A stretch of DNA of 47,305 nt from a virus: positions 1 to 47,305 of IMG/VR virus record IMGVR_UViG_3300021479_000028; one strand, written 5' to 3'. Position 1 is the stretch's first letter. Each line of letters starts with the position of its first letter. The notes beneath the pieces are model-generated. The model made no database searches. It was not told where the DNA came from and saw nothing but the letters and a program-made list of their open reading frames with translations. Shown here piece after piece: positions 1 through 47,305 of the stretch. A program made the position numbers and the translations under genes.

Positions 1-142
1 CTTTACCTGAAAGAGTTTTCAATGTATAGGCGTTTGCAGCTACTGAACTCACCACAAAGAGAAGACTCCAAAATATCCAGCTCTCTGGGGTTTCTACGTC
101 GTAATGGTCTGCCAAAATGTCAGTTATCCAGCTATTACTCAT
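1..142 (-). CDS. DUF3987-like replicative ATPase, N-terminal part (gene cut by the window edge)
   Basis: The ATG at 142-140 overlaps the stop of the upstream gene as ATGA, and 47 codons run to the window edge without a stop. The peptide contains a hydrophobic helix (residues about 22-36) followed by AYTLKTLSGK, the layout that precedes the P-loop in DUF3987-type phage helicase/primase ATPases. The missing remainder is present at the opposite end of the window (47305-46213), where the reading frame resumes with YPNVYIILLGDSGKGKG. One base is missing if the two ends are joined directly. The full protein would be about 411 aa. The role in replication is inferred from the family and from the neighbouring polymerase operon. 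Confidence 0.8.
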   Translation of the reverse strand, partial: MSNSWITDILADHYDVETPESWIFWSLLFVVSSVAANAYTLKTLSGK

Positions 143-300
143 GAAGCATCATTTAACTTCGCAAGGAGTTTGTGATAGAGTTTAAATTGCGATGCTTCTA
201 ATTCTGCTGAAATCGGCTGAGTTGAACTTAAAGAGTAGACTATAATTTTTAATTCTTCTATTGTTAAAGATAAGATGATTTTACGTTCAGAACCTTCCAA
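139..300 (-). CDS. Small hypothetical protein, 53 aa, TTG start
   Basis: A TTG start at 300-298 follows a good ribosome site (GAGAGGG) that lies inside the end of the previous gene. The reading frame runs 53 codons and ends with an ATGA overlap onto the DUF3987-like ATPase gene. The product begins MEGSERKIILSLTIEELK and is predicted to be largely helical, with no recognisable domain. The tight coupling on both sides is the main reason to call it real. The function is unknown. Confidence 0.65.
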   Translation of the reverse strand: MEGSERKIILSLTIEELKIIVYSLSSTQPISAELEASQFKLYHKLLAKLNDAS

Positions 301-517
301 TTTTCCCTCTCTGAAGTGCTAAGTTATAAAGTTTTTCAAATACGTCTGAAGGGGTATTCTGACCTGCATTGCCTATAGTTATTACATGAAAGTTTCTTTT
401 AAACAATAGTTCATTTATCGAATTCGGATAAAAGTACTGGCTTTTATCGAGATTTTGACCTCTAGCCCATCTGTAAGCTTCCAATTCGTTCTCGGCAATG
501 ATGCATATGCGCGTCAT
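287..517 (-). CDS. Conserved-looking small phage protein, 76 aa
   Basis: The product starts MTRICIIAENELEAYRWA and ends LALQRGKIGRF. An alternating beta/alpha pattern (ICIIAENE, HVITIGNAG) suggests a small open alpha/beta fold. I do not recognise a catalytic motif. The ATG forms an ATGA overlap with the gene upstream (stop at 516-514), and the 3' end overlaps the TTG-start gene downstream by 14 bases. Both are typical of this leftward early operon. Confidence 0.75.
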   Translation of the reverse strand: MTRICIIAENELEAYRWARGQNLDKSQYFYPNSINELLFKRNFHVITIGNAGQNTPSDVFEKLYNLALQRGKIGRF

Positions 518-678
518 TTTTCTTCCTTGCCGTAAGTCTTGAAAAATGTATCTAACTTTCTAAATAATTCAATTATTAATGGATCGAATTCATGACTTAT
601 ATAACCAGCTCTTTTAAAGAGAAAAGAATACAAAGCCCAAGCTTCATCACCATTTAAAAGGAAGTTAGGATTACTCAT
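514..678 (-). CDS. Small hypothetical protein, 54 aa
   Basis: The start chosen is the ATG at 678-676. It has a GGAGAAAGA ribosome site and an ATGA overlap with the upstream stop. An in-frame ATG 39 bases further upstream would overlap the neighbour by 43 bases and lacks a site. The product (MSNPNFLLNGDEAWALYSFL...) is acidic/aromatic and helical, with no recognised domain. It ends in an ATGA overlap with the next gene. Confidence 0.7.
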   Translation of the reverse strand: MSNPNFLLNGDEAWALYSFLFKRAGYISHEFDPLIIELFRKLDTFFKTYGKEEK

Positions 679-875
679 TCTTTCTCCAGATGAATTCTGA
701 GTCTTTGAGCTGAACACGTTATTGGAATCTTGTGTAAGATATCATATAATTCAATTTCTATTATATCACTAACAGCATGTTCTGTAACCTTAGCACCATC
801 TTTGTGAATGTATTGAGTTATTCCTGTGTCAAATCCTGTTCTAATATCTATCTCCATCAACTTCACTTTAATCAC
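675..875 (-). CDS. Small hypothetical protein, 66 aa, GTG start
   Basis: The start is placed at GTG 875-873 because a strong site (GGAAGAAGG) sits seven bases upstream, at the very end of the preceding HNH gene. An earlier ATG at 929 would overlap that gene by 50 bases. The product (MIKVKLMEIDIRTGFDTGI...) alternates beta strands and polar turns and ends with a basic/acidic helix. No domain is recognised. It is translationally close to both neighbours. Confidence 0.7.
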   Translation of the reverse strand: MIKVKLMEIDIRTGFDTGITQYIHKDGAKVTEHAVSDIIEIELYDILHKIPITCSAQRLRIHLEKE

Positions 876-879
876 AACT

Positions 880-1386
880 TCACCTTCTTCCTTTATGATT
901 ACACATTGGACACCATCTTCTAATTTCACCTCTATTAGGTCCAGTTTTAGTTATTCTTCTCCTGTATTCAGAACCGCATGATGGACAATGTGTTTTATTC
1001 GCATGATGATGTCCTCCATCTCTAACTTTATCAAATTCATTTTCTGATGCAGTTCCTGATTTTAGGTGTTCTGGATTAAAGCAAGCTTTACTACACTTAG
1101 GCCCATGCCTAGAATCCCACTTATCATCATAATTAAGATTATGATATATGCATATAACTATTCTATGTAACAGTGAATATTTACCATTGATTGTAACTTG
1201 AATATATCCATTACCACTAGGAGACTTTTCTGTTGGAATCCAGCAACCATTGTCATTTGTAATTTTAGGAATAGATTCAATAGCCCCTTTTGTTAGTTCA
1301 TTTAATCTAATCCCATCTTTGTATGTTCTTAATGGAATTCCCTTAAATTGCCTTCTTACTATTTCTGCTTTTGATAGTGATGGCAT
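880..1386 (-). CDS. HNH endonuclease with C-terminal zinc ribbon (copy 1)
   Basis: The 168-aa protein has the core of phage HNH nucleases: an LHR segment near residue 74, then DSRHGPKCSKACFNPEHL around 90-107, then GTASEN. A C-terminal zinc ribbon follows (CPSC near 134-137, CPMC near 160-163). Such proteins are usually free-standing homing-type nucleases. The gene starts in a TAATG overlap with the polymerase stop codon, so it is coupled to that gene. It is one of three paralogues in this operon, alongside 7898-8350 and 9269-9727. All share the GCWIP N-terminal segment, the HNH core and the ribbon. Confidence 0.9.
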   Translation of the reverse strand: MPSLSKAEIVRRQFKGIPLRTYKDGIRLNELTKGAIESIPKITNDNGCWIPTEKSPSGNGYIQVTINGKYSLLHRIVICIYHNLNYDDKWDSRHGPKCSKACFNPEHLKSGTASENEFDKVRDGGHHHANKTHCPSCGSEYRRRITKTGPNRGEIRRWCPMCNHKGRR

Positions 1387-3863
1387 TATAACTTTACTTT
1401 GTGAAATTCTGCATAGTTTGTCTCACTCACTTCTATTTCACATGGAATAATAAGATCTACGTCTCGTTTGAGAGAACAGTAAGTCCTAAAATCAATAGAA
1501 GTTTCCATATGCTTCTTCATTAGTAATGCATATGGCTTCCAGTTGTTAGCTGGAGCCTGAAGAGTTAAAGAGTCATGTTTTTCTTCTGACCACAAAACCT
1601 CAGCGTCACCATTGAGTTCTTCATCTATTTTTAGAGCGGCTCCTTGGACTAAATGAGCTACGGCTCGCTGTGGTATATTTGCATACGCCTCACCGTATAA
1701 ACTATCATCCATTCTGCCGTTGAAGATTCTTGGAGCACCCATTGTATCTATTAATAGTCTAGATGAATCTATACAATCCTTTATCTGAGCGTGGAACACG
1801 CCTCTCACTTTTGGACTTGCTGCATGAAACAATTCAAGCATTTGTCCTGCCTTCCACTCACTAATGTCCATATTAATTTCATATTTTTGAGCATCCGTAT
1901 TGAATGTGAGCATAAATGTATGTTTTTTCATATCGTAGTTTGACGCGTGCCTAGTCTTTTTTCCTGTAAATCTTTCAGCACCATCTTTCGGCAGATTATC
2001 TACAATTACATCGTGAAATGATTCTGATAATTCCAGCCGCTGAGTGTATCCGAATATCAATCCAGCAGTTCTACGATGAACATCTACAGTGTCGAATGCT
2101 TTTAATAATTCCCAATCTTCACTTAAAACTGCTACTACTCTGGCTTCTGCTTGACTAGCGTCCGCTGATATGATAACTTTTCCTTCATCAGCAATGAACA
2201 TTGATTTAATATCTTTACCTAATCGTCCATGTGCTGAGATTGTATGGTCTGCCAATCCGATCTTTTTAGGTCTGAGCGGCTTTTTAAGAATTCCAGTAGA
2301 GCTGCGGCACGTCTCTGTTGCGATTATATTATATGCGCTCTTACATCGACCATCATAGTCTGGTGAGAAGTTTATCTGACGACTCTTTTGATCTCTAATT
2401 CGTCTTTCTTCGAGGATTTCATTCAGGATTTCTTTCTGTTCTTTTTTCTTGCAGCTACTCATTAATGAAATGATTGTATCTTCACTCGTTGGGTCTCTTT
2501 TTCTAGCCTTGAACTTCATTACTTGATATAGAAGTCTATGCATTTGTGGATAACTCTTTACGTTAATCTCGTCACCAATTGCCACAACCAGTTTCTCATG
2601 CACTTCTCTTTGCATCGCAGAGTATTTCTTTAACAACTCATGCTTACGTTTGAAATCAATCTTCTTGCCTGTCATCTGTAATTTTAAATAGAATTTATGT
2701 TTAGCCATCATGTACTTGTAATAATAATCTACTAGAGGAACCTTAAATTGTTCCTGCATTTCATACAGGTCTTTTTCCTGAGCCTCATCAACCTCGAACT
2801 CTACCGCGCAGTCTTTCGCGTTATATAATAGCAGTTTATCAAATTTAACTTTGCCTAATTTGAAATCTTTGCCTTCCTCTTTATAAAATGGCTCACGCGT
2901 CCATATTGAACTGACAACGTGCAACTTCTTAATCGGTAATTCTGGAAATATTACACGTGTTTTAATCAGAGTATCAGAATATACATTGGGGCATTCAAAG
3001 CCCATCAGACCTAATTTGAACTCATCGTAAAGAAAGTTGTGACCAATGATTTTAATTCGGCGGAGCCGTTCATCTATTATTCTCCAACATTCTTCTAACT
3101 CATTATCGCCCATATCAGTAAGAACGTGAGAACCAATATGCCGTAATAAAGGAACAGATATTGCATGTCGCTTGTTGAAAGCAAATCCAACACAAACAGG
3201 TACACAATTAATAGACTCAATATCCACAGCCGCCTTGTCGAGTTTTTCGTATTCACGGAAGAACCTATGCGCTTCCAGCGAGTTATGTATCACTCTCAGC
3301 TCCCGCTGAGGAAGATTCAATTCAGCCGTTAATGATTCCTCAATGGCTCTGATAACATCTGCTTGAATTATTTTATTCCAAACGAACGACAGTCCGCCTT
3401 TGCTCTCGTCATCTTCTGTCGCTCCGCGAGAAAACAATGCGGCTGGATGTATTGTCGGGACTACTTTCGTAATGCCGTCTCTAGCTGTGATAATAGACCC
3501 ACGATAATTAAGAATACCAGTAACACTACAAGTGGCTTGTAAAGCGAGATCACCCACTGCGAGAATACAATTAGGATGAAGTTTATTGATTTCATTTGTC
3601 CACAACTCTTCTACTGATTTCTCTATTGAAATGTCGATTAGGTGGAGTTTCTTTAAATCATTGTAAGGTGGTCTAAATTTAACTACATTCGTAATGTAAA
3701 CGTCGGAACGTCTAATTCCGGCTTTGAATAAATAATCATCAAGCATCTTTCCAGTAGGACCGACAAAAGGGATTTGAGCCTCATCTTCATATTTTCCTGG
3801 TGCTTCGCCAATTATCATTAATTTTGGGTCTACAGGTCCACAGCCAGGGACATACTGTGGCAT
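1386..3863 (-). CDS. Uracil-DNA glycosylase / 3'-5' exonuclease / family A DNA polymerase fusion
   Basis: The 825-aa protein has three modules. Residues 1-170 are a family-4-like uracil-DNA glycosylase: GEAPGKYED (19-27), PFVGPTGK (32-39), TNVVKFRPP (58-66) and the HPAALF catalytic loop (139-144). The usual N-terminal cysteine pair for an Fe-S cluster is not present. Residues about 205-360 are a DnaQ-type proofreading exonuclease with D214-I-E216, GHNFLYDEF (274-282) and Y347-x3-D351. Residues about 370-825 are a PolA polymerase with motif A around D568 (SADASQAEARV), a motif-B-like GKKTRHASNYD (634-644) and motif C HDS (763-765) where HDE is usual. This is the likely replicative polymerase. 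It follows a zinc-ribbon gene through a TAATG overlap. Confidence 0.95.
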   Translation of the reverse strand: MPQYVPGCGPVDPKLMIIGEAPGKYEDEAQIPFVGPTGKMLDDYLFKAGIRRSDVYITNVVKFRPPYNDLKKLHLIDISIEKSVEELWTNEINKLHPNCILAVGDLALQATCSVTGILNYRGSIITARDGITKVVPTIHPAALFSRGATEDDESKGGLSFVWNKIIQADVIRAIEESLTAELNLPQRELRVIHNSLEAHRFFREYEKLDKAAVDIESINCVPVCVGFAFNKRHAISVPLLRHIGSHVLTDMGDNELEECWRIIDERLRRIKIIGHNFLYDEFKLGLMGFECPNVYSDTLIKTRVIFPELPIKKLHVVSSIWTREPFYKEEGKDFKLGKVKFDKLLLYNAKDCAVEFEVDEAQEKDLYEMQEQFKVPLVDYYYKYMMAKHKFYLKLQMTGKKIDFKRKHELLKKYSAMQREVHEKLVVAIGDEINVKSYPQMHRLLYQVMKFKARKRDPTSEDTIISLMSSCKKKEQKEILNEILEERRIRDQKSRQINFSPDYDGRCKSAYNIIATETCRSSTGILKKPLRPKKIGLADHTISAHGRLGKDIKSMFIADEGKVIISADASQAEARVVAVLSEDWELLKAFDTVDVHRRTAGLIFGYTQRLELSESFHDVIVDNLPKDGAERFTGKKTRHASNYDMKKHTFMLTFNTDAQKYEINMDISEWKAGQMLELFHAASPKVRGVFHAQIKDCIDSSRLLIDTMGAPRIFNGRMDDSLYGEAYANIPQRAVAHLVQGAALKIDEELNGDAEVLWSEEKHDSLTLQAPANNWKPYALLMKKHMETSIDFRTYCSLKRDVDLIIPCEIEVSETNYAEFHKVKL

Positions 3864-4033
3864 TAGTCTACTATTTCACCATCTGAATCATAGTAATAGT
3901 TATCATAGTCATCATACTCTTCATGGAAACGTATCACTTTATCATATCTCTCACATTTTGTATTTAAACACACTAAATCATTATTATTTATAGTAAATAA
4001 GTGTTTGCCGCAAGCGACACATTCAGTTCTCAT
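3863..4033 (-). CDS. Zinc-ribbon mini-protein, 56 aa
   Basis: A 56-codon frame is bounded by an ATGA overlap upstream and a TAATG overlap with the polymerase start. The product begins MRTECVACGKHLF and carries C5-x2-C8 and C22-x4-C27. An acidic/tyrosine-rich tail follows (residues about 38-56). It is probably a small metal-binding adaptor. The acidic tail could mimic nucleic acid or contact the polymerase, but this is inference from position only. Confidence 0.75.
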   Translation of the reverse strand: MRTECVACGKHLFTINNNDLVCLNTKCERYDKVIRFHEEYDDYDNYYYDSDGEIVD

Positions 4034-4284
4034 TCCTCAAGCTCTCGTTCTTTCTTCTTCATCCTTACGAAACTAAGAGCCTCATATTGACAATCAAACT
4101 GCTCTAAATCATAAACCTTAGATTCTCTAGAAATTAACAAATCCTCACTAACACTTCCTACACTTCTTCTGAGAGCTTTAGCAGTTTGATTCAAAGTCCA
4201 TTTTTTAGTATCATTTAGCAATCTTTGTCTTCTATGATACTCTGCTGTCTCTTTCGCTTTCTTAAGCCAATCTGGTTCTCTCAT
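4030..4284 (-). CDS. Small helix-turn-helix-like protein, 84 aa
   Basis: The protein is strongly basic and helical. Residues about 27-50 (WTLNQTAKALRRSVGSVSED) fit a helix-turn-helix of the kind found in small phage DNA-binding proteins. Its ATG lies just nine bases from the 3' end of the tRNA-Leu gene. It ends in an ATGA overlap with the zinc-ribbon gene. A role as a regulator is plausible but not proven. Confidence 0.7.
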   Translation of the reverse strand: MREPDWLKKAKETAEYHRRQRLLNDTKKWTLNQTAKALRRSVGSVSEDLLISRESKVYDLEQFDCQYEALSFVRMKKKERELEE

Positions 4285-4292
4285 TGGAAAAA

Positions 4293-4374
4293 TCCCGGCA
4301 GAGGGAGTCGAACCCTCAAGCCTTTTGGGCGGCAGATTTTAAGTCTGCTGTGTTTGCCATTTCACCATGCCGGG
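4293..4374 (-). tRNA. tRNA-Leu (anticodon UAA)
   Basis: On the minus strand the 82-nt sequence folds as a type II tRNA. The acceptor stem is CCCGGCA/TGCCGGG with discriminator A. The D stem is GTG/CAC. The anticodon stem is GCAGA/TCTGC around loop CTTAAAA (anticodon TAA). There is an extended variable arm, and the T stem is GAGGG/CCCTC with loop TTCGACT. CCA is not encoded. It sits inside the early operon and would read UUA leucine codons, which suit an AT-rich phage. Confidence 0.95.
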
Positions 4375-4386
4375 AATGCCATTTAA

Positions 4387-4620
4387 TCACTCATTACGAG
4401 CTATAGCAGCATTAGCATAAAAGATAGATTCCTCAAGATGTGTAATAGCTAAACTCTGTTCTCTAGAAGGTGGAGTGTTCTTTATGATATCGTAGGCTAG
4501 TTGTTTAGCTTGATCTCTAAGTCTAACATATCTTTCCGGCTGATCATCTTTAGGAGCATGATAGGTGAATGTCTTTTCTAGCTGTTCACCCATCTTCGTA
4601 GCTATTTCATAGTTATTCAT
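4387..4620 (-). CDS. acb2: Acb2-like cyclic-oligonucleotide sponge (anti-CBASS)
   Basis: The 77-aa protein matches the small helical Acb2 family (Acb2/Tad1-type hairpin proteins, including T4 Vs.4) in its signatures. These are FTYHAPKDDQPERY (residues about 18-31), an arginine/lysine helix, then PPSREQSLAITHLEES and a C-terminal FYANAAIARNE. Characterised members form hexamers that sequester the cyclic di- and trinucleotides made by bacterial CBASS immunity, blocking effector activation. The assignment rests on motif memory, not on an alignment. Its place in the early operon fits a counter-defence role. No other known anti-defence gene is recognised beside it. Confidence 0.85.
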   Translation of the reverse strand: MNNYEIATKMGEQLEKTFTYHAPKDDQPERYVRLRDQAKQLAYDIIKNTPPSREQSLAITHLEESIFYANAAIARNE

Positions 4621-4627
4621 TTTAATC

Positions 4628-5026
4628 TTACGCTGCTAGCGGCTTGAAATCAGCCACGTCATTATATTCGTTACCACGGTTACTCTTTCCTCTCTTTACA
4701 TAAACCATCAGCTTGTGGCCCACTGTTTGCTCGAATAAATCCATACTAATCTTATAGTTACCTTTCTCATCCTTTGGAAACTTCATCGTAGCAAAGAAGT
4801 CTTTAGCAAATCCCCAAGCCGTTTCGTTAAAAAGTCTCTTTATTTCTGCACCCTTAGCTTCGCCATCAAGAACTCTAAACCAAAAAGTAATGTTAGTGGA
4901 ACCTGGATTCTTGGCATCATCAGATGCTTCAGATTCCTCTACTTTAATTACTTCTACAGGATGCCATCCAACTGGCAGCAAATCGCCTCGTTTGAGATCT
5001 TCTGGTGTGACAATCCAAGATTTCAT
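4628..5026 (-). CDS. DUF669/SSB-like single-strand DNA-binding protein (putative)
   Basis: The 132-aa protein has the layout of phage DUF669-type OB-fold proteins: an early GDLLPVGWHPVEVIKV segment, then ITFWFRVLDGEAKGAEIKRLF, and a C-terminal Lys/Arg patch (MVYVKRGKSNRGNEY). Genes of this type commonly sit next to a Sak4/RecA-like ATPase, as here (5041-5925), with only 14 bases between them. The likely role is coating single-stranded DNA for annealing or strand exchange. The ribosome site is AAAGGA before ATG 5026. The family assignment is moderate, as no catalytic motif exists to confirm it. Confidence 0.65.
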   Translation of the reverse strand: MKSWIVTPEDLKRGDLLPVGWHPVEVIKVEESEASDDAKNPGSTNITFWFRVLDGEAKGAEIKRLFNETAWGFAKDFFATMKFPKDEKGNYKISMDLFEQTVGHKLMVYVKRGKSNRGNEYNDVADFKPLAA

Positions 5027-5040
5027 TGTTGTTTTCCTTT

Positions 5041-5925
5041 TCAGACTTTCCAGGCTGGCGTTTCAGTTGCGTTAGTTTTCTTAAATGGATTGTTGGTGAG
5101 TTCTTTTGGTTCTTTTGGTTCTACACCTCTCGATTTATCAAGCAAATCTTTCCAAACTTCATAAAATAGTTTTCCAGTAATATCAAACTCTTTAACATAA
5201 TCTCCTAGTAATGGTGATTTAGCATATTCATCTCCAACAGCTTCTGTGTTAACAATATATTTTTTAGAACCTTTACCATCACTATAATCAGACTGTTGTG
5301 AGAAGTGATAAATCTCTGTGAAGCTTCCTGGCACCATGCTTGCGACTTTACTTCCATAAGATACTATTGGATTAGTTTTGTCTACTCTTATTGATGCCCC
5401 AGTTCCCGTGACTGCTATTCCAGATAAAGGGTGCGCTGTCCATATTTTATGACATGGCAGGTTGCGGCTGAGATCAATACACTGACTCACTAGAGAAGTC
5501 TCAACTTTATATTCATCGAAACTCGGAATCACATCTTTCATCTTCTTCATAAGTCTTTTATTTTTACCAAAATTAAGAGACCAGTTAACTGCACTAGAAG
5601 TCATGAATGTAATGGAATCATTGATTATCGCAAAATATCTACAGTCATTCGTGAACTCAATAATCTTATTAAGATAATCTCCTGCATTAGAAGAATCGTA
5701 TACGTCGTATTCAATATTGTCCAGAATCTTCTTCGCCAGCGCTCCGAAGCGTCGCTCTGTAAAAAAGGTCGTTAACTCAACTGGTGAAGATTTATCCCAA
5801 TAGGCTAGATAAACTGGTCCTTCCATTGCGAACGATGCTGCTGCGAGCGTTTTGCCGAAACCTGGAGATGATTTGAATAGAAAAGAGATATTGTTTGGAG
5901 TTCCTATTGAACTTGCTTTTGCCAT
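5041..5925 (-). CDS. Sak4/RecA-like recombination ATPase
   Basis: The 294-aa protein has a Walker A loop at residues 18-26 (KSSPGFGKT). A Walker B-like strand lies at about 97-104 (YFAIINDS), ending in Asp-Ser as in the AAA_24/Sak4 group of single-domain RecA-like phage ATPases. These promote single-strand annealing or strand exchange with a partner SSB, and the adjacent DUF669-like gene fits that pairing. The C-terminus contains NNPFKK, a short motif echoed in the protein encoded at 13214-14020. The start ATG is in a TAATG overlap with the upstream stop. Confidence 0.85.
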   Translation of the reverse strand: MAKASSIGTPNNISFLFKSSPGFGKTLAAASFAMEGPVYLAYWDKSSPVELTTFFTERRFGALAKKILDNIEYDVYDSSNAGDYLNKIIEFTNDCRYFAIINDSITFMTSSAVNWSLNFGKNKRLMKKMKDVIPSFDEYKVETSLVSQCIDLSRNLPCHKIWTAHPLSGIAVTGTGASIRVDKTNPIVSYGSKVASMVPGSFTEIYHFSQQSDYSDGKGSKKYIVNTEAVGDEYAKSPLLGDYVKEFDITGKLFYEVWKDLLDKSRGVEPKEPKELTNNPFKKTNATETPAWKV

Positions 5926-6350
5926 TATCTTGCTGATTCTCTAATATTTGCTGTTACATGGTGTGGTCTGCGTTTGTTTCCTTGTCCTGTTTCTGTATGA
6001 GTGTTACCATGATGTTTAACTCCTAGTCTATTACTAGCTGGAACAGCCTTTAGTACATAATCTCCAGGTTCAAATGCTGCACCTCTATCAAATGCTGTTA
6101 TTTCTCTACCAATAGCACATGGAGTATTAAATCTAACCCATTTATTGCCTCTTTTAACATAAGTTCTAGATATGTGAACTTCAACTTCTGTTTTCAGTTC
6201 ACGTTTTACAGCATTAGCCGCAGCGCAGTTAGCTGGGTCATTCTTTTTGGAACTATTCACATCAGTCTTAGTGATGCAAATATGTAAATCTCTGTCTGCA
6301 TCAATTAGCGGCAATCCCTTATAGAGTTTTAGTTTACGTACCTTTTTCAT
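5925..6350 (-). CDS. Basic hypothetical phage protein, 141 aa
   Basis: The product starts MKKVRKLKLYKGLPLIDADRD, is rich in Lys/Arg and appears mostly beta-stranded. Its C-terminus holds many His/Arg/Asn residues (HHGNTHTETGQGNKRRPHH). It sits between a zinc-ribbon protein and the Sak4-like ATPase and is coupled to the latter by TAATG. A nucleic-acid-binding role is plausible from charge and context, but I do not recognise the family. Confidence 0.8.
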   Translation of the reverse strand: MKKVRKLKLYKGLPLIDADRDLHICITKTDVNSSKKNDPANCAAANAVKRELKTEVEVHISRTYVKRGNKWVRFNTPCAIGREITAFDRGAAFEPGDYVLKAVPASNRLGVKHHGNTHTETGQGNKRRPHHVTANIRESAR

Positions 6351-6752
6351 TTAAATTTCCTCTTCCTTTTCTTGAGCTTTGTGTATTTCCATTTGCATTC
6401 TCTCTGCTAAACTCAATTCTTCTGGTGGAATTTCTCCTTGTTTGAGTTCTCTGTTTAATGGAAACTGTGGATGCATAGACTCTAATAAAAGTGGATCTTG
6501 TAAAATTCCAGGACCAACTTCTATTAATCCATTCTTAGGTTTGTGACACGAGTCACAATGCGGCTTCGCCAACCTTAAACTATATTCTGAAAGAATAAAT
6601 TGTTCTCCACACCGATGACAGATTGACCTTTTGCCAAGTGCGAGCGCAATGTTGGTCTTATATGTACAGTCTGGCAAACAACAAAAGAAAATTGTATTGC
6701 CAGATTTATAACGAAGCCTACGTAACTTATGAATATGAGTGCTTTTAGCCAT
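6351..6752 (-). CDS. Double zinc-ribbon protein, 133 aa
   Basis: The basic N-terminus (MAKSTHIHKLRRLRYKSGN) is followed by cysteine pairs: CCLPDC near residues 24-29, CHRC at 45-48 and CDSC near 66-69. This is enough for one or two structural zinc sites of the type seen in RNA- or DNA-binding adaptor proteins. The C-terminal third is an acidic helix (about residues 108-133). It lies one base from the next gene in the same operon. The specific function is unknown. Confidence 0.8.
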   Translation of the reverse strand: MAKSTHIHKLRRLRYKSGNTIFFCCLPDCTYKTNIALALGKRSICHRCGEQFILSEYSLRLAKPHCDSCHKPKNGLIEVGPGILQDPLLLESMHPQFPLNRELKQGEIPPEELSLAERMQMEIHKAQEKEEEI

Positions 6753-6948
6753 CTGGTTTCACTTCCCGCCAACAATCATCACATACGACATCTCTATTTT
6801 CCATTGATGAGTATGGAAAGAACTTCTTATATTCTTCATTTGCCATCTTCTCATTCCAAGTCTCATCTCTAACTAAGTCAAATATACCTCCACACCAGGC
6901 ACATCTATATTGTCCTTCTTTTACTTCTTCAGGAATGTTCTTTGCCAT
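6745..6948 (-). CDS. Small zinc-ribbon protein, 67 aa
   Basis: The start is taken as ATG 6948 (MAKNIPEEVKEGQYRCAWC) with an AGAAAA site. An upstream in-frame ATG at 7002 would overlap the preceding gene by 74 bases. The product has C15-x2-C18 (CAWCGG) and, after a WNEKMANEEYKKFFP helix, a second CDDC pair near residues 57-60. It probably folds around one zinc ion. It overlaps the 133-aa double-ribbon gene by eight bases. Confidence 0.75.
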   Translation of the reverse strand: MAKNIPEEVKEGQYRCAWCGGIFDLVRDETWNEKMANEEYKKFFPYSSMENRDVVCDDCWREVKPDG

Positions 6949-7117
6949 TTTTCTCTTTTTGTGAGTCAAGCTTGCGAATTCTATGCAACCAATCGCTAGC
7001 ATTCCTAAATTCTATTCTCTTTCCTCCATCATACATATTTAATATTCTAGCATAGTGAGCTTGTAGCTTAATTGACTCTTCTAATGCTTGATAAACTTCA
7101 TCGTATTCAAAGTTCAT
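6929..7117 (-). CDS. Small helical protein, 62 aa
   Basis: The product (MNFEYDEVYQALEESIKLQA...) is helical with a basic second half (GGKRIEFRNASDWLHRIRKL). There is no recognised domain. The start is an ATGA overlap with the small membrane protein gene upstream, and the end overlaps the zinc-ribbon gene by 20 bases. Confidence 0.7.
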   Translation of the reverse strand: MNFEYDEVYQALEESIKLQAHYARILNMYDGGKRIEFRNASDWLHRIRKLDSQKEKNGKEHS

Positions 7118-7260
7118 TTTATTACTCCTCCAAATAAAAGGCTAAATGTAACTAATGCTATTAATATCCATAGTGAGAATGCGATATAATCTAGGCGTTC
7201 TATAATCTTCTTATTCAACTCAATGTTGTCTTTACCTAACTGTATTATTTGGTCATTCAT
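7114..7260 (-). CDS. Small single-pass membrane protein, 48 aa
   Basis: A 48-codon frame starts at ATG 7260-7258 behind a GGAGAG site and ends in an ATGA overlap with the next gene. The N-terminal half is a charged helix (MNDQIIQLGKDNIELNKKII). Residues about 24-45 form a hydrophobic membrane segment (YIAFSLWILIALVTFSLLF). The layout resembles small phage inner-membrane proteins. A holin or superinfection role cannot be decided. Confidence 0.7.
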   Translation of the reverse strand: MNDQIIQLGKDNIELNKKIIERLDYIAFSLWILIALVTFSLLFGGVIK

Positions 7261-7481
7261 TTTACTCTCCAAGCTGGTTGATCATATCTTTCAATCCAAA
7301 ATAACCAATTATGATATCTAATGAGTGGAGGATTAGTAGTACTAACAGTGTTATAAGTAGTAAATTCATCGCCTTCAAAATCACGAATTGGAAAGAGTAG
7401 TTCCCAGTTTGTTGTTCTAACAAGAAGAATTGTAGGTTTAATATCACCATGTTTCATTGCATTTAGAGTGTATACAACCAT
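7257..7481 (-). CDS. Hypothetical protein, 74 aa
   Basis: The ATG at 7481 follows a GAGGATAAA site. A second in-frame ATG (residue 9) is possible. The product is rich in aromatic residues (NWLFWIERYDQPAW) and is probably a small beta-sheet domain. It ends in an ATGA overlap with the small membrane protein. No family is recognised. Confidence 0.75.
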   Translation of the reverse strand: MVVYTLNAMKHGDIKPTILLVRTTNWELLFPIRDFEGDEFTTYNTVSTTNPPLIRYHNWLFWIERYDQPAWRVK

Positions 7482-7488
7482 TTTATCC

Positions 7489-7611
7489 TCAAAAGAGAGG
7501 CGACTCAGCCGGAAGCATGTAAGTCTTATTTAAGCTTAGCCATGACAATCCGGCTGAGTCTATCCAGCTTCGCTGGCACATGATGTTGAGTTCTGCCACT
7601 TTCACAGACAT
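7489..7611 (-). CDS. Possible 40-aa micro-ORF overlapping a large inverted repeat
   Basis: An ATG at 7611-7609 opens 40 codons (MSVKVAELNIMCQRSWIDSA...) that stop just upstream of the ribosome site of the next gene. The Shine-Dalgarno match is weak (CAGG, about 9 bases away). The frame spans an 11-bp perfect inverted repeat, so this stretch may be a structured RNA instead of a gene. I keep it as a weak call. Confidence 0.3.
   Translation of the reverse strand: MSVKVAELNIMCQRSWIDSAGLSWLSLNKTYMLPAESPLF
7502..7560. repeat. 11-bp perfect inverted repeat in an intergenic segment
   Basis: GACTCAGCCGG at 7502-7512 is the exact reverse complement of CCGGCTGAGTC at 7550-7560, with a 37-base loop. 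A second small hairpin (CCAGC-TTC-GCTGG) lies next to it at 7564-7576. There is no U-tract, so this is not a standard terminator. It could be an mRNA-processing or stability element within the early operon, or an operator. Confidence 0.6.
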
Positions 7612-7642
7612 ACAACGGCCTGCTTTGCTGGAATCTTTGTTG

Positions 7643-7894
7643 TTAATCTTCAAAATGAACTAATCCTTTTATAACTTGTTCTTGCATCTTACAGAGAGTG
7701 AGAGGATCAGCTTCAAATATCTTTTGACATAAAAATAGAAGCGACGATAGACGATTTACTTCATTGAAGTTAACATCTTGCAAGATGAATTCTATTAATT
7801 CTTTTAATGGATTACTTGATTCTGAATTGTTGTATAAGCTACGAAGAACTCCAATATGTAAATCCCCATGAGATACACCTTTGTGATATATCAT
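7643..7894 (-). CDS. Hypothetical helical protein, 83 aa
   Basis: The product (MIYHKGVSHGDLHIGVLRSL...) is predicted to be all-helical, with Leu-rich stretches (LSSLLFLCQKIFEADPLTLC). No catalytic motif or domain is recognised. It begins three bases after the second HNH gene ends. It is followed by the longest non-coding gap of the early operon apart from the control region. Confidence 0.75.
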   Translation of the reverse strand: MIYHKGVSHGDLHIGVLRSLYNNSESSNPLKELIEFILQDVNFNEVNRLSSLLFLCQKIFEADPLTLCKMQEQVIKGLVHFED

Positions 7895-7897
7895 TGT

Positions 7898-8350
7898 TCA
7901 CCATCTCTTATTTTTCTTTTTATTGTCGTTAGCACAATTACGACAATATCGCTCAAAGAGTTCTTTACCATATCTTCTTCGTCTCTTTCTACTATACGGC
8001 CCACCACACTTAGGACAGACATCTTTGCTTGCATTAAAATGAGTGCCGTGTATTACTGAATCCTTTTGATTTTCTGATGATGTTCCAGGTTGTAGATGTT
8101 CTGGATTAAAGCATGCTTTACTACATCCTTTACTATGTCTTGTATCTATTTTTGGGTCCCAATAATCTACATTGTGATATATACACATTGATAATCTATG
8201 TAAATTATAAGTCTGATAATTTATTACAATGCTAACATATCCATCTGGATGAGGTTTATATCCTGCAGGAATCCAGCAGCCATTTTCATTCAGAGTTTTT
8301 GGGAAATTATTAATCCATTCCCTTGTGAATCTAAACATCCAATTTTTCAT
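7898..8350 (-). CDS. HNH endonuclease with C-terminal zinc ribbon (copy 2)
   Basis: The 150-aa paralogue of the HNH protein at 880-1386 has GCWIPAGYKPHPDGY, LHRLSMCIYHNVDY, DTRHSKGCSKACFNPEHL and GTSSEN. A CPKC...CRNC zinc ribbon and a very basic tail (DNKKKNKRW) follow. It lies directly downstream of the Cas4-like nuclease gene and starts in an ATGA overlap with it. The role is probably that of a free-standing homing-type or recombination endonuclease. All HNH core residues look intact. Confidence 0.9.
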   Translation of the reverse strand: MKNWMFRFTREWINNFPKTLNENGCWIPAGYKPHPDGYVSIVINYQTYNLHRLSMCIYHNVDYWDPKIDTRHSKGCSKACFNPEHLQPGTSSENQKDSVIHGTHFNASKDVCPKCGGPYSRKRRRRYGKELFERYCRNCANDNKKKNKRW

Positions 8351-9267
8351 TGATTATCCGTTAGCTGACGTGTTACATCCCACTCTTCAACTTCAACATA
8401 ATTGTTTTCTAGCTTAAAGTTTTTTGCTTCTTCTCCTGAAGAATCACAGATAGAATAGTATTCACAGAGACGATTGAACTTGTTGCATGAAGTGACTTTT
8501 TCTGGCCAATAGCCTTCAGCTACACAAGTTAGATATTCTTGTAATAGCATTTTAATTAGGTTATCTTTCCAATCTTGGATGTAAATGGGGTCATAAGAGA
8601 GTGGCAGCCTTTTAAATTTCTCACTCGCAGGGATAGGTTTCTTCACGTCTGGGTCTTGCAATCCGATTCTATTCACTATCAGATAATTAGACCCAACAGC
8701 TGCGCAGTAATTGATAAACTGATTTGACTTGCGGAGAGTCACACTGTCGCGTGAAAATGTTTTCGTGTCTATCGGCAATCTTGTATATGATGACTGTGAG
8801 CCGATTCCACGTTGGTTGACGAGAAGGTCTATCTTTCCGGAGATTATAATACGAATAGAATCATCTTCAAATAATGTATATGCGAACGGCTGCTCAACTT
8901 CGAGAATTTCCCATGTATTCTCATCTTCACTTCGCCAATAGTCGCATGATTCCTCTATGGCTCTTAGAAGAATATTAATTTCTTCTGGCTCAGAGTTACT
9001 CTTCATCGGGTCTGCTGATATTTCTCTAATCTTCATCAGACAAGCACTCATTCTATCATCATAATGCTTTCCCTCTTTTAGAAGATTATAATAGACTTCG
9101 AGTCCAGAGTGTGCTAATCCACCTTTGTCTAAAGCTTTATTCTTATAGATAATTGGCAATCCTTTATTCTTATTATGTCTAAAGTTGTAGCGAGCTGGAC
9201 ACGTCTCGAAAAGGTCCACCTTTGAAGCATCTAATATAATATTTGCTTTAGTTTTTAGTATTTCCAT
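8347..9267 (-). CDS. Cas4/RecB-like PD-(D/E)XK exonuclease with Fe-S cysteines
   Basis: The start is placed at ATG 9267 because an AGAGGAAGC site precedes it; an earlier ATG would overlap the upstream gene by 23 bases. The 306-aa protein shows the RecB-nuclease pattern: H53 after a GG, D147 in SGKIDLLV, D167-T-K169 (IDTKT) and Q183-x3-Y187. Four cysteines at 23, 261, 268 and 274 match the Fe-S staple of Cas4/AddB-type nucleases. It probably acts as an exonuclease in recombination or DNA processing beside the Sak4-like ATPase. HNH genes flank it on both sides. Confidence 0.88.
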   Translation of the reverse strand: MEILKTKANIILDASKVDLFETCPARYNFRHNKNKGLPIIYKNKALDKGGLAHSGLEVYYNLLKEGKHYDDRMSACLMKIREISADPMKSNSEPEEINILLRAIEESCDYWRSEDENTWEILEVEQPFAYTLFEDDSIRIIISGKIDLLVNQRGIGSQSSYTRLPIDTKTFSRDSVTLRKSNQFINYCAAVGSNYLIVNRIGLQDPDVKKPIPASEKFKRLPLSYDPIYIQDWKDNLIKMLLQEYLTCVAEGYWPEKVTSCNKFNRLCEYYSICDSSGEEAKNFKLENNYVEVEEWDVTRQLTDNQ

Positions 9268-9268
9268 G

Positions 9269-9727
9269 TCAATGCTTCCTCTTTCTATCATATTCTGCTC
9301 TGCAACTTATACAGCGTCTTTCTATTTTTCCTCTATTTATTCCAGTTTTAATTATTCTAGTTATATATGGTCCATTACATTTTGGACATACTTTCTTATT
9401 TGCGTTATGATGATCTCCATGTAGAACTATATCTTTCATATTATCTGAGCGGGTTCCATACTGTAGATGCTCTATATAAATACACCTTGTACTACAATCT
9501 TTACTATGTCTAGTGTCCCACCATTTGTCATAATAGTTAAGATTGTGATGAATAGATACTACTAGACGACTTAGTTTAAAGCCTACTCCTTCTATTGTTA
9601 TTTGAGAATATCCATAGCTATCTGGTTTACTAATTGGAATATGACATCCATTACTATTTATAGTTTTTGGTATACGACTAATCCATTCCTTATTTAACTC
9701 TGAGAGTTTATAATGAAAACCTCCCAT
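9269..9727 (-). CDS. HNH endonuclease with C-terminal zinc ribbon (copy 3)
   Basis: The 152-aa third paralogue has GCHIPISKPDSYGY, DTRHSKDCSTRCIYIEHL, GTRSDN and a CPKC...CISC zinc ribbon. The usual CFNPEHL of the HNH core is CIYIEHL here, so the central Asn of the motif is changed. Activity may therefore be altered or lost. It starts in a TAATG overlap with the preceding gene, and the next gene's ribosome site lies within its last codons. Confidence 0.88.
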   Translation of the reverse strand: MGGFHYKLSELNKEWISRIPKTINSNGCHIPISKPDSYGYSQITIEGVGFKLSRLVVSIHHNLNYYDKWWDTRHSKDCSTRCIYIEHLQYGTRSDNMKDIVLHGDHHNANKKVCPKCNGPYITRIIKTGINRGKIERRCISCRAEYDRKRKH

Positions 9728-10002
9728 TATCTTTTCCTTAGTTGATTCACATTACTGTAAACCACGAAGCTCCTAGCCGCAATCATCCCAATTCCTAGTA
9801 TCTTAGCGGCTCTTGGATGCGTTTTATTCAGTTTCATCAAGCCTCTAGTTGATAGGATTCCCTCACCTGCAACAACAGAATCGATTATATATGCGTTCTG
9901 AGTTGGAATTAATACTTCTCGTCCACCATGCTTTAATGCATAAGATGTTGTTGCTGCGTCAGAGCCGTAAGATAGCCAGATTCCGAATAATAGAATTTTC
10001 AT
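9727..10002 (-). CDS. Small membrane-associated protein, 91 aa
   Basis: A hydrophobic N-terminus (MKILLFGIWLSYGSDAATT) and a second apolar segment (AAKILGIGMIAARSFVVYS, residues about 65-83) suggest two membrane or buried helices. Between them lies a GGREVLIPTQNAY segment reminiscent of DUF5658-like membrane proteins. The similarity is only impressionistic. It starts in an ATGA overlap with the zinc-binding gene upstream. Confidence 0.7.
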   Translation of the reverse strand: MKILLFGIWLSYGSDAATTSYALKHGGREVLIPTQNAYIIDSVVAGEGILSTRGLMKLNKTHPRAAKILGIGMIAARSFVVYSNVNQLRKR

Positions 10003-10226
10003 AATTGACTCTCATAATCACAATGAATACAGTATGCACACTCTTCACAGATTATTCTACTGTCTCTATCATCATCTCTCAAGATTGTAGTTCCATCCTC
10101 TAAACTTTCTTCACAAATATTACATATTTCATTCATATAGATATTAGCTAGTCTAGCTGGATTATCATCTCCACCTAGCATATGACCTTTTGCTTTACTC
10201 TTGCTAAAAGAAATTCGTTTAATCAT
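9999..10226 (-). CDS. Small zinc-binding protein, 75 aa
   Basis: A strong AAGGAG site precedes ATG 10226. The basic N-terminus (MIKRISFSKSKAKG) is followed by CNIC near residues 35-38 and CEECAYCIHC near 60-69, giving at least five or six cysteines for one or two zinc sites. It overlaps the 210-aa gene by eight bases. It may be a nucleic-acid adaptor. The function is unknown. Confidence 0.75.
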   Translation of the reverse strand: MIKRISFSKSKAKGHMLGGDDNPARLANIYMNEICNICEESLEDGTTILRDDDRDSRIICEECAYCIHCDYESQL

Positions 10227-10851
10227 TCCTCTCCTTAATAGCTTCTATAATCTGTTGAAGTTCACTAGCCGTGTCGTATCTAATGTAACCCAATGAATAC
10301 TTCGTGTTATCTTCTGGATTGACGTAATGAGCTACTCTGTAGATGTTTAGTCTGTAGAGATACGTATCTCTTTCTACAAGAATTGAGTTGCTCAATAGCA
10401 CTGGCTGTGCCTTCTCTGTAATCTTGAATACCTTGTCTACTGACTGAGTTAACCTGGCACTTGCACTTGCGTCTAAAGGCTCTTTACTCGCATTGTCTAT
10501 CAGTTGAATATTTCCATTTTCAACTTTGATAGCTACAATATGTCTTGGAACTAGGATCAAGTAATTACCATCTTTTGATGATAATGAACTCAGTACTCCA
10601 TAAAGTGTTCTAGCCGGAACGCTCTGTTCTTCGATATCAAAGCGAAGCTTTTTGAATGCCTTGATAATATCTGGGACGTTAACGGCTCTAATCTCCTGCT
10701 TCCCGTTAATTGAAGTGATAACAGCAGCACACTCGTCCGTGCTTACTGCTGGAACACAAAACTTGTTAATACCAAAGTTTATAGGCTTTAATTCAGTCAT
10801 CATTTTACTCCAATCATGGTCACTAGGATAATAGTATTCATTGAATGACAT
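10219..10851 (-). CDS. Hypothetical phage protein, 210 aa
   Basis: The start is ATG 10851, in a TGATG overlap with the upstream stop; an in-frame TTG three bases earlier is also possible. The protein is a mixed alpha/beta chain with long hydrophobic strands (GNYLILVPRHIVAIKV). There is no recognised motif. Its N-terminus is Tyr-rich (MSFNEYYYPSDHDW). It may belong to the replication set by position. Confidence 0.8.
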   Translation of the reverse strand: MSFNEYYYPSDHDWSKMMTELKPINFGINKFCVPAVSTDECAAVITSINGKQEIRAVNVPDIIKAFKKLRFDIEEQSVPARTLYGVLSSLSSKDGNYLILVPRHIVAIKVENGNIQLIDNASKEPLDASASARLTQSVDKVFKITEKAQPVLLSNSILVERDTYLYRLNIYRVAHYVNPEDNTKYSLGYIRYDTASELQQIIEAIKERND

Positions 10852-11072
10852 CAATACTCTTCGATTGTTGTTATCTCACCATCATCTTGTTTCTTTAGAA
10901 ATATAAAAGAAGCTCCGCTAGCAGCATTTAGTACTTCAGTTACTAGCTCTTGAATCTGTTTCATACTTCCAGCGATTTTGTATACGATTATATCAGATTC
11001 TCTTCCAGTGTCAAATGCTGAATCTGGACCGATACGAACAGCATCACTGTCGTAGTCAATTACTATTGTCAC
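10851..11072 (-). CDS. Hypothetical protein, 73 aa, GTG start
   Basis: The GTG start at 11072-11070 overlaps the upstream stop as GTGA. The product starts with a beta strand rich in Asp (MTIVIDYDSDAVRIG) and continues as an alpha/beta mini-domain. No family is recognised. The GTGA coupling resembles the ATGA overlaps used throughout this operon. Confidence 0.75.
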   Translation of the reverse strand: MTIVIDYDSDAVRIGPDSAFDTGRESDIIVYKIAGSMKQIQELVTEVLNAASGASFIFLKKQDDGEITTIEEY

Positions 11073-11221
11073 AGTTTATCCTCTACTTCTATCTCTTCTA
11101 TGTCTATGGTGACAGGATTGTGAATCTTTTCTTTCATCATCTTCTCGAAATACTCTTTAACAAACTCTTCTGTTACGTGCTCTGCTACTGCGAATTGGAG
11201 TGTTACTTTAAATTCTCTCAT
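11069..11221 (-). CDS. Small acidic protein, 50 aa
   Basis: A 50-codon frame starts at ATG 11221-11219, preceded by GGGGAAAGAAGA, and ends in a GTGA overlap with the next gene. The product (MREFKVTLQFAVAEHVTEEF...) has one strand, one helix and an acidic tail (IDIEEIEVEDKL). It overlaps the zinc-finger gene upstream by four bases (ATGA). The function is unknown. Confidence 0.72.
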   Translation of the reverse strand: MREFKVTLQFAVAEHVTEEFVKEYFEKMMKEKIHNPVTIDIEEIEVEDKL

Positions 11222-11403
11222 TCTTCTTTCCCCTCTAAATTCTGTCTTAGCTCTCCATTATCATCATATCTCCAATATGGAAGTTGACCATAATTAATCC
11301 ACATCTTAAATCTATCTGGATGTTTAGCTCTAATGTGGTCTTTAACTCCACTATAAGCACATTCTTTCTTGCAAAATGGACAAATAGGAGCGGTTCCACC
11401 CAT
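11218..11403 (-). CDS. C2H2-type zinc-finger protein, 61 aa
   Basis: The start is ATG 11403, which overlaps the SNF2 stop as TGATG and has a GGAGG site. Residues about 8-29 read CPFCKKECAYSGVKDHIRAKH, a good C2H2 finger with two cysteines and two histidines in spacing close to the classical form. The remainder is aromatic (WINYGQLPYWRYDD). It is probably a DNA- or RNA-binding accessory protein coupled to the SNF2 ATPase. Confidence 0.82.
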   Translation of the reverse strand: MGGTAPICPFCKKECAYSGVKDHIRAKHPDRFKMWINYGQLPYWRYDDNGELRQNLEGKEE

Positions 11404-12992
11404 CACAACCTCCAGGCATTCATTCCCCGTGTGACCAATATCTCCGCTAACTCTTTCATTAAACTCGCTTGATTCCATATCACTTCTTGATTATCCATTG
11501 TTGCCGCAATCCTAGCTCTCTTAATTTCTACTAATTCAGTAAAGAAATCATCTATCGTTCCGGCCGCAATCATGTATGTAATGCTCACATTATTCTGTTG
11601 CCCGAAACGGTGAAACCTATCTTCTGCTTGTTCTTCTCTTGTTGGCGTCCACTGTCTTTCAAGTATTACTGCATCAGAACAGAATTGCAAGTTAATGCCT
11701 TCAGTGAAGATGCAAAGCATCAGCCTATTCTCTGGCAATTTAAACTTGTCTATTACTTTCTGACGTTCATCGCCAGAGAGTCCAGCGTGTAATACACAGA
11801 CTTTTGGAAAGCCACCATCTTTCATCCACTCATTAAGCTTTACTTCTAACATCCCCATTACATCCTGATGGTGAGTAAAAATTACGAGTTTGCGGTCTGT
11901 TGATAAGAGAAACTCAGTAGCGAAGTCTACACATTCTACAACTTTGCTTCGTCCAGTAATGTGACGAAGCTTAGACATGATAGCAATCTTTGGGTCATTC
12001 GGCCCGAAATCGCTTTCTTCGTAGAATGACTGTTCTAACTCTTTCATTCCTTGCGCGTATTCCTTGCTTAGATTCTTATTTAGTTCTACATGATGGAACT
12101 TCCGCTCTTTAGCTGGCAAGTCTTTCAACACTTCGGCTTTAGTTCGTCTGATAATCAAATCCTTCGTATCTTCGTGAAACTTGTCTTTGTCTTTCAATCC
12201 GCCGTATTTAGCTGCCCAACCATCACTGTAACTATCAACATAGTTATCAATGTATTTCTGGAAATGAGTGAAACGCTTTGGGTCTACTAGATTTAGAACG
12301 GTGAAATACTCAGCCGCATTGTTACTAATAGGTGTCCCGCTCATCGGAAGAATGTGTTCAATTTCTTGATTCCGCACAAGCTTCTGGACCGCTTTAGCGC
12401 GGTCAGAAAGATGATTCTTGATTTTCTGGCATTCGTCGATTATTAGCGTTTTAATACTGTTAGGAGGCAAATACTCAAACAAGTCATCTTTCTTTAGAAT
12501 GTCATACGTTACAACGTAAATCTGAAAGCCTGGCATTGCTCTTTCTTTGCCACTGGATATTACTTGTGTGAGAAATGTCTTATCATATGCACCATTAATA
12601 GCACAGATACGATGTATTTCTCGCATCCATTGCAGTTTCACTGTTGCGGGACATACTATCACACACGGCAACAGCTTCGCTGGATGCAATCGTAAGAGTG
12701 CGGCTGATTCAATCGTTTTACCTAAACCTTGTTCATCTGCAATGATGCAACGAATGTTAGAATCCTCAGCAAATCGAATAGCTTCAATCTGATATGGTCG
12801 CGGCTTACCGCCGTCAGAGAATACGATAGATTCATATGCTGCGTCAGTCGTTTTCTTGACAATTTCCTGCTTAATGACGTGTCCGCAAGCAAGCTTGATT
12901 CTTAATTGTCCACCGAATTTAAAGCGAGAAGCTTCTACTGCTATCTTGCCGCATTCGGGGCATTCTTGACGTAGTATCTGTGTTAGTGCCAT
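11403..12992 (-). CDS. SNF2-family DNA-dependent ATPase
   Basis: The 529-aa protein has an N-terminal zinc-ribbon-like segment (C11-x2-C14, C36). A SNF2 helicase core follows: DEQGLGKT (motif I, 86-93), IIDECQK (motif II, about 184-190, with DECQ instead of DEAH), MSGTPISNN (motif III), KLVIFTHHQ (IV), EGINLQFCSDAV (V) and a QAEDRFHRFGQ motif VI. Such enzymes translocate on duplex DNA and remodel or displace bound proteins. In phage operons they accompany replication and recombination genes. Nothing looks truncated. Confidence 0.93.
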   Translation of the reverse strand: MALTQILRQECPECGKIAVEASRFKFGGQLRIKLACGHVIKQEIVKKTTDAAYESIVFSDGGKPRPYQIEAIRFAEDSNIRCIIADEQGLGKTIESAALLRLHPAKLLPCVIVCPATVKLQWMREIHRICAINGAYDKTFLTQVISSGKERAMPGFQIYVVTYDILKKDDLFEYLPPNSIKTLIIDECQKIKNHLSDRAKAVQKLVRNQEIEHILPMSGTPISNNAAEYFTVLNLVDPKRFTHFQKYIDNYVDSYSDGWAAKYGGLKDKDKFHEDTKDLIIRRTKAEVLKDLPAKERKFHHVELNKNLSKEYAQGMKELEQSFYEESDFGPNDPKIAIMSKLRHITGRSKVVECVDFATEFLLSTDRKLVIFTHHQDVMGMLEVKLNEWMKDGGFPKVCVLHAGLSGDERQKVIDKFKLPENRLMLCIFTEGINLQFCSDAVILERQWTPTREEQAEDRFHRFGQQNNVSITYMIAAGTIDDFFTELVEIKRARIAATMDNQEVIWNQASLMKELAEILVTRGMNAWRL

Positions 12993-12993
12993 G

Positions 12994-13212
12994 TTAGAAT
13001 CCTACCATCTTAGCGGCAAGAATTTTATCAATCCATCTATACATTCTAATATCAGCCTGAACTGGATTAGGCTCACACCATCTGTTAACAAACTCTACAT
13101 ATGACGGTAACAAAGTCTGTGGATTGTATGCTTCTAGCCAATTGCGTAATTCTCTATCCATTCTTTCTTTCATTGTTGGAGTTCCAATATACTGTATATC
13201 AGATAGTTTCAT
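12994..13212 (-). CDS. Small hypothetical protein, 72 aa
   Basis: The start is ATG 13212, which follows the upstream stop by one base and has an AGAGAA site; an earlier ATG would overlap. The product (MKLSDIQYIGTPTMKERMDREL...) is helical, with many Trp/Tyr residues (NWLEAYN, FVNRWCEP, RMYRWIDK). No domain is recognised. It lies one base upstream of the SNF2 gene. Confidence 0.75.
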   Translation of the reverse strand: MKLSDIQYIGTPTMKERMDRELRNWLEAYNPQTLLPSYVEFVNRWCEPNPVQADIRMYRWIDKILAAKMVGF

Positions 13213-13213
13213 A

Positions 13214-14020
13214 TTATTTATTCTCTTTCTTTGCAAAAGGATTCTTATACATTGGTTTCTTCGGCATTTCTGGTTTCACTTCTGGCACAGTCGCTTGCGG
13301 CTCTGGTGTTTTTACAATGAGCTTCGCAACATCACCTGAAAGAATAGCCGCAATAGCTTCATCTTCCCTTGTGACTTTCTTAGCAAATGGATTCGGCTTC
13401 GCTGTATTCTGAACCTTATTCTTTAATACTGTGTCTAAGTTACGAGCGGTTACTGCTTTAGATGCATCCTTTTCAGCATCAGGATTTCCTGAAGCCTGAT
13501 AAAGCTCTCTAATCTGTTTCTCAATCAACTCTTTACGAGAGAGTTTCTTCGTTTTAATGATGTTTATTGCATTGCTTGTCGTTTCGTCTACGTTCTTGTC
13601 ACGTGCAAATCCTGGAGTTTTACCTTCTCTTTTTTCTTTTTTCTCCATTTCATCAAGAATAGAATGCCCGGCATATACAGCAGCTCTACCTTCTGAAGCT
13701 ACCTGAGAGTATTCTTCTATATACTTTAATACTGCTAGTTTATCCATATTCTTTACTAGGATAATCTCTCGATGTTTAGTGAAGAAATCAGCTTGTCGCT
13801 GTTCTGCTGGAGTCATTGGCTTAGCACCGAAATATGCCGCTCTGTCTTTCTGTAATTCATCTTCGTTCATATCAACTCCTGTAAGATGATAGTATCGCAT
13901 AGGTCTAATGTAAAATCTGTCGGGGTTAAAGACTTTAATTTGTTTATCTTCATAACAAAACTCGCACCAAGGATTGTAATTCCCTAATTCTTCGGAACAG
14001 ACTGGACATTGCCACGTCAG
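13214..14020 (-). CDS. Zinc-ribbon/coiled-coil protein with NPFAKK motifs; probable CTG start
   Basis: The frame stays open upstream of the obvious ATG (13870, GGAGTTGAT site) to a CTG at 14020-14018. That CTG overlaps the previous stop as CTGA and follows AGGTGG by six bases. The extra 50 residues encode a zinc ribbon (TWQCPVCSEELG, then PWCEFCYED). The product would be 268 aa, or 218 aa from the internal ATG, and both could be made. The body is helical and basic, with NPFAKK twice (near residues 215 and at the very C-terminus). A related NPFKK occurs in the Sak4-like ATPase. The function is unknown. Confidence 0.7.
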   Translation of the reverse strand: MTWQCPVCSEELGNYNPWCEFCYEDKQIKVFNPDRFYIRPMRYYHLTGVDMNEDELQKDRAAYFGAKPMTPAEQRQADFFTKHREIILVKNMDKLAVLKYIEEYSQVASEGRAAVYAGHSILDEMEKKEKREGKTPGFARDKNVDETTSNAINIIKTKKLSRKELIEKQIRELYQASGNPDAEKDASKAVTARNLDTVLKNKVQNTAKPNPFAKKVTREDEAIAAILSGDVAKLIVKTPEPQATVPEVKPEMPKKPMYKNPFAKKENK

Positions 14021-14205
14021 ATAAGACCACCTGTCTTATTTCTGATATCTTCAATGGTTTCATTTGTCTTTAGAGACAATCCACCTATCACAATTAGACA
14101 TTGTGTATAGGTTCCTTTGTATATGACAACGTGTTCATCATCATATACATAATATCTTGGCTCCATTTCAGTAGATTCTTCTCTGTCGTATGCAATCATG
14201 TTCAT
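14017..14205 (-). CDS. Small hypothetical protein, 62 aa
   Basis: The start is ATG 14205 with an AAGGAG site seven bases upstream. The earlier in-frame ATG would contain that site in its own codons. The product (MNMIAYDREESTEMEPRYYV...) is acidic with beta strands (EHVVIYKG, CLIVIGGLSL). It ends at the CTGA overlap with the next gene. No family is recognised. Confidence 0.72.
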   Translation of the reverse strand: MNMIAYDREESTEMEPRYYVYDDEHVVIYKGTYTQCLIVIGGLSLKTNETIEDIRNKTGGLI

Positions 14206-14232
14206 TTTGTTCTCCTTCATTAGTGCTCAATC

Positions 14233-14258
14233 GATTGCACTAGCCGTCTAATGCAATC
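14233..14258. repeat. 7-bp inverted repeat in a short intergenic gap
   Basis: GATTGCA at 14233-14239 pairs with TGCAATC at 14252-14258 around a 12-base loop, in the 61-base gap between two early genes. It could be an operator or an mRNA hairpin. It has no U-tract. Confidence 0.4.
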
Positions 14259-14266
14259 TCAGAGAA

Positions 14267-14563
14267 CTAAGCGATTTCGTCGTCTGATTTTACTTCGTTT
14301 ACGGCTACGTGCTCAATCTTTCGAGTCATTTGAATTGCTTGAACTAGCTTGAATACAAGTGATGCAGGGATTGTCACTTCATCGTATTCTACTTCATTCG
14401 TTCCAGCCACTGGTGTGGGAACAGAACGTAAAGTGATTTTACCATTCTCCTTAATTGAACATTGAATACCATAATGGTCGAACGTTAGCGGCTGGTGTCT
14501 AAATATTTTCTTTACTTCCTGCCCTTGTTCGTTTCGCAAGTCTGGGTTATTGTGGAAAGTCAT
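14267..14563 (-). CDS. Hypothetical protein, 98 aa
   Basis: The product (MTFHNNPDLRNEQGQEVKKI...) is largely beta-stranded, with a C-terminal helix (SLVFKLVQAIQMTRKIEH) and an acidic tail. No domain is recognised. It overlaps the preceding gene by 17 bases. It is one of the first genes of the leftward operon, so it is likely expressed very early. Confidence 0.78.
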   Translation of the reverse strand: MTFHNNPDLRNEQGQEVKKIFRHQPLTFDHYGIQCSIKENGKITLRSVPTPVAGTNEVEYDEVTIPASLVFKLVQAIQMTRKIEHVAVNEVKSDDEIA

Positions 14564-14723
14564 TTGTTAGTCTCCTTCGTTCAGAAATGTTAATTACTTC
14601 AGGCGTTGATACAGTCCAAGCAATTGCCTCTTTAACTGTAATACTTCTTGACACTCCTTCTAGTTCTACTGCAATCAAGTTAATGACTAATACAGGCCAA
14701 ACTCCTCTAACATCAATATACAT
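14547..14723 (-). CDS. Small hypothetical protein, 58 aa
   Basis: The start is ATG 14723, preceded by AGGAGAG. An earlier in-frame ATG at 14786 lies inside the upstream gene and lacks a site. The product begins MYIDVRGVWPVLVINLIAVE, a hydrophobic beta-rich start, and ends in a basic tail. It is the second gene of the leftward operon. The function is unknown. Confidence 0.7.
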   Translation of the reverse strand: MYIDVRGVWPVLVINLIAVELEGVSRSITVKEAIAWTVSTPEVINISERRRLTNDFPQ

Positions 14724-14724
14724 T

Positions 14725-15183
14725 TTACTCTCTCCTATAACACTTACATGACGGTTTACTTGGCGACGCAGAATCGAAACACACAAAATAGTGAAAGTGA
14801 CTCACGGCGTATCGAACTACATAATACCATGCCGGCCAAGATATTACCGAATGACATAGACAGCATCTAATCTCACTCCGATTAAACGTTGATAACGCTT
14901 GCGGCTGACTCATTATTAAGCTAAAACGCTTAGCGGCGTGAGCGTGTAACCTTGCACTACCACTTGAAAGATTTAATACATGGCTCATGTTGCCGTTAAT
15001 GATGGGCTTAATTATACCTTTTGACAACGTTCCAGTAGCAGCTATTGTGTTTAGGATATCAGCCTTAAAATCATTTATTTCCCTTTCTTCATCGGAGTAT
15101 TCTGCGGCTTTTCCCTCTCCCATAAATAAGGACATAGCAGACTTTCTTACTTGCTTGTTTTCTTCATTCTCCTGTTTTGGCAT
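14725..15183 (-). CDS. First gene of the leftward operon; 152-aa protein with Cys/aromatic C-terminus
   Basis: ATG 15183 with an AGGCGAG site is the first good start after the leftward promoter. The frame is open further upstream, but that extension runs through the AT-rich control region and is low-complexity. The N-terminal half is charged and helical (MPKQENEENKQVRKSAMSLF). The C-terminal part is unusual: RCCLCHSVISWPAWYYVVRY and a CKCYRRE end. The four to five cysteines there suggest a zinc site. An early regulatory or host-takeover role is possible from position only. Confidence 0.7.
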   Translation of the reverse strand: MPKQENEENKQVRKSAMSLFMGEGKAAEYSDEEREINDFKADILNTIAATGTLSKGIIKPIINGNMSHVLNLSSGSARLHAHAAKRFSLIMSQPQALSTFNRSEIRCCLCHSVISWPAWYYVVRYAVSHFHYFVCFDSASPSKPSCKCYRRE

Positions 15184-15210
15184 AAACTCGCCTATGGTTT
15201 GTAATGGTTC

Positions 15211-15248
15211 ACTTCGGACCCTTGCGGTCTGGTGCGGTCCACTTCGGA
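15211..15248. repeat. Direct repeats in the leader of the leftward operon
   Basis: ACTTCGGA occurs at 15211-15218 and 15241-15248, exactly 30 bases apart. Between them GCGGTC occurs at 15224-15229 and 15234-15239, 10 bases apart. Spacings of one and three helical turns suit a protein bound to one DNA face. GGACC and GGTCC could alternatively pair in the leader RNA. Confidence 0.5.
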
Positions 15249-15328
15249 AGATGGCGGAAACCCCGTAACCCCTTGCGAACACTCGACTTGACCCCTCTGC
15301 GCAGCAGACCTGAACGTGCACATGAGAG

Positions 15329-15357
15329 AGTATAGCACATTTTGACCCCCCTGTCAA
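15329..15357 (-). promoter_or_regulatory. Leftward sigma70-type promoter of the early operon
   Basis: On the minus strand TTGACA (15357-15352) and TATACT (15334-15329) are separated by exactly 17 bases. Transcription should start near 15322 and run through a 140-base leader into the gene at 15183. It is the best match for the promoter of the whole early operon. Confidence 0.85.
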
Positions 15358-15515
15358 GCCCCCCTCCCTGTCCTCTTTAGGTGACACTCTTCTATTCTTT
15401 TTTAATATATAATAATATATATAATAATATATAAAAAATATATATAAAGAGGTAAAAAGAGGACAGTGAGGAGAGGGAGAGGGTAGGGGGTAGACGAGTA
15501 GGGGGTAGCAGGGAG
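15340..15515. other. Candidate replication origin: AT core with polarised flanks
   Basis: About 55 bases at 15394-15450 are almost pure A/T (alternating ATATATAAT). An 11-bp perfect inverted repeat brackets them: CTGTCCTCTTT at 15368-15378 and AAAGAGGACAG at 15456-15466. The left flank is pyrimidine-rich with C runs, and the right flank is purine-rich with two GTAGGGGGTAG copies. This is a classic arrangement for an easily melted origin. No known initiator site is recognised, so the role is inference. Confidence 0.5.
15482..15514 (+). repeat. G-rich direct repeats, possible quadruplex
   Basis: GTAGGGGGTAG occurs twice within 15482-15508, preceded and followed by further GGG tracts. The plus strand therefore carries at least five G-runs in about 45 bases. 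A quadruplex with one long loop could form. It lies upstream of the leftward promoter and beside the AT core. Confidence 0.5.
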
Positions 15516-15582
15516 AGTTTCGCCTTTTGCACCGAAACACGCGGAAACACTCAGCAAAAGGTCGCAGAACCGAGCGAAACTC
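15515..15582. repeat. Nested inverted repeats with SCGRAAC iteron-like words
   Basis: GAGTTTCGC (15515-15523) pairs with GCGAAACTC (15574-15582). Inside that, CTTTTGC (15524-15530) pairs with GCAAAAG (15554-15560). Words of the form CGAAAC or CGGAAAC recur near 15254, 15519 (inverted), 15533, 15542, 15576 and 15632. They could be initiator or repressor sites near the AT-rich core. Confidence 0.5.
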
Positions 15583-15618
15583 GCGTGAGGGAAGCAAACG
15601 GAAGTGTGCGCGACGCCT

Positions 15619-15635
15619 GCGACCGACCGACCGAA
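15619..15635 (+). repeat. Short GACC tandem repeat
   Basis: GCGACCGACCGACCGA is a short tandem of the 4-base unit GACC (three copies plus a partial), located between the nested inverted repeats and the first rightward promoter. It is GC-rich against an AT-rich genome. Confidence 0.5.
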
Positions 15636-15648
15636 ACGCGCCAGAATC

Positions 15649-15777
15649 GAGTAACAGAATTGGTGCTTGACAAAGAATAGATTTTCTGTTATCATTTTAA
15701 TTGTTGGCAAGCACCTTAAACACTGAGCCGCGAAGCGAGAGAAAGCGAGACGAGTTACAAACTTGGTGCTTGACAAA
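15649..15777 (+). repeat. Duplicated promoter segment
   Basis: A 26-base block at 15649-15674 recurs at 15752-15777 with three mismatches, ending GGTGCTTGACAAA in both. The second copy carries its own -10 box. The duplication places two promoters 103 bases apart in front of one gene. Confidence 0.8.
15667..15695 (+). promoter_or_regulatory. Rightward sigma70-type promoter P1
   Basis: TTGACA (15667-15672) and TATCAT (15690-15695) are separated by 17 bases, with a predicted start near 15702. The promoter is framed by an 8-bp inverted repeat, GGTGCTTG (15662-15669) and CAAGCACC (15708-15715), that overlaps the -35 box and the start site. This is an operator-like arrangement. It is a near copy of P2. 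Confidence 0.82.
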
Positions 15778-15798
15778 CGAGACAGACTGTGTTACACT
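15770..15798 (+). promoter_or_regulatory. Rightward sigma70-type promoter P2
   Basis: TTGACA (15770-15775) and TACACT (15793-15798) are separated by 17 bases. The predicted start is near 15805, giving a leader of about 55 bases to ATG 15860. The -10 box is identical to that of the late promoter P3. Confidence 0.85.
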
Positions 15799-15859
15799 TA
15801 TCTTGTTGGTTTGGAACAGCCGACAACTCGTAAACTCGGAAACGAAAGAGAGACACACA

Positions 15860-16366
15860 ATGAGCGAACAGGACCCGACTCCGGCAGAGATTGCAGCGGA
15901 AGAGGCAAAGAAAGCGGCTCGCGCGGCGGCGGTAGCGGCAAAGCAAAAGATTGCTGATGGAGAGAATGCCAAGCGAACTGGGCAAGGAACTAGACTTCTA
16001 GTCGGCACTACTCGCGGACGCTCTACTGTTCCATTCACTTATGAGGCATTTGACAAGTCAATTCCGGAGACTATGCCAAAGTCAGTAGAAGAGTTTATGA
16101 CTTTGACTACAACCGATGATGCACCGCTTTTGAACTATCTAATCGAAGGATACAATGCGGTATCTGAGGCAAATGCAAGTGACCCGGTGAATGAGTTTGT
16201 GGATGCAAGCTGGCCGGAAGATGTTCAGAAGAGATTCAAGATTGTCATTCGCAATTACTCGAATGATGCGAATGTCTCAATCGAAGACGCGGTTAGCCTT
16301 TTGAAGCCAGGAATCCAGAAGGGTATTGACGCAATGAAGGCAGCGAGTGCTGTAGTCACGGCGTAA
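15860..16366 (+). CDS. Isolated, strongly expressed 168-aa phage protein of unknown function
   Basis: ATG 15860 follows AAGAGAGAC. Upstream in-frame codons (to 15701) lie in the promoter region and are not credible coding. The N-terminal 45 residues are an Ala/Lys/Glu-rich helix (AAEEAKKAARAAAVAAKQK). The rest is a mixed, mildly acidic domain with EEFMTLTTTDDAPLLNYL. Base composition is richer in G+C than its neighbours. The gene stands alone between two tandem promoters and an intrinsic terminator, so it is its own transcription unit. I do not recognise the family. A DNA-condensing or host-takeover protein is possible. Confidence 0.85.
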   Translation: MSEQDPTPAEIAAEEAKKAARAAAVAAKQKIADGENAKRTGQGTRLLVGTTRGRSTVPFTYEAFDKSIPETMPKSVEEFMTLTTTDDAPLLNYLIEGYNAVSEANASDPVNEFVDASWPEDVQKRFKIVIRNYSNDANVSIEDAVSLLKPGIQKGIDAMKAASAVVTA

Positions 16367-16376
16367 TCGGAAAGCA

Positions 16377-16417
16377 AAATACCCGGAAAGGAGAAATCCA
16401 ATCCGGGTATTTTTTTG
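16377..16417. terminator. Intrinsic terminator (possibly bidirectional)
   Basis: AAATACCCGGA (16377-16387) pairs with TCCGGGTATTT (16402-16412) in an 11-bp stem, followed on the plus strand by a run of T to 16416. It closes the 168-aa gene. On the minus strand the hairpin is followed by TTTTGCTTT, so it may also end the small leftward cluster. Confidence 0.9.
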
Positions 16418-16418
16418 T

Positions 16419-16505
16419 TTACCAGTAATAAATCGCCCGTAACTGACTGGTGATTTTGGCGAGCAAAGCGAGTCTGATAACTTCGTTCACTTGTTTTTCG
16501 GTCAT
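16419..16505 (-). CDS. Possible 28-aa helical micro-protein
   Basis: ATG 16505-16503 follows AAAGGATGAAA, a good ribosome site, nine bases after the preceding gene. The 28 codons (MTEKQVNEVIRLALLAKITS...) form an amphipathic helix ending IYYW and stop at the edge of the terminator. The sequence looks peptide-like but is very short. Confidence 0.4.
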   Translation of the reverse strand: MTEKQVNEVIRLALLAKITSQLRAIYYW

Positions 16506-16514
16506 TTTCATCCT

Positions 16515-16697
16515 TTAATCAATCGAAATGAGTTGTGATACTGGAATCTGAACAAGCACCTTGCCAGGATTCCAGAATGAACAGTATTGTATTCCATCGC
16601 GAGTGTAGAAGAGAACATCTGACGGAGCAGAGCAGACTGCATAGTTGACAATTTCGTCGGTATCAACTAATGCTCTCACTTGAACAATTCTTGCCAT
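16515..16697 (-). CDS. Small hypothetical protein, 60 aa
   Basis: The product (MARIVQVRALVDTDEIVNYA...) is beta-rich and compact, ending VLVQIPVSQLISID. ATG 16697 follows a GGAGAACAGAAAA site. It belongs to a leftward cluster of small genes between the control region and the late operon. The function is unknown. Confidence 0.75.
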   Translation of the reverse strand: MARIVQVRALVDTDEIVNYAVCSAPSDVLFYTRDGIQYCSFWNPGKVLVQIPVSQLISID

Positions 16698-16709
16698 TTT
16701 TCTGTTCTC

Positions 16710-16790
16710 CTAAAAACCGATGAACGAATGCCAATGCTGAATTGACAAGCCAAGCCAGAGAAGCGAACCAACAATTAGTGCAAGCTTCAT
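16710..16790 (-). CDS. Possible 26-aa membrane micro-protein
   Basis: ATG 16790-16788 begins two bases after the preceding stop codon. The 26 residues (MKLALIVGSLLWLGLSIQHW...) are one hydrophobic helix with a basic start. The ribosome site is weak, but translational coupling to the zinc-ribbon gene is possible. It could be a small membrane peptide. Confidence 0.5.
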   Translation of the reverse strand: MKLALIVGSLLWLGLSIQHWHSFIGF

Positions 16791-16792
16791 TT

Positions 16793-17038
16793 TCAGTCTA
16801 CACTTTCTGCATAATAGTCTGCGCTGACAGTTTTCATATTTGAACGAGTCTGTCTCCACTGGCCGACTCTTTCGACGCCATGCGCAGCAACGATTGAAAT
16901 GAAGTGTGCAGGCACTTCGTGATTCACCAGCTTTGAAGTAATCCCCAGGCAAGAATACTTCGCGGGAGTAGCACCGCACACTTGGCAATGCTCGCGGCGG
17001 TCGCTGTTCAGAGTGAGACAGATAGTGCACTCATACAT
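16793..17038 (-). CDS. Small zinc-ribbon protein, 81 aa
   Basis: ATG 17038 has GGAG eight bases upstream. A TTG six bases earlier would sit too close to that site. The N-terminus MYECTICLTLNSDRREHCQVCG has C-x2-C and C-x2-C pairs around residues 4-21, resembling a RanBP2/ribbon-type zinc knuckle. The remainder is a VPAHFISIVAAHGVERVGQW segment. The function is unknown. Confidence 0.75.
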   Translation of the reverse strand: MYECTICLTLNSDRREHCQVCGATPAKYSCLGITSKLVNHEVPAHFISIVAAHGVERVGQWRQTRSNMKTVSADYYAESVD

Positions 17039-17040
17039 TG

Positions 17041-17250
17041 TCAATTCTCCACTTGAAGCTTGATAGTAACATTGTCGCCATTGTCAGGAGTGAACGTCAG
17101 ATGGTATTCACCTATTTCTCGATAATTGCACTGACCATCCGGACGTGTAATACGTGTGAGCTGTCCTTCTGTATTGAGCGTTTCACGGATTACGCGTTGC
17201 GTAGTCACCCATAGCGGCGCTTGTTTGACACCGCTAATTCTGATAGTCAT
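17041..17250 (-). CDS. Hypothetical protein, 69 aa
   Basis: The product starts MTIRISGVKQAPLWVTTQRV and is all-beta in appearance, ending DNVTIKLQVEN. No family is recognised. It starts five bases after the first gene of the cluster ends. Confidence 0.75.
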   Translation of the reverse strand: MTIRISGVKQAPLWVTTQRVIRETLNTEGQLTRITRPDGQCNYREIGEYHLTFTPDNGDNVTIKLQVEN

Positions 17251-17255
17251 TTAGC

Positions 17256-17444
17256 TCACTCTCCTTCTGAGTTGATAACATCATGAAGGTAATCAAAAAT
17301 GGTATCGACTGCTGCCTTGAACCGCTTGTATTCTGAGTCATTAGCTTCGAGTGCTGCTCTCACTGTCCCTTCATGATTCTGTATCATCTTTGCAGCAGTG
17401 AAGATATCCTCTTTGACGACTGCGTAGCGTGAAGCTTTGTCCAT
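17256..17444 (-). CDS. Small helical protein, 62 aa (first gene of the leftward small cluster)
   Basis: The product (MDKASRYAVVKEDIFTAAKM...) is all-helical, with an acidic C-terminus. ATG 17444 has AAGGAAGG upstream. It is the first gene after the presumed leftward promoter near 17.57 kb. The function is unknown. Confidence 0.75.
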   Translation of the reverse strand: MDKASRYAVVKEDIFTAAKMIQNHEGTVRAALEANDSEYKRFKAAVDTIFDYLHDVINSEGE

Positions 17445-17552
17445 CTCTCACCTTCCTTGCTCTCTTATACTGCATTGCTTGTGCCACTGAAAACTTCAAT
17501 AGCGCAAACTCCATTCCAGGTTTTAGTGTTCTTTATTGAGAAAACGTGTTAT

Positions 17553-17580
17553 ATAATAGGACAGTTTAACTTGTTGTAAA
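17553..17580 (-). promoter_or_regulatory. Possible leftward promoter of the small-gene cluster
   Basis: On the minus strand TTTACA (17580-17575) and TATTAT (17558-17553) are separated by 16 bases. A 17-base alternative to ATTATA also exists. It lies about 110 bases ahead of the first gene at 17444. The boxes are weaker than those of the other promoters. Confidence 0.45.
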
Positions 17581-17795
17581 CAAAAGACTTAGCAGCTTTT
17601 GTATTGTATTGACACATCGCAAGATGTAGTGACACCCCAGGGACACCCCACCATATATTGTGGATGTTAAATACTTTACAGTGCGGACTATTGGTATATT
17701 ACTAGTGAATTTTAAGACAAACACTATAAAAATAAAAATGAAAAAATAAACGTCTGAACATTTCAGAATGTGCAAAAAGCCCAATGTTTTCGCTA

Positions 17796-17824
17796 TTGAC
17801 AAACTGCAAAGGGTGAGTTACACT
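17796..17824 (+). promoter_or_regulatory. Rightward sigma70-type promoter P3 of the late operon
   Basis: TTGACA (17796-17801) and TACACT (17819-17824) are separated by exactly 17 bases, with a predicted start near 17831. It lies 45 bases ahead of the first rightward gene. No strong promoter-like sequence was noticed further down the late operon. Confidence 0.83.
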
Positions 17825-17868
17825 GACCGTGAACAGGCGACGTGTAGTTTCACTACTGGAGAAATGAA

Positions 17869-18345
17869 ATGATTGTTTCTGATTCTGACGCTTTAAAGAG
17901 ACTTGATTCTCCTCTTAATCTGATAAATAAATTAAAAACTCACATATCCAAAGATAAACAACAGGCAATGGAACTCTTCACCGGGCCTCCAAGAAAGTCG
18001 AATTCATTTCCTATTGAGTTGCCAGTTGAATTGCCGTCTAAGCCGGCGGAGCCGAACCTAGACACAATTCTAGCAAACAATGAAAGTCAGATTAAACTTG
18101 GCTTAGCACATGACAAGTCATTAAGTCTTTTAGCTAAAGCCGTAGATATGTTAGACGCTAAACTGGATGATGTTTCTGCGTCAAAACTTCCACAAACAAT
18201 AATCGCCGCAAGCAAAGTCGTGGAAAGTATTAGAAAAGAAAGACTAGAATCTCTGAAGAATTCGAAAGACAGAGAAGTTCATTATCATTTCTATACGCCA
18301 GATCAGAAAGTGCTGGAGAATTATGAAGTGATAGAGGTTTCTTAA
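17869..18345 (+). CDS. Putative small terminase-like protein, 158 aa
   Basis: GGAG lies eight bases before ATG 17869. The protein is helical: an N-terminal part with Pro-rich linker (FPIELPVELPSKPAEP), then a long helix (SQIKLGLAHDKSLSLLAKAV) and a C-terminal VHYHFYTPDQKVLENYEVIEV. The general layout resembles small terminase or packaging-associated phage proteins. No helix-turn-helix is obvious, and TerL lies 2.7 kb away. Treat the function as tentative. Confidence 0.55.
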   Translation: MIVSDSDALKRLDSPLNLINKLKTHISKDKQQAMELFTGPPRKSNSFPIELPVELPSKPAEPNLDTILANNESQIKLGLAHDKSLSLLAKAVDMLDAKLDDVSASKLPQTIIAASKVVESIRKERLESLKNSKDREVHYHFYTPDQKVLENYEVIEVS

Positions 18346-18792
18346 ATGCCAGAATTAGATGGCGTAAAACGTCGTCTCTCAGATATCCAAGTTGATGTAG
18401 CTTCTAAACCATCAATAGTTCCAATCGCAAATAATCTCCCCTACATAGTAGCAGTAATTATGATGATGGTTATTGGTGTAGCTGGTGTTGTAATTATAAC
18501 GCTTGGTAGACCGAATCAAGATAACACTCAACTCATCACAACAATTTTAGGCTTTCTCGCACCGACAACTTTGAGTCTTCTCGCATTCATGAAAGCACAA
18601 GAGACGCACCTGTCGGTGAACTCAAGATTAGATGCATTCATGAGAAATGCTGAACTTGCGGCAAGAGTTCAAGGAGTAATAGAAGGAAGAAGTCAAGGAA
18701 GAGATGATGCGAACTTAAGAACTGATGCGTTAGCTCAACAATCTCCGACAAGAGTTGAAATCACAAACATTCCAAAATCGGAGTCACAATGA
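18346..18792 (+). CDS. Two-pass membrane protein, holin-like (148 aa)
   Basis: There are two hydrophobic segments, residues 31-54 (YIVAVIMMMVIGVAGVVIIT) and about 62-83, separated by a short polar loop. A charged helical tail follows (THLSVNSRLDAFMRNAELAA). A double-spanning protein with a charged C-terminus, immediately followed by another small two-pass membrane gene through an ATGA overlap, is a common lysis layout. No endolysin is adjacent, so the holin label is an inference. Confidence 0.75.
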   Translation: MPELDGVKRRLSDIQVDVASKPSIVPIANNLPYIVAVIMMMVIGVAGVVIITLGRPNQDNTQLITTILGFLAPTTLSLLAFMKAQETHLSVNSRLDAFMRNAELAARVQGVIEGRSQGRDDANLRTDALAQQSPTRVEITNIPKSESQ

Positions 18793-18980
18793 AAGCATTT
18801 CTTTGGCGCATTCTATATGCCGCAGTTTGTTTTATTTTATTCTGGATGGTGTTTCCTCTCTTTCTTGAAGTTATTCATGCACCGATTAATGGTTCTTTAG
18901 TAGAGTTAATGAGAATTGTGTCTATTGCTTTAGCGATTCTTTACGCTTTATTCGGTGGCACACCTCCGATGCCATTTTAA
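18789..18980 (+). CDS. Small two-pass membrane protein (63 aa)
   Basis: Residues 5-27 (LWRILYAAVCFILFWMVFPL) and 40-56 (LMRIVSIALAILYALFG) are hydrophobic. The gene starts within an ATGA overlap with the previous membrane gene, and the two may act together as a holin/antiholin-type pair. It is also similar in layout to generic small phage membrane proteins. A 105-base gap with only a 17-codon frame follows. Confidence 0.75.
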   Translation: MKAFLWRILYAAVCFILFWMVFPLFLEVIHAPINGSLVELMRIVSIALAILYALFGGTPPMPF

Positions 18981-19085
18981 AGTTGGTGAGTGCTGAGATA
19001 CACAGCAGTGAAAACCTACTGGGAACTTGTTATGAGGAAGTCTCAAGATTGCAGTAGCCACCTTTCTTATGTTTGGGGAACATAA

Positions 19086-19457
19086 ATGTCAACAATAGCA
19101 GCCGCAATGAGTGGTGTTCCAGTCAATCAGCAGACTGCTGGTGTTACAGGTAATGGAACAATTTTAGCATTACCTCCTAGTTTTAGAAATCATACGTGGA
19201 TAGTTACTGCGGCTGCTGGAGTGAGTGCTGGAGCAATAACAGTAGAAACATCTAATTCAGATAGTGACGCTGGAACATGGGCTGTAGTTCCAATGGCTAA
19301 TAGCATTGCAAATCCTTTAACAGTTGTTGCCGGTGCAGATTTAATGATGGAACATACTGGTTTGTTAAATTTTGTTAGAGCTAGAATTTCAACAACAATT
19401 TCAGGTGGAGGTGCTCCTTCTGTTACAGTTGTTTATGAGGGAGCAAAGAGTTACTGA
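19086..19457 (+). CDS. Beta-rich structural-type protein, 123 aa
   Basis: The protein is rich in Ala/Gly/Thr/Val with repeated short strands (TWIVTAAAGVSAGAITVETS), typical of phage head-decoration or fibre-type beta sandwiches. GGGGAAC lies ahead of ATG 19086. It resembles in composition the proteins at 36803-37171 and 29530-30153. The precise role is unknown. Confidence 0.75.
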   Translation: MSTIAAAMSGVPVNQQTAGVTGNGTILALPPSFRNHTWIVTAAAGVSAGAITVETSNSDSDAGTWAVVPMANSIANPLTVVAGADLMMEHTGLLNFVRARISTTISGGGAPSVTVVYEGAKSY

Positions 19458-19633
19458 TAATAGAAAAGAATAAGAATGAATTATTTAATGAAATCAAAAA
19501 GTTGTATTGGGATTTGGAAACATTTCCAAATGATATTAGACAATTATCTGAAGAACGACGTATTAGATATGAAGAGTTAATAAAACAGATTCGAATACTC
19601 GTGGACCAGTGGAAGTTGAAAAGAGTTGAATGA
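19454..19633 (+). CDS. Coiled-coil protein, 59 aa, apparent CTG start
   Basis: A strong helical frame (LIIEKNKNELFNEIKKLYWD ... LIKQIRILVDQWKLKRVE) begins at CTG 19454-19456, which overlaps the previous stop as CTGA. It ends at TGA 19631-19633, immediately before the next ATG. No ATG, GTG or good TTG exists near its 5' end. The GGGAG upstream is about ten bases away. This is the second CTGA-type start in the window. The function is unknown. Confidence 0.6.
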   Translation: MIIEKNKNELFNEIKKLYWDLETFPNDIRQLSEERRIRYEELIKQIRILVDQWKLKRVE

Positions 19634-20017
19634 ATGAAACGTTTCCTGCTCTTGGCAGTTCTCGTCACTTCGTTATTTCGCGCGAACACAGTGAGCGCGC
19701 AGACTACAATCATAGGACCAAATAGTTTATTTAGTTGGGATATGACAAATACGCCTTTAGCAACTGCTAATACATTAGTGTATACAATTACTGTAGATGC
19801 AACGGCTCCTAAAGTGCTAACTCCATTTACTTGTATTGGTAGTGTAACTGTTCTGACAACTACAACCTGTTCAGTTAATGCTATTGCAGCATTGCCAATG
19901 GGAACACATTCATTAACAATGACAGCCGCAAGCGGGGCTTTAGTCTCAGCTCCATCAGCATTGTATTCATACACTGTGATGTTAATCACAATTCCAACAA
20001 ATCTCAGGGTTCAGTAA
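19634..20017 (+). CDS. Secreted or periplasmic protein with signal peptide, 127 aa
   Basis: The N-terminus MKRFLLLAVLVTSLFRANTV is a textbook signal peptide (two basic residues, hydrophobic core), with a VSA site at residues 20-22. The mature part is a small beta-sandwich-like domain (SFTVTV-type strands, two Cys that could form a disulfide). Exported phage proteins are unusual in the late operon and often act on the cell surface, for example in superinfection exclusion or lysis. No family is recognised. Confidence 0.8.
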   Translation: MKRFLLLAVLVTSLFRANTVSAQTTIIGPNSLFSWDMTNTPLATANTLVYTITVDATAPKVLTPFTCIGSVTVLTTTTCSVNAIAALPMGTHSLTMTAASGALVSAPSALYSYTVMLITIPTNLRVQ

Positions 20018-20018
20018 T

Positions 20019-20288
20019 GTGAGTTGGGACGGTGTTGATAGGAGAGTTGGTCAACAGAGAGTTGGGCAAAGAAGACATCAAATTAGTATGAATAGATACA
20101 ACGAACAAGAAGTAATTGCTTTTCAACAGATTGTAATGGCTACATATCAGGAGGCTAACAAGCCTCTTGATCTTTCTAATGTAGTATGGGCTGCTCGTAT
20201 GACATATGATGCTATTACGATAGGATATTTGGCTAGCCAGAATAAACACTTAGCGGAGCTTCGGACAGAACTCGGATTGGGAGCATAA
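20019..20288 (+). CDS. Hypothetical protein, 89 aa, GTG start
   Basis: GTG 20019 follows the upstream stop and has AGGG upstream; an internal ATG (residue 24) has no site. The N-terminus is Arg/Gln-rich (MSWDGVDRRVGQQRVGQRRH), and the rest is helical (EVIAFQQIVMATYQEANKPL). No domain is recognised. It is one of several small genes leading to TerL. Confidence 0.7.
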   Translation: MSWDGVDRRVGQQRVGQRRHQISMNRYNEQEVIAFQQIVMATYQEANKPLDLSNVVWAARMTYDAITIGYLASQNKHLAELRTELGLGA

Positions 20289-20289
20289 A

Positions 20290-20622
20290 ATGGATTGGGC
20301 AAAGTTTGCAACTATCATCGAAGCCGTCTTGCCAGGTATTCTTTTCTCGGTGAATCCTGCATTTGGTTTCATTGCTAGTGATGTAGTAGCATTAGTTAAG
20401 AAGGTGGAAACGGCTGGAACCACTGGACAAGATAAATTGAATGCAGTAGTAATGGCAGCCGGAGACGTAGTTGACCAGGTAAATACTGCTTCTGGAAAGA
20501 TTGTTATCGATCCTTCATTGATTAAGACAGACCTTCCATTGGGTATAGCATTAGGAATTGATTTAGTTAATAAGATTGGTGGAAAGACTCCTGTGCCAGT
20601 TATTCTAAAGCCGACTGTCTGA
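20290..20622 (+). CDS. Small hydrophobic protein, 110 aa
   Basis: Residues 8-35 are hydrophobic (IIEAVLPGILFSVNPAFGFI) and could insert in a membrane. The remainder is amphipathic (KKVETAGTTGQDKLNAVVMA). It may be a lysis-associated or structural accessory protein. The function is unknown. Confidence 0.75.
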   Translation: MDWAKFATIIEAVLPGILFSVNPAFGFIASDVVALVKKVETAGTTGQDKLNAVVMAAGDVVDQVNTASGKIVIDPSLIKTDLPLGIALGIDLVNKIGGKTPVPVILKPTV

Positions 20623-20799
20623 ATGAGAAAAGAAGATGAAACGAGCATTGCATTTCGTGCTTCAAGATTCGTTGAAGCTCATATGTTCTGCCGCTGTGGG
20701 ATTCCAATTAGAGAATGTCTTCCAGAAGACATATCTCATCCAAAAGCTAAGAGTTTCTGCGGTAGATGTAAACTTCTAATTCGAGAAGAAGTGAAGTGA
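20623..20799 (+). CDS. Zinc-ribbon protein, 58 aa
   Basis: ATG 20623 follows the upstream stop by one base. The product (MRKEDETSIAFRASRFVEAH...) carries CRCGIPIREC and CGRC, four or five cysteines in zinc-ribbon spacing. It ends with a GTGA overlap into the next gene. It may be a small nucleic-acid-binding accessory factor for packaging, by position only. Confidence 0.75.
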   Translation: MRKEDETSIAFRASRFVEAHMFCRCGIPIRECLPEDISHPKAKSFCGRCKLLIREEVK

Positions 20800-21056
20800 A
20801 CGTTCCGAGTGTATTATTTATTGAATTAGCTCTTGATTCATTTGATACACTTGGTGTGAAGTTTATGATGGATGAGATTAGAGAATTTCGTAAACTTCCA
20901 TCAGAGAGCTTAGATAAGTTGATAGAGGAGTTACCTATTACATGGAAAGATAATACGGCTGGATACACAGACATAGAAAGGGGATATTTGTTAGGGTTGC
21001 AAACGGCTAATATGATGCTCCTTTCATTTTTCAAATATGAATCATTAAAGAAGTAA
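20796..21056 (+). CDS. Helical protein directly upstream of TerL, 86 aa
   Basis: GTG 20796 overlaps the upstream stop as GTGA. The chain is helical and acidic (MMDEIREFRKLPSESLDKLI). Its stop overlaps the TerL start as TAATG. A small terminase often precedes the large one, so it is an alternative TerS candidate, but it lacks a recognisable DNA-binding domain. Confidence 0.7.
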   Translation: MNVPSVLFIELALDSFDTLGVKFMMDEIREFRKLPSESLDKLIEELPITWKDNTAGYTDIERGYLLGLQTANMMLLSFFKYESLKK

Positions 21057-22732
21057 TGAATATTTCACTTTCTGATCCTGGTAATGGATTATACGAAGAT
21101 TTTGTCCGTGAGAAAAATATAAAACCTCATCCAGTTCAAGAAGAGCTTTTACAATTACCTGATCAAATCTTTGAGGCTTTATATGGCGGAGCGGCATACG
21201 GTGGTAAAAGTTGGATACTCACATTGCTTCCTTTATTTAGAGGATTCTATAAGTTTCGTGGGTTCAAGGGGATTATCTTCAGACGCAAATTTCCTGACTT
21301 GGAAAAAGAGATTATCCGTCTCTCAAAAGAATACTATCCCAAGACGGGAGCGAAGTATAACGAACAGAAACATAGTTGGGAATGGCCAGAATTTAACTCT
21401 TATCAAGACTTTGGACACGTCCAACACGACTCTGATATAAGTCAGTATGATAGTTCTCAATACAATTATTGTGCATTTGATGAATTGACACATTTCAGTG
21501 CTCACCCCTATCACTACATGGTTGGCTCTCGTGTTCGTCCTAGTAGTTCTTTCAATATCGCTTTTGTGCGAAATGGCTCTAATCCTGGTGGCATTGGTCA
21601 AACGTTTGTTTATAATCGTTTCGTCCGTCCGCATGAAGATGGACATAAAGTTATAAGAGATGTTAATACTGGACTCTTACGAATTTTCATTCCGGCGAAA
21701 GCAGAAGATAATCCATATGGAATGGAATATGATCCTCTTTATGTTAAGAAACTTGAAATCCTCAAACAAGTAAGTGAAGCCGAATATAGAGCTAAACGGT
21801 GGGGAGATTGGCACGCTTTCAAAGGTTCAGTCTTTACAAGTTTTAGACCAATGCGATTTCCTGGTGAACCAGATAATGCATTGCATGTTATACCACGTTT
21901 TCAGATCCCAGAATGGTGGCCCAGAATATTGTCAATTGACTGGGGAAAGCGTGCGATGTGCTATGCGATGTGGGGAGCCGTTAGTCCAAGTCATAAGGTT
22001 TATGTATACAGAGAACGAGCTTGGTATGGACGTGATGTTGCCTTCTGGGCAAGTGAAATAAGACAAATTCATAATGAGAATGGCGAAATGCCTGCTCATA
22101 CCGTCTTGTGCGGAAGTGCTTGGCAGAATAGAGGCGGTGAATTGATTTGTGATGAGTTTCAGAAATATTCTGATTTGGTTCCTTCAAGTTCTGAAAACAC
22201 ATCCGGAAGCCGCGTCGCTGGAATACAACTGATTCATGATTTTTTAAGGTGGGAAAAGAAAGCAACTTTGATATCAAAAGGTGAATTCTATGACATGCAG
22301 TTAGCGCAGGAAATCTATAGGAAATATGGTCCGGAAGCATTAGAAGCTTATAAGAAACAGTTTTATGATGAGCCAGAAGAAGAGAATCTTCCAATCCTAC
22401 AGATATTCGATAATTGTAAAACTCTTATAGATACGATTCCATTAGCAATGTATGATGAGAAGAAGGTTGAAGACGTTGCTGAATTTGAGGGAGATGATCC
22501 CTTAGATGATCTTCGATACTTCTGTAAGGCTGCAAAGAGGTTCATTTCCGGAGAGATTACAGGACTGGACGTTGCGGCTAAGAAACAAGTTGTAATTCAG
22601 AAATATCAAGAGAATGGAGATATGACAGCTTTTTATCGACAACTCGAGAAAATTGAGAGCGAGAATCGAGCTTCGCTCGCAGATTGTTTGCCTGTTTCAC
22701 GAAGGTCAAGGTTTGCAAGGAGAATGCACTAA
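21056..22732 (+). CDS. terL: Terminase large subunit
   Basis: The 558-aa protein has an ATPase Walker A loop GGAAYGGKS at residues 44-52 and a Walker B CAFDE ending at D142-E143. A C-terminal nuclease half begins with ILSIDWG near residue 300 and has further acidic residues downstream. Large terminases translocate DNA into the procapsid and cut the concatemer. The start overlaps the previous stop as TAATG. It is full length and intact. The packaging mode (headful or cohesive end) cannot be read here, although the circular-looking map favours permuted ends. Confidence 0.95.
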   Translation: MNISLSDPGNGLYEDFVREKNIKPHPVQEELLQLPDQIFEALYGGAAYGGKSWILTLLPLFRGFYKFRGFKGIIFRRKFPDLEKEIIRLSKEYYPKTGAKYNEQKHSWEWPEFNSYQDFGHVQHDSDISQYDSSQYNYCAFDELTHFSAHPYHYMVGSRVRPSSSFNIAFVRNGSNPGGIGQTFVYNRFVRPHEDGHKVIRDVNTGLLRIFIPAKAEDNPYGMEYDPLYVKKLEILKQVSEAEYRAKRWGDWHAFKGSVFTSFRPMRFPGEPDNALHVIPRFQIPEWWPRILSIDWGKRAMCYAMWGAVSPSHKVYVYRERAWYGRDVAFWASEIRQIHNENGEMPAHTVLCGSAWQNRGGELICDEFQKYSDLVPSSSENTSGSRVAGIQLIHDFLRWEKKATLISKGEFYDMQLAQEIYRKYGPEALEAYKKQFYDEPEEENLPILQIFDNCKTLIDTIPLAMYDEKKVEDVAEFEGDDPLDDLRYFCKAAKRFISGEITGLDVAAKKQVVIQKYQENGDMTAFYRQLEKIESENRASLADCLPVSRRSRFARRMH

Positions 22733-23091
22733 TGTTTAGATTCATTTCATTTCTTCTTGGAAGAACTTGGGAACCTTGCAAATCATGTGAGAACTTGAAA
22801 CAACAACTTGAATTTGAACGTTCCGAAAAAAGACTATTAATAGATACATTAGTTGCTATTGTGAAGCCGAAAGAAATAGAGGCTCCACCTGTAGAAATAA
22901 ATCAGATAGCTCAGTCTTCATCCTTGTTTTCTAGACGAAGAGCAGCTCTTGAAGAAGCAGATCGAGTTAAAGCAAAGATTGAGGCAGAGAAGAAATTTGT
23001 AGGTTTGCCAGATTATCTTAAAGATGTTGATGATAAAGGAATTACTAAATTAGAAAGAGAACTTGGTGTATCACATGAAAAGGAGAGCTAA
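22732..23091 (+). CDS. Coiled-coil protein with CxxC between TerL and the structural genes, 119 aa
   Basis: ATG 22732 overlaps the TerL stop as TAATG and has an AAGGAGA site. The N-terminus is hydrophobic (MFRFISFLLGRTWEPCKSCE), followed by C-x2-C and a long charged coiled coil (LKQQLEFERSEKRLLIDTLV). It ends in a TAATG overlap with the next gene. Proteins of this shape are common between terminase and portal in tailed phages. The role is unknown. Confidence 0.8.
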   Translation: MFRFISFLLGRTWEPCKSCENLKQQLEFERSEKRLLIDTLVAIVKPKEIEAPPVEINQIAQSSSLFSRRRAALEEADRVKAKIEAEKKFVGLPDYLKDVDDKGITKLERELGVSHEKES

Positions 23092-23324
23092 TGGCAAATG
23101 CAGCTCCGGCAACTGTAACGGTAACAGGAACAACTGGCCCAGGACAGGCAGTAACGGCATTGAAGTTTACAGATGTGAATGGTATTGAATTTGATTTTTA
23201 TCATAACCTAATTAAAGTTAACAGAGCCGGAAGCGGCAGCACCCAGATATATGATTACTCTGCTATAAATACAGTAACATTAACAATAAGTGCAGGCGTG
23301 ACTGCCGTCGTGATTAGCACTTAG
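23091..23324 (+). CDS. Small beta-rich protein, 77 aa (paralogue pair, copy 1)
   Basis: The chain is a Thr/Val/Gly beta module (TVTVTGTTGPGQAVTALKF) with a DVNGIEFDFYHNLIKV core. The next gene encodes a related module in the same order (strand, GVSFDYNKGMINIV), suggesting tandem duplication. It is probably a small capsid or decoration component. Confidence 0.75.
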   Translation: MANAAPATVTVTGTTGPGQAVTALKFTDVNGIEFDFYHNLIKVNRAGSGSTQIYDYSAINTVTLTISAGVTAVVIST

Positions 23325-23341
23325 CACTGAGCGATAGCGAA

Positions 23342-23578
23342 GTGGCAAATCAACCAGTAATTGTTGCTTCAGTTAAAATTACCACAAGAGATATTAATGG
23401 TAATAATACTGCTAAACAATTCAACTCTGTCTTTGGTGTGAGTTTTGATTACAATAAGGGAATGATTAATATTGTAGATGCTACTGGATCATTTTATTTC
23501 TCTCTAAGTGCAGTAGTTGCATTTACAAATGTAATAGCTGGCGGCCTCACAAACTTTCATACTATAACTATTATTTGA
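23342..23578 (+). CDS. Small beta-rich protein, 78 aa (paralogue pair, copy 2), GTG start
   Basis: GTG 23342 starts MANQPVIVASVKITTRDING. The core NSVFGVSFDYNKGMINIVDA aligns by eye with DVNGIEFDFYHNLIKVNRAG of the preceding gene. It is likely a paralogue. It lies 17 bases after the previous stop. Confidence 0.7.
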   Translation: MANQPVIVASVKITTRDINGNNTAKQFNSVFGVSFDYNKGMINIVDATGSFYFSLSAVVAFTNVIAGGLTNFHTITII

Positions 23579-23580
23579 TT

Positions 23581-23757
23581 ATGACAAAAATGATTCGCAA
23601 GTTTAGGTCTGGTTATCAACTATCAGTAGAGTTTCGTAGCGGATCATGGTTTGTTACAGCTAAATCAGTAAATGAAAAAGAGTTTAGTACACATTGTGGT
23701 CCATATTCTACAATGGATCAAGCTATATGGTGGATTAAGAATATTAGAGAGAAATAA
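23581..23757 (+). CDS. Small basic protein, 58 aa
   Basis: ATG 23581 is chosen; a TTG six bases earlier is possible. There is no clear ribosome site, so translation may depend on the previous stop codon, which lies just upstream. The product (MTKMIRKFRSGYQLSVEFRS...) is basic and beta-rich, ending in an alpha helix (AIWWIKNIREK). The function is unknown. Confidence 0.65.
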   Translation: MTKMIRKFRSGYQLSVEFRSGSWFVTAKSVNEKEFSTHCGPYSTMDQAIWWIKNIREK

Positions 23758-23759
23758 TA

Positions 23760-24089
23760 ATGCCTGCATGGAATTCATCTTCGTTAAGCTTTAGTGATGG
23801 GATGACTCGTCATAAAGGTAGTGGATTATTAAAAAATACTAAAGAGCGAGTATCTAAACAGCAGATAATGGGACATAAGATGTTTGGTGGAAAGAGAGGA
23901 AAACATGGTGAAGATTTTAAAGTTGGCTCAAAAATGTTCAGAAAAAAAGGAAAAGATGTAGGAAAGAAAGGTGCTATTAGCAGCACTCCACATGGCGGAA
24001 TTTCTCCGAGCGTAGAAGAGTTCGATGACATGCTCAGTGGAGATAAGAAAAAGAAGAAGACTTTGTTTAATAGGAAGAGTTTTGGGTAA
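23760..24089 (+). CDS. Lys/Gly-rich basic protein, 109 aa
   Basis: The protein is strongly basic with few hydrophobic residues: MPAWNSSSLSFSDGMTRHKG, then a block of Lys/Gly (GGKRGKHGEDFKVGSKMF) and a KKKKKTLF tail. It looks disordered and could bind DNA, RNA or the portal. It starts right after the preceding stop and is followed by another basic small gene. Confidence 0.7.
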   Translation: MPAWNSSSLSFSDGMTRHKGSGLLKNTKERVSKQQIMGHKMFGGKRGKHGEDFKVGSKMFRKKGKDVGKKGAISSTPHGGISPSVEEFDDMLSGDKKKKKTLFNRKSFG

Positions 24090-24092
24090 ATA

Positions 24093-24224
24093 ATGCCAAG
24101 TGGTAAGAAAAATAAAGGTATTGGTCCATCACAAGAAGTGTTTGATGAGATTACAAAGAAATCTGTTCCTAAGAAACATGCTTTGTGGAAACCTAAGAGT
24201 CTCCCATTATTAAGGAAAAAATAA
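24093..24224 (+). CDS. Small basic protein, 43 aa
   Basis: A 43-codon frame (MPSGKKNKGIGPSQEVFDEI...) runs from ATG 24093 to TAA 24222-24224, which overlaps the portal start as TAATG. It is Lys/Pro-rich, like the gene before it. Its PSxEVFDE segment resembles the PSVEEFDD of that gene, so the two may be related. Confidence 0.7.
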   Translation: MPSGKKNKGIGPSQEVFDEITKKSVPKKHALWKPKSLPLLRKK

Positions 24225-26611
24225 TGAGTAAAGATTACGATGATGAAATAGCAGTTTTATTGAAGACGGTCGCAGACCACTTCGATAAAGAAGATAGAAT
24301 AACTCGTGAAAGACAAATACGCCATTGGAGAAGGCTTAAACTCTATTGGGCGAATTTTTCTTTAATTTATTGGAGTGAATCAGCTCATGATTACAGAGTT
24401 TATAACAGAGATGCAAATACCCAAGACACAGACCAAGATTATTACGACAAACCCGTCAATGTCTTCAAAGCCTTCCTCGAAACAATAATCGCAGCATTAT
24501 CCATTCAGATACCTGCGGTAAGCTGCGTTCCTGATGATGCTGAGAACCCATTAGATGCACAAACGGCTAAAGCCGGAGACAAAATAGCCGAATTAATATA
24601 TAAACATAATGATGTAATGTTCTTGTGGCTTCATGCGCTTTATATATATTGCACTGAGGGAATGATTGCCTGTTATTCGTATCTTGATAGTGACAAAGAA
24701 TATGGAACATATCAGAAACCTAAATATAAAGATGAAGAAGTCGAAGCTCACGTATGTCCGAATTGCGGCAGTAGAGTTCCAGATGAAATGTTCTCTCAGG
24801 AAGAAATGAGTGAGTTCTCTCCTGATGAAGATGACGTTGAACTTCATTCTAAAATCTCCGAAGAAGGACCTGTTTGTTTAGAATGTGCAGCTCAATTAGA
24901 TCCTCAACTTCAAAAGACTAAATTAATAGTTCCTAGATTAGTTGGATACACAGCCGAACCTAAATCAAGAATATGCATGGAGATGTATGGAGGATTATAT
25001 GTTAAAATTGCAAATTATGCTAAGAAACAGAAGGACACTCCCTATTTGATTTATTCATATGAAACACATTATGCGAATGCTCTCGAATGTTATCCAGATT
25101 TAAGAGGGAAAATTCCACATGGCGGTTGGAGTAATGTAGGAGTTAATGATCCGTATGAGCAATATGGAAGATTGAATACACAATACAGAGGTGAATTTCC
25201 AGATGAACAAGTAACTGTTAAGAATTGTTGGTTAAGGCCGGCAGCCTTTAATGTGGTCAATGATGATGATTGTAAGAAGTTACATAAAAAGTTTCCTGAT
25301 GGTTGCCGTTATGTGATGGTTAATGACATTCCAGCAGAGTATGAGAATGAAAGTTTAGATGACCATTGGACATTGACACAGAATCCAATGAGTGATTTCT
25401 TAAACCATGATCCACTTGGGGAGCTAGTTACAAACATTCAAGATATTGTTAATGATTTAATTAGTCTCACATTACAAACTATTGAACATGGAATTGCTCA
25501 GACATTTGCCGACCCGGCCGTTGTCAACTTCAATGCGCAACGACAAATTGAAGCACAACCAGGAACATTAAGTCCTACAAAGCCTGTAAGTGGAAGCAAG
25601 AATATCAAAGAATCATTCTTCTCTTTGCAGCTCGCAAGTCTCTCTCCGGAAGTGATGAATTTTTATAAGATTGTTCAAGAGCTTGGGCAATTCGTTTCTG
25701 GAGCATTACCGAGCATATTCGGCGGCAATCAGAATGCAGGGAGTTCAAGGACGGCAAGTGAATACGCAATGTCTAAAGGAATGGCATTGCAAAGATTACA
25801 AACTCCTTGGAGAATGATGACTATTTGGTGGAAGACTATTTTTGGTAAAGTTATTCCGATGTATATAAAAGGTATGGTTGAAGATGAGAGAATTGTGGAA
25901 AAAAATGAACAAGGAAACTTTGTTAATGTTTTCATTCGTAAAGCTGAGACAGATGGTAAAATCGGAAGCATTGAATTAGAGCCGGATGAGAAGTTGCCGG
26001 TAAGTGACGAACAAAAAGCTGATATGATTATGAATCTATTCCAAATAAATAATCAGGCATTAACGGCAGCATTAATGGACCCAGATAACTTGCCGTATAT
26101 TGCTGAGGTTGTAAGGATTCCAGAGTTTAAGATTCCAGGAGCAGAGGATAGGCAGAAGCAGTATGAAGAAATTCTTGAGCTTGTTAATGGAGCGCCGATT
26201 CCTCCAAGCCCTGAAGAAATGCAGCAATTCCAGATTGCATCTCAATCCGGACAGCAAGTTCCACAGCCTCAAGAAAAGCCAAGCGTCGAAATTGATCAAG
26301 ATGTAGACAATCATCAAATAGAAGCTAGCATTTGCAAGAGTTGGTTAATCTCTTCAGCCGGAAGGCTGGCAAAGACTGAGAATCCTAATGGATATAAGAA
26401 TGTATTATTACATATGAAGGCTCATATGGCAATTGTCCAGCAACAGCAGCAAGCACAACAATTGCATGATGACCAAATGATGTTGGCGAGTGGTCAAAAG
26501 CCGCATCTGCCTAAACTTGGTGAACCTAAACAGCAATCACAGCAGAAGAAACCTCCTGCTAAAGCAGGAAAGATAAGTGGAGAACATAATGCCAGCACCC
26601 CCATCCAGTAA
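24224..26611 (+). CDS. Portal protein with internal zinc-ribbon insertion
   Basis: The 795-aa protein is slightly longer than P22-type portals. It follows TerL, and scaffold and capsid genes come directly after it. Near residues 176-222 it carries two pairs, C178-x2-C181 (CPNCGS) and C218-x2-C221 (CLECA), joined by an acidic loop. That is an unusual zinc-ribbon insertion. The C-terminal region is Gln-rich (QQQQQAQQL), which may be the tail or barrel. It is intact. The portal identity rests mainly on length, order and general features. Start by TAATG coupling. Confidence 0.85.
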   Translation: MSKDYDDEIAVLLKTVADHFDKEDRITRERQIRHWRRLKLYWANFSLIYWSESAHDYRVYNRDANTQDTDQDYYDKPVNVFKAFLETIIAALSIQIPAVSCVPDDAENPLDAQTAKAGDKIAELIYKHNDVMFLWLHALYIYCTEGMIACYSYLDSDKEYGTYQKPKYKDEEVEAHVCPNCGSRVPDEMFSQEEMSEFSPDEDDVELHSKISEEGPVCLECAAQLDPQLQKTKLIVPRLVGYTAEPKSRICMEMYGGLYVKIANYAKKQKDTPYLIYSYETHYANALECYPDLRGKIPHGGWSNVGVNDPYEQYGRLNTQYRGEFPDEQVTVKNCWLRPAAFNVVNDDDCKKLHKKFPDGCRYVMVNDIPAEYENESLDDHWTLTQNPMSDFLNHDPLGELVTNIQDIVNDLISLTLQTIEHGIAQTFADPAVVNFNAQRQIEAQPGTLSPTKPVSGSKNIKESFFSLQLASLSPEVMNFYKIVQELGQFVSGALPSIFGGNQNAGSSRTASEYAMSKGMALQRLQTPWRMMTIWWKTIFGKVIPMYIKGMVEDERIVEKNEQGNFVNVFIRKAETDGKIGSIELEPDEKLPVSDEQKADMIMNLFQINNQALTAALMDPDNLPYIAEVVRIPEFKIPGAEDRQKQYEEILELVNGAPIPPSPEEMQQFQIASQSGQQVPQPQEKPSVEIDQDVDNHQIEASICKSWLISSAGRLAKTENPNGYKNVLLHMKAHMAIVQQQQQAQQLHDDQMMLASGQKPHLPKLGEPKQQSQQKKPPAKAGKISGEHNASTPIQ

Positions 26612-27842
26612 TGTTTTAGATGTTAATAAGCCGCCTACACCGAAAACGGCTGATGATATCAATGACATGTTTAAGGAGTTTGATGTTGAGACAGAAACTC
26701 CTAAACCAGAGAAAAAGGAACCTAAGCCTAAAGAAGAAGTTGAAGATAAAGAAGAGAAGGATGATGAATTAGAGTTAATTGAACCAGAAGAAGAAGTTGA
26801 GAAGTTAGATCTTAAAGAAGATAGCGAGCTAGAAATAGATGCTCCACCGAGAAAGAAAGAAATTCTAGCTAAATATCCAGAGTTATTTAAAACGTTCCCA
26901 TTTCTCGAGAAAATGCTCTATCGAGATAGACAATACTCTGAGCTGTTTGGAAGCTTCGATGATGCGAAGGAAATTGCTGAACGCAGTGAATCATTCGATC
27001 AGTTTGAATCACAGTTGTTATCTGGTGATACTGAGCAGATTCTACGCGAAGTGAAGGATACAGACGAGAAGGCATTTAACTTAATTGTAGACGAATATCT
27101 CCCAACTCTTTGGAAAGTTGATAAAGAAGCTTATAAGCATGTTACAGGGAATCTATCGAAGCGGCTAATTATGGAAATGGTTCAAGAAGCCAATGATACA
27201 GACAATGCGGATTTAAAGCAAGCTGCACTCTTAGTCAATCAATTTGTTTTTGGAACGGCAAAATTCTCCGCACCCTCAAGACTTGTTGATAAACAGTCTA
27301 CGACTGAAAATGATGAAGTCGTGCAGGAGCGGCAATCTTTATTAAGAGAGAGATTTGAGAGCGCACGTGATGATTTGCAATCTCAGGTTGATAATACATT
27401 GAGAGCAACTATAAGTGATTATATTGATCCTAAAGGGAAGATGACAGCATATGTAAAGAAGAATGCTGTTGCAGATGCGATGAGAATCTTAACCGACGCA
27501 GTCGCAGATGATCCTTCTGTTTCCAAAAATCTTAATAATCTTTGGAGAGCCGCAAGCACCTCTAAATTTTCTGATAGAAATGCCCTTGGTAAAATTAAAT
27601 CATTCTATTTGTCTAAGGCTAAAGGCAATTTGAAGAATGCAATTCTGAAAGCCAGAGCTGAAGCACTGAAAGATCTTCCTCAACACAATCAGAGAGAAAC
27701 TGATGATGAGGAAATAGAAAGTGAAACAAACTCTCGGAGACAACCGAGAAATATTCCACCTGGCAGACCTCGCCAAGAAAAAGGGAAAAATGATGGTCCA
27801 AGAAAAGGAGAATCTGTAACCGATTTCTTTATGAGGGATTAA
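26589..27842 (+). CDS. Scaffolding protein (probable)
   Basis: ATG 26589 has GGAG six bases upstream. A GTG at 26577 is in frame but lies before that site. The 417-aa product is acidic at the N-terminus (EVEDKEEKDDELELIEPEEE) and has a long central helical region. Its C-terminus is basic (NIPPGRPRQEKGKNDGPRKG). Together with its place between portal and capsid, this is the classic scaffolding layout. There is no sequence motif for certainty. Confidence 0.75.
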   Translation: MPAPPSSNVLDVNKPPTPKTADDINDMFKEFDVETETPKPEKKEPKPKEEVEDKEEKDDELELIEPEEEVEKLDLKEDSELEIDAPPRKKEILAKYPELFKTFPFLEKMLYRDRQYSELFGSFDDAKEIAERSESFDQFESQLLSGDTEQILREVKDTDEKAFNLIVDEYLPTLWKVDKEAYKHVTGNLSKRLIMEMVQEANDTDNADLKQAALLVNQFVFGTAKFSAPSRLVDKQSTTENDEVVQERQSLLRERFESARDDLQSQVDNTLRATISDYIDPKGKMTAYVKKNAVADAMRILTDAVADDPSVSKNLNNLWRAASTSKFSDRNALGKIKSFYLSKAKGNLKNAILKARAEALKDLPQHNQRETDDEEIESETNSRRQPRNIPPGRPRQEKGKNDGPRKGESVTDFFMRD

Positions 27843-27845
27843 ACT

Positions 27846-29099
27846 ATGCCAGGTGCTGTAGTAGAATCAGTTGTTGCTGGTACAGAACTCGAAAAGGTGC
27901 TGCCGAAGGTGACCACTGTTTTTGAAAGTGACGACACGTTTTTCGGTAATATTAAGAAGAGAGATGTTGAGATAGTTAGCTATCGTGAGATGCGTGCTCC
28001 AATGGAATTAAGGCCAGGAGGACGTTTTCAATATTTTAACCCTGATGGTGGAGATATGGGACGAGGCGGCGGTCCAACTTGGGACAAAGCCGTTTTGCGC
28101 CCAGTTTTTCTATCAGAGAATATTGAATATACGAAATTAACTCAGTGGAGCACTGATGATCGTAGAAAGAGTGTTATAAATGCTGTTCGTAGATTAACTG
28201 CAGGTGCGACAGTAGAAATTAAAAGACAATTAGATGCCCAGCTTCAGGGAACTGGAACTGGACAAGTAGGAACTATTATTGCCGTAACAACGGCAGGTGG
28301 AGTTGATACATATACATTAGATGCAGAATTTGGTGCTCGACTTGTTCGATACGATCAAGTTGTGCAGATATTTGATACTACCCTTTCTATTTTCCGTGGC
28401 AAAGGTGTTGTTACATTATGGGACGTTGAGAATAAGCAAATTAGTGTAACTCCAGCTATTCCTGGTGCTGTTGCAACTGATGTGTTAATTGTAGATGGAT
28501 TAACAAATCCTACAGCACTTCCTGGTCTTTACGGAGTGCCATATCATCACTCTAATGCTTCTACTGGAACATGGTTAGGATATGATAGGGCAACTACACC
28601 AGAAATTCGAGCGAATCGTGTTAATGGTGGAAATAGTGCTCTAACGCTTCCGTTGCCAAGACTAGCAATTAACAAGATTGGTAATAGAGTTGGTATTGAC
28701 AATAACTTCGATCCTCATGCTTGGACACATCCTTGTCAAGCACAAGCTTATGAAGAAATTGGTCAATTAATCTCTATTATTCATAAAGCACCAAAAGATG
28801 AAAGTTTGAATCTTTACTTTGGTGATAATATGCAGTTAGCCGGAGCGCCCATTAAACAGCACTTTAATTGGAGTAAAAAAAGAATAGATTTCGTCGTCAG
28901 CTCAATCTGGGGCAGAGCGGAAATTCTTCCTATCGGATTTTATACGTCCGATGGTCGGAGAATTTTTGAATTGCGCGGAGCGAGCGGTGGCGTAGCTGCT
29001 GCGGATATCTTTTACATGGTTGTTGGGTTCCAAACATTTGTTTTAAACCCAGCCGCAACCGCTTACATCGATCAATTAGCCATACCAAGCGGATATTAG
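27846..29099 (+). CDS. Major capsid protein (probable)
   Basis: The 417-aa chain has GGGPTWDKAVLRPVF and a long central segment, and follows the scaffold. Position, length and balanced beta/alpha composition fit an HK97-fold capsid protein. ATG 27846 is three bases after the scaffold stop, with GAGGGATT upstream. No cleavage site or decoration domain is evident. Confidence 0.85.
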   Translation: MPGAVVESVVAGTELEKVLPKVTTVFESDDTFFGNIKKRDVEIVSYREMRAPMELRPGGRFQYFNPDGGDMGRGGGPTWDKAVLRPVFLSENIEYTKLTQWSTDDRRKSVINAVRRLTAGATVEIKRQLDAQLQGTGTGQVGTIIAVTTAGGVDTYTLDAEFGARLVRYDQVVQIFDTTLSIFRGKGVVTLWDVENKQISVTPAIPGAVATDVLIVDGLTNPTALPGLYGVPYHHSNASTGTWLGYDRATTPEIRANRVNGGNSALTLPLPRLAINKIGNRVGIDNNFDPHAWTHPCQAQAYEEIGQLISIIHKAPKDESLNLYFGDNMQLAGAPIKQHFNWSKKRIDFVVSSIWGRAEILPIGFYTSDGRRIFELRGASGGVAAADIFYMVVGFQTFVLNPAATAYIDQLAIPSGY

Positions 29100-29112
29100 T
29101 AGGAGAAAAAAA

Positions 29113-29442
29113 ATGAGTGATTTACTCTTTCAGCAGCTTTCAACAGTACAAGATATTGGACAGCCTGTTCCGCAAACTATTGCTAGTGCCGCTACGATAT
29201 CTCCATCTACATTTCTATCATTTATTACTGGAACTGTTCAATTACAGACTATGAATCCATTTACTACTGGTGCTCATATGGTTGCTCTTGTATTTACTGC
29301 TGCCATTCCTACGGTCATTCCGGCTGGAACTGGTGCTGGAAACTTTAAAGCTGCTATTACACCTACACAAAATGTTCCTGTTCTTTGTATTTGGGATCCT
29401 ATTACTCAATTATGGTGGGCTGGTGTTTTGAAGCCGTCTTAG
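29113..29442 (+). CDS. Small capsid-associated protein, 109 aa
   Basis: AGGAGA lies before ATG 29113. The product is Thr/Ala-rich and beta-stranded (TIASAATISPSTFLSFITGT), with WDPITQLWWAGVLKPS at the end. It follows the capsid gene and is a possible decoration or cement protein. A 12-bp hairpin closes its unit. Confidence 0.72.
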   Translation: MSDLLFQQLSTVQDIGQPVPQTIASAATISPSTFLSFITGTVQLQTMNPFTTGAHMVALVFTAAIPTVIPAGTGAGNFKAAITPTQNVPVLCIWDPITQLWWAGVLKPS

Positions 29443-29448
29443 TCGTTG

Positions 29449-29480
29449 GCTCCGCTACTATAATTCTGTAGTAGCGGAGC
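29449..29480. repeat. 12-bp perfect hairpin after the capsid unit
   Basis: GCTCCGCTACTA (29449-29460) pairs perfectly with TAGTAGCGGAGC (29469-29480), with an 8-base loop. No U-tract follows, so it may attenuate or stabilise the upstream mRNA rather than end it. Confidence 0.7.
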
Positions 29481-29529
29481 AGTTCTCTGTTCCGAAAGGA
29501 ATGGCCGAAAGGCTGGAGAAAAGGAATTT

Positions 29530-30153
29530 ATGGCAACAGTGACGATGGACCCAGACGTTAGATCATGGACACCGATTAACCTCTGGGCAATGATTCGTGC
29601 TCTTATTAACAACAATTGTCCGATTCTAACAATAAACGGAACTCAGTTCCCAATAGTTAACGGCGTTAATGGAACCTTCATCGGACAAGCTGGTAAAGGC
29701 TCTCTTTTAATTGACTTTGCGAATGGTTTATTGTATCAGAATACAGGAACAATATCTAACGTACAGTGGGCAGCAATTGTAGAGAATCCTCCTGGTGGTG
29801 GTGCTTCTGCATCAAATACAGCCCCATATCTTCCTACTGCATTAACAGCAAGCGGAGCTATTAATCCAGCTCTTACTGCTACATATGTTATAACTAAGAA
29901 TGGCGCTGCTGCATTGACGCTTGCGGCTCCTATTCCTGGTCCTCTAGCATCTGGTGGTAATGATGGAGTAAACATTATTATCACTTCAAATACACCATAT
30001 CAGCATGTTATTACTGCTATTGGATTGTTAGTGACTGGCACTCCTGCTGTAAATTATGTTACATTCCCACAGTATGCAGGTGGCGAAGTTGACCTTATGG
30101 CTTACAATGGCAAATGGATTGTGTTGAATTCTCAGGTTGTTTCATTCCAGTAA
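29530..30153 (+). CDS. Beta-rich structural protein, 207 aa
   Basis: AGGAATTT lies before ATG 29530. The N-terminal part has an RALINNNCPILTINGTQFPI segment. The rest is low-complexity Ala/Thr/Gly strand repeats ending VDLMAYNGKWIVLNSQVVSF, a typical phage fibre or spike fold terminus. It is probably a head fibre or a tail-associated protein. The exact function is unknown. Confidence 0.75.
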   Translation: MATVTMDPDVRSWTPINLWAMIRALINNNCPILTINGTQFPIVNGVNGTFIGQAGKGSLLIDFANGLLYQNTGTISNVQWAAIVENPPGGGASASNTAPYLPTALTASGAINPALTATYVITKNGAAALTLAAPIPGPLASGGNDGVNIIITSNTPYQHVITAIGLLVTGTPAVNYVTFPQYAGGEVDLMAYNGKWIVLNSQVVSFQ

Positions 30154-30171
30154 TGATTTGAGGGAATAACG

Positions 30172-30417
30172 ATGCAAGACTTTGTTCAAAAAGATGGTGT
30201 GACGATGTTAAATACTGCGCAATTACTTGGTACTATAAGTGTAGTTACTATTAAATGTCCTTGTAAACAAATTATTATGGGACAAATGGGGCAGTCTATT
30301 GTTTGCACATCTTGTAAAAGAACATGGTATGTATCCTCTCAAGCGAAGATAATAGTTAATGAGATTGCTGCTGATCAATCTAAAATAATTGATACTAACA
30401 GTTTACTAGCTCAGTAA
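30172..30417 (+). CDS. Zinc-ribbon protein, 81 aa
   Basis: Two cysteine pairs (CPCKQ near residue 29 and CTSCKR near 45) form a zinc ribbon in an otherwise beta-rich chain. GAGGGAAT lies upstream. Its position among structural genes suggests a minor virion or assembly protein. The function is unknown. Confidence 0.75.
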   Translation: MQDFVQKDGVTMLNTAQLLGTISVVTIKCPCKQIIMGQMGQSIVCTSCKRTWYVSSQAKIIVNEIAADQSKIIDTNSLLAQ

Positions 30418-30435
30418 TGAAGGCGTGTTGAGGGA

Positions 30436-30496
30436 GCCTTTCTTTTCTCGCAATTTTGACGAGAATGATTGGTCAATTCTGACCTGTTGGAAAGGC
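30436..30496. repeat. Branched inverted repeat before the paralogous gene pair
   Basis: GCCTTTC (30436-30442) pairs with GAAAGGC (30490-30496). Inside, TTCTCG (30445-30450) pairs with CGAGAA (30460-30465). The outer arm lies next to the ribosome site of the gene at 30507 and may structure its leader. Confidence 0.55.
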
Positions 30497-30506
30497 GGAG
30501 AGTGAT

Positions 30507-31181
30507 ATGTCATTAGGTTCCATTGCCGGTTCGGTAACACCAGCGTTGAGCGTTTTACCCGTTACAAGTAGAGATACTGGATTAGGTGATTCTGCTAACT
30601 ATTATGTAGCTTCTAATCCTACACCTGGTACTGGTATTATTACAGGCCATCCCACCACACTGGTGAGTACGACGCCTGCACTAATACTATTTAATGGAGG
30701 TTTGTTAAACGTTTATCTTCTGTGGATGAGACTTGGAATTACGGTAGCTAGCACAGGTAACGTAACCAATACGAATTTCTCACATAGTATTGATGCTGGT
30801 AATAGGAATTTGGGTAATACAGCCGGAACGGCTCTAACCATTAACAATACAAATATTATGTCTAACTCTAAGTCTTCTGTGCAAGCCACATTTGGTGCTA
30901 TTACAGGTGCTACTGCTGCATCTAGTAACGAGCGTATTATGGGTAATGATTGGTTTAGAGTTGCTTTGATTGATATTGTTGGTGATGTCTATGAATGGCA
31001 ATATGGAACTCCTGCAATGGTGGGTGTTGGTTCAACTCCTGCAACAGTCTGTAACTTTATCAGGAGTGCTCCTGCTATTGTTTTACAGCCGCAAAGCTCA
31101 TACGTGTTGAATGTCTGGGCTCCAACTACATTTACAACTGGTATCACCTTCGAAGTCCAGATCGGCTTTGCTGAAAAGTGA
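30507..31181 (+). CDS. Beta-rich structural protein, 224 aa (paralogue of the next gene)
   Basis: The protein starts MSLGSIAGSVTPALSVLPVT and shares a long segment with the following gene: RDTGLGDSANYYVA, LVSTTPAL...FNGGLLNVYL, GNDWFRVAL, VGDVYEWQYG and LQPQSSYVLN. It is composed of short beta strands, probably forming an oligomeric head- or tail-surface protein. The tandem pair suggests duplication and divergence. Confidence 0.82.
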   Translation: MSLGSIAGSVTPALSVLPVTSRDTGLGDSANYYVASNPTPGTGIITGHPTTLVSTTPALILFNGGLLNVYLLWMRLGITVASTGNVTNTNFSHSIDAGNRNLGNTAGTALTINNTNIMSNSKSSVQATFGAITGATAASSNERIMGNDWFRVALIDIVGDVYEWQYGTPAMVGVGSTPATVCNFIRSAPAIVLQPQSSYVLNVWAPTTFTTGITFEVQIGFAEK

Positions 31182-31199
31182 AAAAGGAGAATTGAAAAA

Positions 31200-31844
31200 A
31201 TGTCATTAGGAAGTCCGTCAGCATTAAGTGTTGTTCCTGTTACTGGTAGAGATACTGGTCTTGGTGACTCTGCTAACTATTATGTTGCTGTTACTGCTAC
31301 ACCTGGCACTGGTCAGGTTACTGGTAACCCAACATCTCTTGTTAGCACTACACCAGCTTTAGTTGTATTCAATGGTGGATTGCTAAACGTATATCTAATC
31401 TATCTCCGCCTCTCCTCGACTGTAGTCGGTGGTGGTGCTGCAACTAAACAGTTTACACATCAAGTAGATCAGGGTAATAGATTTACATCTGGTGGTGCTG
31501 CTCTTACAATTAATAACACAAATATGATGGCTAATGCTAAGTCATCTGTTCAGGCTAACTTTGGTGCTATTACTGCTACAGCTCAGACTGCTAACGTTCG
31601 TAACTTAGGAAATGATTGGTTTAGGGTTGCGTTAGCTGATGTTGTTGGTGATGTCTATGAATTTCAATATGGTTCTTGTATGGGTGATGCAGTTGGTTCT
31701 TCACCTGCTACAGTTGCTAACTTCTGTCATATTGCTCCGGCTGTTGTATTGCAGCCGCAGAGTTCGTATTTGCTAAATATTTGGTCTGCTACATTTTCTG
31801 CTGGTATTACATTTGAAGTTGAATTAGCTTTCGCGGAGAAGTAA
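31200..31844 (+). CDS. Beta-rich structural protein, 214 aa (paralogue of the previous gene)
   Basis: This is about 10 residues shorter than its neighbour and very similar in order and motifs. It begins MSLGSPSALSVVPVTGRDTG and has GNDWFRVALADVVGDVYEFQ and LQPQSSYLLNIWSATF. AAGGAG precedes ATG 31200. A 15-bp hairpin follows, suggesting a transcript boundary after a highly expressed gene pair. The function is unknown. Confidence 0.82.
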   Translation: MSLGSPSALSVVPVTGRDTGLGDSANYYVAVTATPGTGQVTGNPTSLVSTTPALVVFNGGLLNVYLIYLRLSSTVVGGGAATKQFTHQVDQGNRFTSGGAALTINNTNMMANAKSSVQANFGAITATAQTANVRNLGNDWFRVALADVVGDVYEFQYGSCMGDAVGSSPATVANFCHIAPAVVLQPQSSYLLNIWSATFSAGITFEVELAFAEK

Positions 31845-31853
31845 TCGTTCAGG

Positions 31854-31891
31854 CTATGTCCAGAGAGATGCTGATTTCTCTCTGGACATAG
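31854..31891. repeat. 15-bp perfect hairpin after the paralogue pair
   Basis: CTATGTCCAGAGAGA (31854-31868) pairs perfectly with TCTCTCTGGACATAG (31877-31891), with an 8-base loop. Only GGATTTT follows, before ATG 31899. The hairpin ends next to the ribosome site of that gene. A partial terminator, mRNA stabiliser or translational control element is possible. Confidence 0.75.
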
Positions 31892-31898
31892 GGATTTT

Positions 31899-32093
31899 AT
31901 GGAAAATCCTTTTCGGAAGAGCAAAGATCCATTTCCGCATGAATCGAAAGCGCAATCTACGATTGATAACGAGGTAAAACAATTAGAAGAAATGGCTAAG
32001 TTGGAAGAGGTGAATCCGGCTGAAGTAATTAAAGAATTTGGTCTAGAAAGTAACATCCCTATAAACCACCCATATTGGAGAAAAAGAAAGTGA
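31899..32093 (+). CDS. Small charged protein, 64 aa
   Basis: The product begins MENPFRKSKDPFPHESKAQS and is highly charged with a helical middle (NEVKQLEEMAKLEEVNPAEV). The NPFRK start resembles the NPF-type motifs found in other proteins of the window. ATG 31899 comes directly after a strong hairpin. The function is unknown. Confidence 0.7.
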   Translation: MENPFRKSKDPFPHESKAQSTIDNEVKQLEEMAKLEEVNPAEVIKEFGLESNIPINHPYWRKRK

Positions 32094-32096
32094 TAT

Positions 32097-32639
32097 ATGG
32101 AATTAAGAGAAACAATAGAAAATATAAATAAGAAGTTAAAGGAAGAGTTCGGCTATGAATTGGATGGTAGACCGCGTTTTCGAGTAGTTTTTTCTGATGA
32201 CCAATTCGAAAAGAGATGGATTCAATTTACAGATGAAGGATTTCCTCTTCTAGAACCAGAAGTTAGAGAGTTGCCAAAATATAGGCAGTTTATTCAACAG
32301 AAATATATTTTAGAGAGGCTTGTTCCAGTCATAGGAGAAACTGATCTAACTGAAAAGATGTCATATGAACCTTGCTGGGTTTTTCAAGATAAGAATCAGA
32401 ACTATCTCCCGCCTTTCTATGACGGCTGTAAGTTGGTAATAGATTCTATGTATATGAAGATGGGACGTAAAGATGGATTTGCTAAATATAAAGATCCTAA
32501 TATTACTGAAGAGGCTAGATTAGCTCACATTGAAAAGGTTGAGAAAGAATTGTTTGGGAATGAAACGAATGTTGGGGATGCATTAGCTTACGGAAGTGGC
32601 GTAACAGTACCAGAAATGCCTTCAAAGTTAGTTCATTAG
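32097..32639 (+). CDS. Hypothetical late protein, 180 aa
   Basis: The protein has an acidic and aromatic chain (FPLLEPEVRELPKYRQFIQQ), YEPCWVFQDKNQNYLPPFYD and a helical C-terminal third. No recognised fold. Its place between the capsid block and the tail adapter suggests an assembly or connector role. Confidence 0.75.
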   Translation: MELRETIENINKKLKEEFGYELDGRPRFRVVFSDDQFEKRWIQFTDEGFPLLEPEVRELPKYRQFIQQKYILERLVPVIGETDLTEKMSYEPCWVFQDKNQNYLPPFYDGCKLVIDSMYMKMGRKDGFAKYKDPNITEEARLAHIEKVEKELFGNETNVGDALAYGSGVTVPEMPSKLVH

Positions 32640-32648
32640 AGGATAAAG

Positions 32649-33374
32649 ATGCCTGAAGAAGTCGGGAAACCAATAATAGCCGGAAACACCCAAATGGAAT
32701 TTACTAATACGATGTTAAATAGGAGAAAATTACGACAGTCTGTCAAAAACTCATTAGATAAATGTACGATAGTGAGTATTTTTCCTAAAGTCATTGACGA
32801 AGATAAATATACGATTCAACCAGGTAAGTTTCATATTGAGAAAGGAACACTAGAGAATCCAGCTATTCTGGTTATTGGTGGTTCTAGTTGGTGGAAAGAC
32901 TTTGATCCTGATCAAGATCCATTAGAAATGCCACGATCTTCTGTGGAAGTGGCTAATGCTGTTATTACTGATTACTGCAATAGCATGGTTGGTGTTATTC
33001 CTGGAACAGCAAGCCCCGGACTATTTTTCGTTACTGGGGAGAAAAAACTCTTAGAAATTAAGTTAAATTATAAAGAAGAATTAAAGAAAGCAGATGAAAA
33101 GCAGAATCAATGGTATCAGATACTGATTAGATTAGCTGATAGTTTGTGGGCTAGGGGAAATGGGAACCCATTAGTGATTATGGATGATATGCGCCTTGCC
33201 GCTCGCAGCTTGCATTTTGACGATAAACCTTGGCTGAAAGATTTCCAAGCAATTCAGCGAGTTCCATGCAAGTTCTGTGGAAATCTTAAAGATCCAAATT
33301 ATCCTATTTGCGGTGTTTGCCGAGCTGTTGATACATCTCATCCACTTGGAAAAGACGTGAAGTTTGCCGTCTAA
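32649..33374 (+). CDS. Hypothetical protein with C-terminal zinc ribbon, 241 aa
   Basis: The body is mixed alpha/beta with KFHIEKGTLENPAILVIGGS. The C-terminal 40 residues contain CKFCGNL and CGVC pairs, a zinc ribbon. GAGGATAAAG lies before ATG 32649. It is next to the tail adapter (TAATG overlap). It is probably a virion assembly component. The exact role is unknown. Confidence 0.75.
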   Translation: MPEEVGKPIIAGNTQMEFTNTMLNRRKLRQSVKNSLDKCTIVSIFPKVIDEDKYTIQPGKFHIEKGTLENPAILVIGGSSWWKDFDPDQDPLEMPRSSVEVANAVITDYCNSMVGVIPGTASPGLFFVTGEKKLLEIKLNYKEELKKADEKQNQWYQILIRLADSLWARGNGNPLVIMDDMRLAARSLHFDDKPWLKDFQAIQRVPCKFCGNLKDPNYPICGVCRAVDTSHPLGKDVKFAV

Positions 33375-34069
33375 TGCCTATTCCTGCTAACATAATCGGT
33401 ATTGTTGCTGGATTAATGAATGATTCAGCTCAAACGCAATACACGAATACTGTCTGTCTTCCATTCTTAAATCTTGCATTAGATGAGCTGCAAGAAATTT
33501 TTGAGCTGAATTCAATTCCAGTAACGAATGAAACGAGTGGAATTATTACAGTTCCTTCTGGAGTTAATGAAATAGGATTTGATACAGTTCCAGCACTTCC
33601 AAGTGGATTAATTGAGATACAGCAATTGTGGGAATCTCCCACAGGATTAAATAAATGGACACCTATGGATAAGAAGGAATTTCTTCCACATTATTTAGAA
33701 GATAATACAACGATTTCTATGTTCTTAATTTGGGCTTTGGAGAGTGGAAATGTTAATTTTATAGCCGCAAACAGCATAATCGATTTAAAGATAGACTACA
33801 CAGCTAATATGTTCAATACACCTATAGCGATAGGAAATATTGGAAATAATCTTCCATTCACTAATATTGGAACATATTTAGACTATAAGACAGCCGCGCT
33901 CTGCGCATTTTTCATTGCAGAAAATGAGTCACGAGCGGCTGCTTTGGATTCATTAGCTGGAACTGCTTTAAGTCGGGCACTCGGTATTCCTGTGAAGGGG
34001 ATGCAATCTATCACGACGAGAAGGCGACCATTTAGAGCGAGTTATAAACGTCGTGGAGTAGTGTATTAA
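33374..34069 (+). CDS. Head-tail adapter, gp4-like (probable)
   Basis: The 231-aa protein has an N-terminal helical stretch (LPFLNLALDELQEIFELNSI), a beta domain (GIITVPSGVNEIGFDTVPAL) and helical segments near residues 170-200. The tail is basic (TTRRRPFRASYKRRGVVY). This mixture matches P22 gp4 / T7 gp11-type adapter proteins. It lies immediately before the 512-aa tail protein. The assignment is by shape and order. Confidence 0.65.
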   Translation: MPIPANIIGIVAGLMNDSAQTQYTNTVCLPFLNLALDELQEIFELNSIPVTNETSGIITVPSGVNEIGFDTVPALPSGLIEIQQLWESPTGLNKWTPMDKKEFLPHYLEDNTTISMFLIWALESGNVNFIAANSIIDLKIDYTANMFNTPIAIGNIGNNLPFTNIGTYLDYKTAALCAFFIAENESRAAALDSLAGTALSRALGIPVKGMQSITTRRRPFRASYKRRGVVY

Positions 34070-35608
34070 ATGAGTGTCCGCGACCATACTGGCATAGCAA
34101 TCTCCACATTCAATGGATTGTGGGATAGAGGGGATGTCGATACAGTTCCTCCAGATCACTTCAGTTCAGGGAATAACTTCGATTTTGTTGGTGGAAGTTC
34201 ATTTAGAACACGTCCTGGAATTGCAATTAGTCAAACAGTATTAGTTCCATTATCAAATATTAAGAGAATCTATAACTATCCCACGCAGAGTGCAAATACG
34301 TTAATGGTGCTAACGGCTGATGAAATTACTGGAGCCGGAAACGTATATCACGTAGTTAGCCCTTCAATTGTTTATGGTCCAATATTAACTATTGCTGCTA
34401 TGACCGATTTTGCATTTGTTCCATTTGCTGGAAGAGCATATATTTCACCATTTTCTGATTATACAAATGGTGCATTAACTTTTCAGAGAGGATTACAGAA
34501 CGATTTCGTATACGTATATGCTGGTGATGGCACTCCTGCTAGAAAAGCTGCTGGCAGCGGAATGACTGGCACAATGACAATTTCTAATGGTGCTGCTGGT
34601 CATACAGACCCAGGATTTAAAGTATTTGGGTTTGTTTCTCAGACAGTTTCTGGATATAATGGCCCGCCAACAATTCTAACAACATTCACAACTGCTGCTG
34701 CAAGCTCTGTTTCATTTGGAAATATTCCTACAAGTGGTGATCCAAATGTAGTGAAAAGATTGTTAGTAGCAACGAAGTCGATTCCAACTTATAATGGTAA
34801 TCCGAGTGGTTATCAATTCTTTTTTGTTCCCAACGCAATAATTAACGATAATACTTCAACGTCTCTGAATAACATTTCTTTTTATGATGCTGATTTGTTA
34901 GCTGATGCAACACATTTATTGCAGAATTATACGTCAATTCCAGCCGGAGCAGTTCTCTCAGTTTATCATAACCGTCTTGTCGTAGCGGCAACATATACAG
35001 ATATCTCACTGGCGCTCGTTAGCCAAGCTGGAGAGCCGGAAGCTATTAATAAAATCACAGGTCTTATTGTCGTTCCTCTTGATGGAAATCCGATTACAAA
35101 TGCACAAGAACTCCGTGATGTATTATACGTATTTAAACGAGCTAGAACAGTAGCTTATAGTGATAATGGCGGAGAGCCGTCCTCATGGCCTTTAATTCCA
35201 ATAGATGCCGCTTTAGGAACATCAGTTCATGGAATTGCGACAGTTTTAGACTCTGGAACGGCATCTGTAGACTTTCTTATTATATGCACGTATCAGGGAA
35301 TAAATCTCTTCAATGGAACATATATTACTTCAATGTATAATGCTCCGACGAAAGAACTAACCTGGAAAATTTCTAACTTATGGCAAGGACTTGATAGAAA
35401 TAAGTTTGGAAGAATTCAAATCATCGATGCACCGATTGAAAAGAAGATTTACTGCATTCTTCCAACTCGTCAACTTCTCGTCGGTAATTATGCTAATGGA
35501 TTAGACTTTAAATCTATTAGATGGTCTCCTTGGTCATTTAGAATGGGTATTAATACAGTTGCTATTCAGAATATTAATGACATTATTTTAGGAGCAGATT
35601 TAAATTAG
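34070..35608 (+). CDS. Large tail protein (podovirus-type nozzle/tube, probable)
   Basis: The 512-aa protein is almost wholly beta-stranded (RIYNYPTQSANTLMVLTADE, VYAGDGTPARKAAG), starting MSVRDHTGIAISTFNGLWDR. An early DTVPPDHFSSGNNFDF motif is often seen in phage tail proteins of this size. It follows the adapter with no gap. It may correspond to a P22 gp10-like or T7 gp12-like nozzle. There is no catalytic motif. Confidence 0.65.
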   Translation: MSVRDHTGIAISTFNGLWDRGDVDTVPPDHFSSGNNFDFVGGSSFRTRPGIAISQTVLVPLSNIKRIYNYPTQSANTLMVLTADEITGAGNVYHVVSPSIVYGPILTIAAMTDFAFVPFAGRAYISPFSDYTNGALTFQRGLQNDFVYVYAGDGTPARKAAGSGMTGTMTISNGAAGHTDPGFKVFGFVSQTVSGYNGPPTILTTFTTAAASSVSFGNIPTSGDPNVVKRLLVATKSIPTYNGNPSGYQFFFVPNAIINDNTSTSLNNISFYDADLLADATHLLQNYTSIPAGAVLSVYHNRLVVAATYTDISLALVSQAGEPEAINKITGLIVVPLDGNPITNAQELRDVLYVFKRARTVAYSDNGGEPSSWPLIPIDAALGTSVHGIATVLDSGTASVDFLIICTYQGINLFNGTYITSMYNAPTKELTWKISNLWQGLDRNKFGRIQIIDAPIEKKIYCILPTRQLLVGNYANGLDFKSIRWSPWSFRMGINTVAIQNINDIILGADLN

Positions 35609-36790
35609 ATGGGCACTTTTACCATAAAACCTACGTCATTAGTGAGTGGTGGAATACCATTTACTAATTCAGGCAGTATTACTATTCCTGGATGGTATGA
35701 TACTATAGATGCTAATACGCTCCTACAATGTCTATTAGATCCTACAGATGTGAATCAATTACAGGTTGGAGCTACTGCAATTAGTGCTTTTTCTGATACT
35801 ATAAAATTTGGTTGTTCTGGGCCATCTATATATTTAGATGGTTCTATTACTCCAATTGACTTTAATCATCTTCCAGGTGGATTTACTGCAACATCAGCAA
35901 TAATTAAAGTAGATCTTCTTGCCATTCAAAATCCTGATAGTGGTCCTCCAACTCAATATAATCTTTTACGAACTGGTGGTATAGGAACAGTTAACGTTAC
36001 CAGTTACCTATATGATTTTACAGGTTTTCCTAAACCTTTAATGTTAGATATCGTTAATAATGGGATGGGTATTAGTGTAATTCTCAATAGTCAAGCTCTT
36101 ACTGGTGGAGCAGCTATTGTTTTTGGTTATCTTAGAATTGAGGGAACTTATACGATTGTTAATTCTCAGTTCACTTTGCAAACTACAACTCCAGTTTATG
36201 TAGGAGATAAAATTAAGCTTACTGGAGCTGCTCCTAATAATGTGTTAGATGGAGTTGCACAAATAACACTAACAACTCCAGCCGGATTGACCGTAACCGT
36301 TCCATCGTATGACATAATAGTTCAACAGCCAGGTCAGCTTTGGTTCTATGTTCCATCTGGGTTTTATTCAGCGAATCAAGATCAGTCTCCACTTCCTGTA
36401 ACTATCACTTTAATAGGAAATGGAAAGCAATTTTCTGGTTCAGTTGCCGCTGGCGTCATAACAATTTTATTTGCAGACGCCTCTGGGATTTACATTCTCT
36501 CAAAAACTCAGACTAACGACATTCTCTATTCTAGGTTTGGATACACTACTGATTCTAATGTGTTAATGATACCAGATTTGAGTTTGATGGAGACTGATGA
36601 GGCAACTTATGATGACTTTTATGATCTATTAGGTTATCCGAAGCAAATAATGACTCAGAATGATATTAGTGATGAGAATGAGAATTTTGAGTCTGATTAT
36701 TTCTCTGTAACTCCAAGTTCTCGACTTGTTGCCACTCTAATAAATGTAGAGATTCCAAGTCCGTTCATTGAAACTGCCTTTCTGCCTTGA
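35609..36790 (+). CDS. Beta-rich tail or fibre-type protein, 393 aa
   Basis: The start is one base after the previous stop. The sequence is composed of repeated beta strands and Gly turns (TFTIKPTSLVSGGIPFTNSG) with a Tyr/Asp-rich C-terminal section (YDDFYDLLGYPKQIM). No enzymatic motif. It is probably a tail-tip or fibre-base component. Confidence 0.7.
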   Translation: MGTFTIKPTSLVSGGIPFTNSGSITIPGWYDTIDANTLLQCLLDPTDVNQLQVGATAISAFSDTIKFGCSGPSIYLDGSITPIDFNHLPGGFTATSAIIKVDLLAIQNPDSGPPTQYNLLRTGGIGTVNVTSYLYDFTGFPKPLMLDIVNNGMGISVILNSQALTGGAAIVFGYLRIEGTYTIVNSQFTLQTTTPVYVGDKIKLTGAAPNNVLDGVAQITLTTPAGLTVTVPSYDIIVQQPGQLWFYVPSGFYSANQDQSPLPVTITLIGNGKQFSGSVAAGVITILFADASGIYILSKTQTNDILYSRFGYTTDSNVLMIPDLSLMETDEATYDDFYDLLGYPKQIMTQNDISDENENFESDYFSVTPSSRLVATLINVEIPSPFIETAFLP

Positions 36791-36802
36791 AGGAGATTTA
36801 AT

Positions 36803-37171
36803 TTGGCTCAGAACAGAAGTCTTCGAGTCGGCCCATTGGCTTTAACGAATACTCTAACTACAAACATATTAAATCCAGCCGCAGCCGGTGCAGGAACTGG
36901 ATATACTCCCTCAGCAAGTTATATTATTCTTAGACATATTAGAATTGTAAATAAGACAGCAGGCGCAGTCACTTTTAGCCTGTGGCTTGGTGCTACAGGT
37001 GGAAACGTAGCTGGAACTGAAGTTATTGGAAATGCTTTATCTATAGCTGCTAATGCTGCATATGATTGGTATGGAATACTTAGGCTCGATGCGGCTGATT
37101 TCCTTGTTGGTGGAGCAAGTGCAAATACATCATTAACTTTTGAAGCAGAGGGAGAAGTTGGCTTAGCATAA
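36803..37171 (+). CDS. Small beta-rich structural protein, 122 aa, TTG start
   Basis: AAGGAG lies seven bases before TTG 36803-36805, which is the credible start. The chain is Ala/Gly/Thr-rich (TNILNPAAAGAGTGYTPSAS), in a typical beta-sandwich pattern with RIVNKTAGAVTFSLWLG. It resembles small decoration or fibre-base proteins. The function is unknown. Confidence 0.75.
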   Translation: MAQNRSLRVGPLALTNTLTTNILNPAAAGAGTGYTPSASYIILRHIRIVNKTAGAVTFSLWLGATGGNVAGTEVIGNALSIAANAAYDWYGILRLDAADFLVGGASANTSLTFEAEGEVGLA

Positions 37172-37174
37172 AGA

Positions 37175-37477
37175 ATGGCTAAGAAGAGTTCGAGTGGCGA
37201 AGAAGTAATAAATCACTACGGAGCTGTTCGTCTACGTGTTAACGGCTCTGCTAGTTTACAGATGACATTTTTCAGTTTGGATAAGACTCTACAAAACATC
37301 TTAGTTCCAGTTCCATTACAGTCATTAACGGCAGTTGAACCTAATCGTTTAGGTAATTTTACTCAACAGAGAGCTAAATTGATGATTAGAACTACAGAAA
37401 TAAATGAAACTTTTCAAATTTCCAAAATTATAGTTTTCGTTAAACCAGTCGCTAAATCGTGGCCTGAAACATCTTGA
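37175..37477 (+). CDS. Small structural protein, 100 aa
   Basis: The product begins MAKKSSSGEEVINHYGAVRL and continues as a beta domain (QMTFFSLDKTLQNILVPVPL). Its stop overlaps the next start as TTGA. It lies in a run of tail and fibre genes. No family is recognised. Confidence 0.72.
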   Translation: MAKKSSSGEEVINHYGAVRLRVNGSASLQMTFFSLDKTLQNILVPVPLQSLTAVEPNRLGNFTQQRAKLMIRTTEINETFQISKIIVFVKPVAKSWPETS

Positions 37478-38736
37478 GCTTCGATCCTACTCGTCTCTAT
37501 ACGACATTACTAATTACAGGTCTGCAAACTAAAGATAATGCTTTATATCAACTATTGCATAATTTGATTAAAGCTATTGCTGATATTAATGTGACAACTA
37601 ATACACTAAGTTCTGGGAGTGGTGGAACAACTATAACTAATCAAATAATTCAGAGTTTATCTGGAATAGATATTGTAGATAGTTTCGATGAACCTATAAT
37701 TGTTATTCCCTCCATTCAGAATTTATCTTCTCCATTTAATCAGGGAGATATTCTTGTTATTGGTCCTAGTGGAATAATTACTTCAATTCCTGATGTAGCT
37801 ATCAATAGTGTTCTTATTTCAAAAGGCGTGGGCGTCATTCCAGCATGGTCTGAAAATGTTAATTTAGGAACATCTAATAATGGAGTGTTGAATATTAGTG
37901 GTAGACTAGCTGTGGTATTCAATTTAGCTGATGATGGAGTATTTGCGCAAGGAATTACTGCGACGTTTCCATCAGTAATCACTACTAATCGAACGGCGTT
38001 AAATTATAATATTATAACAGCAGGCGCGTCTGGGTTTAATCAAACTGGACTTGCTTTTACGATGAATGCTGGATATACAGGATCTGCTCATACCTACGCA
38101 TTGCGGTCTATTACGAACGTTGCTACTACTCTAAACCAATCAGTAGCATTTGAGGGGCAAGCTATTGGAGCAGGCTTATCTAATTGTGCTATTGCAGGAA
38201 TATCTAATAGTGCCACGAATGGCAATATTGGTGTCTATGGAGGTATTGGAGGATTTACTTCAGCTAATTTCAACTTCAATATAACTGCCGCAATTTTAGC
38301 CTCCAATGGAGCAACTGGAAATGACATCTATCGAGGATATAGCAGTACTAATTTAAGATTCTCTGTTACTGATGCCGGGAATGTTGTTGCAGTCGGATCA
38401 CTTTCTGGTACTAGTCACATTCATACTGGCGCAGAAATTGATAAAACGTATACTATTGTAGTACCAGTAACAGGTGATACCAAAACAATGGCGGCTGGAC
38501 AATCTAGAATTATTTTTAATCCAGCCGGAACTCTCGCTCTTCTAACGGTAACGTTACCTCCAAGTCCAGTAGACGGTCAAGTAGCTGGAATGTCATTTAC
38601 TCAGATTATTACTGGATTAACGATAAATGCTCCTGGTGGTGCAACTGTTGTAGCGCCTCCAACTACAGCCGCTGTTGATAGCAATTTTAGATTTCTTTAT
38701 CAAGCGTCTTCCACTTCGTGGTTTCCTTGCTCATGA
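37474..38736 (+). CDS. Tail fibre or receptor-binding protein (probable), 420 aa, TTG start
   Basis: TTG 37474 overlaps the preceding stop as TTGA. An N-terminal helix (LLITGLQTKDNALYQLLHNL) suits virion attachment. A long Gly/Ser/Thr/Asn-rich beta region follows, and the C-terminal third has GSLSGTSHIHTGAEIDKTYT and ends FLYQASSTSWFPCS. This form is usual for phage fibres. No chaperone-type peptidase tail is visible. The receptor is unknown. Confidence 0.7.
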   Translation: MSFDPTRLYTTLLITGLQTKDNALYQLLHNLIKAIADINVTTNTLSSGSGGTTITNQIIQSLSGIDIVDSFDEPIIVIPSIQNLSSPFNQGDILVIGPSGIITSIPDVAINSVLISKGVGVIPAWSENVNLGTSNNGVLNISGRLAVVFNLADDGVFAQGITATFPSVITTNRTALNYNIITAGASGFNQTGLAFTMNAGYTGSAHTYALRSITNVATTLNQSVAFEGQAIGAGLSNCAIAGISNSATNGNIGVYGGIGGFTSANFNFNITAAILASNGATGNDIYRGYSSTNLRFSVTDAGNVVAVGSLSGTSHIHTGAEIDKTYTIVVPVTGDTKTMAAGQSRIIFNPAGTLALLTVTLPPSPVDGQVAGMSFTQIITGLTINAPGGATVVAPPTTAAVDSNFRFLYQASSTSWFPCS

Positions 38737-38747
38737 AAGGTTAAATA

Positions 38748-39080
38748 ATGGCAGCAACAACAGATACACAAATGGCTCTAGCCGCAGACAGCAAGTTTAT
38801 TAGACGCTTAGCAGCTTTATTTAATCTAGAAGCTCAAGTTGTAATTGCTGAACCACCAGCAACAACTAATCATATTCTACGTAGACAGTTAGCTCAATCA
38901 TGTATTACTGGTGGATTAATGGTATCATCTCAATTTGCTCTAACTATAGCATTATCAACAAATCTGATGGCTGCTAACACGACATATGATTTTATTCAGT
39001 TAGCCGTAGTCACTGATGCAACTGATGCTGCTATTAGATCTGAAATTGCTACACTCTGGAATGGATTTGCTGGAGTTTAA
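38748..39080 (+). CDS. Small late protein, 110 aa
   Basis: The product (MAATTDTQMALAADSKFIRR) is helical with hydrophobic patches and a LATFNLEAQV-type section. AAAGG lies upstream of ATG 38748. It may be a small virion protein between the fibre and the ejection-type proteins. No family is recognised. Confidence 0.7.
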   Translation: MAATTDTQMALAADSKFIRRLAALFNLEAQVVIAEPPATTNHILRRQLAQSCITGGLMVSSQFALTIALSTNLMAANTTYDFIQLAVVTDATDAAIRSEIATLWNGFAGV

Positions 39081-39081
39081 G

Positions 39082-39981
39082 ATGGCTGGAGTTGCAAGCA
39101 ATATCGACCCAAATACACTGTTTGGTGGTAATATGAGAAATACTAGTGGATTTGGCAATCCAATGCCAACTTCTCAATACGGTAATCCTGCTACATTTAC
39201 GGCAGCCGCTAACACCCAAGCTAAAGACTATGATACTATAATGAAGCAGTATGCTGATTTTACTGCTAATGCTGCCGCAAGACCATTAACGGCTCAGAAT
39301 GTCAGTACTGGAAGTATTGCACCACAGACGGCTGGATATCAACAATCGGCTGATGTTACTAGCTCATTAGCTGGATTGAAAGATTTATCGGCAACTGGCG
39401 GATACACATCTCAAGGAATTGCAGATATTAGAGAAAGAGACATATCCCCTACGCGGAGCGTATATGCAAATGCTCAGCAGAATGTTGAAAGACAGAAAGC
39501 ACTTGGTGGTGGTTACTCGCCAAACTATAATGCTACACAAGAACAGATGGCTAGAGATGAATCTAATCAAATAGCTGGGATAGATACAGCCGCTAACGCC
39601 GGAATTGCTCAGAATGTTGCCGCAAACAGATTAGCTGCGGCAAGTCCATACGCTGCGGCTAGTTCAAGTGCAAATGCAGCGCAAACTCAAAATAATCAAT
39701 TCAATGCGAATGCATATAATACAGTTAATGAAGCTAATGCAAATAGAAACTTAGAAGCTGGAACTGGTAACGCGAATAGGAATCTAGCTGCTCAAGGTCA
39801 GAATTATGGAAACATTCTTGCCGGAATACAAGGACAAACGAATTTATATGGGACTACTCCAGCTCTCACTAATACGTTTGGCAATCAAGTCTCTAATGCA
39901 GCACAATTAGGACAAGGACAACAGAATATAAATCAACGAGATAACCAAAATCTGTGGAGTAATGTTGGGAGGTTTGCATAA
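39082..39981 (+). CDS. Low-complexity virion protein, probable ejection protein 1 (299 aa)
   Basis: ATG 39082 with GGAG seven bases upstream is preferred over an earlier in-frame ATG that would overlap the previous gene by 65 bases. The protein is very rich in Ala/Asn/Gln/Gly (NANAYNTVNEANANRNLEAG), with a central helix (AQQNVERQKAL). This composition and position match podovirus internal or ejected proteins such as P22 gp7/gp20 or T7 gp14. The function is inferred from composition and position. Confidence 0.65.
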   Translation: MAGVASNIDPNTLFGGNMRNTSGFGNPMPTSQYGNPATFTAAANTQAKDYDTIMKQYADFTANAAARPLTAQNVSTGSIAPQTAGYQQSADVTSSLAGLKDLSATGGYTSQGIADIRERDISPTRSVYANAQQNVERQKALGGGYSPNYNATQEQMARDESNQIAGIDTAANAGIAQNVAANRLAAASPYAAASSSANAAQTQNNQFNANAYNTVNEANANRNLEAGTGNANRNLAAQGQNYGNILAGIQGQTNLYGTTPALTNTFGNQVSNAAQLGQGQQNINQRDNQNLWSNVGRFA

Positions 39982-40895
39982 TGAGCTTCATAGATAATCT
40001 TGCTGCTAGTCCGGCTGGTGGAATTTATGGACAGCCAGGACAGCAAAATAATCAAAATGATGTTTTAGGTATTGTAAACCAATTAAAAGATCGTGAAATG
40101 CGAGACTTTCAGAATAAAGCTAATTTCATGTCAGATTTATCTGTGAAGCAAGATAGGTTAAAACAGCTATTTAGCCCAGAAACGGCTTCTGGTATTCCAG
40201 GTTCAAATGCTCAAACGGCTAATGGTCCCGTTGGCGGTCCTTCAATGCAACAAGGCGGAATGAATGTACAGATGGGTAAGACAGAACAAGATCCCAATCA
40301 ATTAAATGCTGCCCAAAGAGCTGAAATGTCTATGAAGCAGCAAGGAATGGGTCTTGAACAGCAGAAGATAGCACAAGCCGGAAAGATGGGTGAAGAACGG
40401 CTTGGGATACAAAAATCTCAAGAGCAACTAAATGCTAAAAAAGAAGGTGATATACATGAAAACGCTCAAGCTAAATTACAAGCCAAAATTGAAGAATCTA
40501 ACGGTAAATTAGAACAAGCCCAAGCTGCTTTGGAAGCTAAAACTGCATCTGGAGATGCTGCACTAAAAGAACATCAAGCTCTTAAAGATGCTATGACAGA
40601 AAGACATAAGCTAGAATTGGCTCAAGGTCAAGCAAAATTAGATCAAAAAGATGCAGAATTTAAGGTTCTTCAAGGACAGCACGACGAATTAATAAAACAG
40701 CGTGGACACACGACTGAAACTAAGAAAGATGCACAAGGAAACGCAATAACTACAGATACTACTAGAGGCAGTGCCGCTAACATGGTAAACATGAAAGGAA
40801 GAGATGGCAAGACATATCCAGTTCCGGCTGATAAAGCTGAAGAAGCTAAGACTCATCCTTTCTTTCAGCAAGCTGATGAAAGAGAACAGCAATGA
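39981..40895 (+). CDS. Gln-rich coiled-coil protein, probable ejection protein 2 (304 aa)
   Basis: The start overlaps the previous stop as TAATG. The N-terminal third is Gln/Gly/Asn-rich (GQPGQQNNQNDVLGIVNQLK). A long charged coiled coil (KIEESNGKLEQAQAALEAKT) occupies residues about 150-230, and a C-terminal GRDGKTYPVPADKAEEAKTH follows. It ends in an ATGA overlap with the deoxyhypusine-synthase-like gene, so the two are co-translated. It is probably an internal virion protein. Confidence 0.7.
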   Translation: MSFIDNLAASPAGGIYGQPGQQNNQNDVLGIVNQLKDREMRDFQNKANFMSDLSVKQDRLKQLFSPETASGIPGSNAQTANGPVGGPSMQQGGMNVQMGKTEQDPNQLNAAQRAEMSMKQQGMGLEQQKIAQAGKMGEERLGIQKSQEQLNAKKEGDIHENAQAKLQAKIEESNGKLEQAQAALEAKTASGDAALKEHQALKDAMTERHKLELAQGQAKLDQKDAEFKVLQGQHDELIKQRGHTTETKKDAQGNAITTDTTRGSAANMVNMKGRDGKTYPVPADKAEEAKTHPFFQQADEREQQ

Positions 40896-41896
40896 TACCG
40901 CGAGATACGAAGAAATCAATAGAAGTTAAACTTTCTGGTCCTACAGCTAAGCTCCTAAAAAGAGATTTTCACTCCTATAATGCAAAATATGTTAGAGAAG
41001 CTACATATGCATATAAGCACTTATTAGATACAGGTGGTAAGATGTTTGTAGCTCTAGCGGGCGCTATGTCCACCGCGAGAGTGGGAATTTCTCTAGCCGC
41101 AATGATACGAAAAGGATACGTCAGCGGTTTATCTGTTACGGGTGCAAACCTCGAAGAAGATGTATTCAATTTAATCGGAAGAGATGATTATATAGATATT
41201 CCAGATTATAAGGATACGACGCCTGAAGATGATGAGAAATTAGGAAAGAAGAAGTTTGTTAGAATTTATGAAGATGTAGTTCCACCTGAAGTGATGAAGA
41301 AAGTTGAAGATGCTATTCTCACTAAATGGAAGAATGCTGCTCTCGGTAATGAAAGAAAGTTCCCACACGAATTTCTCTGCGAGTTATTGCTGGATGGTGC
41401 TCTAAAACAGTATTATCAAATTGACCCGGCCGAATCATGGCTGCTTGCGGCTGCTGAAATGAAGATTCCTATAGTCACTCCTGGCTGGGAAGATAGCACT
41501 TTGGGTAATGTGTTTACGGCTATGGTTAGAGAGATGGAAGTTGATGTTCATATTATGAAGACTGGTATTGAAGCTATGAATTACCTTGCTGATTGGTATT
41601 TAATGGAAAAAGCAGAAAAAGGCTTCTTTCAAATTGGTGGTGGCATTGCAGGTGATTTTCCTATTTGTGTAGTTCCTTTCTTAAAACAAGATTGTCATAT
41701 GGGTGATAAAGTTAAACATTGGGCTTATTTCTGTCAGATAACTGATGCTGAAGTGTCGTATGGCGGATATAGTGGTGCTGAGCCAAATGAAAAGATTACT
41801 TGGAATAAAATCTCGAAGAAGACGCCTAAATTCGTCATTAAATCTGATGCCACTATTGTAGTCCCTCTCATGTTCGACGCAATTTTAGGATTATAA
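40892..41896 (+). CDS. Deoxyhypusine-synthase-family enzyme
   Basis: The 334-aa protein is full length for bacterial deoxyhypusine synthase-like proteins. By eye it carries the family signatures in order: ALAGAMSTARVGISLA (54-69), TGANLEEDVFNLIG (83-96, NAD-binding), FPHEFLCELL, PGWEDSTLGN (197-206), TGIEAMNYLADWY, FFQIGGGIAGDFPICV (245-260), SYGGYSGAEPNEKITW and SDATIVVPLMF. The lysine of the WNK motif (K306) matches the catalytic lysine of eukaryotic enzymes. These enzymes use NAD and a polyamine to transfer an aminobutyl group to a lysine, or in related forms to another amine. Substrate here is unknown. It is coupled by ATGA to the preceding virion gene. Confidence 0.93.
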   Translation: MIPRDTKKSIEVKLSGPTAKLLKRDFHSYNAKYVREATYAYKHLLDTGGKMFVALAGAMSTARVGISLAAMIRKGYVSGLSVTGANLEEDVFNLIGRDDYIDIPDYKDTTPEDDEKLGKKKFVRIYEDVVPPEVMKKVEDAILTKWKNAALGNERKFPHEFLCELLLDGALKQYYQIDPAESWLLAAAEMKIPIVTPGWEDSTLGNVFTAMVREMEVDVHIMKTGIEAMNYLADWYLMEKAEKGFFQIGGGIAGDFPICVVPFLKQDCHMGDKVKHWAYFCQITDAEVSYGGYSGAEPNEKITWNKISKKTPKFVIKSDATIVVPLMFDAILGL

Positions 41897-44800
41897 ATGC
41901 CTCGTCCTTTTAGACAGCCTGTTTCAGATGAAATAGAGCCGCCAGATTATGTCGGCAAACCTATTGAAGAATCAGAATCGAAGCCTCCATCATATGCTGG
42001 AACTCCAATAGATGAAAAGAAGAAAGAACCAACTAAACCAATAAAGGCTAGTGGTCCTGGATATGCTTATCAGGCAGCTCATCCAGAAGAAAGAAAGCCT
42101 TTTGATACCAGTCCTTTAGGTTGGAGAAGTGCTTTAAATAAATTTACTAGTCCATTAACAGAAGCTCCAACTCGCTTCGCTGAATCAGTCTCAAAACACA
42201 TTAATCCACAAAGTGAAACTAAAGGAATTAGGGGAGTTAGTTCTGCATATGTCGAAGGATTAGGTCATGCTGTTAGTGATTTAACCTCTCCAATTAATTT
42301 AGCATTAGTTGCTGCTCCACCTGGAGTTGGTAAAGCTATCGGAGTTGGAATGGTTGGTCATGGTGCATATAGAACTACTAGAGGAATAATGGAAGGTGAT
42401 CCAGAAGAAGCTATTAGTGGAGCTGTAGAAGGTGGATTAGGATATCTCGGCGCTAGAGGACATATTACTCCTTCTGCTAAAACAGAGAAAGAACATCCTC
42501 CAATTCGACAAGAGAGAGTAATTAATCCAGCCGATAAAAATATTAAATTCTCCACTAAAGCTGAAGCTGATGCTGCTAAACCTGTTGAAGATCAAAATAG
42601 AATGGCCGTTCCGGCTGAACTTGGACCAGAAGCTTTTACACCCAAAGATTATAAACAACCTGATATAGCGAGAAAAGCAGGCGTAAAGCCTCCGATGACT
42701 CGCGATGAAGAACAAGCTGCTTATGAAGCAATGAAAGGTGGCTTTGATAGAAGAGATGCAGATAAAGCTTCTCGTCCTCGTGATGCTGCTCCGCAGGAAG
42801 AAATTCCTGAAATACAGAATAATCCATTTAAAGGAAAGAAGCCTGCTATAACTGAGGATATTAAACCAACTGAAGAAATAAAGCCACCTGATTACGCAGG
42901 AGAACCTTTAGAACGTGAACAACCTGCTGATATTAAACTAAATAACGCTGCACAGACTTCACCTGAGAACCTAAAGAAATTAAATGAATTTATGGATTCT
43001 GCTGCTCCGAAAGGTGAGCAGAGTGTTGAACAGATTAGAGATTCTCTTAATAAGCCTGAAGAACAAGGTTTATCTGTTAGACAGCCAGTTGTAGATGCTA
43101 TTGTCGATGGAGAACCTCCTGTAAAACAATCTAATCATATTGTAACTAATGTTAAATTACCAGAAGGTGTAGGATTTGAGAAGGTAACTCCTGAACCAAA
43201 ATATAATGAAGAACCAAAGATTTTTGAAGGAGAAGTAATAAAGTCTGAGGATGCTGGGAAATCACCAGAATTGGCAACTGCTGGAACACCTCAACGTCCA
43301 AGTTTTTTTAGTGATGACAGGGGTGAATTAAATATAGATTCTATCAAGAACTTCATGAGTTCAGTCTATCAGAAACTAACTGGAAAGACACCTGTTAAAG
43401 ACATCGTTGAAGAACTAAAAAAGACTACTCCAGAGATCGATGATTCGAAAGGTGGCAAGACTGTTAGTGCTGTAATGAAACTTTTTACAGGATTAGAAGA
43501 TGCTAGAGGTTCTATGGAGAAGCAATCATCCCTTTATAAGCAAGAAAGAGCACAACGCTTCGCGGAATCGGCTAGTGTTAAAGAAGGTGGTTCTTTAGGT
43601 GCTGCAAAGTCATTATCTAAAATGAAGGGTGAATACGAGCAAGTTAATCCTGGTGAAAGACTTCATTTAGACCAGGGAGAAACGGATTCTTTGTTTGACT
43701 CAATTAAAGCAGCGAAGCTGACGGAAGCAGAGAAGATTAATGCTCGTTTCTCGATGTTTAAACTTCTTAATGGAGATAAGACATTAAATCGTTCTGAACT
43801 TTCAGTTCTCGATAACGTATTCGGAAACGGCTTTGCTAATAAAATCGTGGAAATGCACGGAGGACTCGGCGCTGTTGGATTGAAGTTGGGCAAAACGGCT
43901 AATACGATGAAATCCATGCTTAATTCTGTGAACATAGCCGCACCCATCTTACACGGTTTGCCGCTAAGCTCTCATCCATTAATTTACACAAAGGCTGCTG
44001 CTAACATGGTCAAGTTTATGGCTAATAAAGATGCATACAATGCGGCTATGACTGCCATTGAGGAAAGACCGAATTATGTTCCCTGGAGAGATGCTGGATT
44101 GTTTATTGCCAAGCCTGAATCTATTACTGCTTCAGAAGAAGACTTCGCTCGGAGTTATGTCAGATTCATTCCCGGTGTTAGAGATATTATCGCAGTCTCT
44201 AAAAGAGGATATACAGGCTTCTTGAATGAATTACGTTCAAAGACTGCTGATTTGCTGGAGAAGAACGCCAAAGATCAAGGATTAGAGGTATTTGAGAATA
44301 TTAAGGTTAAAGATAAAAAGGGTAACTTCGTAACAGATGAAAAAGGAAATGTTAAAACAGAAAAACGTCCAACAGAGATTGCCAAAAACATCGCTAAATA
44401 TATCAATAATGCAACTGATCGTGGAAGTCTTGGAAAACTAGAGAAGATAGCTCCTGAATTGAATTATCTCTTATGGAGTCCTAGAAGGCTAACGGCTAGG
44501 GCGACTATGCTTAATCCAATGTTTTATGCTAAATTAGATCCGTTTACAAGAAGAGAGGCATTAAAGAGTTTATTTGCACAAGCAGCTATTGGAACTTCTA
44601 TGGTGAGTTTAGGTGTTCTAGCTGGTGGCAAAACTTCATTAGATCCATCTAATTCAGATTTTGGCAAGGTTCGATTCGGCTCTCATACGTTAAATCCACT
44701 TGGACCTACACAGAGTCTAGTCGTAGCTGCAACTAAAGCAATAAAAGAACTTCATAGAATGGGTTCTGGTGAAAAGGCTAAATTCGGCGAACAGAACATT

Positions 44801-45160
44801 CCAGAGATAGCAGGAGGTCTAATTCGTAATCGTGAATCTCCAATCGTTCGATTAGCTGATGAAATTGCAACGGCTAAACAGTTCACTACTGACAGCAAAG
44901 ATAAAGACAGAGGAATGCTAGAACATGGCGGCTTTATTAATAGGTTTGGTGATAAGAAATATATCTCAAATGAAGTTAGGAATAGTTTTATTCCTATCTT
45001 CATTCAAGATGTCGAAGATTTACTGAAATCTGACGCCAGCTTCGCTGAATCTATTGGACTCGGTGCGGCTAGCTTCGTTGGAGTAAGCGAACAAAATTCT
45101 CCTATTCGCAAGAAGAAAGGATTATTGAATTTGAGAGGAATGCGGACCTTAAAGCCTTAG
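41897..45160 (+). CDS. Very large late protein, probable ejection/internal virion protein (1087 aa)
   Basis: It starts right after the preceding stop. Residues 1-45 and about 330-345 contain PPxYxGxP repeats (PPDYVGKPIEE, PPSYAGTPIDE, PPDYAGEPLER). The next several hundred residues are Pro/Glu/Lys-rich and probably disordered, with NNPFKGKKP. The C-terminal half is helical, with a hydrophobic stretch (SLFAQAAIGTSMVSLGVLAG). No lysozyme or transglycosylase motif is visible. Size, position and partners fit the large internal/ejection protein of podoviruses. The stop overlaps the convergent gene on the other strand. Confidence 0.75.
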   Translation: MPRPFRQPVSDEIEPPDYVGKPIEESESKPPSYAGTPIDEKKKEPTKPIKASGPGYAYQAAHPEERKPFDTSPLGWRSALNKFTSPLTEAPTRFAESVSKHINPQSETKGIRGVSSAYVEGLGHAVSDLTSPINLALVAAPPGVGKAIGVGMVGHGAYRTTRGIMEGDPEEAISGAVEGGLGYLGARGHITPSAKTEKEHPPIRQERVINPADKNIKFSTKAEADAAKPVEDQNRMAVPAELGPEAFTPKDYKQPDIARKAGVKPPMTRDEEQAAYEAMKGGFDRRDADKASRPRDAAPQEEIPEIQNNPFKGKKPAITEDIKPTEEIKPPDYAGEPLEREQPADIKLNNAAQTSPENLKKLNEFMDSAAPKGEQSVEQIRDSLNKPEEQGLSVRQPVVDAIVDGEPPVKQSNHIVTNVKLPEGVGFEKVTPEPKYNEEPKIFEGEVIKSEDAGKSPELATAGTPQRPSFFSDDRGELNIDSIKNFMSSVYQKLTGKTPVKDIVEELKKTTPEIDDSKGGKTVSAVMKLFTGLEDARGSMEKQSSLYKQERAQRFAESASVKEGGSLGAAKSLSKMKGEYEQVNPGERLHLDQGETDSLFDSIKAAKLTEAEKINARFSMFKLLNGDKTLNRSELSVLDNVFGNGFANKIVEMHGGLGAVGLKLGKTANTMKSMLNSVNIAAPILHGLPLSSHPLIYTKAAANMVKFMANKDAYNAAMTAIEERPNYVPWRDAGLFIAKPESITASEEDFARSYVRFIPGVRDIIAVSKRGYTGFLNELRSKTADLLEKNAKDQGLEVFENIKVKDKKGNFVTDEKGNVKTEKRPTEIAKNIAKYINNATDRGSLGKLEKIAPELNYLLWSPRRLTARATMLNPMFYAKLDPFTRREALKSLFAQAAIGTSMVSLGVLAGGKTSLDPSNSDFGKVRFGSHTLNPLGPTQSLVVAATKAIKELHRMGSGEKAKFGEQNIPEIAGGLIRNRESPIVRLADEIATAKQFTTDSKDKDRGMLEHGGFINRFGDKKYISNEVRNSFIPIFIQDVEDLLKSDASFAESIGLGAASFVGVSEQNSPIRKKKGLLNLRGMRTLKP

Positions 45161-45339
45161 CGTCTGAAAAACAATCCCATAACAAGCATTCCTAAAGCTC
45201 CTAAACTCACGTAATACCACCAAACTCTCTGCTGTAACTCTTCAATATCTCTTTCAATCTTTCGCATACGGTTTTCAAATCTGACACCTTCTTGCCAATC
45301 ATTTGATGACTGTCTTTCATGGAAATTATATGAACTCAT
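45157..45339 (-). CDS. Small membrane-anchored coiled-coil protein, 60 aa (XhlA-like layout)
   Basis: The N-terminal 39 residues are charged and coiled-coil-like (ENRMRKIERDIEELQQRVWW). Residues 40-58 (WWYYVSLGALGMLVMGLFF) form one membrane helix with a positive end, FFRR. The layout resembles XhlA-type lysis accessory proteins. It is the last gene of the leftward operon, and its stop TAA shares bases with the TAG of the converging late gene. The lysis role is unproven. Confidence 0.72.
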   Translation of the reverse strand: MSSYNFHERQSSNDWQEGVRFENRMRKIERDIEELQQRVWWYYVSLGALGMLVMGLFFRR

Positions 45340-45515
45340 TTTGACTCCTTGTCGATTGCGTTTAGAGCTTCTGCAATACTAATTTCTCCTAAAGCGTTCT
45401 CTAGAGCATATAGAAATTCTTTATCAATTCCTTTCATCACTCCATAATTGTGAACAACTTCTGTAGCATCAGCCTTCATGTTCTGGACTAGGAAGTGAAA
45501 CTCTTTGTGAGTCAT
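45336..45515 (-). CDS. Small helical protein, 59 aa
   Basis: A 59-codon frame starts at ATG 45515-45513 behind GAGAGAAA and ends in an ATGA overlap with the membrane protein gene. The product (MTHKEFHFLVQNMKADATEV...) is acidic and helical. It overlaps the upstream gene by 47 bases. The function is unknown. Confidence 0.68.
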   Translation of the reverse strand: MTHKEFHFLVQNMKADATEVVHNYGVMKGIDKEFLYALENALGEISIAEALNAIDKESK

Positions 45516-45648
45516 TTTCTCTCGCTTTTCTAACTTCTAGTGGTGGACAACTATATTCCTGATTAAATTGAGTTCCATCTTTTAACATCCACACTATTCT
45601 AACAGTTTCAGTTTCATAAGCTGGGAACGCTTTCACGACTTTGTTCAC
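45469..45648 (-). CDS. Small hypothetical protein, 59 aa, GTG start
   Basis: GTG 45648 overlaps the stop of the MazG-like gene as GTGA. The product (MNKVVKAFPAYETETVRIVW...) is beta-rich with a basic tail (LEVRKARENDSQRVSL). Its 3' end overlaps the next gene by 47 bases. The function is unknown. Confidence 0.62.
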   Translation of the reverse strand: MNKVVKAFPAYETETVRIVWMLKDGTQFNQEYSCPPLEVRKARENDSQRVSLPSPEHEG

Positions 45649-46016
45649 TTACATGCCTCAATGATTCCTGCGACATCTGGTGGACTGAAATTGCCTTTCT
45701 GAACCTTTCCAGCCTCTTTTATAACTGGCTTAGTCATATTACTTCGATGAACTTCCAGAAAAACATCAGCAATCGGAATGCCATACGTGCTAGCGGTTCC
45801 AAATACTACGTAAAGAGTATCAGCTAAAGCATCTGCAATCTCAACTAAATCTCTTTCGACTATTGCTCCCCTTAGTTCATTTAATTCTTCATCAATAAGA
45901 CGTAGTCTGAGATCTTCTTCTTGTTCTGTTGGTATTCGCGGCTTGAACCTTACAGGTTGATTATATTTCTGCATAAAGATTTCTACGAACTGGACATAAT
46001 CGACTTGCATTCTCAT
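45645..46016 (-). CDS. MazG-like all-alpha nucleotide pyrophosphohydrolase
   Basis: The 123-aa protein has the two acidic helices of the MazG/PRA-PH superfamily: EEDLRLRLIDEELNE (33-47, with E43, E44 and E47) and EIADALADTLYVVFG (59-73, with D62 and D66). HRSNMTK (90-96) follows. Such enzymes bind magnesium and hydrolyse nucleoside triphosphates or similar nucleotides, in phages often to clean the dNTP pool or influence stress signals. It is coupled by ATGA and GTGA to its neighbours in the early operon. The substrate is unknown. Confidence 0.88.
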   Translation of the reverse strand: MRMQVDYVQFVEIFMQKYNQPVRFKPRIPTEQEEDLRLRLIDEELNELRGAIVERDLVEIADALADTLYVVFGTASTYGIPIADVFLEVHRSNMTKPVIKEAGKVQKGNFSPPDVAGIIEACK

Positions 46017-46216
46017 TTCTCCTCCAAGTGATCTCTAATTGCTTTGGACAATTCTAGTAGATGTTCTTTTGAAATCCAAATGTTAACTGTTCCTGATGAA
46101 GGACTGATAGTATTATCTACTCTAAAAATATAAGTTTCTTTGTTTTCTCCCTCTGAATAATTTGTTATTGTAAATAGTCCATTGATAGTTCTTACTCCAG
46201 TCGATTTCGTAATCAT
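46013..46216 (-). CDS. Small hypothetical protein, 67 aa
   Basis: GGAGAGAAAG lies before ATG 46216. The protein is beta-rich in its first 45 residues (NGLFTITNYSEGENKETYIF) and ends in a helix (KEHLLELSKAIRDHLEEK). It is coupled by ATGA overlaps to both the DUF3987-like ATPase and the MazG-like gene. No family is recognised. Confidence 0.75.
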   Translation of the reverse strand: MITKSTGVRTINGLFTITNYSEGENKETYIFRVDNTISPSSGTVNIWISKEHLLELSKAIRDHLEEK

Positions 46217-47305
46217 CTTTCTCTCCTAAATTTATCCAAGTTCTCTTTCGGTGTTCCTGATAATTTATACAGATAATCTATATTCTTTCCTACTCCAATC
46301 CTTTCTCTTTTCACCCAAGTCATTTCTTGAAGTGCGTCAATTATCCTATCTAGAACACTTGGATCGAAATCACCAAATCCTCTCTGTAACAAATCTCTCC
46401 GCAATATTTGATTTCCCTCTGCTGCGATTAATATGTCCATCACCTTTCGAGTAGCTAAGGCGAGAGGATCTATTCCATTACCTTCTGCAACTTTAACACT
46501 CGCGTAAATCAATCCAGTAATCTTTTGTATAGCCTCATTTATGTCACTCTCTATGATGATTCCATGATTTTCATAACGAGACAAGCACAAGCACATTGCC
46601 GTCTTTAAAACATGATCAGGAACGCGAGAAATAAACCCAGTTTTATCATTATACTTCGTTTCATCTATTCTCCACTTCGTTCTCCACGTATTATAGAGCT
46701 TTCTTGCTCCTTCTTCTGGTATTAACCTCATTTTATTACTTGCGATGTTAACTAAGTGTGGAACATATTGGGGAATTGCTTTGTCAATAAACCAGTTGTT
46801 ATCTGTGTTATCACCTTCAGGATTCAATAATTCTAAGTCTCTAGCTCTCTTTTCTTCATATATTACTAGGTTACGTCCTATATAACCTCCTTGTATATTA
46901 TGTTGTGGAATTGAATTGTAAAAATGAGCAGGAGATGACCCAAACAAGCAAGTGAAATACGGCTCTTTTAGTCTTTCAGCTCCATCACCTTTTAGAAGAT
47001 TAACCCAAGGTTTATCGTGATAGTTTCTATCAAAAAGATCGGTTAAAATTTCTAAGGCTTGTGGGTCTCCTATGATTGCTGAAGATAACTCTCCATTTAT
47101 TACTGCTGCTCTTGAGTCTGTAATAATTGCTTTTCCTGGTGTTGATCTCGTTGTTGATGCTTCTTTGATTATCGCTTGAATAGAACTTCTTCCTGCAATA
47201 ACTCTAGTAACATCTGCTTCGAGAAGAAACCGTTTAGCCAAATTAACTGGGTACCCTTTTCCTTTTCCGCTATCACCGAGAAGAATAATATATACATTCG
47301 GATAA
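46213..47305 (-). CDS. DUF3987-like replicative ATPase, P-loop and C-terminal part (gene cut by the window edge)
   Basis: The frame is open from the right window edge: YPNVYIILLGDSGKGKGYPV gives a P-loop (GDSGKGKG), followed by RVIAGRSSIQAIIKEAS, then KAIITDSRAAVINGELSSAI and the long helical C-terminal half. The TTG inside this frame at 47241 is not the real start. This is the layout of DUF3987-type helicase/primase ATPases in phage replication operons. The N-terminal 47 residues lie at the opposite end of the window (1-142). The full protein is about 411 aa. Confidence 0.88.
   Translation of the reverse strand, partial: YPNVYIILLGDSGKGKGYPVNLAKRFLLEADVTRVIAGRSSIQAIIKEASTTRSTPGKAIITDSRAAVINGELSSAIIGDPQALEILTDLFDRNYHDKPWVNLLKGDGAERLKEPYFTCLFGSSPAHFYNSIPQHNIQGGYIGRNLVIYEEKRARDLELLNPEGDNTDNNWFIDKAIPQYVPHLVNIASNKMRLIPEEGARKLYNTWRTKWRIDETKYNDKTGFISRVPDHVLKTAMCLCLSRYENHGIIIESDINEAIQKITGLIYASVKVAEGNGIDPLALATRKVMDILIAAEGNQILRRDLLQRGFGDFDPSVLDRIIDALQEMTWVKRERIGVGKNIDYLYKLSGTPKENLDKFRRER

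Follow-up and report, generated by a model that had tools for sequence, protein, structure and literature searches.

A deoxyhypusine-synthase-family gene at a fixed late site in a phage lineage, with a proposed role in polyamine synthesis

The IMG/VR virus contig IMGVR_UViG_3300021479_000028 (47,305 bases; this whole stretch is called the window here) carries a gene of the deoxyhypusine synthase (DHS) family among its late genes. We find that it is a selected accessory gene that has been repeatedly gained or lost at one fixed late site. At a probability of roughly 0.62, we propose that its product belongs to the DHS/SpeY superfamily and is a catalytically competent, NAD-dependent aminobutyl transferase, which late in infection would use host diamines to form homospermidine or a similar polyamine. 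We regard the finding as a known enzyme family adapted to phages and not as a new kind of system.

Results

A complete DHS-family protein

The gene (40892-41896, plus strand) encodes 334 amino acids, which the initial annotation read as a complete DHS-family enzyme; profile and structural comparisons bear this out. The Pfam profile PF01916 matches the protein from position 10 to 286 of 288 (E=2e-40), scoring 139 bits where the curated cut-off is 27 bits. An AlphaFold model built with 34 aligned homologues (mean pLDDT 92.7, pTM 0.91) has the DHS fold of this family, and every top match that Foldseek listed in the PDB is a deoxyhypusine synthase (E about 1e-15, TM about 0.74). The NAD-binding motif TGANLEED lies at residues 83-90 and the catalytic lysine in WNK is kept as K306, both as first annotated. 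Specifically, K329, W327, E323 and S317 of human DHS align with K306, W304, E300 and S294, and human D238, E137 and D342 align with D201, E89 and D319; this mapping comes from sequence alignment, not from measurement on the model coordinates. The fold, the NAD motif region, the W-x-K lysine and the equivalents of Glu323, Trp327 and Ser317 are thus features that the protein has in common with human DHPS and archaeal DHS.

Such a protein is unusual in phages, as the initial annotation had supposed. PHROGs holds no family for it, a tblastn search of 50,697 phage records gave no match, and the BFVD viral structure library gave no match to the model at E <= 0.001. A 2023 survey by BLASTP reported no SpeY and no DHS homologue in viruses or phages (PMC9992855), and our literature search found no later report of a viral DHS or SpeY.

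The window is a genuine phage genome

The window encodes a terminase large subunit (21056-22732, plus strand, phrog_979), a major head protein (27846-29099, plus strand, phrog_14242), a family A DNA polymerase with an N-terminal uracil-DNA-glycosylase-superfamily domain (1386-3863, minus strand) and a primase-like protein (46213-47241, minus strand, phrog_14296), and is a genuine phage genome. Other genes include an SNF2 helicase, a Sak4-like annealing protein, an exonuclease and MazG. The polymerase and primase genes, which served as lineage markers, lie at opposite ends of the contig and are adjacent in relatives; this suggests that the genome is circularly permuted and nearly complete. By polymerase, the closest cultured phages are only about 26% identical, and the search for cultured relatives with the major head protein gave no match. 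A host search with one lineage marker, covering 396 genomes of Bacteroidota and 396 of Acidobacteriota, was likewise empty. A foreign base composition of the DHS-family gene was considered and rejected, as its GC content (0.387) equals that of the window (0.388).

Two sets of duplicated genes were also seen in the window. Three paralogues that are 46-52% identical (880-1386, 7898-8350 and 9269-9727, minus strand) are scattered among the early genes; their conserved Cys/His motifs (NPEHL-type, and a C-terminal CPxC) mark them as possible HNH-like nucleases. Among the late genes, 30507-31181 and 31200-31844 (plus strand) are a tandem duplication with 65% identity.

The late genes, including the DHS-family gene, occupy the plus strand from about 21 to 45 kb. 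The start of the DHS-family gene at 40892 overlaps the stop of a gene for a 304-residue coiled-coil-like protein (39981-40895, plus strand) as ATGA, and the reading frame of a 1087-residue late protein (41897-45160, plus strand) begins immediately past its stop, so that both junctions described in the initial annotation are present. Two genes upstream, a 321-residue protein (39016-39981, plus strand) is a conserved marker of the slot. The description of this region as a virion operon holds for the plus late strand overall; for the two direct neighbours, which have no profile match in Pfam or PHROGs, a virion role is for that reason only presumed.

Patchy presence at one late site

A scan of IMG/VR with the single protein sequence found nothing; homologues emerged only with an alignment that included distant homologues, which returned 53 loci. 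In ten related contigs from six IMG data sets (58-72% identity), the upstream neighbour is a homologue of 39981-40895, and in nine of these the downstream neighbour is a homologue of 41897-45160, the tenth contig ending inside the gene. The recurrence of the same neighbours in ten further contigs means that the gene's presence is neither chance nor an assembly artefact, both of which we reject. More distant phages (L016 and L044) also carry a DHS-like gene.

Scans of IMG/VR with the two lineage markers gathered sister phages, seven of which (L140, L141, L143, L145, L162, L171 and L182) have both flanking genes and no DHS-family gene; a DS domain was found nowhere else in these seven records. 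In L143, L171 and L182 no gene separates the two flanks, and the site is empty. Because it is absent from seven sisters, with its flanks adjoining in three, we class the gene as accessory and its site as fixed. It lies within a phage genome, is patchy among relatives and keeps to one site, the pattern of a phage auxiliary metabolic gene. On a tree of polymerase and primase, its presence requires six changes, at least four of which are forced by well-supported branches. With dN/dS of about 0.04-0.12 (NG86, with dS saturated), the gene is under purifying selection.

These results bear on the idea that catalysis has been lost and that the protein serves as a virion or structural component. The gene does adjoin probable virion genes; against this, the catalytic and NAD-site positions common to the bacterial enzymes are all kept across the phages and purifying selection is strong, which together make a purely structural role highly improbable.

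DHS-like genes in other phage lineages

Genes of this family also lie near virion genes in other phages. In L015, L029 and L050 the DHS-like gene is upstream of a capsid gene (an SU10-type major capsid protein in L015), in L048 it follows a tail-protein gene, and in L022 it is beside a virion structural gene. These podophage-type members and the window group fall on one side of a branch that separates them from every bacterial sequence and from the remaining phage sequences (SH-aLRT 96 in a quick tree; 84/98 in a careful tree). The podophage-type members form a phage-specific clade. In the L048 contig, a 2403-residue polyvalent protein with an ADP-ribosyltransferase domain (13471-20682) is encoded downstream of the DHS-like gene.

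In the careful tree, the other phage groups are nested within bacterial sequences, most of them from Bacteroidota, which points to several acquisitions. Contigs of 116-464 kb (L023, L024 and L028) and of 97 kb (L034) contain terminase genes, and we therefore regard them as phages; L023, L024 and L028 encode a SpeD-family protein. In the phage-type contigs L017, L023, L024, L026/L027 and L046, a speD homologue lies no more than a few kb from the DHS-like gene, and the pair is a putative two-gene phage polyamine module. The pairing of speY and speD is known in bacteria and archaea (PMC10407285). Seven further loci (L051-L057) were not counted as phage evidence; they have an ordinary SpeY-type speY-arginase-speD cluster and are probably cellular (archaeal or SAR11-like). 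In L042, a contig classed as viral, a DHS-like gene of the phage/bacterial subfamily is directly beside an arginase-family gene.

The speD pairing is relevant to another reading, in which the enzyme consumes host spermidine or NAD to disturb physiology or defence and the product is irrelevant. A lone enzyme in the window phage, with no pathway partners and an accessory, patchy distribution, would fit this. However, the gene is on the late strand and not among the early genes, and its pairing with speD in large phages suggests synthesis; we consider host disturbance very improbable.

Active-site differences from named enzymes

Despite the aforementioned similarities, the protein differs from human DHPS at three aligned active-site positions. 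His288, a catalytic residue in DHS (PMC7226451), is replaced by Asp255, Asp316 by Tyr293 and Asp243 by Asn206. All three changes are common to the bacterial relatives compared, whereas the His288, Asp316 and Asp243 positions are occupied by Asn, Leu/Cys and Phe in other SpeY/CdmS-type sequences. Profile scores give a similar picture. The protein scores 92.7 bits against the DHS equivalog TIGR00321 (cut-off 304), with other PRK DHS models also far below theirs; the best-scoring NCBIfam model, NF001980 (PRK00770), gives 122.9 bits (cut-off 450) and the caldomycin synthase model NF002699 gives 79.3 bits (cut-off 500). Phage and bacterial members of the subfamily miss every NCBIfam equivalog cut-off, so the subfamily is without a name there, and since the window protein falls far short of all the DHS equivalog cut-offs, the name deoxyhypusine synthase is unsuitable. 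DHS also has an IF5A-type substrate and the window phage encodes none; a search of 21 viral records that carry a DHS-family gene, some of which are fragmentary, gave no IF5A/EF-P homologue (PF08207). On equivalog score, on the residue aligned with His288 and on a phage-encoded IF5A substrate, the protein fails as DHS in the strict sense, and to judge from its sequence it is not a classical deoxyhypusine synthase.

Bacterial relatives and their polyamine genes

The closest relatives outside phages belong to an unnamed bacterial DHS-like subfamily found in Bacteroidota, Acidobacteriota, Verrucomicrobiota, Bdellovibrionota, Woeseia and others. Its members are 49-54% identical to the phage protein and identical in nearly all active-site columns compared. 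They are chromosomal and at times lie in polyamine operons, whereas the podophage-type members lie in virion gene clusters and form a clade of their own. Eight bacterial genomes were checked, and in all of them the relative is the sole DS-family gene. Some relatives belong to operons that are complete for putrescine: that of Woeseia (L080) reads agmatine deiminase, DHS-like, arginine decarboxylase, N-carbamoylputrescine amidohydrolase, and that of Salinimicrobium (L118) reads arginine decarboxylase, agmatinase, DHS-like. Of the 80 bacterial loci, 8 have arginine decarboxylase nearby, 4 have agmatine deiminase and 3 have N-carbamoylputrescine amidohydrolase. A putrescine-pathway gene context, taken here as a mark of SpeY, is therefore seen for the subfamily in a minority of its bacterial loci.

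SpeY enzymes are DHS homologues that make homospermidine and cluster with SpeD-derived decarboxylases (PMC10407285). The window protein shares the superfamily with SpeY, and its relatives share the putrescine-pathway clusters; it differs from the SpeY-type sequences compared, which have Asn and Phe at the 288 and 243 positions, and against NF001980, the model for SpeY, it scores 123 bits where 450 are required. A polyamine synthase of other specificity, such as one that couples two agmatines in the manner of caldomycin synthase or makes another unusual polyamine, would draw on some of the same evidence. The related CdmS of Thermus, which has the catalytic lysine and fold family in common with the window protein, joins two agmatines (PMC10981699), and arginine decarboxylase, a source of agmatine, lies beside bacterial relatives. 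Yet CdmS has Phe204 and Leu286 (PMC10981699) where the window protein has Asn206 and Tyr293, the caldomycin-type model scores 79 of 500 bits, and neighbours that convert agmatine to putrescine point to putrescine as the substrate. We regard this alternative as unlikely.

Of the three roles that the initial annotation had offered, polyamine making is clearly favoured, by the agmatine/putrescine operons of bacterial relatives with about 50% identity and by the speD pairing in jumbo-type phages. A deoxyhypusine-like modification, in which a lysine of a phage virion protein or of a host protein receives the aminobutyl group, would match the chemistry of true DHS, the fixed position among late genes with coupling to a coiled-coil-like neighbour, and the phage-only clade of podophage-type members. 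Positive evidence for it was not found: the phages lack an IF5A/EF-P homologue, the human His288 and Asp316 are replaced, the bacterial relatives sit in small-polyamine operons, and sister phages retain the neighbour without the enzyme. Protein modification is thus improbable. A reading confined to the phage-specific clade, retained with virion genes in several phage lineages, in which its enzymes either place a deoxyhypusine-like aminobutyl group on a virion or ejected protein or make a polyamine specifically for condensing packaged DNA, is one that we hold to be doubtful.

Discussion

From this evidence we infer the activity, substrate, product, timing and benefit of the phage enzyme as follows. 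The favoured reading, synthesis of a small polyamine, has the DHS-like gene expressed together with the late (virion) genes. By analogy with DHS chemistry, NAD would oxidise a bound polyamine, and the 4-aminobutyl group would be held on K306 as an imine, passed to an amine acceptor and reduced again. The acceptor would most likely be a small diamine (putrescine) and not a protein lysine, in which case the reaction would yield homospermidine or a close analogue. The window phage appears to encode the last step alone and would take putrescine or spermidine from its host; the polyamine formed may then act as a counter-ion in DNA packaging, or in translation late in infection.

Several observations count against this proposal. 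Most of the 80 bacterial loci lack neighbouring polyamine genes, no NCBIfam homospermidine model was passed (123/450 bits), and family searches gave no further polyamine enzyme for the window phage: neither a PLP decarboxylase nor an AdoMet decarboxylase was found in it, and arginase, looked for in its relatives only, was absent there.

Phages are already known to encode polyamine enzymes, including HSS, SpeD/ODC/ADC and spermidine synthase (PMC9992855), but these belong to families non-homologous to DHS. The DHS family is now seen in several unrelated phage lineages, as a large phage-only clade in virion gene clusters and as separate captures among bacterial sequences. How phages obtain the polyamines used in packaging and translation is a long-standing question, for which these results name genes that can be tested; they also draw attention to a bacterial subfamily of DHS-like proteins that is widespread, uncharacterised and altered in its active site.
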